Origin: Porpolomopsis calyptriformis
Taxonomy: Eukaryota; Basidiomycota; Agaricomycetes; Agaricales; Hygrophoraceae
Assembly (NCBI GenBank): GCA_951640195.1
Contig: OX621174.1
Coordinates: 1-64,000 of the forward strand
Direction of reading: 5' to 3'
Length of the DNA: 64,000 nt
A program made the position numbers and the translations under genes. Shown one piece after another: positions 1-64,000 of the stretch; position 1 is the first letter of the stretch, and each line of letters begins with the position of its first letter. The notes under the pieces were generated by a model. The model did no database searches and was not told the origin of the DNA. It worked only from the letters and a program-made list of their open reading frames with translations.

Positions 1-136
1 AACCCTAACCTAACCTAACCTAACCCTAACCTAACCTAACCCTAACCTAACCCTAACCTAACCTAACCCTAACCTAACCTAACCTAACCTAACCTAACCT
101 AACCTAACCCTAACCTAACCTAACCCTAACCTAACC
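1..136. repeat. Telomere repeat array (C-rich strand)
   Basis: The window opens with uninterrupted copies of CCTAA and CCCTAA, read 5' to 3', which is the expected orientation for the left end of a chromosome. On the G strand these are TTAGG and TTAGGG. The mixture of 5- and 6-nt units is irregular rather than strictly alternating. The array stops at about 136, where unique sequence begins. This anchors everything downstream as subtelomeric. Confidence 0.97.
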
Positions 137-198
137 ATATAGCCAGCAAACGACGTCTCCAACGGTTCAGACAAAAGCGCCTACAAATCACGTCTAAT

Positions 199-1041
199 TC
201 ACCCAACCTCATCAACAACAAATATTCTCACCTCATCTCTCGTTCTTATCCTTTTCGCAACACTAGACATTCTGTCCGTCCTCATGTTTATCGTACAAAT
301 CCGGTCCCATGACCGTCCAGGATTTTTCACTGGAGCCAGCCTCTCTTTCTGTAAAAATGGGAAGGTACCAAACTCACACTCAAAGGTTTGGAACACATAC
401 CACATCCTCCAGCGAGGGATCAACATATCCCGTCACAAGTCGCATCAATCCCGATTGTTCCCGGGCCGTACGTGTCCCGGAAGCTTCCCCAGATATCAAC
501 TCTGTAAAGGATCGCAAAGCAAGGCGATACTCTTCCGGCCGATTGGCCACGGAAACCACTTGTTCGTAGCGTTGGATCATAACCTGCACCAGAGTCAGTA
601 GAAATCCTAGATTGACAATCCATTTACCTGTTCCCGTGCCGTCAACCCTCCCTCCTCGTCCTTTTTAAAACAGACAAGTTGAGTATCTCAGAATAAGAAG
701 AATAAAAGAAAAAACCTGTTGACCCGAAATCTCCTCTTCCCCATCTCCTTGAAATTGTCGGGTGAGGAGTGTCGTATCTACCATCCGTCAACCCAATGTT
801 CCCACATATCATTCTCACACATACCCCATTCACCCGTCCCATCCTGCACTTCAAAACTGGATCCTGATGCAGTCGCGACACCTCTGAGATGCGCTTCCAT
901 CTGTCCTACAAATTGGCTGGCATGTGATATATCTGACTTGAGCCTTGCTCGTTTCCGAGGGGTAGCAGAAGGTGATATGGGTTCCAGAGCTGCAATATGT
1001 GAATAAGCAGCTTGCATCGTAGCCATAAAATCTTCCGACAT
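199..1041 (-). CDS. Small telomere-proximal hypothetical protein, at least 3 exons
   Basis: I do not recognise this protein. The minus strand offers a start at 1041 (MSEDFMATMQ), then a Ser/Pro and basic stretch (PRKRARLKSD) and an acidic Trp-containing end at about 778. A second open stretch (about 580-385) reads VMIQRYEQVVSVANRPEEYR and ends in LEDV at a GTATGT donor. The following acceptor leads to a basic C-terminus (NPGRSWDRICTIN) stopping at 199. The exon joins are my reconstruction: the last one has good splice signals, the first is uncertain. The gene ends only about 60 bp from the telomere repeat and is divergent from the BRCT gene at 1175. Confidence 0.45.
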
Positions 1042-1056
1042 GATGATGGTGAGTTC

Positions 1057-1086
1057 TTTTCACCGCTTCCCAGAAGCGGTCAAATT
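1057..1086. promoter_or_regulatory. Hairpin/palindrome ACCGCTTC-N3-GAAGCGGT in a divergent promoter
   Basis: ACCGCTTC (1062-1069) and its exact reverse complement (1073-1080) are separated by 3 nt, with TTT/AAA pairing further out. The element lies between the divergent starts at 1041 and 1175. The same 8+3+8 core recurs at 8021-8039, upstream of the helicase start at 7816. It is either a transcription-factor site or an RNA hairpin; the sequence alone cannot decide. Confidence 0.5.
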
Positions 1087-1174
1087 TCACCACCACGTGA
1101 TCTGACGTGTCGGGTCATATATCCATGTACGACCAAAGTTGACGCCTCTGACTCCCCTCATCCCCCCCCCTCAC

Positions 1175-2002
1175 ATGGAGAATCCCATCTTTAAGAACTG
1201 TAGTGAGTACATCTCCCATACTAAATATATACTTGTTTGACCATTCCAGTGGCCATGTTTAGTGACAGTGTCAAGCCTTGGTGCCGAGAAGATTGGGGTC
1301 AGTGATTATATCCTCACCCGGAACTGTCGTATGACTACCTACCATCACCAGTAAAACATGGCGGGACTATCGTGCATGATATTGAAGACGCCGCCTGGAT
1401 ATTTATCTCCGATGACCGGGATACTAAGGTTATTGAGCGGTTCGTAACCCCTATCACCATCTCCATTCACAACTAATATACCTCCTAACCCAGGTCTTAT
1501 CAAGGCCTTCCAAACGTGAACTAAATATCCCCAACGTCGCTCATCTGACCCCATCCCAGGTCATCGTAATCCAATGGATTACCGATTCGATAAAACACAA
1601 TCGAAGATTACCTGTGGACACTTACGCTCTCGGCCGTAAGCCCTATCAGTCCACCCTTTCAGAAATAATAACCCATGTTCGATCGCAGTGAATGAATCCA
1701 ATCAAGTCTGTCTCGCGGTTACTATAAACAGGACTCACGCACAATGTTTGTACCGTGCGTCCTCTCCATCAGCTTGCCACCCTTTGCACCCTAACCCTAA
1801 CCGACCTAAAGGTGATAGGGACCGCAAGAGAAAGCGGCCCACAACAACCCGGGTCCCAACTCGCACTGCCCTCACTCCTTCATCTAGCATTTCTTCAAAT
1901 GCAAGTTCGGAAGACTCTCGTCAGTCATTAGAGAGAATGAACCTGGTTTATTCCCGTCTCGCTGGTTCTGAGAGTGCAAGAAAAAAACGCCGAGTAACAT
2001 AA
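1175..2002 (+). CDS. BRCT-domain protein, short
   Basis: From ATG 1175 (MENPIFKNC) the exons 1175-1202, 1250-1297, 1352-1443 and 1494 onward join in frame with GT-AG introns. They give a BRCT-like fold: VKHGGTIVHDIEDAAWIFIS (glycine pair after the first helix, hydrophobic strand) and VIVIQWITDSIKHNRRLP (the invariant Trp helix). The frame stops at 1690 unless another intron joins it to the open stretch 1688-2002, which ends in a basic, nuclear-signal-like ARKKRRVT. BRCT domains bind phosphopeptides or DNA ends in repair and telomere proteins such as Rap1, ligases and Dpb11. Too little is present to assign a family. The 3' structure is uncertain. Confidence 0.5.
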
Positions 2003-2178
2003 TTGTACTATACCCGAAAAAGTGACAATGTATGTCATGCTCTGCTATATTCGAAACTTCATTTCAAGAAAACTCTCCCGAACTGATGTCCATATCAAAC
2101 TTGCGTCGCTGACTGGCTTCCGCTGTAATTAAACCACGTTTAATAACCTACAAAAAAGAAAGATTTTTTTTTTTTTTT

Positions 2179-5100
2179 TTACCGTGTCCTCCGCTCCTTT
2201 GAAATCCAGAGAAAGACGAGCATGATGTTGTTCCAAACACTACCTGGTTGTGGATATTGGACAAGCCAATGTGAATATTGTTCAAGATCCTCCGCCGCTT
2301 CCCGAGTGATGATCGGATAATCCCGGATATTAACCGTGCCCGGAGAAGTGTGAATCGCCCACGCAGCCGGTTTGAGTATGTCGTAATACGGGCAGTCCTG
2401 TACTCTTTCCTCAAAATTGTGCCAGCCACGTTTCTGTAGCAGAATAAACAACCGAAATCTAGAGAGCAATACATGCTCACCTGGGGGAGTCCACAAAACC
2501 AACAGATTCCCTTAGTATAGGTTATAGACTCCCTCCAATTACTATACCTGTTATCCTGATACGAACAAATATTGGCAGGACAATTGTCAAGGGAATGGTT
2601 CCATGACCCTGACCCTCGGGCCCAACATGCAGCACACTTTCCGCGAAGGAGGACAAATAACTCCTTTATCGAATCCCTTTTTTCTGCCTCATCTTGTACT
2701 CCCTGTGTATGCGTGGCTTGGTTAAGTGCCACACCCAACCCGACCGGACGTAGAGAATTCGTCCCTGAGGTAGACGTGGCCTGGGCCCTAACCCTCACAG
2801 GTGGTAGTTGCTTGTAAGGGTGAGGGGCATTCGATAACACCCCAGGAGCATGTCTAATACCTCCATCAGCACTTTATATTTTGCTCAACATAGCTACCCA
2901 CCTCTGTTGAGCATTCCCGGACACACCCGGTCCCGTACTTGGCATTGGTTGAAACCCATTTCGTCCAAAGCCCCCCGTACGCTTCGGTATTCCGGAATCT
3001 CTAGTAGCCGGAGCAGGGGGCTGACTTGGCAAGTCGAGCTAACCAAAGATCGCAGATTAAAAACTACTCATTTTCAAACAAGACCCACTCACCAACCGGG
3101 AAGAACTCCCCGGATTATGGCCAGAGTGGCTGCCAGATTCTAAAGTTGTTACAGGTCCGCTTGGGGGCTCAGAAGTCGTCGAGGATTGGAAAAATGGATT
3201 GGTAGGGAAATAGGTCGTCAAGGCCGGAGGGGTTTTAGTGATCGCCTGATGACAATTGTCGCAAGACTCTGCACCCGGTATCCCGATACACGTCTCCGCT
3301 GCACCATCAAAAAATTGGCTCAGTAGAATTCGTCTACAATTTTCGTTATCCTTCGCCCACGGAAGAAGACAGTCTCCCCCAAATTTGGCCATATCCCGTC
3401 CAGGCGGGGGAGACATCGGGTCACAAAATAACAACGCCCTCGCAGGTAACCCGTCCCGTCCTCCCCTACTTGCCTGTTGCGAAAAGTCCAGTAAGGAGTA
3501 AGGCAGACCTTCGAAAACAACATCCCGGATGCTCGGAATATCGATACCAACACTGAGGGATGTCGTCGCCACAATCGTAACATGTGTTCCGGTAACCCAT
3601 CGTGAAAATATATTCCCAGAATCTTCGATACCCGAATAGTAAGCTTCACATCCAATATACTTCGCCAATTCAGTCGCTCTGCTCCGGGATCGCACAAAAA
3701 CCAGAGCACGATCGGCGTTACGGTAGGAAACCTTTCGGGATTGTAATTCTTCCCGAATAGCCTCCGGAATTTGATCCTTGTGTAGCATCTTCACCCTATA
3801 CGAAATTTCGGGCCGGGCAGTTAGAGTGCGGATAATCCGACACGTGGTTAGGTTAAGCACGTCCATCAAGTCCTTTTGAAGCGAAACCGGTAATGTGCCA
3901 GTGAAGAGAATGAAGGGAACGTTGGCAGAGCGCAGCTCCCTTACTTGATTGAACACGTCCCGGTAGTCCTTGTCTTGTACAATCAAATGCGCTTCGTCCC
4001 AAACGATTCGCGTCAGCAAACCCAGGTTGACCAACTGTTTGCAATACCTTCCCGAACCATTCACCTCAGCCAATTCCGGATCACAACCAGGGTCACATAC
4101 CTTAAAAATTCCTCTTTGCTTGCATTCTCAATAGAGCATAACACAATCGACGACCGTGGTTCAGGGTTTCTGACCAATTCCCATTCCGAATACACCACTT
4201 GACACTCATTGCAACGCCGTCGGAAATCCCCATGCAGCGAAAGCAGTGGGAGAATAACAACCGTCACGAACCTAGGTTCATACATTCGGGCCTTGTATTC
4301 ACCATAAGCATACAACACACCTCAATCATCTCAAATAGACTTGCCTGAAACATAATCATAAATGTTTTCCCACCAGCGCAAGGAAGCACAGCTAGGATAT
4401 TGGCCTCTCGAGCCTGCATCAGCTCAACTAATTCCGCTTGTTCCGGATATTTGAAACATGCTTTACCATCCCCAAGAAACGTTCGTAGATCGTTTAATCG
4501 GGAAGGGTGAACCACAACCTGGGATCGCTGTCGAATTCCAGATGGGGAGTCGAGAATGGGCGGCGGAAAGTAATGAGCAGCAAGCTGGGCCATAATATTG
4601 GTTAGAGCCGCGGTCGTCTTCATCTCCATCTTTTCACATAATAAGAATGCCAACTTGTCCACATCGATTTGACCACCACCGCCACAGGCCAAGGTTTCCT
4701 CATCTTTCCCATCTACCACCATCAGCGGTGCATCCATAGCTGGAATCGGGTTATCTTGCCCGATATCTAAGATTTTGTGCCAGTCTCCGCTCGTCTTGAC
4801 ACACATCAAAACCCGGGATGGAGAAGCATTCGCCAGCATATCGTAGGTAAGCCCGTAATCCCGGTCAGCAGATTGACCAGGATGTCCACGTTGGACATCA
4901 TCATAATGCCTATCAGAAATTTTATAATCCATATAAAATAATATAAAATAAAAACCATACAATCTTTCCGTTGATAAATTTGGATCCCGGTGTCTATGAG
5001 AGAATGCGGACTGAACCTGGCGCCAAGAAGACACAGTGAGCCGGAACCCCAGATGTTGTTCCGTTAGCAACCCAATCAGGTCCGAGAAGTCTCCAGTAAC

Positions 5101-7816
5101 CATAGTCCGCGTCTGCATCGGACACAGATAGGTCGAATACCGCTGCGCATCTCCCTCACTGAATAGCGCTCGCATTAATTCCACCTCAACCGTCCGTAGA
5201 AGCAGCAAATGCTTCACCCATAACTCCCCAATGTACATAGGAGGCGCTCGTGGCGTAACTTTCTCCCTTTTGTGCCGTCGGTTGGTCTTCATATATCCTC
5301 CAACAAGCGTAAAGCATTTCTGCAAAATGTACACATTCCGGACAAACGATCCCGGAACATTCCGTATAGTGTGCGTCAGAATTTCCGTCATCCGGCCAGG
5401 GCTCCCATAACTGAAATGGGTCATCGCGATCAACAATCCCCGAGCCTTCTCGATCAGATCCAACAGATTCAGGCATTGAGCTGGATACCAGAAAACTTTA
5501 CCGTTATGGATGTAATGATATACGCCAGCAAAACGAGGATGCTCCAAGATGAGTTTCAAAAAGTTGTCCTTATCCTTCGCACACCGATTCCGCGGGTCGT
5601 CCAGGAATGAGTAGTACGGAGTCTTGGATCTCAGATCATCCACCAGGGTTTTCATATCAATATCCGGGTTTAGCTCCGCGAGTTCCCCCAAACCCCGGAA
5701 GATTTCCGTATCCACAATTTCCAGATAATCCCTGTGGAGAGCTCCAACCATACCCGTAACATCCGCAAGCCGTATCACGTTCCCATGGTAGCTAACCTCT
5801 CGCCCAAACGCATCTATAAAGTTCACCACTTGGTGACCTTCCTCTCCAGCCCGAAGAACAACCAACAGTTTGTTCACATTGTACATGAATGAAAGTGGCG
5901 TCTCGTGTTGGTCGGTGAGGTAGGGTTCCACTTCCTGATAGGCCACGGGGATCCGGACCCGACGTTGCTGCATCAAAAGGTGCATCTGGTAAAGCATGGT
6001 CGACCGAATACAGTAGATCAACGCGGCAATCAACTGCGTAATACTTCCAGCAGGAAGCCACCCCCCTCCTTCCACAATAGACATAAGAACCAGCGCCCGG
6101 TTCACTGGGCTGAAATATTTGTCCTCCGAGAATGTCGCTGGCTCATGGGCAAACAACGAGTAGCACAGGTTGTGCACATAACCCCTGATCGTGGTCTCTT
6201 TATCATCGCGTTCAATCGCTACCAAAACCTGCTCAACGTTACCTCTCTGACTCTCGTTGAGCGGGCAATCGTACTCCGAGTCCCATCCTCTCAGAGCTCT
6301 CGCGACAAAACACAATACCCGGGTAAGCGTCCCTCCATATTTTGTCACTGTTGGGGATGTAACAATGTTGAAGGTCTCTAGGCAGGGCGATGACCTGCAG
6401 CAGCCGAATTCGGTATCACAAGGATGGCTTTTTGGTCATAATAAAATACACATACGGGTTAATCTGGGCTATCATCTTGAGGATCCCGAATGCAGCATGA
6501 CACGGAATCAACCCTTGGACAAAATTTAGGTAGTCAACGACATGCTTGCCCAAGAGTTTCAGAACCGATTCCTCCTTTTGTGGTGGAGAAACAAATGACC
6601 TAAGTTCTCCCGACACATAACCCTCGACATGCAGTAGCCAGTGCTCCGCAGCTAGGAAATTCGACAGGTTTTCAAAGTGCGCCGGAACCGACATTCTCAG
6701 TTGGCTGGTATCCACAACAGGTCGGCTCGCAATAACCAGATCAAACGCATTCGCCACAGCCCGTTGTTTCCCTAACGATGGATCCACTCGGAAGAATCGC
6801 CTAAACGTTCCGGTGTAGAACGTTTGGGCATGGCCAACGTACGATCGCACAGGCTGTCCCTCAAACCCAGGGCAGTCCGAATCCCCACCCACGTGGTTTT
6901 TGAAGCTCGTTTCCAAACCATAGCCTCTTCCACAACGACCGCAAAAATAGTAGTTGGCATAGATCCGGAGTCCAAATATCGGACCAATGGCTTGGAGGGT
7001 GGGTGGATATCGATGTCGATGTTCTTTCTTGAGAGAAAACGTCTCGCACAACTTGATCCCAAGATTGTGAGGGATCGGGATAGATTTATAATGTTTCCGA
7101 AGATGCTTCACAATGAGATCCGGAAAAATAGAACGCGCGCAAGTAAGGCAGATGATAACACGGTAATCCGTGTTGACCACAATCCCAAACCTTTTCAAAT
7201 CAAACCGTGGATGCTCAGAGATGGTGGTAGCATCCGGGGAAAGAATATGATTTGCTGCCAGCTCTTCCGGGTCTTCCCGGTCTTCTGGGTCTTCCAATGT
7301 TTCCGGATTTTCCTGGGGTGGATCAGAATCATACATCGACTCAAGATCATCGCGGGGTGGGCCGGTCAGAGAATCCTGATGGCAAACAGGATTCTTCCTT
7401 GGTGTGGGGGAGATCGTCATTTGTGATAATGTCTCTGGTAGCGGGGAAGGGCCGATCACATTGAATGGGTAGACTGTGTCTACCGCTGTGGGGTTGGGGG
7501 GCAACAGAGAGGAAAGTTGAAGCACGGTATGGTTGACATCAATCGGCGCAGTGGCGTGGTCCTCTTCATCAAGGACAGCGAGGCATTTGTTAATGTGTTT
7601 CTGGTTATGAAAATATTGAGGACTGTTTATTTGAACGGATGTGATAATTACCGCCAGGCTGCCTGGGTCGAAGTACCCTTGGTTACATTTATCGCAGTGA
7701 AACTGTTGAGTAGACGTGTTCCGTGTAAAGGTTCGGTCACCGATCACAGCAGTCGCCTGGTGAACTTTGCGGATATGTCGCTTTGTGTTTTCAACTTTGC
7801 AAGATGGGCACAGCAT
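2179..7816 (-). CDS. Telomere-linked RecQ-type DEAH helicase (TLH1)
   Basis: Seven exons (7816-6456, 6394-4319, 4271-4101, 4047-3093, 3038-2902, 2853-2481, 2433-2179) join with GT-AG introns into 1,776 codons without a break. The N-terminus has Cys/His finger-like motifs (MLCPSCKVENTKRH, FHCDKCNQGYF) and a long helical middle. The helicase core follows: Walker A-like LPCAGGKT, ILPLLSL (motif Ia), IVWDEAHL (motif II), FILFTGTLP (III), LVFVRSRSRA (IV), VATTSLSVGIDIP (V) and QASRGGRDG (VI). The C-terminal domain is Cys-rich (GKCAACWA, CWFCGLPQ). The family is typical of fungal chromosome ends and is thought to act in telomere recombination or maintenance. Walker A carries CAGGKT rather than the usual TGGGKS. 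The stop codon abuts a ~20-nt A tract. Confidence 0.88.
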
Positions 7817-8014
7817 TATGGCTGGTGGTTATAGAAAAGGAGCACGCCGGTAGATATCCTGGGGATAGTGAGTATAACACGGCGATATTAGTTTCTCTAT
7901 ATAGAAAGTCTATATCTAAAAACAGATATAGAAGCATCTGAAAATATATGACATGTGACCCTTTTTAATTAATGTCAGCGCAGTATTGGATGAAGCATAA
8001 GAAACGGGTTGTGT

Positions 8015-8045
8015 CAATTCACCGCTTCGATGAAGCGGTGAATTG
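8015..8045. promoter_or_regulatory. Perfect 14-bp inverted repeat upstream of TLH1
   Basis: CAATTCACCGCTTC is followed by GAT and then the exact reverse complement, about 200 bp upstream of the TLH1 start codon. The inner 8+3+8 core is identical to that at 1062-1080. The position upstream of a start suggests a protein-binding palindrome, but a hairpin in the 5' leader is equally possible. Confidence 0.6.
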
Positions 8046-8264
8046 GGTACAGTAAACCAACCTTTCTGGTTACCAGCAATCCTAAATAAGATTTATACAT
8101 TTTCTAATTCCATTATAAACACTAACCTCGAAAACTGCAAAGGAAGAACGATGACAGCTCTGAGGAAGCAAAGAAAGGAAGCGAAGAAACTGGGTGTTTC
8201 TTCGGTTGTTTGGGTTGTGTGATACCTAAAACGATTTATGACCCTCCTAATCCTAATTAACTAA

Positions 8265-8357
8265 CTGTAACCCGTAACCGTTAACCCGTAACCCCTAACC
8301 CGTTAACCCGTAAACCCGTAACCCATAACCGCTAACCGCTAACCGCTAACCAGCTAA
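8265..8357. repeat. Degenerate interstitial telomere-like array
   Basis: About 15 short units of the types CTAACC, GTAACC, GTTAACC and CATAACC run in tandem, ending in three identical CGCTAAC units. They share the telomeric AACC core but each has a substituted base beside it (G for T, or added G). The array lies about 0.5 kb distal to the TLH1 start and just before the GC-rich hairpin region. Confidence 0.7.
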
Positions 8358-8499
8358 CGCCCACTCTAAGAGGGTCCCAGCCTCATCATATCATCCTTAT
8401 CCTTGTGACTGGTGAACAGGCACCAGGTTGTTAACCAATGTAAGCGCGCGAGGTGGGTGGTCAGCATGTCATCAATGAGGGGGCTTCATACAAAAAATG

Positions 8500-9935
8500 T
8501 ATATTTCTCTCCCTCCCCCCCAGTGGTGGTGATGGTGGTGATGGTGGTGGTGGTTTAGGGACAACCCACTCGAAATGGGTGAGCCCTAATGCTCACCCGT
8601 CTCGCACTCAGGAGACCCGCGTGTGGAGGTGAAGGGGTGTGGGGGGGCGAGGAGAGGTAGTGGTGGGGTACCACAAGTCACCGTGAACGAACAGGCATCT
8701 CTACCTGTTCGTTTACTGCCCAGGACAAACCTCCAGTTCCTCGCGGTCGTGCATAGGGCTGGGGCGAGGGCGTGGGGTGTCTGGACATGGTGGGACAGCA
8801 GGGGTGGTTGTGGGTGACCGTGGTCGGGCACAACGAGTCACCGCCAATGAAAGGGCATCTCCGCCCGTTCGTTTCATGTCCCAACCCTACACATGACCAA
8901 GACGACCCAGAGAGTCGTCTGGGGCACAAAAAGAACTGGCATCTCCGCCCATCCATTTCGTGCCTGAGACAAACCTCTGGATCCTCACGGTCGTGCATAG
9001 GGCAGGGGTGAGGGCGTGGGGGGTCAGGGCATGGGGGGTCAGGATGCGGCGGGACAGCGAGGGGTAGTGGTGGTGGTGCTGGTCAGGCACCACAAGGTAT
9101 CACGAGTCACCGCCAATGAAAGGGCATCTCTGCCCATTCGTTTCGTGCGCCTGGGCTCGTCTCGGTCGTACCTAGGGTGGGGACGACATCGTGGGGGGTC
9201 GGGATGCGGTTGAGCAGCCAGGGCAAATGGTGGGGGAGAGCAAGGGCACACCCCCAGAAAGGGCACGTCTGCCCATTCTGGGGGTGCTCCCTCCACCGCT
9301 GGTCTGTCGGCCGTACTACCCAGGAGGTCGTCTCAGTCCTTCAGAGGGCAGAGTTGGGGTCGTGGGTGGTCGGGGCGGGCATGGTGAAAGGTGAGTTACT
9401 ACCTTCCCCCGCCGCTCGACCCTGCCCCGACCCCCCGCGAGCACAACCCCGCCCTCCGAACGACCGAGACGACCTCCTGGGTCGTACAGTTCATGAAACG
9501 AACAGGCAGTAATGCCCGTTTGTGGTGCTTGGCTGTGCCCATCCACCAGCATCCACTACCGGTGGTGGTGGTCAGGCACAGCGAGGTACCACGAATGAAC
9601 AGGCGCTACCGCCCGTTCGTTTCCTGCACTGTACAACCCAGTGGGTCGTCTCGGTCCTTCAGAGGGAGGGGATGGGGTTGTGGGGGGTCGGGGAGGGGTG
9701 GGGTGGTGAGAGGTGGTGGTTGGTATGTAAGCGTGAATGGGTGGCTGTGCCCACTTGTAGGAAGTTTACGGGCAGTCCCGGCTTTGATACTGAACTCACC
9801 GGAACTGCCTCGGGCAGTCCCTACTAAATGAACGGGCGACCTCGGGCGACCTCGGGCAACCCCTACTAAACGAACGGGCGACCCCAGGTGGCCCCTACTA
9901 AACGGACGGGCGGTCCCCGGCGGTCCGTAAGTAAT
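8500..9935. repeat. GC-rich subtelomeric repeat region with GGGC/GCCC hairpins
   Basis: There is no convincing gene here. About six related hairpins recur, with arms such as AACGAACAGG...CCTGTTCGTT (8686-8713), ATGAAAGGGC...GCCC...TTTCAT (8847-8877; also about 9116-9147), CAGAAAGGGCA...TGCCCATTCTG (9255-9280), 9496-9523 and 9592-9623. Loops are commonly CATCTCT or CATCTCC. Between them lie G-rich tracts and repeated GGTCGTCTC(A/G)GTC motifs. The 3' end (9825-9925) has short repeats of GAACGGGCGACC and CCCCTACTAAA. The strand bias of G suggests G-quadruplex potential, for example 9661-9706. Confidence 0.65.
9313..9487. repeat. Long inverted repeat, ~70-bp arms
   Basis: The sequence from about 9313 (GTACTACCCAGGAGGTCGTC) is the imperfect reverse complement of the sequence ending at about 9487 (GACGACCTCCTGGGTCGTAC). 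Similarity continues inward through the GTC-TTC-GAGGG segment to the GGTCGGGGCGGGC tract, leaving a loop of roughly 30 nt. It lies inside the GC-rich repeat region. Confidence 0.6.
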
Positions 9936-10691
9936 GAGACACCCTCTTTGTTGACAAATAGTGGAAAGTTAATCACATGTCATATTAGTAAGCAATTCAG
10001 TTGATTCCGAGCAGGCGGCCCAACCCCCCCCCTCCTCCTCGTCTAGGTTCGTTCTTGAAAGTGGCTGCTTAAAATATTATGAAATCCAGCAGTATTAGGA
10101 ACGATGTGTATGGGTATAACATGTATGAAAATTGGAATTTATCAACCATCCAATAATGTGATATGAGCCCCGGAATGCAGAAAATATAAGAAATCCAGGT
10201 TTCAGATTGTGAGCAGGATATCTCGGGATGTAACGCATCCAGAGATGTGATAATTGGCATGGAGGGTGCTAGATATATGGTAAATATATCTAGATAGTTA
10301 TTTCCTAGGGGGACAGGGTATTCGAGTGGAAAAGGCCAGGCGACCCATGGGCCGCCTGACACACCTTCAACCTAGACTAAAAAGATTGTAAAATCAAGAA
10401 CTCAGGAATGGGTAACACCACCTTTCTGAAAATATTAGGGTACATTACTCACATGCAGAGGTATGTTCTATGAATTTATGGATATTTTTTATTATACAGG
10501 GTTTTGGGGTCGCCCGGGTAATACATCGGATCTTCCGATGTGATGTTCAATAAGCTAGGTTTAGCACAAATCGTATGTAGTAGACTTATATAGTAACTAG
10601 CTTGGAATGCAGCAATACAAGTTGATTAATATTTGTGGAAAGTTTGATGCGACATGCATGCAGCGTAATAGATGCTAATTCAGTAATTTTA
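9936..10691. other. Gene-free spacer
   Basis: I see no supportable gene in this AT-richer stretch. The only structures noted are a poly-C tract at about 10024-10034 and a short inverted repeat around ACATCGGA/TCCGATGT at about 10522-10541. Confidence 0.5.
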
Positions 10692-11842
10692 TCAAGACCA
10701 TAACCTCCATGATGGTCTGTAGTTAAGCTTTCTGTCTCCATAGAGAACCTGAACCTGAGTGTGGTTGCTTTCGAGCATTTCACCTGACGCAATCATCTCC
10801 TCCATCCTTTTCAATGCCAACCGTGCAAACTCTTCACAGTCCATGTCTATCCAAGCGTCGAATATACCAGCCCACGTAGCTGTGTTTGTAAAGGTATTAT
10901 TGAGATATATAACTTGAGGCGATGCTTGTAAACTGGATTTGGGGGAATTTTTTGCTAAGATTCTAGCGGACTGCTTGATAAAGTCAGTAGTACCCTTCAC
11001 TTTCAAGCTAGTGCCAACCACAAGGAGAAGATCTAGTTGGCGACTGGGGGTGGTAGTTAACCCAAGATCATTTTGCTGCACGTTTGCTATTTCTTCTCCT
11101 CGAGGATGTGGTTCTCCGTAAAGAATGATATTGGGTCGGAGTCGAGGCACAGTCGTTCTGCGTTTGCCCTGCTCTACCCTCTTTTCCATATTGATTTGAC
11201 ATTCAGTGCATTCTGGTAGTTGGCCCTCTTTCAAAGAGGGGTAGTATGGTTCGAGGATAAAAATGGAGGAGCAGCCAGGGCATCGTAGTTCCTCTAGGGA
11301 TCCATGCAATGGAATGCATCGGGCTGGTCCATCACTGGGGTGAATTTCTGAGGACATATGTAACCCAGCCTTGAGCTCCAAACCATCGATATTTTGAGTG
11401 TAAACACGGAGTAACACTCCTTGGAGGTCTAGAGCACGAAGGAAATGGTGGAAGGCAGTGGGTTGTGCGATCGCCGCTTTCTCAGCAAGGGTGGCAATGA
11501 GCTGACAATGCAGTGATTGTTGCTTTTGGGTCTAGAACATTAACTTGGTCAACTAATCCTCACTTGAACATATATTTCTCACTACGAGGGATGAGCTAGT
11601 AAGCAGATCAGTCAGGTTGACTCCGGTAAATCCAGATAGTGCGTTGCCAGTATATAAGCCGTCTGGTCCTCTAAAACATGGAATACCTGCAGCCACGGAT
11701 ATTCCTGCTCCTAGAGAGTAGGTAAGTATTTGAATGAAACATGATGATGGGTCGATTTACCACAGAGCACGACGATTCTCTTTGCTTTCAGTATTCCATC
11801 CATTAGATCTGTTGCACTTTGTTTTATAGTGGAGGGGAACAT
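10692..11842 (-). CDS. Sir2-family NAD-dependent protein deacetylase
   Basis: Three exons (11842-11761, 11710-11583, 11531-10692) join in frame to 349 aa. The sirtuin signature is complete: IVVLCGGAGISVAAGIPCFR with GPDG (NAD-binding loop), YTQNIDGLE, the catalytic His in PLHGSLEEL, a zinc-ribbon with two Cys pairs (RCPGCSS and PECTECQ), PNIILYGEPHP, and VVGTSLKVKGT near the end. Sirtuins remove acyl groups from lysines, classically on histones at silent chromatin. The start ATG lies about 73 bp after the stop of the BAH-PHD gene upstream on the same strand, so the two may share control. It appears intact. Confidence 0.88.
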
Positions 11843-11914
11843 AATAGCTGAGTTTTTAGCAGTAACACGGTGAAGGATAGTAGGTATTAGATAAGCTAGA
11901 AGAATGGTAAGGTA

Positions 11915-13280
11915 TCAAATAAGCAAATCTGAGCTACACCGAGGGCAAGTATAGTATGTTTGGTCTGTAACGACTAATGGCTCATAAGAGTCTGTGTTAT
12001 CTATGCCGAATTCTGCCTCAAGCCAGTTTTCCCAGTCAGTGTCTATCATATTTAACCGAGACTCCTCAATGAGGTGAGCAGCTATCCATCCAGAGGCTTG
12101 GACGACACTGCGTTCCTGTGAAGAAAGCAACTTTCTAGCCTTGTTCACGATCCTAATATTTCCGGCTGTAAAATAAGTGAGACCTCCCCTAGCTGTGGGT
12201 TGGAAAGCAACTTGAAGTATAATTTTTGGGGTGTCGGCAAACTTCTCTATAGCATAGAGATTGTTAAGATACTGCTGCTGGGTAATGTTGGCAGGGGTTC
12301 CTAGGCAAGTAAGATGGGACCATCTTTTGCAGGACCAGCAGTAGCGTTGTTCCTCTGTATCGGGGGACCAAAGTGAATAACAGTGAGTTGCGCCACATAT
12401 TTCTGGCTCGCCCTACCACCCAATAGATTACTACAGGGTATATGTTTAGTTCAATGAATGCACCTTCAATGCCTGCCTATGCCCATCCCAGAAGTATCTA
12501 ATAGAAATTTTAGTATAATAGATGGGTTGGTATTATCGTCAAGCTTACCGCATGTAATACGCGGTTACTGGAGGTTGATCTTCAATCTGATTTTTAATAA
12601 TAACAATGTCGATTGTATCTACAGTTTAATTTTCAGTTCAGTTCAGTTCATTCTTTTATATCTGCTTCTCGATATAATAACCCTCACCTTCCAAGGCTTG
12701 CGCATCAATGATATCTGTAGAATCAGAGCCACACAGCTCTTGCTTTCCAAATGTGTTTATATACCTGTCAAGAGTAAGAAGAACATAGAGTGACAGGAGA
12801 AGGAGTAGGTTTTGAGATGCAACCTTTTAGTATCAGCCTTAACATCACTTCTCTCCAACAACTGCTTGGCTGTATACATCCATGAAACCTTAGCAAGATA
12901 CTTGTTCTAAAGCACATTGTCAACATTGGGTAGGGTAGCTTGAGCAGGTGTATCACCTTAGTAGTTTTTCTTATTTGTAGGATCAAACCTTTCCAGTAGT
13001 CGTCCATTATAATATTATTTTCTTCCTTTGCATGGAGGCCAAGGTGACGGATGAGGCAGCTGTGTTTGAGGGAAATAATCAAATGACTACTATTCAAGCA
13101 TTATCGATAAACACTTACAAGTCATTCTTAACGAATTTGCAAGGAGAGCCTATAAAGTTTTGATTCGGAACAAATAGAACAAGGCATAGGTGATATCTCA
13201 CCATCATTTGGATTAGGAACCTCGAGGTATTCTACGACTTTTGCAGATTTCCATTGTTTTTCCTCGGTTGTAGGTGCCAT
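11915..13280 (-). CDS. BAH domain plus PHD-like finger protein
   Basis: The start is ATG 13280 (MAPTTEEKQWKSAKVVEYLE). Several short exons follow; the exact joins between about 13190 and 12430 are not all resolved. BAH-like pieces are WMYTAKQLLERSD, STDIIDAQALEG and DQPPVTAYYMR, in the order seen in fungal BAH-PHD proteins. Then comes a PHD-like zinc finger (ICGATHC, YCWSCKRWSHLTCLG) and a conserved tail (QPTARGGLTYFTAGNIRIV), ending in a Cys pair YYTCPRC just before the stop at 11915. BAH and PHD modules read histone marks or nucleosomes. It sits head to head with the large plus-strand gene at 13410 and just upstream of the Sir2 gene. Confidence 0.6.
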
Positions 13281-13409
13281 AATAATAAATCTACGGACCA
13301 ATGTTGATTATTCGTATTATATTCCCACAGCTATATATATGTCACGTGAATGTAGATACACTTTGTCTCGACTATTGTACAAACATAGCTCTCGATCTTA
13401 ACCTCCAAT
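13281..13409. promoter_or_regulatory. Bidirectional promoter region, 129 bp
   Basis: Only 129 bp separate the divergent start codons at 13280 (minus) and 13410 (plus). The interval holds TATATATA at about 13334-13341 and a CACGTG at 13345-13350, a typical bHLH-type site. Co-regulation of the two genes is an inference. Confidence 0.5.
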
Positions 13410-16400
13410 ATGGCAAACCAGGCAAATGAAGGTGCAGATTATGACAGTGATATAGATAGGATCATAGCTATGTCCTCACTAGCCAAGGTAAGCCTATCCC
13501 TAGTAGTTATGTATCTAATTCGATTCACACAATTAAATCATTACGAGGCTAATAAAACCATAATAAACCAGGAAGGGGATTCGACTTCTAGTGGTTCAGA
13601 TGATAGTGATATACGTAATATCCTGAATATGCCTTGTGCAGAGAAGATGCCAATGCCAATACCGATGCTAGGAGAAAAACATATGCCTTCCAAAAAACAT
13701 ATATTAATCAACAAAAAGCCAGTATACTCAGTAAGTGTATATCTGTTTTCAAGGTTAAAGTGCTCACATTATTACAGACAACGTTAATTAGCCTAAATCA
13801 TCTTAACATCCAGAATTCGGATCAGCAATATATATCGATACCTCCATTGGCTCCCTTAGGTCCCCAGCCAGGTCCTTCAAGGGTCCAAAACGCAATAAGT
13901 AGAAAGGATAATGACGCTGTATGTCTCAATTAACCTATGACAATAATAACTTACATTTATTTATTTTCCAGGTGGCGAAAGCATGGTATGTATTTTAAGA
14001 GAAATCATAAGATACTTGCGTATTAATACTGGTTAGGTTTAGTGATTATAGCTCTCCTTCAGAGCCTTCGGTGGATATTAGAAGGAACAACTCGCGATTT
14101 GAAACCAGACACCGGTGAATAAATCTATCATTCGAAATGTTAGGTTAAATACTAAACTTTTAGAAGCTCAACAAGCCGATCATCGTCGCCAGCTAGCAAT
14201 AACGGATCAGATTTCATTGGATCCAGTGAAAGTGACAGCGCTCATTCTCATTTACTAGCAAAAAATGCCATTCGATTGAATCTACCACGATCTGAGCAAG
14301 AGCTTTTTATAGGTATGTTCTTATATTATTGGTGGTGATTAGACTCATTAAGGATATTAGACACGAAGCTAGCAGATCCAAGGATATGGGCTTCAGCTTG
14401 TCAATCATTGGGATCTGCTAAGCCTGGAAACCACCTGGATCACGCGGTCATAGAAATTTACCTTTTGAAATCATGGTATATGTCCATTCAACCCCAGATG
14501 CCATCTCAGAGATATTCCTACTATCTAGACTCGGAAACGGTGAGCAGGGTAATAAGAGAAGAAGAAGACATCCTGTCTACCGAAATCCATAAAACTCTCC
14601 TTCTTCCACCTCACGTTGCTATCCCGAAAAAGCCTGTGTTATTTTTCCCTCCACTATCATGGCAATCTTCTGCAACCCAAAGGCTAGCTTTATTTGATTA
14701 CCAGCAGGAGAAGGTTCTTGTTTTTAGCCATGGAGCTCCACTCGAAACCAATATGTACTCAGATTGGACGGAGTGGAATGGCAACTACTATTGGAGGGCT
14801 ATTGCTAATGTGTTTGGGTGGATCCTGGGTAGTGAGTTGGATGAGCGAGGTCCCCAAGTAATCGAACCGAATTGGAATACGGTGAAAATCTCGTTTCTAT
14901 ACAGAAGAAGCATATTCATATACATATTTCAACAGAGTGAGGCCGACACTGGTTCCTGGATGGCATCGCTTTGCCAAGAAATCTTTGATAATGGTTGGAT
15001 GTATTCCACAGACATTAACCAACACCCACTTGCACCCAAATTGCAATGTGTTCATGCGATGCGAGAGAGAATATTTCTCACTGCGCTTCAAACTGTACAA
15101 AAATCATATGACTTCTGGAACAAGACTCAGACCCTGCTTCGGTATTCCATGGAACCCAATTCTGAGGTTGTGAATGATATGAAGGCTGGGCTTTTAAAAT
15201 TCAAGCGTTTCGAGGTAATAGCACTTGCGCTTGCAACTGCTCGTATGAAGTGTGAGTATTATCTCATTCCGATTACCTGTGATAATCAATCTAAAGAGGC
15301 TACCTATATTAATCAACTAGGCCATCTTCTGGATAGTCACGACAAGGATGGCAATGCCAGCAATGACGACAACAATCACAATGATGATGACAATGACAAT
15401 GACAATGATGACAACGATGATGATTCCATTGTAATCAACCTACCACCTCAGCCTTCCAGAAGGTCTCTACCTGAAATCCAACTTCCAGAGGTTGAGCTAA
15501 ATGGGAATGGGGGTGAAGAAGCATTAGCAACAAGCGTTGATGAGCGGCCTTTTGATGACTACGAATCAGCTATGTTGGTTTGCTCCGAGGATCAAGCTGA
15601 TATCATTCCAAACACGTGGACCTTTGACACCAATGGAATGCTTGTATTGGGCAAGCACTGGAGTATCTGGAGGGATAGAGGCTATAGGTTGCAGGCCGAT
15701 TTTTTCTCTATGTTCAATAACCAGGAACCGGTTCTCCTCAATGACCACCTTCTTCCACACTGGGATTCAAGTGATCAAGCAAGTGGATGTTTACCATCAT
15801 CTCCAGTTGCATACCCATCCTCGTTATCTTCTCATTCTTCTGAGGTGCTGAATTCCCTACCAGCTATGGACAACCCAGATGTGACTGTGATGGGTGCTCA
15901 GGATATGTTGGATGAGGCGGGAGGGGTGGAAGGGACATCAGAGAGCCAGGGTGTGTTTGTAAAAGGTAAAGCACGCAACAACAAATTCATCTACTTCGAC
16001 TTGGAGAAGGATAGAGTAAACCTGGACGATGAAGAAGTGTCAGTGTCGGTGGATATCGACAGCGTCATATGGGTCACGCATAAACCACAGTTCATTGGTC
16101 CAATCAATATTCACCTTCTTCCACTGTTAGACGACAAACCTCCATTCTCTATCAACAATCATGTCTATGTCCAGGTTCTACAACCACCTACCACTCGAAA
16201 TCCTAGGCAGAGGTCTAAAAGGTATCCACTTAGTGCCTTGCCACATACCCATTTCGGGCAGATGGGTCAAGGATCAGGCCAATTTAACACCTACGTCTTC
16301 TTCCCTCGTATGATTAGGAAAGACCCAGGAACGCATAGAATGACTACTCTGATGCCAAGGGAGGTACAGGAGTTGTGGTTCTCACAAGTGATCATGCCTG

Positions 16401-18777
16401 CTCTGCCAGTGGTTTTAGCCAACTACACCGGAATTATGGAGTATCTTCCTACAAGCGTCAGTAATCTCCAATGGAAAATAGGGACAAGACGTACGACCAA
16501 GACCATTCCCCTCACACCTGAAGCATTTTCTTCCATGCGAACCACTCTCTGCGACATCATAAATAACCAGCCCGATCTCCTAGGCCGATTCGGGTCCTTT
16601 TTCTTTGTTGTAGATGCTCGAGGTATCAAACTGCTCTCTAAGCAGCACCACCCAACCGAGAATATATATCAGGCACTCTGTTCGATGATTCCTAACATGG
16701 ACTGGGATTATATGAAGGACCGATCGCATGGAGAACTCTTGCTTGATCTTGGGATTTCATACCATCCTCCTTCTAGGGAGGATCAGGAGCCATTGGTAGG
16801 GCTGTGGAGGTTAGATAGGATCGACGACTCGTACGACCTTATGGGGATGAAAAAAGGAATGACCCATTATACTGCCATGTTTGGAGCTTATGGAGGGAGA
16901 CAGGCTGAAACCAAGTTGAAGAAAAGTCGGCTTGTACACCTTTGCTTCCGATCCAGCTACAACCTTTGCTTTGAGGTGGTGCGACTTCCTGGCCAAACGA
17001 ACTACCTATGTGATGACTGTGATGCAGTCAAGACAAATGACCGATTCATGACTAGCTGTGATCACTGGAAAAAGCTGTTTCAATCTTCTCAAATCCAGTC
17101 ATTCGGCGTTAGAGAAGAAGTTAGAGGGAGTGGGTTAGCCATTATAAAGCTTCTTGATGTAGCATCTGAAAAGGTAAGCAGCGAAATAACTGCAAACTAG
17201 AAATGTCTAATGATTGCCAGGCACAAGACTATATGTCATCTGACCCTATCATTTGGATCAAGTCGAGCCTCTTTTTCAAGTTGTTGGCAAGAAGGCTAGC
17301 AGAGTTTCAAAACGTCCAACTACACCTTTCACGAAATCGACCAAGCAACTATGGAATGATGGCTACGCTTATCATCCACCTGATTAAGCACACCATGGTC
17401 ACGCCAAGGATAAAGCACACATTCTTGAATGATGTGTTGCGAGACCTTCGTTTCAGTTCGATAATGTGGAGGTTCGGAATGTTCTTTCTTCACGACCTCA
17501 AGTTGAAGAAAGGAGTGCTATCTCTAAGAGAACTACCGGAGGAGGATCCAGCTGAGGTTATCCAAGCGTATGGACAGTCCTTGAAGAAGCCACAGGCAAC
17601 TCAAGCCAACCAGCCATATCACCTTATTCAAATGTATCAGCAAGATGCGTGCCCTTGGGGTCCCGATCCATCTTGGTCAAGAATTCAGAAACTGTTGGAA
17701 ACCGAGCCAGAGATTTTCCTTAGGGAATGGAGGTTGGATGATGACTGGGAAGCTCCTGAACTGCTTTACACGAAGCTGTTGTTTGTTGAGTTCACGCATC
17801 AGCTGTGGCTAAGTCTGGCAGAGCAGTTTGCATCAGCAGGTGTTTTACCCAAGCCAACCACAGTTCAGGAAGCAATGGAGACTTGGACGGTACCTGCGAT
17901 TCAGCATATCATAGGCATTGACCGTTGCCGATTCCTTCCTTCGAGCTGTGGCCTTAAAGGAAAGCTTCCTTTGAGTCACTCCCGTGATCTATCATTTTCA
18001 GCACGTCGGGCAACCTTCTTCCCTGAACAAACTATCCAGATCCCAGAGAATTCAGTCTGGAAACCATACACCAAGCCTGGAGGATATATCTCCACTTACC
18101 ACCAATATCTTGTGGATTGGGATATGGATGAAGGTGATCAGCTCTGCCGTGAATTGGACAACATATTTGGCCAGTTACAATGCCTTCCTGTAGGTGGCCT
18201 ATCGAATAAAAAGGGGAAACAAGTCATATGGGGGATGAAATCAGGCAAGATCAACTTTATTTCGAATTCAAAGTTCTATCGGATTGAAGAAATTGGGAAA
18301 GAGGTGGCTGCGCGTCCACGAACTCAGGTCCTAAAAAGGCCTCATGCTTCAAAGAATATACTTCAGAGACGACTAGATGAAACCTTGGGGAGATCGATAA
18401 AACCACCTATTCGGAGCCGAAAGTCTGCCAAAATCTACCAAAAACGAAAGCCTCCTGTGAGACGGAAAGCAGACAACAATCCTTCAGGTTCAGAGAGCGG
18501 GAAAGAGCAACAGGTTAGGGTTACTCGCTCAAAGGCCAAGGCTGCCCAGAAAGACGAGGGAAGAAAGGGGGTGAGTGGTGTGCGGATAACTCGGTCAAGA
18601 ATGAACGCTGCTAGGAAAGATGCGGAGAGAGAAGATTCAGGTTCAGGAAGACATATAGTAGGTAGATCTCAGTCAAGAGTCAAGGCTGCTAGGGAACGGG
18701 CAGATTTAGAGTCTGATTCCGATTCCGATTCATTAGAGTACACAGATGAGCCAGGATCAGAGCAATCTAGTAGCTAA
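13410..18777 (+). CDS. Large unrecognised protein with acidic N-terminus and repeated basic tail
   Basis: Early exons begin at ATG 13410 (MANQANEGADYDSD, exon to 13487), continue from 13572 and from about 13781, and pass through small exons to a long open stretch, 14408-17172. A clean intron (17173-17219) joins it in frame to the final exon, which stops at 18777. The total is about 1,500 aa or more. The N-terminus is acidic and Ser-rich; an Asp/Asn tract lies at about 15337-15430. Notable conserved-looking segments are TKTIPLTPEAFSSM and LPHTHFGQMGQGSGQFNTYV. The tail repeats a basic motif three times (VTRSKAKAAQK, ITRSRMNAARK, GRSQSRVKAAR) and ends acidic. I recognise no enzyme domain. The tail suggests nucleic-acid or chromatin binding. 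Confidence 0.7.
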
Positions 18778-18839
18778 TGTATCGATTTGAAGATTATATA
18801 TTCACAGGTCTATTCTACCTATATGTGTTACACTGCTCA

Positions 18840-20830
18840 TTGTGGTACCCCAATCAGTCTGCCCATGGGGATGTGGTTATTCTGGGATGTTATCACACTA
18901 ATGCTATTGATTGAACATAACATGCTGATGGTTAGAGAGCTCGGTGAGAAGTTGAAGGTATAACCTCTGATACCTCTTGCATGCTAATTACGGTACCCCA
19001 ATTATTCCGCACATGAGGATTGGACTACTCCTGATGTTTGTAGCACCAATGCTATTGATTGAACATAAAATCCTGATGCTTAGAGGGCTCTCTGATAAGT
19101 TGAAGGTATACCCTCCCATACCTGTTGTATACTTATTGCGGCACCCTAGTTAATCCACACGTGATGATTGAACTATTCCTAACCTTTGTAATACTCATGC
19201 TATTGATTGAACATAAAATCCTGATACTCGGAGAGCTCTGTGATAAGTTGAAGGTATATCATCTGATACTTCTTACATACTATACCCCAATCATTCCACA
19301 CATGAGGATTAGACTACTCCTGACCTTTGTAACACTAATGCTGTTGATTTAACATAAAATCCCGATGATTAGAGAGCTCTCTGATAAGTTAAAGGTATAC
19401 CACCCCATGATATCTTATATACTTATTGCGGCACCCTAGTCAATCCATACACGAGGATTAGACTATTCCCAATGTTTATAACACTGATGCTATTGATTGA
19501 ACATGAAATCCTGATGCTCAGAGAGCTCTGTGATAACTTGAAGGTATACCCCCCCCTACCTCCTGTATACTTCTTGCGGCACCCCAGTCTATCTACACAT
19601 GATGATTGGACTATTCCCAATGTTTGTAACACAGGTGCTATTGATTGAACATGAAATCCTGATGCTCAGAGAGCTCTGTGATAAGTTAGAGATATACCCC
19701 CCTATACCCCTTATATAGCTTATTGCAGTGCCTCATTCTGTCCATATATTGTCATTCCGAGCATCTGTAACACTGGTGCTATTGATTGAACATGAAATTG
19801 TGATATTTAAAGAGGTCTGTGATAAGTTGGAGATATACTCCCCCATACCCCTTATATAGCTTATTGCAGTACCTCATTCTGACCATATATTGTTATTCCG
19901 AGCATCTATGACACTGGTGCTATTGATTGAACATGAAATTGTGATGTTTAAAGAGGTCTGTGATAAGTTGGAGATATACTCCCTCATACCCTTTATATAC
20001 CTTATTGGAGTGCCTTATTCTACCCATATATTGTTATTCCGAGCATCTATGACACTAGTGCTATTGATTGAACATGAAATTATGATGTTTAAAGATGTCT
20101 GTAATAAGTTGGAGATATACCCCCCCATACCCCTTATATAACTGATTGCGGTACCCCAAATGGTCTATAACTTAGGATTTTTGTATTCCCCACCTCTATG
20201 ACACTGGGGCTATTGATTGAATATAAAACCCAGGTTTTTAAAGACCTCTGTAATAAGTTGGAGATATACCCCCCCATACCCCTTATATGGCTTATTGCAG
20301 TACCTTATTCTGCCTATACATCAGGATTTTGTTATTCCGAGCCTCTATGACACTACTGCTATCGATTGAACATGAAATCCTGATTTTTAAAGACCTCTGT
20401 GATAAGTTGGAGATATACCCCCCCATACCCCTTATATAGCTTATTGCGGTACCCCAAATGGTCTATAAATCAGGATTTTTGTATTCCCAGTATCTGTGAC
20501 ACTAGTGCTATCGATTGAACATAAAATCCTGATTTTTAAAGAGCTCTGTGATAAGTTGGAGATATACCCCCCCATACCCCTTATATCACTGATTGCGGTA
20601 CCCCAAATGGTCCATAAATCGGGATTTTTGTATTCCCCACCTCTATGACACTGGGGCTATCGATTGAATATGAAACCCCGATTTTTAGAGCAGTCTATAG
20701 CTACTTATACTTATGCCTCCTCCTAAAACCTTACTATCTTCCACCACGACATACCAAATGCTCTAAAAATCGGAATTTTCTGTGGGCCCACCATTAGTTT
20801 ACTGTGCCTATCGAATGGACATGAAATTGT
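18840..20830. repeat. Tandem array, ~14 units of 141-151 bp
   Basis: The anchor ATTGATTGAAC (later ATCGATTGAAC) occurs at 18906, 19054, 19202, 19343, 19492, 19640, 19781, 19922, 20063, 20212, 20361, 20510, 20659 and 20810. Spacings are 141 or 148-151 (mean about 146.5). Each unit has a C-rich tract followed by CCTTATATAGC, then arms such as AAATCAGGATTTTT and AAAATCCTGATTTTT about 55 nt apart. No convincing ORF spans it. The last unit or two lie inside the direct repeat that recurs at 31899. Confidence 0.85.
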
Positions 20831-21030
20831 GATTTATAGAGTGCAATACAATAGCTGGGCTGCATAATGGTATAAATGGAGTATTTTACATATATCTCAA
20901 GAATGGGACCGCCGATTTTTTTAATTTATGGCTTAAACTGATTGTATTGGGATGCCCTAACGATCCCCCAAAGAATTTTGAATTAATTTTGTGCCAGCAT
21001 TTTGGTCATTTTGTTGATAATGGGTCCCTG
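20560..21030 (+). repeat. Direct repeat copy A (~450-470 bp), left flank of the TLH2 module
   Basis: Positions 20581-21030 match 31921-32370 with no gaps and only four differences, all transitions. Homology starts in the poly-C tract near 20560 and ends at GGGTCCCTG (21030). The repeat holds the end of the 147-bp array, a TATAAA at 20871-20876 and an open frame (CPNDPPKNFELILCQHFGHF). The next base after the repeat is the A of an ATG. Confidence 0.92.
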
Positions 21031-21734
21031 ATGTTTGAATGGCCAGATGAAACTGAGGATGAACCAATCTGTTCAGCAGTAAAAGAGTTGCTTGGTGAGT
21101 ACTTTGTTCTCTCTTTACACCCTTTTATTGATATCATAATCCATTCTAGCAAGCAATGTCATTAAGCCTGGTTCCCTCACCATGAAGAGGCATGAGGCTA
21201 GGACAGTTATCCATGTAAGTTGTTATTCTACTTCCACACTTGTTTATCTTCTAATCTATCAATTAGGGGATGTATTCATATAGGAAACTCTTTTACCACT
21301 GGAGTTGTACAACCCCCTCCCAACGTGCTAGGTTTGGAGAGGTCTCCAGGGTGGATGGAGTTGATACAGTCAAAGTGGTGAACCTTGCCCACCATGACAA
21401 CCTTCCCCCTGAGGTCTGGCAAAGGGTGACTAATGCCATCACCTCTGCTGCCCTTCACATTCAAAACAACCCCTCCAATCCCACTACTACCACTAGGGCT
21501 GAAGGGAGTCTGACTAAACGACGCCGTCAACAGATAGCCAGCAAGTATGCCAAAAGGGAAATCAAATGGGAGGCCAAGCAGAAGGCCAAGAAGCAGGCCC
21601 TTGTTGAAAGCTTGAAGGGGAAGGGAAAAGGGAAGGCACAAGAGGAAGAGGGAGAGGAAGAGGAAGAGGAAGAGGAAAAGGAGGATGATGAGCTGATGGA
21701 TGTGGATAGTGATGATAGTGACTACAAGGGGTAG
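21031..21734 (+). CDS. Small acidic/basic hypothetical protein (198 aa), 3 exons
   Basis: Exons 21031-21094, 21150-21214 and 21267-21734 join with good splice signals to exactly 199 codons. The ATG is the first triplet after direct repeat A, with a TATAAA 155 bp upstream inside the repeat. The frame is also open upstream without an ATG, so a longer product is possible. The N-terminal third (MFEWPDETEDEPICSAVKEL) is unrecognised. The C-terminal half is Lys-rich (KRRRQQIASKYAKREIKW) and ends in a long Glu tract and DVDSDDSDYKG. This composition suggests a nuclear or nucleic-acid-associated protein. It converges on TLH2, with 143 bp between stops. Confidence 0.6.
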
Positions 21735-21877
21735 TTAGCTGTCATTTTAATTTTAATTTTAATTTTTAGTATATATTCTATGTATCTGTTGGCTACTTTG
21801 CTTGTATCATATACACTCTTATTTGGTTTGGATTACTTGGATTGATTGATATAAAAAATAAAACAAATGCAAAGTGC

Positions 21878-24800
21878 TTATTGTCTTTGTAGCCATAGCC
21901 AAAGTACTAGCTCCAAGCCTCTGTTAAAGCAGTTAGCCTCATCCTCTTTAGCAGCCCATGTAGCAAAATCCTGCAAAGTTGTAAAAGGTGAAAGCCCTCT
22001 CCAAATACTATATACTGAATTCCAAGTTGGTTCATCGTGTCTAATATACCATAAAATCCCTACCACAAAGTCCTCCATTGGGCATTGCATCCTTTCTCCA
22101 GTCTTGAAAATAGGGTGACAGGTAGGTTGGTATTCTCCTTGTGGAAGACTACATCTGTAGCAATATTCGAATGCTCGTAACTTGATACGCTTCTTGAAAT
22201 TGATCCAGCCAATAGCATGGGGAACAGATTCATCCTCTGGGTCTTTGCAGGAGACAAAAAACTTGTGATCTGGAGTTTTTGAGGTGAAGCGTCCTTTCCA
22301 AGCCCAACAAACAACACATTTCCCAAAGAGCTGATGAGCCATTCGATTAATATCTGCTGCTTTAGTTGCCTTGGTAGCCTTTTTCCTCATATAAACAGCT
22401 TGGTCAAGCTGAATAGGCATAGAAGGTTTAGCAGATAGAGGAGGCTGATGAGGTTGTTGTGGAATGTGATACTGTGTATGTGTGGGGAGAGAACTTGTAG
22501 AATTTGCTGGAGGAATAATGGATGAAGTAGAGTGGTTTTCAAATTGAGAGATATCGACCTGCAAAAAAAGGTCGTCATCCAAGTTACCCATATCAAAGTC
22601 TTCATCCTGGGTAACCATGGGTGGAAGTGCTAGAGTACTAGAAGTGATAGGAGGTAGAAGAGTAGTGAGGCCAGAGGTGGGTGGTGGTGGTGGACGTTGG
22701 AATGGGTATCCTTGTTCAAAGAGAATGGATGGAATAGCTTTGAGAATATCTGTATGAGGATCACAGATATCACATTTTTCTGCACCTGGTAAATTGGCAC
22801 AAGTGACTCCAGTACCATCCATCAGGGATGAAAGCCCAAGACGTCGACAGTCAACTGTGTTCCACATCCATTGGTTTCCTTCATGAACACCACTCAAGTC
22901 TTCTTCACCATAAGCGTGTTGACTGATGAATTGATCTAGGCTATTGTCAACCAAAAAGATCATAGCAGGCTTGCCATTTCGTCCAGCACGCCCACTTCCT
23001 TGGAAGAGATTCATAGCACCATAAGGAAGGCCAACAAAGATAACAGCCCCCACATCTTGACAGTCCACTCCATGGATAAGTCCAGTGGTGGAAACAATCC
23101 ACTGGTTAAGGCCTGCATACCATCTTTCCTCATTAGCTAGACGATCAGAGGGTTGCAAATTGGAGTGAGAGGTGCACTTGTCAAAGGAAGCTCCAATTCT
23201 GTTGGTAGCAGGAACGGAGGTACAGAAAATGATGCCCCTTCGAGTTGAACCAAGAAAGGAGGTGGTGATTAATTTAGCCAAGTCAATAGTGAAACGATTC
23301 AGATTAGTTTCACCATAGTTCACCAGTTTAACGTGGTAGCGTAAATTGGGTTGGTGAGTAGGCTCCCTAATGATGGTGGTGGAATCAGGAAGGGCAGTTG
23401 CAAGGAAGAATTGGTGCATGAGACGAGGAGGAAGTGAAGCTGAAAGGTAAATTTTCTGGACAGCAAATCCAGCAAAAGTAGAGATTCTTGTAAAGTGCTG
23501 ACGATAGTCAGGACAGGTTAAAACTTGGTGAGCTTCATCAACCACCAGGCGAACAATAGACTTCTCATGCTCTCTCCAAAAGCTGCATACAAGGTATTTT
23601 ATTAGAAAATTATTACAACTGAATAATTAAATACTTACCTTTTAAACTTGATATGAGTTGCAGTTTCCAATGCTACAAACAACACCCTAGCTGATTGATG
23701 GCCAATAGTATTGGTTGTCCACTGAGCACAATCAATCCTAGCTTCTTTGGCTTTGCGTAGCATATCCCTCAAGAGCATCTTGTTGGGTATAAGAACAATA
23801 GTTATAAAGTTCTCTTCCACTAGAGATGGCAATAGAAAGACCAGGCTTTTGCCACCACCAGTAGGTAAAATCCCAATAAAGTTACGTTGCCGTTCAATTG
23901 CCAGTTCAACCATTTTCTGCTGTCCAGGTGATTTGAACTGGACATTGGGTATCTTTGGAAAGAAGTAGTGAAGAAGTTGATGGAGGGAATCTGGTGAAGA
24001 AGTTGAAGAGGCTGGGGTACTGTTTTCTTTAGATATAGTGGTTAACAGATTGGATGAAGGTGTGAAGCTTGAGGTAGGAAGTAGTGGAAGGGCAATAGAG
24101 AGACCAGGATTTGGGAGGAGATCATCAGAGGCATACAATTCCTCTAAGTCATCAGCCTGAGGTGTGACTGGTTCTTGAGGCTGAACAGGAGGATGAAATA
24201 CTGATCTAGAAGGAGAGGGAAAGGTTGGTTGAGGAGGAGGAAAGATTGGCTGAGCAGAAGATGGGTGACTGTGAAGAACTTCAGCTATCCCAGCTGCCAC
24301 ACTCTGTTGGATTTGAGCAGTAAGTTCAACCCTCATTTGAGCAAGAGCAGTTGACATAGTAGCAGTCAAATGCTCAATGATCTTCTCTGTGTCCAAAGTA
24401 ATAGGACCAGAAGGTGCTGAGTAATCAAGAGGGTTGGAAGAGTGAGAAGTGTGAAGGGATTGGTGAAGTTTTCGTCTTTGTTGAATAGGCAGCAAGGGAG
24501 AGTGACCAGGGTAAAATTGAACCAGCTTCCACCAGGCTTCTGAAACATGGCCAAATCGCAAAAGGGTGTCACTAGACATGGAGGGAAGATGTCCCTCTTC
24601 AGTGGCATACATCCTAACCTGCATTTGGTGACTATGATTGGCCTGCTCTGCTAAAGCATCTTCTTTATCTTGGTCAATTTCATATTCTGAACCTAAATAG
24701 GTACGAGCAATGGCGATGATTAGTTGGCGGTAAGGTCTGAGGCTGAGTCCAACACCACAGTGAAGTTGGGTGAGAGTCTGAAGGGAATGGCTGAAGTGTT

Positions 24801-27564
24801 CTTCCTTGGTTCGATGACCCATATCGACCCAGAAGTATTCATCATAAAGGTGATAGGCTTCTTCCCCCCATAGAATCCAGGCAAACTCTTTCTCCACTGG
24901 CCTAATCACTAGCAGGTAGAACTGGAGAAGTTTGGCAAAAAAGGGATTAAGTTTGGTTGGTACAAAAACCTCCTTTTGGATCAGGTTTTCATACTTGACA
25001 CGACGGGTAACAAACCAAGTATCCCCATTACTACCATAGAAGTAGTTTCTTGGCCTGGTGGAGTTCTTTATCTTGAGATCCATGAACTCCGCACCTCTAG
25101 AGGGTTGGCCACAAGTAGTAAATCCAAGGATACACAGCTTCTTGTTAATCTCTGAGGCTGCTTGCATAATCTTCAGCATTGCTCCAAGATTGTATTGGAT
25201 TTCTCCACTACTATCCAGGCTAGCAAGCTTTAGATTTGGGTCAGCCAAAAGGATCTGAACAAGAGGGTGACTTTTTTCAACAAAGTCTCCATTGTTAAGC
25301 CAGCTGTATTTGCGAGTCTCGATCGTCCAATCGTCAGGTACTTGAGTAGGGATATTGATAGGAATGTCTTCTCCATGACAGAAGAGTTTGATGTCCTCTT
25401 TAACATCATTATACAAGGTATGCAATCCAGAAATCCAGGTGGGAACATCCAAAGTAAATTCCTTGTAGGAGATTTTTGTACCATCATCAGAGATACGAGT
25501 GAGAGGTGGAGAGGATTGAGACATGGCAAGGGATGAAGCAAAGCGTTGGTAATCCACTATAGCATTAAAAGGGGAGATGATTCCAACTTTGAGATTCTTC
25601 AAAGCATAGAATTCAACAGCCCTTATAAATTTACAAAGTTACCTTTAGCTTGGATTTAAAAATACACAAGAAGAAGTGAACTTACTGGTATGGATCATTT
25701 TGAAACTTATCCTTGTTCTTTAATGCTTCATAAAGCGTAGTTGCTCTACAAGCATACTCCAGCTTGGCAAAGATCTGAGTAACATCTTTGGCTTGCTTGA
25801 AATTGCCATCTTCTTTAAGACAGAAAATGGCAAGGAAGCATTCGATAACTTCATCCCATTTGCTGTATTCACAGTTGTTGGAATAATCGCGACCAGAGAG
25901 AAAGGGTGAAATGAAGTTGTGGAAAGCTAAAATGGGATTTCCAGCACCACCATCTAGGATAGTGAGAAGGGTGAATCCAGCTTGTTTGTCCCTCTGAGTA
26001 AGAGGAAATTTGTAACCAGAGGGGTGATCTTGTAAAGAAAGAAGGATAGCATAAGCCAGAGTATGAAGAAGTTGACTATATGCATGAAGGGTTTGATCAT
26101 CAGAGTGAGCACGCCAATGTGGTCCCTTTTGGCTAGAGCTAATAGAAAGAAATGAAATTAATTGTCTATTAAAAAATAATATAAATACTTACCGAGGGCA
26201 TTCCATCAGTAAACACTTTACACCAATAGCAGATTTCTCTGCCATTCCTCTAATCTCCTTCATATAATTAAACACAATATCCCTAAGACTGTTAAGCCCT
26301 TTGGATCCACTAGAACTAGGGACTTGAACTAGTAAGCGAAGAGTTTTGATACTTGGCTGAGTTTTGATATAATCAGCCAAGTGAAGGTGCCAGCCAGTAA
26401 CCTGAAGTAAAGGGGGGATTTCATGGACATGGATAGGGGGGTTGATTAAGGTAGACTTGAACTTGGGGACTTGTTTCTGTAGGTAGACTGCAAATAGATC
26501 CTGAGGTGAAGATTCAGCCTCTAGTGGTAATACTTCAAACCAGCGCTGAGGAGAAGGGTTGAAGAAAGTCTGGATAGGAGCAAGATGGAAAGCAGAGGTA
26601 GCAGAAGATGGGTGGGCTTTGTGAGCTTGTGACCAATGCTTTTTGAATGTGCTAAGTTTGGGTGCACAATAGTTGCATTGATCACAGCAATAGCCATTAG
26701 ACACTATAGCCAAGCCTTCCACTGGTAGTCCTCTTGGTTCAGGGATAGACACATCAGTTGTTGTAATAACACCTAGCTCTGTAATAGCCTGGTTAAACTG
26801 ATCCTGGTGCTTTAGATTTATCTTGATACTGTGAACCTTGAGATGGTTAAGTATAGCACTAGGTGGCCATGCTATTTGACAAGAGAGGCAGTGGAGAGTT
26901 CTGTGAACAGGATGGACCTTGACTGAGAAAGTAGCAAGAAAGTCATGGTGAGTAGGAAGAGATGTTGTAAGGGGAATAGAAGTATCCACTATAAATTTTA
27001 TTAGATAGATAGAAAGTTAATTAATTATAATACAACTTACTAGAAGGCAAAGAATGAGACATTGAAGCTTGTTTTTGAAGTATGGAAGAGCTAAGCCTAA
27101 GCTTTTTGGAGGATTGCCTAGGGAACTCAGTAGCAACACGTTTCAAAGGGCTTTGAAGGCTTGTGTTAGAGACTGATAGAGAAGTAGAGTCAATCTCTTT
27201 CCATTTAACTTCAGTAGCAAAATGAGTGCTTTTGAGATGATTGCAAAATACTTGGATATTTGCAAACTCCTCTAAGCAATCTTTTTCTATGCAGCTAAGA
27301 ACTGCAGTTGAAGTGGATCGAGAAACTTGAATAGTTTTACCTAGTAGTTATTAGAAACTATATATAAAGATTTGACTAGCCAAAAAACATACTGTCAAGA
27401 GTAACTTCATAAGTCCTTTGATGAAAAATGGCAGAATGAACTATTAAGTTCTTTTTGTTTCCACCAGGAATAACATTATTGCATTGAGAACAGTAAGGCC
27501 TAAAAATATATATATTAGTATTTTTATTATTTATAATAAGTCAAGTTAGAATGATAACTTACAT
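21878..27564 (-). CDS. Second telomere-linked RecQ-type DEAH helicase (TLH2)
   Basis: Exons run from about 27564 to 21878. The initiating ATG appears to be split by an intron (AT at 27564-27563, G at 27499), giving MPYCSQCNNVIPGG, which aligns with the MLCPSC start of TLH1. Later exons join in frame at about 26990, 26190/26140, 25690/25620 and 23635/23590. Finger-like Cys/His motifs (CCDQCNYCAPK) precede the core: GILPTGGGKSLVF (Walker A), LVVDEAHQVL (II), IYLSASLPP (III), GIIFCTS (IV), VSTTGLIHGVDCQDV (V) and QGSGRAGRNG (VI). The Cys-rich end (GKCVVCWAW, CYRCSLPQG) matches TLH1. It looks intact, with canonical motifs, and is visibly richer in A/T than TLH1. It lies within the direct-repeat-bounded module. 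Confidence 0.87.
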
Positions 27565-27779
27565 GGCAGATGATGATGGAGATAATAAGAAGCTTGGGAG
27601 TTAAGATTCTTGATATAGCAGTAGTGGTAATGGTGGTTGAAGACAGAGTTGTATGTTTGTGTATATTTATTTTTTAAAGTTTAATAACTATACAGATTAT
27701 GTAAATTTTTCTCATCACCTAAATAATAAGTCACATGATAGCATAGGAAATATAGCAACTGAAATTGAAAGAGGTGAGA

Positions 27780-28900
27780 TCTAGAACTAGGAGAGAGGAT
27801 AAGAGATATATACATTTCTATATAATAAGTTAAACCCTATAGCATATTGTGAATAGGGTGAGTAATAGTCTAATGAGTAATACTCTGTATTAAATCTGAT
27901 ATGAATCCAATCACTGCAAGGTGAGATCTGGAATTGTAAGAGAGGAGAGATATAAAGGCCTAACTTTGAGCTTACTAAAAGTCACTTCAAAATTCATACA
28001 GCATATCCCCTATTGTATGCAAATTGGCCCACCTAATTTCATGTGCTCAGATGCAGCAGTTCTTGTGATGTATTCAAGTCAATCCCATAATGACACTGTC
28101 ATATTGTTACTTTATTTTCACAATGTCTAATAGTTGAAATCACTTCAAATTTAATCCCAAACATCCACCAGTATGTATCCATTGCCCTGCCTAATTTCGT
28201 GTGTCTGGGTGTAGCAGTTCTTAGGCTGGATGTGTATGAGTCCCATAATGACACCCTAGTATTCTCACCAACCTTTGGCAACATCTAATGGATGGAATCA
28301 CCTCAGATTTGGTCCCAGATATCTATCATTATATATCCATTGTCTGGCCAAATTTTGTGTCTCTGCATTCAGCAGTTCTTGTGCTGTATTTGTGTTATAG
28401 GGGCAGAGGGAGACCATTGCCTCTACAGCAACAACCAATGGATGTATGGACTGGGGAGCAGTTCCATTGAATTCCCACACCTAAATTGTCTTATTTGCCT
28501 ACACAGTAAGAGCAGGTTAAAAGTGGGGATACTGAGGAATGACCTTGCCTAGTATGGTGCATGGGGGGGTATAACTCCCTCTGGGCCTAATCTCCAAGCC
28601 TTATGGTGAATGGAATAAGCAATGGCATAATGGGCAACACTCTGTACCAAATCTAGAGTGAATCAAATCAGTGGAAGTTGAGATTTGGAACTGGGGGGGA
28701 GGATAAGAGATATCTATATTTCCACATAAAGGGTGAATCCCCATAGCCTGTTGTGAATGGGGTGAGTAATAGCATATGGGGCAATGCTCTGTATCAAATC
28801 TGGCATGAATCCAATTACTGCAAGGTGAGATCTGGAATTGTGAGGGGGAAAGAGAGACATAAAGGCCTAACTCTGAGTAGTAAGTTCCATCTCCTTCAGC
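27780..28900. repeat. Diverged tandem repeats downstream of the TLH2 start
   Basis: I see no gene. Two repeat types interleave. One (about 27841-27970, 28590-28720, 28746-28875) contains GGTGAGTAATAG and GGTGAGATCTGGAATTGT. The other occurs about three times between 27990 and 28410 (CCACCTAATTTC, GCAGTTCTTGTG, CCCATAATGACAC). A segment at 28405-28560 is a diverged relative of the 157-bp unit that forms the array starting at 29180 (TTCCATTGAATTCC, CAGTAAGAGCAG). Confidence 0.6.
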
Positions 28901-29179
28901 TTACTAGTAGTGCTTCTAATTCCTTGGTAAAGTATAATACAGCCAAGAAAGTGCTGCTAATAAAGGTTTCACTTATTGCAACTAAAAATAATATATTAAT
29001 ATGATCCTCACCCTGACTAACTAATAACTTGAATCGTAACCAGCTAACTGTTACCTTTTAACTAAAACAGTTAACTAAAACCTTATTTGCATAATGGTTT
29101 GTCTGAGTTGGTCTGCATAAGGGCCTGTCTGACTGGTTTGCATGACTGCAAGCATGACTGCTGCATCTGCATCTTCTTC

Positions 29180-31690
29180 TTACTATACCATATCCTTTAT
29201 AGAGACTAGTGGCTCTGCAGTGGTAACTAGTGGGTCTATCCACTTGAGGTTAATTCCATTGAATTCCTACAGTCAAACAACCCCGAATTGACCCCTAGTA
29301 AGAGTCGGTTACTAGGGGGGATGTTGAGCAATCATGGTTGCTTATTATAAGAGGGAGGGAGACTAGTGGCTCTACAGTGGCAACCAGTGACCCAATCCAC
29401 TTGGGGTTGGTTCCATTGAATTCCTACAGCAGAATAACCCCGAATTGGCCCCCAGTAAGAGTCAGTTACTAGGGGAGATGTTGAGCAATAGTGGTTAGCT
29501 ATTATAAAGGGCAGGAAGACTAGTGGCTCTCCAGTGGCAACCAGTCACACAATCAACTTTGGATCAGTTTCATTATATTCCTACAGTAAAACCACCCTGA
29601 ATTGACCCCCAGTAAGAGTCAGTTACTAGGGAGGATGTTGAGCAATAGTGGTTAGCTATTATAAGGGTGAGGGAGACTAGTGGCTCTACAATGGCAACCG
29701 GTGACCCAATCAACTTGGGATTGATTCCATTGAGTTCCTACAGCAGAATAACCCTGAATTGACCCCCAGTAAGAGTCAGTTACTAGGGGGGATGTTGAGC
29801 AATCATAGTTGCCTATTATAAGGGGGAGGGAGACTAGTGGCTCTACAGTGGCAACCAGTGACCCAATCAACTTGAAATTGGTTCCATTGAATTCCTACAG
29901 CGGAATAACCCTGAATTGGCCCCCAGTAAGAGTCAGTTACAAGGGGGGATGTTAAGTAATGTAATTACCTATTATAAGGGGGGGAGGAAGACTAGTGGCT
30001 CTATAGTGGCAACCAGTGACCCAATCAACTTGGGATTAATTCCATTGAATTCCTACAGCGGAATAACCCTGAATTGACCCCCAGTAAGAGTCAGTTACTA
30101 GGGGGGATGTTGAGCAATGTAATTACCTATTATAAGAGAGGAGGAAGACTAGTGGCTCTACAGTGGCAACCAGTCACCCAATCAACTTGGAATTGATTCC
30201 ATTGAATTCCTACAGCAGAATAACCCCGAATTGGCCCCCAGTAAGAGTCAGTTACTAGGGGGGATGATGAGTAATGTAATTACCTATTATAAGGGGGGGG
30301 AGGAAGACTAGTGGCTCTACAGTGCCAACGAGTCACCCAATCCTCTTGGGGTTGGTTCCATTGAATTCCTACAGCGGGATAACCCTGAATTGACCCCCAG
30401 TAAGAGTCAGTTACTAGGGGGGATGTTGAGCAATAGTGATTAGCTATTATAAGGAGGAGGAAGACTAGTGGCTCTACAGTGGCAACCAGTTGCCCAATCC
30501 ACTTGGAATTGATTCCATTGAATTCCTACAGCAGAATAACCCCGAATTGGCCCCCAGTAAGAGTCAGTTACTAGGGGGGATGTTGAGTAATGTAATTACC
30601 TATTATAAGGGGGGGAGGAAGACTAGTGGCTCTATAGTGGCAACCAGTCACCCAATCAACTTGGGATTGATTCCATTGAGTTCCTACAGCGGATTAACCC
30701 TAAATTGACCCCCAGTAAGAGTCAGTTACTAGGGGGGATGTTGAGCAATGTAATTACCTATTTTAAGGGGGAAGGAAGACTAGTGGCTCTACAGTGGCGA
30801 CCAGTCACCCAATCAACTTGGGATTGGTTCCATTGAATTCCTACAGCGGAATAACCCTGAATTGACCCCCAGTAAGAGTCAGTTACAAGGGGGGATGTTG
30901 AGCAATGTAATTACCTATTTTAAGGGGGAAAGAAGACTAGTGGCTCTACAGTGGCGACCAGTCACCCAATCAACTTGGGATTGATTCCATTGAATTTCTA
31001 CAGCGGAATAACCCTGAATTGACCCCCAGTAAGAGTCAGTTACTAGGGGGGATGTTGAGCAATGTAATTACCTATTTTAAGGGGGAAGGAAGACTAGTGG
31101 CTCTATAGTGGCAACCAGTGACCCAATCAACTTGGGATTGATTCCATTGAATTCCTACAGCAGAATAACCCTGAATTGACCCCCAGTAAGAGTCAGTTAC
31201 TAGGGGGGATGTTGAGCAATGTAATTACCTATTATAAGAGGGGAGGAAGACTAGTGGCTCTACAGTGGCAACCAGTTGCCCAATCCACTTGGGATCGATT
31301 CCATTGGATTCCTACAGCAGCTTAACCCCGAATTGGCCCCCAGTAAGAGTCAGTTACTAGGGGGGATGATGAGCAATAGTGGCTGCCTCTTATAAGGGGG
31401 TAAGAGGAGACTAGTGGCTCTGCAGTGGTAACCAGTGGCTCTATCCACTTGGGGTCAATTCCATTGAATTCCTACAGTTGATTAACCCCGAATTGACCCC
31501 CGGTAAGAGTCAGTTACTAGGGGGGGATGTTGAGCAATCACAGTTGCCTATTGCAAAGGGTAGGGTAAGACTAGTGGCTCTGCAGCAGCAACCAGTGGTC
31601 CTATCCACTCGGGGTTAATTCCATTGAATTCCTGCACCCAAATAACCCCGAATTGACCCCCAGTAAGAGTCAGTTGCAAGGGGGGTAAAG
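29180..31690. repeat. Tandem array, 16 units of ~157 bp
   Basis: ACTAGTGGCTCT recurs at 29205, 29362, 29519, 29676, 29833, 29991, 30148, 30307, 30464, 30622, 30779, 30936, 31093, 31250, 31410 and 31570, with spacings of 157-160. Units are very similar. Each has TTCCATTGAATTCCTACAG, CAGTAAGAGTCAGTTACTAG and then GGGGGGATGTTGAGCAAT. The last is a purine run followed by TGTTG, which resembles a polypurine tract beside the start of an LTR, so an origin from a retroelement end is possible. I see no gene. The 31691-31898 stretch that follows is not repetitive within the window and holds nothing I recognise. Confidence 0.85.
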
Positions 31691-31898
31691 GGTGATTCAG
31701 CTGCTTGCTCCTCGTGCCCCCTCTAACGCGGTACTCTGGAGGGACGAAACACCTCCTAGCGCGGCAACCAGGAAGTTCCAAGCGAAAAAAAAATCCTCTT
31801 GGTGATCGGGAGAGTGAGGGCTATCTAATGGCCTTCTCAGTGAGTAGCGCTTTTGACCTAAAGTTACTGGGCACCCCAGTAAGCCGATAATATAGTTA

Positions 31899-32370
31899 GA
31901 TATACCCCCCCCCATACCCCTTATATCACTGATTGCGGTACCCCAAATGGTCCATAAATCGGGATTTTTGTATTCCCCACCTCTATGACACTGGGGCTAT
32001 CGATTGAATATGAAACCCCAATTTTTAGAGCAGTCTATAGCTACTTATACTTATGCCTCCTCCTAAAACCTTACTATCTTCCACCACGACATACCAAATG
32101 CTCTAAAAATCGGAATTTTCTGTGGGCCCACCATTAGTTCACTGTGCCTATCGAATGGACATGAAATTGTGATTTATAGAGTGCAATACAATAGCTGGGC
32201 TGCATAATGGTATAAATGGAGTGTTTTACATATATCTCAAGAATGGGACTGCCGATTTTTTTAATTTATGGCTTAAACTGATTGTATTGGGATGCCCTAA
32301 CGATCCCCCAAAGAATTTTGAATTAATTTTGTGCCAGCATTTTGGTCATTTTGTTGATAATGGGTCCCTG
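31899..32370 (+). repeat. Direct repeat copy B, right flank of the TLH2 module
   Basis: This is the second copy of the repeat at 20560-21030, offset by exactly 11,340 bp over its last 450 bp and differing at four positions. It includes the same TATAAA (32211-32216) and the same open frame, which here continues past the repeat into KQITYESWLVGVSKGMIEEE. That continuation differs from copy A and runs antisense into the 3' end of the ParB-like gene. Confidence 0.92.
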
Positions 32371-32438
32371 AAGCAAATCACTTATGAGAGCTGGTTGGTG
32401 GGAGTGTCAAAGGGGATGATTGAGGAGGAAGTTGCTGT

Positions 32439-35400
32439 TCAGCACCTAATAAGGAGAATAATGTTAGAATACATGTATAAAGTATTTGCGCGAAACAAGC
32501 ATGCTCGTTTCACGCATAATATATGTTCTTGCTGTTGCTAATTGTAGAGACCATATATGAATGATGAGTGCGTGAAACGAGCATGCTCGTTTCGCGCACT
32601 TATTTGGTACACAGCTCACCTTCCATCGATTCATGGCACACATTTGTCCATGGCCTCTGCAATTGGCAACAGCAATTACATGCGCGAAACGAGCATGCTC
32701 GTTTCGCGCACATTTAACTGACAACTCACCGGTATTGATGTCCTTCTCAGCATCCTCATTAGTCTCCCTTCTGACCTCCTTGTCAGCCGAACCTGGCGTA
32801 GGGGTTATGTCGATTCCAGACACAGCTTCCATTAGGTCTACTGGCTTACCCCTACTCTTTGCCTTGGTCTTCTGCTTCGTCTTGGTGCTGGACACATCTC
32901 CCACTTCCCTTGGTTCTACTGTCTTACCCTTTCCCTTCGCCTTGGGCTTCTGCATTGTCTTGGTGTTCACACCAGGCAGATCCGTTGGTTCAACGGCCTT
33001 ACTCTTTCCCTTCGCCTTCGCCTTGGTCTTCTTCTGCCTCTTCTCACCCTCCTCCTCTGTATCTGTCTCTTGGGCAGTCATCTCCATGAGCTCGTCCTAA
33101 ATGAAATCAGTAGATATACAGTATCATACATGAGCTTGCCACTTACCTCATCATCGTCAGTGTGGTCATCATCTTCACTCTGATTCGCTCGCGCCATCTG
33201 AGGCCGGATATTGAACGATTCGGGAGGAGCTCACAGACGGTGGGCCTGGTGGTTGGCTGGGTATGGGTCATCATCTCAACCGGGATTGGGGAACTGTTCG
33301 AACTGCTCATGGACAGCCCAGTTAATGGTGAGCGCATTGACCAGATTCATGATTGCTCTGTAAACCCTCGGGGCTAAGATCTGAGGCTGGTATGGGTCCA
33401 TTGTCGCGAAGCGCAGCGATTCAATTTTCGTGACAATCGCGGTGATGGCTTTTTTATCTGCACTCCTACGTTGCCGATCATCAATAGACTTGATCATGTG
33501 AGCCACGTCAATCGTGATGGGGTTTGCAATGTCCAAATCTTCGATCCCATCCGGGAACCGCCATTCTCTTACCGACTCCGTGATAACTTTACCGCTCCTT
33601 GTCAGCACTTGCTTCTCCTTCGACATTCGACTGAGTAAATGTTGGATCGAGTTACGGAGCAGTAGGGCCGCAGGACAATTTTCGAGTAGATCGCGACGGT
33701 AATGGGCCACATAGGCTTCCTCCAGGATGGCTGATTGTATAACAGGCTTCAAATCCCGAGTTGGGTTCTTCGTGTTTTTGATATCCCAACTGGTCCTTGG
33801 GAGAAACTTGTTTGCAGTCACGAGCGTCGGAGTCTTCTTCTTCCAATATGAATCCAGCGCTTTGAACGCAGTTTTGTACTCCTCGGCAGGGTTCCTGACG
33901 TGATCCAAAAACCATTGTGGTCTCTCCGTCTCTTCCTCGTCAACAAACAATCCTTCTAACCACTGCTTAGTCTTCTTGTTTGGCCGCATGAAATCTTGGT
34001 CGGACTCTTGTATCACTTGATCTAATGCCAAGATAATGCCACGCTTGGTGAACAGGAGCATTGCGAGCTAGATATAGTGTAATATGAGTATAATTATTGA
34101 ACACCAAATTTAACCACACGTACCTGGAAGGCAACATCAACTGGATTGTCGAAGGTCTCGGTGTCACTCCTGATGCCTGCCAACACAAGTGATGAGTAAT
34201 CTGCTGTCGCGAGTGCATTCCTTATCGAGAGTTGGTAATCCACTAATGGCTCTATCCATCTACAGACCTAAGCACAATAGGTGAGCATAATTATCGAAAA
34301 CATGTATTATCGTGCGCGAAACGAGCATACTCGTTTCGCACATTTTCACTTACTTCCTTGAGCCCTTCCTCCATCAGCGCAAACAACTCTGCCAAGCAAG
34401 CCACAGGTGTTTTTGATAACAGCGGTAGCGGGTGATATTCAACCCGCGTCTTCCCAAGCACCCACCTCAACTTGTGAAGCAAGTTGTCCTGGATAATCTT
34501 CCCGTCCCCTTCATACGCCTCATTCAAAGGAATCAACTTGAAAATTCCACCCACTGCCTTCGTGTATGGCTGCAGAAACGGCCACATCCATGGCGTTGGC
34601 ATCCCCAATGTCTTTCTCGCTCTTTCTCCATCCTCCGTTTCCAGGCTGTAAATGTCGTCGAAACATTTGTCCAATCGGTCCAGCAAATCGGATGTCAGCA
34701 ATGTGCGGTCGCATGCCACACCCTTACCGATCAAGGTTTTCGTCCGTGATTGGCATTCCCTCAAAAAAGAGTCGAGCATTTCTTCCTCGTCTTCACTAAT
34801 GTCCGAGTTCTTCATGAATGATACCATAGTCTCAACCTGGGCCATATGCTCCTTGTACTGGGAAGCGGTGAATGCAAGTGGACGCGGTTTAAACATCCCA
34901 TTGAGTTGATCTGACATATGTAAGACCACCTCTGAAATGATCTAAAGTGTTGCAAGTGTCAGTCAAGAAATGCTAATTATCAATCGAAAATTGCGCTAAA
35001 CGAGCATGCTCGTTTCGTGCACTTACCCCACCAGCAACATTCAATATATTCTTTTGGATCCACATTGTTTGTGTCATCCGATGGAACATGAAATGTCGTC
35101 CATAAAACACTAAGGTCTTGAGTAGAGAGAATGAGTCGTCATTCGACAACACCTGTCCCAGTCGTGTGTCACTACGATGTGCTTCCTGACGGATATTCTC
35201 TAATAGTCTTTCGTCCCCTGTAGCGTCGATCATCTTTTTGACATAGATGATAAGTTTTTCTCCATCAGTTTCTGCATACTTGAACATCTTTTTGTTGCTG
35301 GACAGCTCATACGCCGCTTCATTATCGTCTCGTGTCAATTGTCCTATTGATAAAGCTCATTAGCGTTCATCTCCATAGTATGAAAATATTGCGCCGAACG

Positions 35401-36349
35401 AGTATACTCGTTCGGCGCATTATAGACTGGCATGTCAAACATGATAAGCTTGCGCCAAACGAGTACACTCGTTTGGCGCATTATAAAATGCAATGTTAAC
35501 CAAGCTTGCGCCAAACGAGCATGCTCGTTTGGCGCACCATATATTCATCTGAAAGTCACTTACCTTCATCATATATTACGACACCCCACCACCCTAACTC
35601 CTGCAGTGCTTCCTCTGCTCCCTTTACAACCTCTTGCTGGTCCAACATAGCCTCGGTCTCGACCTGATTCCCTTCTGGCTTTCTCATTTTCTCCAACTTC
35701 GCTTTCGATTTCTCCAGTCTCACCTGCCTCTCCTCCACAAGCCTCATCAACGCAGCATACCTGTGTTGCCCACTTGCCATAACATACTCGGGATACATTT
35801 GTTGGCCCTCCTCGGTTAGTTGAAGTTGCGGCATGTCTCCGCCAAGTGTCGCATCCTTCGTATATGAGTCCAGTTGCAATATACTTGCACTCGGCACTAA
35901 AAGGGGGAGTAGTGCTTCCCCTTTGTACCACTGCACGCCATTGATCTTCATCTCCATGCACAACTTGCTTACTTGCATTGAATCCGTCGGTCTTAGGTTG
36001 TACTTGCCAAAGTGAAGCTTGACGTTCTGATCCGTGAGCTTAATTTTAGCAAACCCAATCGTAGCTTTGCTGATCGTCTCAAACCGATGCTTCGCCTGTT
36101 GAATCGCTATACTCGTCTCGTCTTTCCCTACCATATCCTATACTTGGTTAGCATCCAGTGTCTCTCTCTCATTCATTCAGTATTACTCACCTCGTCTTCC
36201 TTGCCTTCCCCCTCAAGCTCATTGACTTCTTGCCGAGGATCCATGCTTGAACTAGACGGCTCTAGATCAATTCGGGCGCTCACGTCTTCGGGGTTATTGG
36301 CTATTACAGCCTTAGGTGTCCTGGTAGGCTGGGCTTGCTTTGAGGGCAT
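32439..36349 (-). CDS. ParB/sulfiredoxin-like domain protein (1,050 aa) with palindrome-bearing introns
   Basis: Ten exons (36349-36191, 36137-35564, 35343-35027, 34941-34354, 34267-34124, 34067-33281, 33229-33147, 33096-32730, 32654-32620, 32537-32439) join with GT-AG introns and consistent phases to 1,051 codons. Residues of about 75-240 read like a ParB-type N-terminal domain: GKYNLRPTDSMQVSKLCMEM, then a PLLV strand, then the box II-like YVMASGQHRYAALMR and GWWGVVIYD. The centre is helical and unrecognised. The C-terminus is acidic (DDDHTDDDEDE) and then repeats KAKGK motifs. Bacterial ParB proteins bind CTP and clamp on palindromic sites. Whether this one binds nucleotide or DNA is unknown. 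The last exon itself contains a palindrome copy, coding CVKRACLFRA. The gene looks intact. Confidence 0.6.
32487..32516. repeat. 30-bp palindrome copy in the last coding exon
   Basis: TGCGCGAAACAAGCA is followed by the near reverse complement TGCTCGTTTCACGCA. It lies within the modelled final exon of the ParB-like gene. An acceptor-like TTCTCCTTATTAG lies just downstream on the minus strand but no GT donor precedes the palindrome, so this may be a former intron that can no longer be removed. Confidence 0.75.
32569..32598. repeat. 30-bp palindrome in intron 9 of the ParB-like gene
   Basis: TGCGTGAAACGAGCA is followed by TGCTCGTTTCGCGCA; outer A-G and C-T bases extend the pairing to 32567-32600. 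It begins 20 nt inside the intron (32619-32538, 82 nt). Confidence 0.9.
32681..32710. repeat. Perfect 30-bp palindrome in intron 8
   Basis: TGCGCGAAACGAGCA is followed by its exact reverse complement. It starts 19 nt from the donor of the intron 32729-32655 (75 nt). This is the consensus form of the family. Confidence 0.92.
34313..34342. repeat. 30-bp palindrome in intron 4
   Basis: TGCGCGAAACGAGCA is followed by TACTCGTTTCGCACA, a palindrome with a few mismatches. It starts 11 nt from the donor of the intron 34353-34268 (86 nt). Confidence 0.9.
34992..35021. repeat. 30-bp palindrome in intron 3, touching the 5' splice site
   Basis: TGCGCTAAACGAGCA is followed by TGCTCGTTTCGTGCA. On the minus strand the palindrome begins 5 nt after the exon boundary (donor GTAAGT at 35026-35021), so its first base is the last base of the donor hexamer. 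The intron is 85 nt (35026-34942). Confidence 0.9.
35390..35536. repeat. Three palindromes in tandem in intron 2
   Basis: Copies at 35390-35419 (arm TGCGCCGAACGAGTA, perfect), 35451-35480 (arm TGCGCCAAACGAGTA, central mismatch) and 35507-35536 (arm TGCGCCAAACGAGCA, perfect) lie 61 and 56 bp apart in one 220-nt intron (35563-35344). The spacers share TTATA-ATG-AAGCT, which indicates duplication of a ~58-bp unit. Arm changes are mirrored on the other side. Confidence 0.93.
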
Positions 36350-36540
36350 TTTGACTGCAGGGTTTGTAGACGATACGTTCGAGTTGCAGCGGGCGGTCGA
36401 AAATAGTTAAGCCGAACTAACCCCACCTGTTTATATATAGCAGCTTTCGGCGATTGGCGGATGACGAATCCAAACAATAAACAAGGATGATAGTTTATTC
36501 CAAATATAGTCATCACGTGCCCACCTTCACATCAGTATGG

Positions 36541-37182
36541 TGCGCGAAACGAGCATACTCGTTTCGCGCGTGTTATAAATTAATACAATTAATTATTATG
36601 CGACAAGTATGCTCCTTTCGGACATGTTATTTTATTATTATTACCATCTGTATTTTGCGCGAAACGAGCATGCTTGTTTCGCGCGTGTTATGAATTAATA
36701 CAATTAATTATGATGCGTGAAACAAGCATGCTTCTTTTGGGCATGTTATTTTATTATTATTACCATCTTTATTTTGCGCGAAACGAGCATGCTCGTTTCG
36801 CGCATGGTATTTTATTATTATTATTCAAGTTATTATTGCTAATATTATTATTGACTAACTTGATCATTATTTTTCGCAAAACGAGCATGCTATTACTATT
36901 ATGTATTATGTTATTGATTATTATTATTATTATTATTACTATTAATTATTATTATGCGCAGAACGAGCATACTCGTTTTGCGCATGTTATTTATTATTAT
37001 TATTACTATTAGTTATTATGTGCGAAACAAGCATGCTCCTTTCGGGCATCTTATTTTACAATTATTATTACAATTATGCATCATTATACACAAAACGAGT
37101 ATACTCGTTTTGCGCATGTTATTTATTTATTATTTATTAGTATTAATTATTATGCACAGAATGAGCATGCTCCTTTCGCGCA
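36541..37182. repeat. Array of ten palindromes upstream of the ParB-like gene
   Basis: Copies start at 36541, 36599 (degenerate), 36656, 36714, 36775 (perfect), 36875 (left half only), 36955, 37021, 37087 and 37153. Typical spacing is 57-61 bp, then 66 bp. Spacers are AT-rich (TTATTATTATTA types). Spacers one and three are nearly identical, as are two and four, so a 116-bp dimer has been duplicated. The array begins 192 bp upstream of the start codon at 36349. I see no gene from 36350 to about 37440. Confidence 0.92.
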
Positions 37183-37464
37183 TGTTAATTTATTATTAGT
37201 ATTATTGTTGTTCAAGTTAATATTGTTAGTATTATTTACTAACTTGATCAATTGAGCTTAGTATTATTTACACTCTCTCCAACAAATCTGCTATACTTGC
37301 GCTACAAATATACACTTCTGGCACACAAGCTATCTTACAAAGCTGGAAATTCACAGCCCTAACCCTAACTGATTTGCAAAATATGTCTAACAATTCAGAC
37401 TTGTCAAATTGACAAATTTTGATTTTTGTCCAGTTTGGTCCCTCATATGGCATGACATTAATTT

Positions 37465-37800
37465 TTCAGGGCACGACCACATACGTGGTCGATATGTATC
37501 AATTACATGCCGCCTCAGGTACGTTCCACCTCTCTAAGTATCCTCCTTTCCCCTTATTCTTTGATAGTGTTGGCTGCAACCAGATGTCTCTATTCCATTG
37601 CTGGATTTTCATTCCCGCTCTTCGCCCCTGCAATGTACCATAAACTGGGACCGGGAAAAGGCAATACGGTTTTAGCGGTCATTGGGATCATCATCGGCTG
37701 TCCCGCATATGTGGTTCCTTCTTGCCATATTCAGATGTTGATCAATAAACCTACCTGCACTCTAGACTATAGTTGCTCTGGATATTTGGAGAGCAGATAA
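37465..37800 (+). pseudogene. 3' fragment of an MFS transporter
   Basis: The fragment TTYVVDMYQLHAAS joins across a short intron (GTACGTTCC...TTTGATAG) to VLAATRCLYSIAGFSFPLFA, then PAMYHKLGPGKGNTVLAVIG and IIIGCPA. This matches the last two membrane helices of fungal drug/polyamine-type MFS transporters (FPLFAPAMY, small-residue motif, GxPA). Everything upstream of these helices is absent, so it is a remnant. The distal end (SCHIQMLINKPTC) no longer resembles the family. Confidence 0.65.
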
Positions 37801-38729
37801 GGAAGGCGAGAAGGTACACTGGTTAGTCAATGGCTGGTGAGAATGTGATGGGTACCTTACGTGTGCGTGGTAATAATACAATTTCAGATTCCCCATTGTT
37901 CTTCTATTGATATACATTATAGCTATACATGTGTATATTGCCATTTAGAATTGAAAAGTGAATCCGAGCCGGTGCTTGGGAAAGGGAGTGAAGAAGGGTG
38001 CGTGTGGGGTGGTGGTGGTAAGCGGTGATCAAATTGATCTTTCTGATGCTGGAATCGGTCCCAGGATCGATGATCTCACTTGAGTTTTTATTGACTTGTT
38101 GGGGAAACGGAGCAAGGGACGGAACACACATGTCCCTCGATCGATCAATCATCCGCCCTGGTCCACGTGCCAAACCTGGATTATCCCCCACACCCACACC
38201 CACACACCCATGACCGATACCGCCGCTGCAAATCCCCCCGCGGCTCAGGGTGTGCGTGGCAACCTCTCCCCCTGTGGCTAATACAATATCCGCGGGCCCT
38301 GTTGCTGGTAAGGTGGCTTGTATTGGGTGTAGATCCGCACTTGTAAAAAAGACGCCTCGCCAGCTGAGTGAGACTTGTTGATAGTGTCAACTCTGAGATT
38401 TTTGTGGCAAAGGGCATTCGATGCAAAGATGACCGTTACTTGAAAAAACCAGTTTGCTATGAAGACAAGAGTTTTAACGGTAAATGGAGACAATAAATCT
38501 CTATAACGGTGAGGGCATCAGATGATGGGAAAAGCTCGAGGTTTATGAAAAGCGTCTATGAATGTAAAATCAAGGATAATGACATACCCATCCTTTGCAC
38601 CAAGACGGCGCGAGCTCCGTCTGGAGCCAATTTGAAAAAGTAACCCAACAAATATGTCGATTTAGAGTGGGGGAATGGTACCCAGCCATCTGTTGCATCA
38701 TTGCAACTCGTTCTAAATAAACGGGTTTT
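37801..38729. other. Gene-free interval
   Basis: I see no supportable gene. There is a short (CACACC)n-type tract at about 38190-38210 and otherwise unremarkable mixed sequence between two gene fragments. Confidence 0.45.
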
Positions 38730-41640
38730 TCACTGGGCCTCACTCTCCACCCACATGTTGCCCTGCATCAACAACACCAACCTCTTCGAGATTGAAAGGC
38801 CCAAACCAGTACCCTCGTACTCCTACCAAGTGAATGAGTTCTCGTAGCCCGCAAAAACAACCTGAATCGGTGTACTTACCCTCGTAGTAGACCCATCCGC
38901 CTGGCAGAATGTGTCAAATATCAAATTAAGCTTATCTTTGGCTATCCTAATCCCTGTGTCTGTGACACAAAATTCCAGAGTGACACTCAGGTCATCCCGG
39001 GCCAGCAGTCGCGTGCTCAAATTGACGTGACCCTTGCGAACCTTGGATGGTGGCGTAAACTTGATGGCATTCCCAACCAGATTGGTAATAACCTGTCGCA
39101 GCCTCAGGGAGTCGCCAATAAGGTGATCAGGAATGTCGGCTTCGACGTTGTAGGTAAGATCCAGATTATTCTGTGAGGCACGGACGACCAGCGTCTTGAG
39201 GATACCGAAAACGGTCTGGCGCAGAGAATAGGATACTGCCTCCATAGTCATACGACCCGCCTCGACTAGGGGTGGAAAGAAGACAATTCAGGAAGGGCAA
39301 CATACAATGAAGGGTAAATGTAGACATACTTTTCGATATATCAAGAATGTCGTCAATGATCAACAGAAGCGATCTCGCGAGACTATGAACCAACAAAAGG
39401 CTCTCCCGCTGCGATCGATTCAGGTCACTATCAAGCGTCAACTCTGTCATCCCAATAATCCCATTCATTGGGGGTCCTAGTATCACCTTCGCATCAGAGC
39501 CAGAACTAAAACGAACGAAAGACAGACGAACCTGATCTCATGCGACATATTTGCCAAAAACTCACTCTTACTCCTATTGGCCAACTCAGCTGCCTCCCTC
39601 GCGGCCGTATTCTTTTGTATACTATCCCTCAAATTGTAAACCATTTGATTGATCTGCGTCTTGAGCGAGTCCATCTCCCCACTCGCCTTAACTGTGATGA
39701 ACCGCGTGAAATCGCCGTCCATGGCCGCCGCCGATATCTGCGCGAACCCGAGAACCTGAGTTGTTAAATTCCCCGCCATGGTATTCACAGATAATCTGCC
39801 GATCCAAATACCACCACGGAAGCCATTAGTAAACGTACCACTTGGACCACAGGGACGGGCGTCGTACGTGATCTCCTGCCAAATACCCTGCACGTTCCCA
39901 ACCTCAGCCTGCACTCCCAATTTCCCTTCTGTCCCGACCTCGCGCGCTACTTTCTTCACCTCAGCAGTGAATATCGCCAGTTGGTCAATCATGTCGTTTA
40001 TTGTGTTCACGAGGCTTAACATTTCGCCCGAGACCGACACACCAGTGATCTTCAGCGTGAGATCCCCACAAGCTACTGCGGTCTATATGAGCAGGGAATG
40101 TGCAAATGGGCTCATTAAAGACAATGATGGAATGCTCAAAGTGGGATGGACGTACGGTCGCAACGGCAATCGTCCGGACTTGCAAAGTGAGCTAGAGCAG
40201 AAAGAAAATGTCAGAATACGGTGATAAAGAAACAAGAAAACACACATTGTTAGCCATAACATTCACGTTGTCTGTCAAGTCCTACCCAACAACATCAGTG
40301 CCCTCGTGAGAAACAAGAGGTAGGGTCCTCACCTTCCAAGTCCCACCGACATTCGTAACCCTGGCTTGCCCTCCTAATCGCCCTTCGGTCCCGACCTCCC
40401 TCGCCACACGCGTAACCTCATCAGCAAATAGACTCAAACTCTCTGTCATCCCATTAACCGTCTCCTTCAGTCCCAAAATCTCACCCCTCACATCTACCTC
40501 GATCTTCTTCGTCAAATTGCCTCCAGCAACGGCCTTGGTAACCTCGGCGATTGAGCGCACTTGATTCGTCAAGTTCATCGCCATAAGGTTCACGTTGTCG
40601 GTGAGAACCTATGGGATAGAATGAGCGAGAAAAAAAAAGTCGCAGAACACAACACACCTTCCACGTCCCCTGCACATCCGGAACAAACGCCTGCCCACCT
40701 AAAATGCCCCCTGTCCCTACCTCTAGTGATACCCGAGTCACCTCCTTCGCGAGAGTCGACAGCTGGGCTACCATGGAATTCACAGTCATCTTCAGATCGA
40801 GCATCTCGCCCTGCACATCGACGTTCACAAGTTTCCCGAGGTCGCCCAGCGCCACGGCTTTCGTCACTTCTGAGATGGAACGCACTTGATCCGTTAAGTT
40901 GCTTGCCATTTTCTGGAGAAGGAAGGGGGCGTGTGTTTACAGAATCACAAGAAAGTAGAACAAACGCACATTAACATTCCTCGTCGGGTCGGTCCAAGTG
41001 CCCTGCACCCCTTCGGCCCTAGCTTGACCACCGAGTATTCCCTGAGTCCCCACCTCGAGAGCAACCCTCGTAACCTCACTCGCAAATGCACTCAACTGGT
41101 CCACCATAGAATTGACAGTTCCTTTGAGTGTTGCCATCTCCCCCTCGACAAGTATCTCAATCTTCTGTGTAAGGTCGCCCTTGGCTACAGCGGTGGTGAC
41201 ATGAGCAATCGAGCGAACTTGATCGGTTAAACTTGAGCACATTCGATTGACCTTTTATAAGAATGAGATAAGGCAACCGTACATCCGCTCAAAAACTCAA
41301 AAATAGACACTTACATTCCTGACAAGCTCGAACCAAACACCTTCCACGTCTGGAACATGCGCTTGCCCCCCGAGCTTCCCTTGACTGCCTACTTCCAGCG
41401 TCACCCTCGTCACTTCCGCCGCCAACGCACGGAGTCGCACGACCATACCGTTCACGGTGTTCTTCAAATCTAAGATCTCGCCGCGGGCATCCACTTCGAT
41501 CTGCTTGGACAAGTGCGACTGCCTTGGTGACTTTTGCAATCGACCGGACTTGACTAGTGAGATTAGCGGCAAGGTTGTTGACTATGCCTGTGAGTTCTCG
41601 CCAGGTTCCTTCGACGTCGAGGACAAGAAACATCCCAAAA
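38730..41640 (-). pseudogene. Group III (Nik1/HHK-type) hybrid histidine kinase, truncated both ends and frameshifted
   Basis: Reading on the minus strand, five to six HAMP-type repeats (for example [20 protein letters not shown] with [13 protein letters not shown]) lead to the phosphoacceptor box [22 protein letters not shown], the N box [10 protein letters not shown], the G1 box [11 protein letters not shown] (usual second Gly is Arg) and GTGLGLSISKRL follow. The frame then stops after WVESEAQ at 38730. The receiver domain and the N-terminus are missing. In the first HAMP repeat the frame breaks at about 41510, where about 8 nt seem deleted after VTKAVA. In intact fungi this kinase feeds the HOG osmotic pathway and is the target of phenylpyrrole fungicides. 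Confidence 0.85.
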
Positions 41641-41662
41641 ACACGGGAGCCCATCGAACAGC

Positions 41663-43855
41663 TTACTGACCAGGCCATGTCCCAAGGAGTGACAAACAAA
41701 CTTTCCCATTCGAGTACAAGTTAGGATTGAATCGCACCTTTCCGTCAGCTGTCGTACGCAAATGCATCAGCGGTGGCGTGTTCGGGTACTCGATAGGCAT
41801 AAAGCAGTCAAATTCAAATAAACCTCCTGCGTATGGCGTGGTCTCGGGTCCGGCAATCATAACCTTACTGCGTTGCGATTAATCCCCATGTCGACCAGAC
41901 AACAGAAGCAGTCACCTACATGGCATCGTTTCGAACTTCGTCTACTCGCACCCAAACCCCTGGGGGTAGACATGTCGCCATCACTGCCAGCTCTTTAACC
42001 AAGTGTAGGCGGTTGTTGGGGTTCCTCGTCGACGACGCAGTCTGGTTGAGGTTGCTTGCAAAGTAAAAATTTGGGTACGCTAGACCCACACCGTCCTCTC
42101 TGTCCGCTGAGAGCATGACGTGTCTGAAAGCAAGGCTTTCGCAAGCGAGTGAGTATTTCTTCTCCATGCCGACAGTGGTGTCCTTGCCTTTGCCCTCACT
42201 CTGAATGGCTTCCTCGTCCAGGCTCGGTCGGGATACATATCCCAAGATGGTCATTGCACGTTCCATGTCGTCTCTAGCCGCAATTATGTCACCACATAGA
42301 CTCATAGCTTTCAATGCCAACTCTTCCACGTCGTTACCTCCCTCGTCAGCAGAATTCATCACATGGGATGCTCCCGGAAGAAAAGCTTGACACTGCTTGG
42401 TCAGCTTTTTGAAATGATCGTAGAGCGGTGGTGCGCGTTCAATGCATGCATTCTCTATCCCTCTCGCCCAGCGGATCTCTCCATCTCTCCACATCTACTC
42501 CTCGATACCACAACTTTTCTCCTTCTCCCAGCCACGTGTGATGAGAGCCTGAACGGTAAGTTCACAATCCGCCATTCGCCGCAACAAACCCAGCATCGCA
42601 TAATATGTCTCGCTTCGTGAAACCCAGTCCATGACGGAGTCATTGCGTAAAAGACTACCGAGTAACTCTGGTAGCTGGGAGAGTGACAACAATGGGGCCA
42701 AGGAAGGGTGCGGAAGCATATCATAAACCTGAGCAGAGTCGGCATAGGGAGAAGGCAAGAGATCTGTGAGCGTGTTTAGCGCACGTGCAATGATCTCTTC
42801 CCAGTGTGCTGCTAGCTGTTCCCTCCTTGATGATCGGGAAGCCGGTGGTGAACGAGTACTGTTCTTGGCTCCTCTCCGCCAAAAGCCCTTGGAACGACCA
42901 TGCGAACCATAACCCGTGCCTCCCGGACCGATCAATCCAAAAGAGAATATACGCTTTCTCGTTACCGCAGCTTGCGCACGCGATATAGAAGTCGCACGCT
43001 CACCAAGATACTGTCTATCAAGGCCTCCGAGGGTTTCGAAAATGGCGATGGCGCGTCTGTTGGCGCAACAGGCTTCGACAGCACAAGTGCGGTTTCCAAT
43101 ACTTCCTTTGCACGGCGTTGGGCAGCGAAGGCGGGTGAAGCATCCGCGATAATGATTTGTGCGGCAAGCAGAGCAGGGCGCCTGAAGAAGGATAGAAAGA
43201 TTGGGTGGCGGATGGGACGAAAACATAACCTGGTAGATAGGTCGTCGAGTAGTTAGGTGAGAGCGCGCAAAATCCGAATAGGGTTGATACGTACACAACC
43301 GCGAGGAGATTTCACCGGTTTGGCACATTTTGTGCACGGGCGTTCGCAGATGAAGAGGTCACGAAATTGAAGGAGCTTTTCGTCCGGTGGCTCGTCTTCG
43401 TCTAGCAAAAGACGAGGACAAGGCACGCCCACAGATAACGGAGACTCAGGGGCTGATTGTTGCAACGATGCCGCGTCGCTCGTAGTCGCAAGTTCCAATT
43501 CCTGCGCCAATCCCTCGTCGTCGTCGCCATCAACATCAATAACTTTGGCCCCAACTGTGCTGGTACTTGCGGCACCGGTCCAATTATCTTGAAAGTTTCC
43601 TGCTAACGCCTCACTCTCCTCCTGCTCCTTTATGAATGCAAGGATCGGACCAAGGTCTTCTTCCTCGCCCTCATCGACGTCGATAACTTCTGGCCCATCA
43701 AGAGGGTGCTTGAGATGTCCTTTCCCCCCTTGATGTTGAGATAGGTGAATGTCCTCGTCCGAGTCAGGGTCGATAGTGATAATCTCTTGATGAGAGCGCT
43801 TCTCCCGTCGTTCAGAGTGATTTGAAGAGGAAAGTTTGCGTTTGGCTCTGACCAT
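41663..43855 (-). pseudogene. E2 ubiquitin-conjugating enzyme (BIRC6/UBE2O-like UBC), 3'-truncated
   Basis: The start at 43855 (MVRAKRKLSSS) is followed by three SUMO-interacting-like motifs (IITIDPDSDED, EVIDVDEGEEED, KVIDVDGDDDEG) and a Cys-rich segment (CERPCTKCAKP, CSACR). After a conserved helical middle comes the UBC fold: GPETTPYAGGLFEFDCFMP, YPNTPPLMHL and [20 protein letters not shown], with the catalytic Cys present. Sequence homologous to the family ends right after GTWPG at about 41660, and histidine-kinase sequence begins within about 40 bp. The rest of the UBC fold is lost. Large UBC proteins of this type attach ubiquitin in apoptosis control or protein quality control. The 5' part looks intact. 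Confidence 0.75.
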
Positions 43856-43944
43856 ACCTATGCTTGAGATGTGGCTCTACTCTAAGGGACTCGAAAGCGG
43901 TACCGCAGCCATCGTGACGTTTTTAGACCGCGTCGTGTACGAAC

Positions 43945-46383
43945 ATGAACAGAGCATTGTCCTCTCACAGCTTCAAGTGGATCAATCGTACAGCACGCGC
44001 CATTTCGTTCGCGTCTGGCAGCGTTCCACCTTCCACCCAAGAGGAAGCTATCCAGTTTGATGGACGTTCTTCAGAAATGTCCGCATTCTTTTCCAGTCCT
44101 CGATTCTCCTCCCTCCAGAGACCATACTCTCCCTCCGACGTCGTGTCCAAGCAAGGATCACTTCCTGTCCTGCCCCTGCCCTCCTCCCTCCTCGCAGACA
44201 AACTTCATGCAATCCTGTCCAAAGCCGCCGCAGACGGAAAACCTATTCTAACCATGGGTGCCATCGATCCTGTCCAAATGACGCAGATGGCCCGACACCA
44301 GGAGGTTGTGTATGTGTCTGGCTGGGCAACATCCAGCGTGTTAACCACCGGCAACAACGAAGTCGGGCCTGACCTTGTGCGAGTTTGCTACCATCTTTCC
44401 CAAGATTCCTCTTGCTCATTTACTTGGCAGTGACTACCCATACACCACCGTTCCCAACCAAGTTCATTGTATTTTTCGTGCTCAACAGTTACACGACAGG
44501 AAGCATTACGACGAACGGATGTCATCGACGCCCGAACAGCGGGAGAAAATGGAATATGTTGACTACCTCCGTCCAATCATAGCCGACGCCGACACAGGGT
44601 GAATACATGCCAATGTGGACCTCTACACCACACTACTGTCCTAATGCTATTTTTTTCTTTCCCCGACTACATTCTTTGTCAGACACGGAGGCCTGCCGGC
44701 CGTTATGAAACTTGTCAAGTTGTTTGCAGAACCCGTGAATACGAGTTTCCTCCTCGTGGCCAAAATGAGGCGTGACTGATTCAAGCCTCAGGGTGCGGCT
44801 GCGATCCACTTGGAGGATCCGTTGCATGGTGGTAAAAAGGTGGGTCTTCAAATATCCCCTCGCTGCAGGGAAAACACGAAAAAAGAGTCATGTTATTCAT
44901 CTTCCACTCACCAGTGTGGCCACCTTGCCGGGAAGGTCCTTGTTCCAACCTCATCCCACACGTTACGCCTGATTTCGGCGCGTTTTCAACTTGATCTCCT
45001 GAAATGTACCATGCTCCTTATCGCACGCACCGATTCAGAGTCTGCAAGATTGATTTCCTCCACGATCGACGTGGACGATCACGAATTTGTGCTGGGTACG
45101 ACCACGAGGGACGATAAAGGCCTTGCGGAGGTGCTAGCAAAGGCGGAAGTCAGAGGTGCCAGTGCAGCGGAACTCGAGCAGATCGAGAAGGAGTGGACAG
45201 AGAGCCATGACATGTGTACTTTCAACGAAGGTAAAAGTCGATCCTGAAATCCTCCTCGCACGTTGCACCCAAGGTCCTGCAAAATAGCCGTTTCAAGGGC
45301 GATAGGACGGTCAAGTATAAACGACAAAGCCGGTGCCTATCAACGGTACATTGAAGCAGTCTCTGGAAGGTCCAACAACGAAGCACGCGAGATTGCCAAA
45401 GATCTGATAGGGGAAAGTGTATTTTGGGACTGGGATCGTGAGTGGTCCTATACAGCCACGTATAAATCGCTGTTCAACGACCGTTGTCCTAGTTCCTCGT
45501 ACAAGGGAGGCATATTACCATTATGCAGGAGGCATCGATGTCCGTCGCTCTCCATCTTTGCGGTCCTCCCCCCATTGCTAATCATTTGTTCAGGCCGCCG
45601 TGAAACGTTCGATAACATTTGCTCCGCATGCAGACCTCATCTGGCTAGAAACCAAGAGGCCCGATCTCGGGCAAGCGCGTTCGTTCGCCCGCAAAATTAG
45701 AGCCAAATACCCTGGAAAGTGGATACCACCTTTGCATTCACATGTGACACCCGAAGTGAAGCTGACTTGAATAAATATTTAATTAATACACAGATGGTTC
45801 GTCTATAACCTGAGCCCAAGCTTCAACTGGTCGGCCCATGGATTCACTGGTAAGCCACTTACTATCCGCCGTAGTTCACAAGAAGTTTAACAATTGTTTC
45901 CGGACATCTCAGACATCGACCCCAAGAAATTTGTCTGGGAACTTGGCAAAGAAGGGTAAAACTGAACTCCAACTCGCAAAAGAAAAAGTGATGCCCATAT
46001 GATATTTTAGATTTGTCCTTCAGCTCATTTCGCTTGCTGGCCTGCACAGCACCGCCGTTGCGACAGGTGAGCGGGGTCATTTCCCTTACAATATCCCTCC
46101 TCACCCCTACACACGATTTCGCAGCCGAGTTGGCCGAACGCTTTAAGAGGGATGGAGTACTGGCCTACGTCGAGCTCGTTCAACGCAAAGAGAAAGAAAT
46201 CGGATGTGACGTGCTCACACACCAGAAATGGCACATCTTCCTTCTATCTTATCTGAAGAGAACTAACCATTCTGTTTTTCCAGGAGTGGTGCCAACTATG
46301 TTGACCGAATCTTGAAGTGCGTCTCATCCGGCTCTTCCAGCACATCCGCCGTCGGCAAAGATTCAACAGAACACTCATTTTGA
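43945..46383 (+). pseudogene. Isocitrate lyase gene, probably decayed
   Basis: The glyoxylate-cycle enzyme is recognisable along its whole length: [60 protein letters not shown], the catalytic segment GGKKCGHLAGKVLVP (split by an intron), RFQLDLLKCTMLLIARTDSE, GAYQRYIEAVSGRSNNEARE, LSPSFNWSAHGF and VELVQRKEKEIGCDVLTHQK. The end is STEHSF at 46381. Most introns still have GT-AG ends. Breaks: at about 44370-44430 the join after NNEVGPDL runs into a stop with the available splice sites, the last intron has GC instead of GT, and the expected start Met is missing. The family usually has about 540 aa. Confidence 0.8.
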
Positions 46384-46515
46384 GAACGACTATCAATGCA
46401 TTGTGCTTGCGAATTACATAGTATGCTACGTGCCATCCGGGAAAGCCAAAATTATGTACGTAGTGATATATATACGGTGTATAAACCGAACCAGTCAGAT
46501 TAGATATACAAGAAA

Positions 46516-47468
46516 TTACTCATGGTCCGGCTCGTGGTAGGGGTATGAGAGTGCGTTCGCCTTCGGAGAAACAATCTCAAACTGGGACACATCAATACTC
46601 GATCGGGTGTCGCCCGACGCTCGCGACGAAGCCGCAGAGTGGGATCGACGAGGCGACTTTTGGTACTCAGAATCCATTGACAACTTGGACCTTGTCGACT
46701 GTTGGCGTTCCTTCAACCCGTTCGGTCGTGGAGCGGTGATGAACTGCTCCGGTATCCGGGGACTGGGTGGCGGCATATCCTGGGATGAGACCGATCCACG
46801 ACCGGAGGTGAAGGAGAGTATGCGGGGAGACAAGCTGAGCAGATGTCCTGTCCGAGCCTGATGAATGCATGGAGACAAGCTGGACAGATGTCCTATCAGG
46901 GTGTGATGTGGACTGTGGCGAAGACACCGACGACTTGGTGCTTTTCCTCCAGAGTTTTTTAATACTTCCTACGCTGAGAAGAGTGGTTCGATTACTATTC
47001 TTGGAACTTGGACTCTCGCCGGTCATGGAATCAGCAGAAAAACGGCTCGAAGTCGTTTCCTGTTGAGGTTGTTCCTCGCGCACGCCATTCTGTACGGACA
47101 CTCTCCAATGTGGGGCAATATCGATTATCGGTGTCAGCAGGACCCATGTACTGTGAGTTCCGGGGTATTACAGATTGTTTGGCGTTACTGTTGGCCGTCG
47201 CGGATGGATGCCTATTGAAAGGATCGGGTGAAAGAGGAATGACTGGCGATGGCAACGGCGGAGGACCTGGTGATAGAAGGGGAGGATACAATGTATCCTG
47301 TTCCTCGAGTTCACGCCTTTGGGATTGAGTTCCCGTTTCCGGTTCTGGTGGTGGAGAGGGTCCAGTCGAGGGAATATTTGCCAACTCTTTGGTGGCCGAG
47401 CGAGAGGGAGAAGGTGGAAAGGTGGCGGTGTGGGATCGGGGTATACCTTCGGGATCGATTACAACCAA
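46516..47468 (-). pseudogene. Ser/Pro-rich protein fragment with a frameshift
   Basis: I do not recognise the family. The upstream frame (SHTATFPPSPSRSATKEL, then many Pro-Ser runs) runs to about 47110. There the conserved-looking text continues only in another frame (PHWRVSVQNGVREEQPQQ, then SSRFSADSMTGESPSSKNSN and LLSVGSIKKLWRKS). A second shift near 46830 leads to SPRIPEQFITAP and the end FEIVSPKANALSYPY at 46516. Low complexity with a conserved IKKLWRKS core suggests the C-terminal part of a regulatory or cytoskeletal protein. The stretch 47470-47960 next to it holds nothing I can support. Confidence 0.45.
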
Positions 47469-47967
47469 AGAAGAGGGAGAGACCGCTGGCTGGTCAGCCG
47501 GTTGAGATATGGTGGGATCGTTACTCCTGCGATATTATATGACTCAGAGTTAAGTGATACAAGAGAAATGTAACGAACATTTCATGTGGCGGCGACACAT
47601 CAGGACTTGGTGAAATTTGAGAAGGTGAGATCTGTCAGGTAACGTCCTTTGCGCCAATAACCTCAGTCAAGAAATTAGTTAAGGGAGCTAGCAACGTACC
47701 CAAGAATGGGACGGCAGGAGGAGCAGTATTACGAAGTTTGGAGCAATACTCATGATAGATATGCCAATGGGCTGCAAGTCTTCTCAAAGAGGTTAGCTGT
47801 ATCTTGTTTTCTAGGGAAGACCCTGTCCGACAACATCAATAATGCCAAAAAGGTTTCAGGAAGGCTGTGGTACTCACCATCCAGGTTTGGTGGAGTCGTG
47901 ATATTGTAGATGAGTCGAGCGCCGCCAGTATGGGATGAGGAGTGCTGTAGTTATTGAGAGACGCACA

Positions 47968-50900
47968 TCACTGGCAACCCTTCATCGGATGAGGAATCTC
48001 CGAGGGCATTAGGGCAATTGGAGGCATCCTGGGATCACAGATACGATCGCCTCTCTGACTGACAGCGACGTCCTTGATGAGATCAGCTCTATTCAAGTCC
48101 GCCGTCAGTCTCGGAAGCTTGAGCATCATAGAAAGCGCACCATGGTCGGTACCGACACCTATTGCTGTGCCAGTTTCAGTGAGGACGTGTGATATTTCCG
48201 AGATCGCCTTTGTGTTGGCGGTATCCATCTCTATGGTTGTCGTCATTTTCTCGGGGAACACGTAGCTACCGGTCTTCGGGTTGAGAGTCGCTCTCGCCAT
48301 GGAGTTCAACAAAACGCGGCGTTCCAAGTCAACGCTGTACGGGGGAACCTCCTTGATCTTCACAAGCGAATTTAAAGTCATCATCTCGCTCATCGCCCGG
48401 TACGATTGAAGGGCGCGAATACGATTTCTAGCTTTGTAAGACTCGTATGCGGAAGGTTCGAGTACACCAAACAAATATCGGGGGTGAACAACCAAAGCCG
48501 TGCCGCCAACTTGACCAAATCCAAAGGAGGACTAGGAACACGAGGGTGAGATGGTTTTCGGATAAGCTAAGAGTTTCATACCATCACTCCTGCGCGAATA
48601 CCGTCGGTGTGAATAGATTTCGAAGGAAGCGATGAGCTTGGAAGTGAGCGTCGACGTTGCTGTGCATAGTCAGAAAGGTGTATTTAAGTACATGATCGGA
48701 TCCTACTCACTCGCTATTGCGGTTTCCAGGAATAATGCCGGAGCTAACGGTTTGCAAGAGACCCATCAATTGCCATGATGCTGATCCTCCTTTCGAGTGT
48801 CCCAGTAAACTCTTCTGCGCCATGATGGGGATGGCATTACCAGGGGTACGAGTAATGGAGGTGAAAATATCGTTCCAGATGTGTGTCTCGTTTTCTTCCT
48901 GTAGCTTCTGTGAGTCTCTCGATTCATCGGAAAGAGGATAAACTCACATTAGCACCGGTGCTGGTTCCATGGATCGACAGAACGACAATGTCATCAGCGG
49001 TTAAGCCCCAAACAGCAAGCGCACGACGCAGCGGTGCTACTCGTGGGTCGGATCCTTCAAGCATGCCGTACATAGCTAACACATCTTTCTCTTGGCGGTC
49101 GGCTTCCTTCTCGATATCGGCCACCCGTGAAGAGAAGTATTCGTCGTCGACAGGCTCTCCTCGGCTCTTACATGCTTCGAGCTCCTCACGAAGTTGTGAG
49201 TGCTCGTGTGAAAGCCATTGAGAGATTTGAGTGCGTCTAAACGGGATTTGACGAGAACGGTAGGCTACGTCGAGGAGCGGTAGGGGGTGTTTCGATGCTA
49301 CCTCCCTAGCAATTGTCAGTACCCCACAACCGGGGCTGGAATAGACCGTCCTGCTTTATCACTGAATAGTGGTGTCAGTCTCTATACCAGTGCGAATCGG
49401 CTTATACCTACGTCGAGGTGGAAGTGAATGCAATGACGCCACGAATCGGAGCTTCAAGTGCCAGGGCAGTTTTGGCAGTCATGACAATGTGTATCCCAGT
49501 TCCTTGTGCCTCCATGAACTGAGCAGTTTGAACGCATGAATATCAGAAGAACAGATATGGTCAAATTTGTCTTACCCCTGCACGAGTTGTTGTTGCTGGA
49601 CGGGACATCTCCGTAGGCTCCCGACCCATCGCAAACTCTGTTTCTGCACTGCTTGTCGCCTTCATGTTGGCGAACTCGTAAGAGCCCTCTTCGCAAATGT
49701 CGTCAAAGCCACCAGCGATCATGACTTTAGCTTTTCCGGACAGGAGGGTATCGCATGCGATCTCAAGGGGCTGTAGTGCCGTTGCGCTGCGAGAGGGATC
49801 ACGTCAGCGGGAAATTACACGGAGAGGAAACACGAACCAGGCTCCCACGGGGACTTTAACAGGGCCACTCGAGGACATTAATAACAAGTTCACCCAGCCA
49901 GCCGTGGTATTAATGAAACTAAAATGGGACGCTGAGAAATGGGATGACCGTACTGGAAAAAGGACTCACGTCTCTTGAAGGATGTCATTCTGCACTTCCT
50001 TCTCTTCTCGGCGATCCTTGAACATCTTTCCCAGACTCTCAGTTCCACCCATGCCACTTCCAAGGCAAGTCCCGACCTCCGAGGGATGCATGTGCTTGTA
50101 TAGTTCGTATGGGTCTGTGATGCGGGACATATTGAGAGCCTCCGCTGTGCAGACAAGAGCCCACAGGGTAGCTCGATCCGTTTGAGCAATGATATCATCA
50201 GGAATGCCGTATCGACCAGCGTGCCAACCTGTCGGGACTTGACCAGCCACTGTACGGCTGAACTTGAAAGCTTTTGGGACGAAGATGCATGCACCCTTCT
50301 TGAATTTCACAAACCACTGGCCGCTTTCACCAGCCCAGATATCGCACTTGTCACCATGTTGGTATTTGAAGTTTTCGGCCTCGGCTTCCGCGACTTCAAT
50401 GGGTTCCAAGTCATGGATTAGCTCAACCTCCTGGTTGAAGATTTTCTTTTTGGGGTTGTAACCTCGGAAAAGGTCAGGTTCTAGGATGCAAGCGTAAGCT
50501 TTTGAAGGGGGAATCAGCATACTTTACTCACCGATGAGGCGGACTCCGGCATGACTTAGGATTTCTTTTTCGTAGCGTCCTCTGACATCCTTATCATCCA
50601 CTGGCTCGTTGGTTTTGCTGTCAACCCAGCCGACATACAAAGACCCATCCTTTAGGCGACCGTCGAAGTGTTTTATGTAGCCCATCATCCACGCCATTTC
50701 AATACACCCTTCGATGGTGAATTCACCTCTTGCTTCCATCTCCCATCGTGTTCTGGAGCTACCCCAAGGACCGACTTCAGCGAAGCCCGTGACAACGATG
50801 ACTCTGTCCAGATCAATCATACCCCGTAGCTGGGATGCATCTTTCAGTGAGTCGACCGACTCCAAAGCGGGGAAATCGAATCGGAAATTCGCCAGGGGGA

Positions 50901-53900
50901 CCACGTTTACGGTCTGCAAAAGTCTTTCCGCCTCAACGCCATTGACAACCTGAAAATCGGCGGAACTACCTCTCGCGATAGCACGGCGAAGTTCGCTCTT
51001 CTTATTGAGGTTGATACGGATGCGGGTTGTGATATCTGCAAGGTGCGGAAGCCGAGCCATTCCACCGTTGAGGTCTGCCCAAATCGGCTCCACTTGAGTA
51101 ATGCTGAATAGCAGCGGATGCATAAGACCCAGAATATTGAACGCCATTTCTTTCGCCGAGAAGGTGCGAACGCCATAACTTTCCAACTCATGTGCGACAA
51201 TATTGGCGGGGCTCATCAAGCCCGTACCACGGGTCCATCTAATGGGAGCAAATTTAGATAGATGATGACAAAAGCGTCGACATTCACTCACCCAATGACA
51301 GCACCCGCCAGGCAGAGGTACTCACCCCAACTTTCCGAGCTCCAGCGATTAAACAGCGTCTCGAGAGAAATTTTTGACTCGGAGTAGAGACCATCATTCC
51401 CAAAAAGACCATGGTTGGGCGAAAGCGGTAATATGACTTGGGTAGGCCGTGTGACGAAATCTCGACTGGCTTTCTTGTTTTTGACAGCGCCGAGAATTCG
51501 AAGGAGGTTGACCAACATGATACGATGGGCAAGTTCAGACTTGTCGTCGACACCATCAATCTCTCGTCCATTTTCAGGAACAGCGGCGAATGGGAGAATA
51601 TAGTCGAGATCGAGCCCTAACGTAGCATAGATGTAGTCAACTAGAGCTTCGACGTCTTGCTTAGAACCCTGATTGAATGGGACGACAATCAAAGCGGAAC
51701 CGCGACTTCCAAAGCTCTGGAAGATCGATTGGTAATACTCGACAGTGGCGCGACTGTAACGGGATGTGGTGACCACAACATGTGCACCGCCAGAGAGCAG
51801 CCCTTTCAAAATCTCGACACCGATAGAACCCTTGCCGACGCCAGTTAACAGAGCATTCTTGTCCTTGAATGTCGTACCTGAGGTAGCAATTTCGTGGAGG
51901 ATATCCAAGTAGACACTCGTCAGGTTGCTGCTATATTCCCAATTAGTGCCGACTCTGCGTTTCAAGTGCAACAAGGGAATCTTGTCGGCCGATACGAATG
52001 AAACGCTTGTAATTTGAGGGCGAAGGAATTGAGATGATGATCTCCAGCTTCGGGTTCCAACGCGGCTACGAGGATCAGGTCCTTTACGTAGAGAACGAAC
52101 CACCCCTTCATAAAGCGCCTTGATGCGATTCTTCTGCTCTTGGCCAATTCCAGGTTGCGATTTTACAACCGTCCAGAGTTTAAGAACATCGTCCTGAACC
52201 TTTTGGATATTTACGGCTCCCGAGACAGTGTCACCACTCGCCATTTCTTCTACGTACGCTTCAAGCTTGCGGACATTCTCGCGAACGACTTCCGAGTACA
52301 CAATATCGCCCTTTTCCGTGACTTCGGTACGAGGCGCGGTGGGAAAGGTAACTTCAGGGACCAGTTAGAAGAGAAAAGTAGACAATATCTAAGCGCGACT
52401 AACCATCCTTGTAAACCGGTGGCTTTCCGATGACCTCTTTAGTGTTATCGAGGAGTTGTTGCCCGAATTCTTTGGCCAACTTGTAGTTTTCGCCTCGAGT
52501 AACGTCACATTGGTCAATGTTGTATTGCATATAGACAAGGAAGTCCGGATCGGCACGATTGAGGAGAGAAATGGCACGCGCAGTAATATCGCGATCTACG
52601 GTGGCGAGTCGTCCGAAAATAACGTTGTAATACATAAGCAGAGCATCTTGTCGAGCCCAGTTCCAGGAAGAATCAAAGCGCCGTGCCTTGAGTGGATCAA
52701 AGATTGGCTGGATACCATCGATATAGGTGTCGCCGTGCTCCTTCGCGATGCTGTCTAACCGGGCTTGAAGAGCGATCGAATGTGCCTTTTCTTTATCAAA
52801 TGCAATTTCACCCGAGCGTGAGTCGCGTTTGAGGTAGCGCATATAGAGTTCGACGTGCTGGGCTGCAAACCGTTCCTGCTCTGCCTGGAATTTCAAAAAC
52901 TCCTCACTATTTATCACGGCTCCTCCAGCTGCCCCAGCTGCTCCACCTCCCGAACTGCCTGGAGACAGAGAAATCCCGGACCTCTGAGCATATATCGCCA
53001 CGATGCCGTCCAGCCAGGTCTTGGCTTCAGCTTCTGAACCAAGCCGCTTCGCAGGTTCTAGGGTGGTTCCAAGCAACAAAATGCCGTCTGACCGCGAAGG
53101 TCCCAGACCCCAACTCTTGGCAAGGTAAGACTTGATGGCAGAAGAATTAAACCCGCCAGGCATCTTACCACCAATCATACGAGAGACCAACGCGTTGGAA
53201 TGTTTTCCAAGGGTGCCGGAAAATCCCATCCCCAATGCGGACGCCAATTCTTCGAGCGGCATTTCTTCGGCTTTCTCAGGGGCAGACGCAAATTCCAACT
53301 GTAGGTCGCCTAGTATCTCGTTTTGTAGTGTGGACTTCCCGCCTACAAGGTCTTTGATGCTCTTTGAAAGGGGTACTTCATCTACTTTTTTTTTGAGCTT
53401 TTGGGCAATGACAACGGTCAAGATCTCAATGGATTTCAGAGGAACATCCTCCACCATGGTGACGGAAGCAGATGGAGCGGAAATCGACGCAATTGTAACC
53501 GGAGCGGTACTGGGAGCCGGGGGTGCAGTTTGAGGAGCTTCTTCGACTACTACAACGGCTTCAGGCTCATCTTCGAATTGGTAGTGTATTTCCTTCCCGT
53601 TCTTTGCATGACAAAGAATCGACCGAGAGCGGCCGGTGGAATCATCTCGGGCCTCGTATTTGGCCTTGAGTGTACGTTTAGCCATGCCGGTCAACGTTGG
53701 AGAAGGGCCAAGCTCGATGAACCTTTCGAACGCGAAATCTGCGAACAACAGGTCCTGTGTCTCGATCCATCGAACAGGGGAAGCAAATTGGTATGCGAGG
53801 AGTTCCACAAGAATGATATACGCCAACTTTTGACGTTGCGCTGGGTCAGCCCAGCCGTCCTCGTCCCACCTCCTCAAAACTTTGTCAAGGCGTGGAGACG

Positions 53901-56900
53901 ATGTTTGGTCGTAGGTTAGCTGGGCATACTCGCGAGAGACTTCGAATGGCTTAGCGATAAGGTTAGGGATATACTTTCCGACGAGCACGTCGGGATTCAG
54001 GTGATCGGCCTTGAGCTTTTTTGAAAGATCTGCAATATGGATATTAGTTATCAGAATTCAGGTAGCGGTTGAGTTATCCTACAAGCTCGGAATGGCACGA
54101 CCCCAGCCCAGAGATAGCGGGAATGGAAAGGTACATCAATACCAGGGAGGGGGATTGTTGCAAAACCACGTTCGAGCTTTATATGGCCTTCGACTTTTTG
54201 CTGTTCTTTAGCTCGTTCGAAACAACTCTTGACGATCTCTCCCAGCATCTCTTTGACCCTCTCAACAGTGTATGTTTCAGTGAGCTGCATAAACTTTATT
54301 AGCCACATTTAGTTTAACACTTGAATTAATTTCACCTTGGCAATGTCAATTTTTTGGACTTTCAAATAATTGAGGACATTCGTCATCGTTTGAAGTGCCA
54401 CGAGCTCCCCAGCACAAACGTATTGTTGACCCTGCAAGATTACCGAAAGATCAACACCAGTTAAAGGTACACCAAACGCAACACACCTCGACATTGTAAT
54501 TGACGATTTCAAGGAGACAGCTAGTTGATAGAGCGATGCTGTCAACTACCTCACGCAGGGCTGCATCGCTGAATGTCTTCGAGATTCGACTCGGGTTGAC
54601 GGCACACATGGCGTAATTAGACCGGTTTTCGGAGTCTCGCTCCACAGCACGCTGCATTGTGATTCCACGGTAGAAGACAACGTCAACAAGAGACAAAATG
54701 GGAAGGACGTCTGTGATCGAGGCCAGTGCGGAATACTCGCCCAAAGAGTGTCCGGCAAAAGCACAGTCCTTCTGCACGAGACCCTTCATCCGAAGGTCCT
54801 CGAATGCGGCCTTCTCGGTAACGACGAGAGCGATCTGTGCAAATTGGGTAGCAAAGAGCAGTCCATTCGGATGACTAAATGTATATTTGGGAGTGCGAAC
54901 GTCGATATCGGCGAAGAGGGGGAGAGTCTTGACGTTACCGTCCTTGTCCATTGTGTCGTATGTCATATCGATGTATCGTTGGCGAATGGCTTGACCTTTG
55001 ATTCCACCAAAGTGAATAGTTTTCTCCTTCGGGTTGTCTTTGACTATCTCCACGATAGAGAATCCATACACATTGCGGAGATGAGCATCGGCACTCTCCC
55101 ACACTGCGCGGGCGGCAGGGGAACTATTGTAAAGATCCATACCCATACCTGGTTCTTGAGATCCTTGGCCGGTGAATACAGACGGTGGTGGGCTGTGCAA
55201 CCTCCGCTGAGCCTTCAAGAACCTTCTCGCCACGACTATTTCCTGTCTCGATTTGGACGACGATGTGACCATCCCGCATAGCAACATGTTTGATACTGAC
55301 GGTCAATTCGTCACCGGGCAGGACCATCCCCACAAACGTAACATTATAGCTTTGAGAAACAAAATCCGTCAATAATTCCGTCTCAGTGATAAGTACCACG
55401 CACGCAAGTACCCGTTCGGAGTGACCTTCCGCAACAACATTCTCGACGTGGCAACGTGTTGCAGCACTAGTCCACAAACCATGTGTGATGGTGCCGGGGA
55501 GAGACGCATAGTCAGAGAAGTACGGGTTCACGTGGATGGGGTTGAAATCACCCGAGACGTCAGAGTATGGTTCGTTAGTAAGGGGGGCACTGAATACGGC
55601 TTTGGCGGGGCTGGTCAGTGAGTAACCGCCGTTCGCCAAGGGCACCGCAAGCCCTTGAGGGCTGCCGTGACGTTGCAAGTACGCGAGGACGGGGTTACCT
55701 TTACAATCGTCCTGTTGGAAGTCCACAGATCCGACCTTGACCAAGCGTCTCAGAAGGTCTCTAACGAAGACGCTGCCAGAGACCGAGACATCGCAGTATG
55801 AGGTCTTGTCCTTGAATGAAACTCGCCACTCGATACGGAAAATAAGCCATGTGCCAGCCAGGAGTGGTCTAGATTCATCATCCCATTTGAACCATTCCTT
55901 CGACTGCAGCACCCCAACGGCAGCGTCGTTTGCAAGCTCAACTAGATAGTCGGGTTCCTCCGTTGTCTCGAATGTATTCTGGTAGTCGGAGAAGCGACCA
56001 CGATAAAGAAATGCCGATACTACCTCGATAACTGGTTTGTCGCCACGACGAACATAACCTTTCACCTTGACTATCTTGCCCTCGTTCGCATTTGTGACCG
56101 AGACGATTCGAGCTTCCGCCTTGCAGACATCCCCAACTTGAAGTGGTTTCGCACCATCGACCATGCGGAAGCCGTTGGAAAGGTGGACAAGTTTAAGGAG
56201 ATCTCCATCAATTGCAAATGGGAATATCGACTTTATGATTGCCTGTGGACCACCGTCAAAGTACCATAAATATTTATGAATATGAGACTTGCCTGCCATC
56301 CAGTCACGATTGCGAAGTCCATAGGCGCCTGAACCTTCGTGTTCCTAACGGTGTTGAAGGCCTCGCCTTGATTGCCAACAACACCACAAAATCTTGCTAC
56401 GTCAGTGACATCAATTGTGACTTCGGGGCCAACGAATACATCGTGGATGTCAAGGTTAGGGAGGACAGCTTCATCGCCAAACCAAAGCTTCCAGTAAAAT
56501 TCCTTGATCCGAGTGTTGCGGCCCTCCGCGATTTCATGAATTGGAACTGAGCCCATGGAAGGCTTATACACAAATCGTAAGTGGAGAGGAACTGAGACTC
56601 CCTGACGTTCTTCGAAAACCGTAATATTGATCAGCTTTGATTGGGCGTCATATTGAATTTCTACTGCTTTGAAGGCCGGCGTTTGAACGTTATTCGACCG
56701 GGCGGCACCATAGACGGTGACGGAAACAGGGGATGAATCCAACAAGGTAACGACAACTCTTTGTCCAGAACGAGGAGCAAGGAGTCGATGAATGGGGTTA
56801 CTGACATACGATGAACCTTGCACAATGGTCGGTGGGCAGAAAAGAGCCCGCAACCATCCGATTTGGGGGCCAGCTAACGTCTCTAACCACAGGGACTGCT

Positions 56901-59900
56901 CAGGTGCCGCAGTACCCATCACATAGGAAGTTTCGGCCTCTGTCTCCACTCGCTGGATGTTGAACGGCACCAGGAAGTCCGGAGAAGCAGCCTTGGGTTT
57001 TACAGCCAGGTAGTCGACAGAGGGGATTTTGGATTCGTCGCCGCCATAACGGTGCTCTACAAGCTTCTGGATGAGAGATGAATTGACGCTATCAAGTAGA
57101 TCCTTGATGGCTGGATCCTTGACTTTAGAATGTTTCACAGCCACCGGTCCTTGCAAGATGCAAACTCGTTGAGGGTCTTGATCAAAAACGCCTTCGATAT
57201 CCTCAGCTGCCCACAAAGAGTCCTGTCGGAAGGTCACACCTAATTAGAACAATCTGTCGATAATTCTGGTTGGGTCACATACCTTCTTAAACCATACTTC
57301 GAAATTGGCATCCAGCACGGGAATGAAGGGTACGGGTTTTTGTCCAGGTCTCTGAGAGATGGCCAAGAAATATGCCTTATCTTCTGAGGCCAAAGGTTGC
57401 TCCCTGGCTAACGGATATGCTCTGAAGAACGAATCGACGAACGGTAGGGGGTCGTCGAGCGTTGCAAAGCTCTGCAAAAGTGATGGTTTGTCGCCACCGC
57501 CATTCACGCCTGCAAAACGTTCCTCTACTCTCCTCAACCAGTCACCCGTCAAATTCCTCAAGGACGTATCCACCCATCGGGTCTCGTGCTTCACGAACAT
57601 GAGTCTCACCATCCTCAATACCACCTCTTCATATGTCATAGCACCAAGATCGGTTGCAACGCTATCGTCCTTCTTCCATCCAAACCATGGCTTGCTGAAG
57701 TCTTTGTTTAATTTCTCTATAACTTCCGCTCTACGCTCTGTTAGCCATGCCATGCGTTTTTCCTTTAGTAGGCTGAATACGGTGTCGTCGAACTCTTTCC
57801 ACAACTTGACGCCCCGTGTCGCAATCTTATGAATCGGCTCTCCGAGCTCGGACCGCACAGTCAAAATCCCCCCCGTCGGCTTCACGTATGTACCTTCCCA
57901 GCCCCTGTCCTCCACACCAGGGGCCGCAACGATCAAGTCTTTCACTGACGAGCTTGTGTGCGCTTCTTTCGCAACCATGACACGGCTTGCGAATAGAAAG
58001 CCGTCGAAGGGCATGGGCTGGACGTCGTACGAGACAGACCAGTCCCCGGTTAGGTATGGCCACACATCATCAGCGGCACCAAAACCAGATCCGGCTACAA
58101 GGGAGATATTTTTTTCCTGGCGAATGAAGCGATACGTTGCAAGAATAGGTTGATGAAAGTCCTCGAATGAATGGTGCCCACCGGCCCGCCCGCCAGTCCA
58201 TTGTAAAATGATGGGGAAGTCGGGATTTGAAGCAGCAATGTTGACAACCTGTCGAATGCCATCGGTACTACCAGGCTTGAATGCGACGTGCTTAATCCCA
58301 GCATTCCTCAGCCCCTCAATAATCTCGGCAGCTTTCTCCGTAGTCGGAATGCCGGCGGCAACGCAAAACCCTTCTATAGGCAGCCCTTCTTGCCGTAACT
58401 GTTGCCATAGAGGGAGCTGGAAACCGAACTGACGAGGGTTGATGTAAAGGGAGTTGAGTGTGATGCCAATCCCGGCGGGGATCTTCGTCTGTATTTCGGA
58501 AACTTTGGCACGCAATGCAGCAGCGCTGTAGTGCCCTCCGCCAGCAAGTTCAACATGGTATCCAGCCTCAAGAACAGCACTGACGAAACCAGCTTTTACA
58601 GTGGTGGGGGTCATACCGGCAACCATGATCGGCGGTTTGCCCAAGAGACGAGAAAACGGGGTATCGAGATGTATCACACCATCGCTATTGATGGATTAGA
58701 GAATAACGGAAGATATCGGTATCATTAAACGAACCTTGTCCGCACCAAGCCCGGCGCCCATTACTCACTCCATCGATCCTCGAACTTGACGCATTGCGTA
58801 TCGTAGAGTTCAACATCACCCTTGCCTTTATCCCCAACAACAATAACCCGAACTCCTCGTCCATCTAGATTGCGCGCAGTGAGAGGTCCGATCCCGCTCA
58901 AGCCGCCAGGACCAAAATCAATCGCATGGGTCGCTGCCTTCGGGAAGTTGGTCGCAACTGACCAGTGAATGGGTAACGTAAATATTTGATCGCAGAGTAA
59001 ACGCGTGATCGACCCTGAAAACAGTCGCAAATCTGAACCTGTGCAACCGGCTCGTCATTATGTCGAAGGTAAAAGAGACGACAAAACGCACCATCCTCGG
59101 TGTGAAAAACTGGTATCTGCAGGTCCTCGGGCTTCCAGAGATCCTCTCCCCCGAGATCCTCTACACAGAGCTTTTCTCCCGCGCCGGCAAGATATGTGCT
59201 GTGATACGGGACGTCAACAACTAAGAAACGAATGGAAAATACAGACTTGCGTTGTGAAAATGGCGTTTTGCTCTGATCGAGCCCGTTGGGTGCACGAACA
59301 TTCCTCAAATTCGTTACAAGTCCACACAACGAGCGCGTTGGTCCAGTGATAACAAATGCGCGTGACCCATTATGCAAAGATACTGTCAACTTGGCGTTTT
59401 CGGGGAGGTGGGAGTTCGTCTTCTTCACGTGTGGCTCCAAGTCCTTTAACGAGAGGCCAGTCACAGAAAGCATAGGGCTCGGCACGCCCTCTCCACCCTC
59501 AACTGTGTCCTGGACAATACTCGGCTCTAGAAACGTTACGGGAAATGCTTGTTGTCCACGCAAACCAGAGAAAAACAGCCACCGAATCGCTTTACGAGCA
59601 TTGTCCATGAAGGACTCGAAAGAGCTAGATGCGGCGATGGCTACGGCTGATACTAGGCCTTGCGAATGACCAGTCGCGCCAGCAATACGATCACGGAGTT
59701 CACCTGGAGTGAGACCAGAGACACGGCAGACAACCAGGTACTGGGCAAGTTGTGTGAGGCCAATGAGAGGTGAAGAAATAGGGATAGATGCGAGATAGGT
59801 GGTAGAAGGGCGAGGAATGGTTTTAGAGAGCCAAGCGACGACGTCCATGCCATGAGGGTAGAAGAGTGTATCTTGACGAGCAACTGCGAGGGGTTGGAGA

Positions 59901-59957
59901 ACCTCGTTGACCATGGATGTAAGGAAAGAGGTCACAAACGTGCTATATATAGCACGA
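47968..59957 (-). pseudogene. Fused beta-alpha type I fatty acid synthase, truncated at both ends
   Basis: One continuous multi-exon gene carries, in order: acetyltransferase (GATGHSQGLV; 59.9-58.8 kb), enoyl reductase (GAADDVWPYLTGDWS; 58.7-57.2), dehydratase including a MaoC-like part (DFNPIHVNPYFSD; 57.2-55.2), malonyl/palmitoyl transferase ([13 protein letters not shown]; 55.2-53.7), acyl carrier (VGGKSTLQNEI), ketoreductase (TGVGKGSIGVEIL, YSESK; 52.3-51.3) and ketosynthase (VPVGACATALQP with its Cys codon split by an intron near 49.8 kb, HGTSTGAN, KSLLGHSKGG; 51.3-48.1). Catalytic residues are present and I found no internal stop. Missing are the first ~150 residues, including the start, and a recognisable phosphopantetheine transferase: sequence after IGVGTD is unrelated. 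A single fused chain occurs in some basidiomycetes. Confidence 0.85.
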
Positions 59958-59980
59958 CTAACCCGACTTTGCGTTTTTAC

Positions 59981-60165
59981 TGAGCGTGACAGCCGCCGCC
60001 TTGCCTTTATCGAGAACTTCCATTAATCCGACACTGGCCCATTCACGTCTCGTACTTCACGAGTCAAGACTAACCGAACCTCGTTCACCAACTCGCCGCT
60101 GGTGGGAATACTGCCTCTCATAGCCAAGTACTGTTCTCCATGGAGTAATTTCGCCTGAAGCAGAG
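59981..60165 (-). pseudogene. Fragment of peroxisomal multifunctional enzyme (hydratase 2 domain)
   Basis: The minus strand reads LLHGEQYLAM and PTSGELVNEVR (to 60075), then across a 41-nt intron (60074-60034) VGLMEVLDKGKAAAVTLS. This is the N-half of the hot-dog hydratase-2 domain of Fox2/MFE-2, which acts in peroxisomal beta-oxidation. It ends at about 59981, and fatty acid synthase coding sequence begins within 30 bp on the same strand. Only about 50 residues remain. Confidence 0.65.
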
Positions 60166-61100
60166 TCGGTGTCGGAAGCAAGGTATTAGCAGTTGACTAA
60201 CTGGGTTGAAGTTGGGGAGCCAGCCCAACGGGATGCACAGCTCGAAATCGATGATTATGGTTGAACGGCACGTGATGGGAAGTAAAGGAAGGACGCTTCA
60301 TCAGAAGCGTGCTCGGCCAGCGTGAATTTCCTCACCAGTATCTTCAAGTTCCAGACATCCAGAAAGTGGTCTTTTGCATTTGTCGAAGACCAAACCCGTT
60401 GGGACTCTACCAGTAACGTCTGCGCACCCATGCCACCGCAGCGATTGGTTCACTCCATCCAGTTCCCCTTCGCCAACCTTTTTACTGTTCACTGGACCCC
60501 AAAAACGGGCCGACCTTGACACGCCCTCAACCCGCATCACCCCTGCCATTAAACAATAACACAAGCACTGTACGTTACCGACCCAAAGATGACAATCTTT
60601 CAATGGGCCTCGTCCATCCGAATAGGCCGCTTTCTCCCTTGTATGTAATGGCGGGACTTAAGTGAGCTGGCCTCCAGGTAAGGTGGCTATACCCTTGAGC
60701 TGGACCGCCATCGATCATTGCACGTGAATTGCCATTGTCAAGGTCTCCTGAGTCTGGTTGTCCCTCCTTGGCCGGTTTGTTTACATCGGCGATAGCCAAT
60801 TGGCAAGGCCAGATTTGTTTATCTTTCTTTTGAACCTGTGCCAGTTTCACATTCACCTCCATCATAACCAGCACACCTTTATCCGCCGCTCAAATCCATG
60901 ACAGTATGCTCAACTTTATTGGGCGTGATCAGGTCAACTTGAACCAAAACACCTATCTGTCGCTCCTCAAGGTGAGTTGGCACCCTACTGATATACAATA
61001 AAAATGGCTGAAATATTCTAGGCGAACACCTCCCACATGCCATCTTTTCTCCATTCAACTTCAAAGATCGATGTTTAGAAGGATCCTAATACCGTTGCAG
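60166..61100. other. No gene identified
   Basis: I see no reading frame I can support. An imperfect hairpin (ACGCTTC-N4-GAAGCGT, 60293-60310) resembles the cores at 1062 and 8021. The 3' end (about 61060-61100) may be the decayed lead-in to the NACHT fragment that follows (CLEGS). Confidence 0.4.
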
Positions 61101-61111
61101 CGGATACTTGT

Positions 61112-61260
61112 GTGTTTTGGATCAACGGATCGGCTGGGACAGGGAAAACGATTGTCTATACCATTGTGGAGGAGTGTAGAAAGCATGGTGTGTTTGGCGC
61201 AAGCTTCTTCTGCTCGCGGGACGATGCGGATTGCAGCAACCCAAAGAGGGCTACTCAAGG
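61112..61260 (+). pseudogene. NACHT (STAND NTPase) P-loop fragment 1
   Basis: The frame reads VFWINGSAGTGKTIVYTIVE, then HGVFGASFFCSRDDADCSNP. This is the Walker A region (GSAGTGKT) and the strand after it in fungal NLR-like NACHT proteins. No further NACHT motifs follow in frame, and no start or sensor repeats are visible, so it is a relic of about 50 residues. Confidence 0.7.
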
Positions 61261-62009
61261 CAGGCACGACATATGAGCAGCCACCAAACTTCTTCCTACC
61301 CTCATCAAACACGGATGAGTCGAACGTGAGCTGGAGCGCAGTCCAGATGTACCCAAACACATTTGGTGGGCCGACGCGGGGAAGATCAAGCGCAGGCCGT
61401 CTTTGAGTGATGAACCACCAGGAAATAGAGAGAAGGGCTAGAGGAGCAGAATTGCAATTCGCCGAATAGACCGTCTATTCATGTGAGCTGCCTTGGTGCC
61501 ATAACGAACTAGCCTGATTTATGGCTCTACAGTACAGTGAGTGCAGCCTTGGAAGAACTCCAAAAGATGGCATTCCGTTCTGCCATAAAACGCGTCATCC
61601 GCCATGATAATGATGCGCAATTGATCAACAACCATTCAGAGGATTATGAGGTGTATCCAAAGCCTTACGGTATGCGTACTTGCCTGCGCTGTTCCATCTT
61701 TGAATGACGCGGATGCGTCCTCATGCAGATAGACACTATGATCTCAATTGAATTCGGGCTTGATTGTTGATTTCTCGTTACTTCAATGGGATTACGACTC
61801 ATACACTCCCAGGAAGATGTAACCCAGGAGATAGACAGCCCCCGGGAAACCTCAGCGGAGGGTTTAAGGTTTGTACTCGGGATGCACCAGTTATCACGAC
61901 TTGGCCATAACTTCATTCTTTCTAGCAGATAAATGCGAGTTTGGACACGAAAGGTGACCACAGATTGGTGTTCGACATACGATGAAATGACTAGACGGCC
62001 ACCTTCGAT

Positions 62010-62330
62010 AGAAAAGACTGACCCGGTTGTTTGGAAGGTACAAGAACAGATATTCTTGACCAGGTTTTTCGCTGGATTGGTTTGGGCAGTTCACATCCTC
62101 AAGATGGTGCCCTCAAAAAGCGAATAGTAATGTGGCAGACACCAATATCTTTTGGATTAATGAGCCCATTGAAACACGCCGTTTCCAATGCTTGTCAAAA
62201 GTCTGGTGATCTTGGTGCAAGCTTCTTCTGCTCTCGTGACGCCAAGCATAGCAATCCGCGTTTGATCTTCACCAGCATCGCCCACAGGTTCGGAAACTAC
62301 TGGAGTGACGACAACAAGAGGTGTGTTTCC
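62010..62330 (+). pseudogene. NACHT fragment 2, Walker A destroyed
   Basis: GTRTDILDQVFRWI (the conserved lead-in) is followed, in shifted frames, by FWIN and then HAVSNACQKSGDLGASFFCS and NPRLIFTSIAHRFGNY. The expected GxAGTGKT between them is replaced by a short scrambled stretch (EPIETRRF in the WIN frame), so a deletion has removed the P-loop and shifted the frame. It is a second, separate relic about 1 kb from the first. Confidence 0.7.
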
Positions 62331-62665
62331 CTGTACGTTGTACTATTTTCGTGCCATACTAACATTATTAAGGGTATATCTCAGGCGAGTCCAATACCAA
62401 TGCAGATTACTAGGGAAGTATTGACCCGTGATATCAGCCTCACCGTTGATGCTCTACCTTGCTTCTTGTCACCGCTAACCTACCCCCTTATCCCCGCTTG
62501 GTTTGCTGTATATTATCGTTATTAGCTAGTGTACATAAAGCGTGTAGCACGATCCTAGAAATTTTAGGTCGATTCTGCATGCTCCATCTAAGAGTCATCC
62601 AATAAAGCACCGCGAACCCGAGAACCATTTAAATAAGAAAAAGAATCAAGGCCTGGGGTAGGTAA

Positions 62666-63853
62666 CTATCTCTGATTATGCTTGCTCTTCATCTCCGTTA
62701 GTGTACTTGATACGATCTGCACAGCTTCCACCACCATTAACATATGCTCTGCATCTACCCGAGGAAGTATAGAAACATTGAATTTATCGGGATGCCACCT
62801 AAGGAGTTCATCACGCAAGACCTTCTCAATAGGGTGGGCTCGGTCTGGATGTGAAATAAAATGTTCGATTCGTTCAACAGTCAGATCCGTGGATTGTTTG
62901 GGTGGTGGGTCAAAGACCGGCCATGGAATCTGGTTGAACTCCAAAGGAGCTGTTGGTCGTGCTGCACAGCTCGAAGAGGACAAAGATGCCCATCGAAGGA
63001 TGTATCTGTCGATTTGAGCGACTTGGTTAATTCTCTGCGTTATATATACGATCATGTATCACAATGTCTATGACAGTAGTCAGAAAAAACTCACCTTCTC
63101 TTTCTTCCCCGTTGCTCGGGCCCCTCTCCTTTCATCCTGCTGATGCCTAAATGTATCTTGTTCTTGCTCCTGTTGACGTCGGAAAGCTTCCTCCTGCTCA
63201 CGTAGAAACTCTTGCTCTCATTGGAATGCCTCATCCTGCTGGCGTTGGAATGCCTCCACTTGCTCTCGTTGGAAAGCCTCCTTTTGCTCACGTAGAAATT
63301 CCTGCTCCCGTCGGAAAGCCTCTTCCTGCTCCCGTCGAAAGGCTTCCGCTTGTTCTCGTCGCAAAGCCTCCTCCCACTCTCGTCGTAAAGCCTCCTCCCG
63401 TTCCCATCCCAAAACACCCTCCCGCTCTCGTCACAAAGTCTCCTCCTGCTCCTGTCGAAATGCCTCCTCCTGTTCATGTCGAAGGGCTCCTTCCTCTTGT
63501 TGAATCCTGGCCACCTCTGCCTCTTTCTGACGCATGGCTTCTTCTTCCCGCAGACGTTGGGTGATCTCTTCTGCCTTTTGCCAATAGCAAAATTTTTCCT
63601 CGGCTTCCTGCAGTTCCCTGGTGGCCTGTTGCTCCCCCTGTCAATGTTGGTGAGTTTTTCTCCTAGCCGAAACATTTGGAGCTTCGTCTTGTAGTCGATA
63701 TATGTCGTGCTTCCGCTGTATCCTCCAGAATTCCTTTACTTGTTTCCGAGCGGCCTGCTTGGCAAGTGCATTCTCAAACTGTCTTATTTCCCCTAGCATC
63801 ATATCCACATATGGAAGGTTCGTTGTGGGAGCGACGCAGTGAGTTGAAGCCAT
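62666..63853 (-). pseudogene. Coiled-coil repeat protein with C-terminal LRWHPDKF domain, three in-frame TGA stops
   Basis: From ATG 63853 (MASTHCVAPTTN) one frame runs to about 63090 through a long Glu/Arg coiled coil built of ~8-10-residue repeats (EALRREQ, AFRREQEE, LREQKEAFQ). The DNA forms an imperfect tandem repeat. A GT-AG intron (about 63091-63032) joins it to RINQVAQIDRYILRWASLSS, NQIPWPVFDPPP and LRDELLRWHPDKFN, ending at 62666. The last motif resembles the C-terminal region of NFKBIL1-like proteins. Three TGA codons interrupt the frame at 63643-63641, 63433-63431 and 63220-63218. At the two within the repeats the neighbouring units have CGA (Arg) at that place. Confidence 0.7.
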
Positions 63854-64000
63854 GTTGCGGTAGATATTCGGATGTGAGATGTGGCGCAGAGTGGGGGCTG
63901 AGATCTCAGCGTCTTGCTCGATGCGCCTTGATCAGCAAATAAACGCGTTCGGGAGATGTTTCTTTACAGAACAACCCGTTTCGTGTCACGGCATCCCTGC

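Follow-up and report, generated by a model that had tools for sequence, protein, structure and literature searches.

Why should a gene near a fungal chromosome end carry 30-bp palindromes of one type, again and again, close to the 5' splice sites of its introns? The gene lies in the first 64 kb of contig C12 (hereafter the window, i.e., the whole stretch of DNA analyzed) of a 33.5-Mb genome. From the CCCTAA/CCTAA repeats at its start and the fungal-type fatty acid synthase domains present in it, the window was taken as a chromosome end of a fungus. The original prediction had offered three explanations: a mobile palindrome tolerated only in introns, an RNA-processing hairpin, or an intragenic protein-binding site, of which the last is best supported by the sequence comparisons below. 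The reading we prefer, with a probability of roughly 0.55, is that the palindromes are putative sites for a dimeric DNA-binding protein, the likeliest candidate being the ParB/sulfiredoxin-like product of the gene itself, which would mark its own locus.

The gene and its palindromes

The ParB/sulfiredoxin-like gene occupies positions 32446–36349 on the minus strand, as delimited by splicing and paralogue alignment, its end being approximately that of the last intron. From the start codon (36349–36347), exons 1–4 (36349–36191, 36137–35564, 35343–35027, and 34941–34354) are followed by exons at 34267–34124, 34067–33147, and 33096–32730 and a short 3' part. A palindrome scan bore out the predicted 30-bp palindromes in introns 2 (three), 3, 4, 8, and 9. 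Altogether, the gene body holds eight, each with 0–2 of 15 pairs mismatched. Three lie in intron 2 (220 nt, 35344–35563) at 35507–35536, 35451–35480, and 35390–35419 (0, 1, and 0 mismatched pairs); one in intron 3 (85 nt, 34942–35026) at 34992–35021 (2); one in intron 4 (86 nt, 34268–34353) at 34313–34342 (2); and one in intron 8 (32657–32729, 73 nt if the first AG is taken for the acceptor) at 32681–32710 (0). The remaining two, 32569–32598 (1) and 32487–32516 (2), fall within a long form of intron 9 (174 nt, 32446–32619), the acceptor of which was placed by eye from the paralogue L041. The second of them had been assigned to the last exon; since the comparison with L041 puts the acceptor beyond it, it most likely belongs to the intron, and with this long form all eight gene-body palindromes would be intronic. 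The distances from donor to palindrome start in introns 2, 3, 4, 8, and 9 were recomputed as 27, 5, 11, 19, and 21 nt, in agreement with the predicted 5–27 nt.

The predicted exon structure was less durable. The stretch proposed as intron 6 (33230–33280, minus strand) is 51 nt long and in frame, with GTTGAG as donor and GTGAG as acceptor; its counterpart in the paralogues L041 and L042 aligns as coding and reads as protein, so it is probably coding sequence, with two in-frame TGA codons in the window copy. Because of these stops, the window gene may have become a pseudogene or may terminate around residue 856. The open frame of 1,051 joined codons was not reproduced either: it stops at 1,014 when the first AG is used as the intron-8 acceptor, and both counts depend on the doubtful intron 6.

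The palindromes are not confined to introns. Upstream of the gene, an array spanning 36541–37182 comprises eight further palindromes with 0–4 of 15 pairs mismatched, at 36541–36570, 36656–36685, 36714–36743, and 36775–36804 (2, 2, 4, and 0 mismatched) and at 36955–36984, 37019–37048, 37087–37116, and 37153–37182 (2, 4, 2, and 4), together with a partial copy within 36863–36891. With up to 4 mismatched pairs allowed, the 5.0-kb element that includes gene and array (32373–37394) contains 17 palindromes, namely 16 of the same type and an unrelated one in an exon (34903–34932); 60 dinucleotide shuffles gave 0.43 on average and never more than 3. At up to 2 mismatches, the core pattern has 15 matches in the window, where shuffles give an expectation of 0.15. 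At the same threshold of 4 mismatches, the remainder of the window has no palindrome on the right side of the element and, on the left side (1–32372), eight of another spelling (2.6 in shuffles, with a maximum of 7 in 15). Under the preferred reading, the palindromes would be cis-acting sites that a symmetric sequence-specific protein binds, forming arrays in the promoter and introns of a gene present in multiple copies, the introns being the part of the gene body where extra bases are tolerated.

Distribution over element copies and Gypsy retrotransposons

Searching the genome with TGCGCNNAACGAGYRYRCTCGTTNNGCGCA at up to 3 mismatches gave 154 places (forward count) and none for the reversed control. 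By coordinates, the best 50 of the 154 fell into two classes: 26 in copies of the element (in the window and on C9, C4, C5, C3, C6, and C8) and 24 in a 580-bp Gypsy LTR. None of these best 50 lay in an intron of an unrelated gene, so that the genome-wide question of enrichment just past 5' splice sites had a positive answer for this gene family and, among these 50, a negative one for other genes. Likewise, neither near-identical copies scattered over the introns of numerous unrelated genes, as introners would leave, nor dispersed single insertions at unrelated loci, as a mobile element would leave, were seen among them. The element has a fixed right end (37361–37394, minus strand) common to its copies on C3, C4, C5, C6, C8, and C9; these six copies share the terminus at 37394, differ in their flanks, and are truncated to a variable extent on the left. 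The copies on C4, C6, and C8 and the one in the window abut, on this shortened side, the fixed end of another subtelomeric repeat.

The 580-bp LTR starts with TGTCAGGACC and ends with TTTCTGACA, has palindromic sites on either side of TATAAAA, and was recovered as 42 matching pieces at at least about 40 places. Among 11 LTR copies inspected by eye, the 5-base flanks match in L060, L009, and L059 and not in the others. The locus L055 is a Gypsy element with reverse transcriptase, RNase H, integrase, and gag, and the sites in its pol region are read as in-frame ten-residue units such as APNEHTRFAH. Its relative L068 (91% identical) has APSEHPRMAH at two of the sites; its linker is, by eye, more diverged than the flanks, and one site has been lost. 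Two LTR relatives, L069 and L070, are 82–86% identical to the 580-bp family and have CATCC in place of its GAAAC. In related LTRs, divergence at the palindromic sites is far above that of the surrounding sequence.

Mobile palindromic mini-elements that insert widely and survive where they are tolerated (introns, promoters, and linkers) would agree with the multi-copy state of the palindromes and their dispersal via Gypsy LTRs, with the in-frame units in the L055 pol linker, and with paralogous introns that have no copy (see below). However, none of the best 50 of 154 places lies outside the element copies and the 580-bp LTR, diverged paralogues share the positions of their palindromes, and, in introns and LTRs, changes in one arm tend to be matched in the other, which makes this explanation improbable. 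The narrower proposal of a mobile palindrome tolerated in introns only is not supported, in view of the similar copies in promoters, LTRs, and the Gypsy linker and of the intronic copies that diverged paralogues have in common.

Paralogues, arm pairing, and spelling of the sites

Relatives of the gene were identified by protein search on C11 (L041 and L048), C9 (L042), C12 (L044 and L062), C10 (L046 and L047), C13 (L049), C6 (L050 and L066), and C8 (L065); in addition, L043 on C9 is a near-identical truncated copy of the window gene. Identity to the window gene over exon 2 is 61% in L041, 52% in L042, and 21–25% in L046, L047, L048, L049, and L050; exon 2 of L049 is free of stop codons. Counting the window gene and L043, 10 of the 13 loci compared carry family-type palindromes, L044, L062, and L065 being without them. 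In L047, L050, and L066 they occur in upstream arrays only, while the window gene and five diverged paralogues (L042, L041, L046, L048, and L049) have them in introns. Intron 2 contains three in the window gene, L042, and L049, one in L041, and none that could be seen in L046. In intron 3, the window gene and L042 have one copy each and L049 has none; that of L041 is poor, with 7 of 15 pairs mismatched. For intron 4, the count is one in the window gene and in L042, two in L041, and four in both L046 and L048, whereas L049 shows a single poor copy amid motif repeats; intron 5 has none in the window gene or L041. Tandem copies are spaced 78–79 nt apart in L046, L048, and L064 and 54 nt apart in intron 2 of L042.

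The donor offsets in the window gene, L042, and L041 are 27/24/24 nt in intron 2, 5/5/5 in intron 3, 11/14/11 in intron 4, and 19/21/21 in intron 8. With the palindromes removed, intron similarity among these three genes was at the shuffled level (within 2 sd) in 11 of 12 comparisons, e.g., 0.75 for intron 3 of the window gene and L042 against 0.64 (sd 0.08); the intron 8 remainder of the window gene and L041 stood above it (0.85 against 0.73, sd 0.05). Since the offsets are shared although the introns otherwise resemble one another, in nearly all comparisons, no more than shuffled sequence does, the palindromes were probably present before the window gene, L042, and L041 split and have been kept since. 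The idea that they had been inserted into ready-made introns of ~50 nt was not confirmed, as homologous introns of diverged paralogues carry them too. Gain or loss has nevertheless occurred within the family, because some paralogous introns, such as intron 3 of L049, have no copy.

The two arms were compared for signs of selection at the DNA or RNA level. The 32 intronic copies examined comprise 480 pairs, 384 of them Watson–Crick; on the sense strand, the mismatches are 31 G-U, 41 A-C, and 24 other, i.e., without an excess of G-U (p 0.90), and in promoter copies they are 26 G-U, 18 A-C, and 29 other. Intronic arms match their own partner better than the arms of sister copies in the same gene (a value reached in 0 of 5000 shuffles); the same within-gene shuffle for promoter copies reached the observed value in 26 of 5000. 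Over 25 homologous comparisons, 53 pairs had changed on both sides, where 33.4 were expected, and 111 on one side. Introns accounted for 22 of these paired changes (11.7 expected) and LTRs for 24 (13.9 expected), neither value being reached in 5000 permutations; the Gypsy pol linker showed no excess (7 against 7.9, reached in 3894 of 5000). Compared with an earlier set of 15 hand-picked comparisons, which had given 39 paired changes against 22.5, this set also takes in pol sites 1 and 3, further LTR sites, and the other intron-2 copies; the second copies in introns 4 and 8 and intron 9 are not part of it. In introns and LTRs, selection thus appears to favor a site that is symmetric as DNA, a pattern not seen in the pol linker.

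The alternative of RNA hairpins that control splicing or RNA processing from a position close to the 5' splice site fares poorly. The palindromes would form stems, they begin 5–27 nt past the donors in the window gene, and they abut the intron-3 donor in three paralogues, all as such hairpins might. Yet palindromes of a similar kind also occur in LTRs and ahead of the gene, both L046 and L048 have four in intron 4 at a 78-nt spacing, and the absence of a G-U excess in the intronic copies (31 against 41 A-C) disfavors pairing as RNA, so that this option, weakened since it was proposed, now appears quite unlikely.

The spelling of the arms varies by branch of the family, with an overlap between the window gene and L042, the latter being mixed. 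The half-site seems to be modular, composed of an outer TGCGC, a variable pentamer, and a core (GAG in the window type). The pentamers are GAAAC, CAAAC, and CGAAC in the window gene; CAAAC in L042, with CATCC and CAAGC in its intron 8; CATCC and CATCT in L041; mostly ACATC or ACATT in L046 and L048; and ATTGG and others in L049. The L046/L048 pattern occurs at 11 genome places, seven inside these two genes, two in arrays upstream of them (L064 and L067), and two on C9 with no gene match in the 1.6 kb covered there; the L049 pattern occurs at one. For the L041/L042 pattern, 22 places were found: 14 are spelled as the LTR site of the Gypsy element L055, two are in L041 and L042, two in the pol linker of L068, two in the LTR relatives L069 and L070, and one about 3 kb from L041. 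One place lies in L071, near a ParB-like relic.

Sites common to the gene family and unrelated Gypsy LTRs, LTR copies that flank a TATA box, and the partly common spelling of the window gene and L042 would also suit a host transcription or silencing factor that reads the sites and controls both the ParB/sulfiredoxin-like genes and Gypsy, the gene's own protein not being the reader. We consider this unlikely, although less so than hairpins or mini-elements: the patterns of L046/L048 and of L049 hardly occur outside the genes that carry them, and a single factor alone leaves several branch-differing spellings unexplained. The likeliest reader would still be the gene's own ParB/sulfiredoxin-like product, marking its locus for autoregulation or protection from silencing, and Gypsy elements with similar LTR pentamers may be users or targets of the same protein. 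A more specific and tentative form of the self-marking model, somewhat doubtful as it stands, is an address code in which each branch of ParB/sulfiredoxin-fold proteins reads its own palindrome via the pentamer and Gypsy LTRs switch in step. Arrays would then be kept in the promoter and introns of each branch, the Gypsy pol linker being less surely included.

The encoded protein and comparison with known systems

A ParB/sulfiredoxin fold for the gene product is a lead from modeling and remote similarity. Exon 2 (35564–36137, minus strand) encodes the candidate domain, assigned on a weak basis, and its GQHR motif and predicted strand–helix order fit this fold. A search of PDB with the alignment returned sulfiredoxin only (E ≤ 1; two entries with weak E values of 0.77 and 0.88), and sulfiredoxins came up repeatedly in the structure comparison, at middling Z. 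The joined protein had no database match at E ≤ 0.001 among 7988 scored candidates. In Pfam, DUF2209 alone was returned, below its cut-off; the ParB families of Pfam (E ≤ 1, and E ≤ 10 with 8 members) and NCBIfam (E ≤ 1, 7 members) gave no match, and none of the curated families in these searches scored above its cut-off. The predicted fold of exon 2 had a pLDDT of 36.6 alone and 56.5 with seven alignment rows; Foldseek returned nothing at E ≤ 0.001, and ParB was not among the 50 VIA matches listed.

Several known systems resemble parts of this picture. In bacterial ParB–parS, palindromic sites of 16 bp (parS) cluster at the gene of a ParB-fold protein. Clustering of palindromic sites at such a gene, here a candidate one, is common to both, but the sites here are 30 bp long, their spelling varies within the family, and the protein has no Pfam ParB match. 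Rickettsia palindromic elements are in-frame palindromes inside coding sequence, comparable to the L055 pol linker, whereas here introns, promoters, and LTRs dominate and the spelling follows the branches of the gene family. Introners, or invasive intronic elements (the subject of PMC7789003), are repeated sequences tied to introns. That tie is the likeness; unlike introners, the best 50 of 154 places belong to one gene family and its Gypsy partners, and the palindromes also lie outside introns and do not make the intron. Symmetrical stwintrons of Hypoxylaceae are likewise fungal introns with internal symmetry, but their symmetry seems to be part of the intron's own structure (PMC8469720), whereas the site here also occurs in promoters and LTRs. 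Among the papers listed in the literature searches, none was recognized as describing such palindromes.

By layout, the nearest analogue is the VANC/VANDAL system of Arabidopsis, and the palindromes may work like such a system. VANC21 is reported to localize to introns, intergenic regions, and terminal noncoding regions of its own transposon (PMC5735166), the VANC motifs are arrayed in tandem repeats, and related VANDAL elements carry other motifs (PMC5735166, PMC10398659). The same arrangement was found here: the element that encodes the protein family carries motifs in its introns and other noncoding parts, in tandem arrays that evolve together and differ between relatives. The differences are the 30-bp palindromes, the candidate ParB/sulfiredoxin-like protein, and the sites common to Gypsy elements. 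An address code of this kind, if real, would give the anti-silencing by VANC in plants a counterpart of independent origin, or else amount to parS-like loading in a eukaryote. More generally, the palindromes offer a reason for conserved noncoding sites in the introns of such genes and a testable protein–site pairing with several natural spellings within one genome; self-targeting by DNA-binding proteins tied to mobile elements may thereby have arisen a second time, in a lineage other than plants.

Palindromes in the Gypsy pol linker and elsewhere

Palindromes lie inside the pol linker of two related Gypsy elements, L055 (2674-2940) and L068 (1000-1420), where they are in frame and their product is a series of repeated ten-residue units. 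These units differ between the two elements, which are 91% identical, and the linker palindromes of L055 and L068 showed no paired arm changes above chance. Different, imperfect 30-bp palindromes (for example, at 8685-8714 and 9593-9622) occur in a repeat region of the window at 8500-9700, and contigs C4 and C9 carry sequence resembling this region. Yet another palindrome, with GGAGTTGTTCAACTCC at its centre, was present at corresponding upstream places, namely the upstream ends of L046 and L048, two loci with diverged paralogues of the window's ParB/Srx-like gene.

Chromosome end and helicase pieces

Positions 1-136 consist of intermixed CCCTAA and CCTAA units; these telomere repeats indicate that the contig begins at a chromosome end. 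Helicase_C, DEAD and OrsD-like pieces follow at 3060-3866, 6416-7816 and 21881-25524, which we take to be possible telomere-linked helicase genes.

Surroundings of element B and its ParB/Srx-like gene

Tandem arrays with 149-bp and 157-bp units occupy 18895-20605 and 29203-31685. The former is part of a repeat, one end of which is fixed (...GGGTCCCTGA) and adjoins truncated element B at several places. Window 38738-39458 is 97.8% identical to 3781-4501 of the paralogue locus L049; the shared segment contains a histidine-kinase ATPase domain, and a ParB/Srx-like gene is close to it at both loci. The flank of the element B right end (37392-37447) was also found on C9 at 1685 kb (L071 28-83), near a small ParB-like relic, a match that may help to delimit an insertion site.
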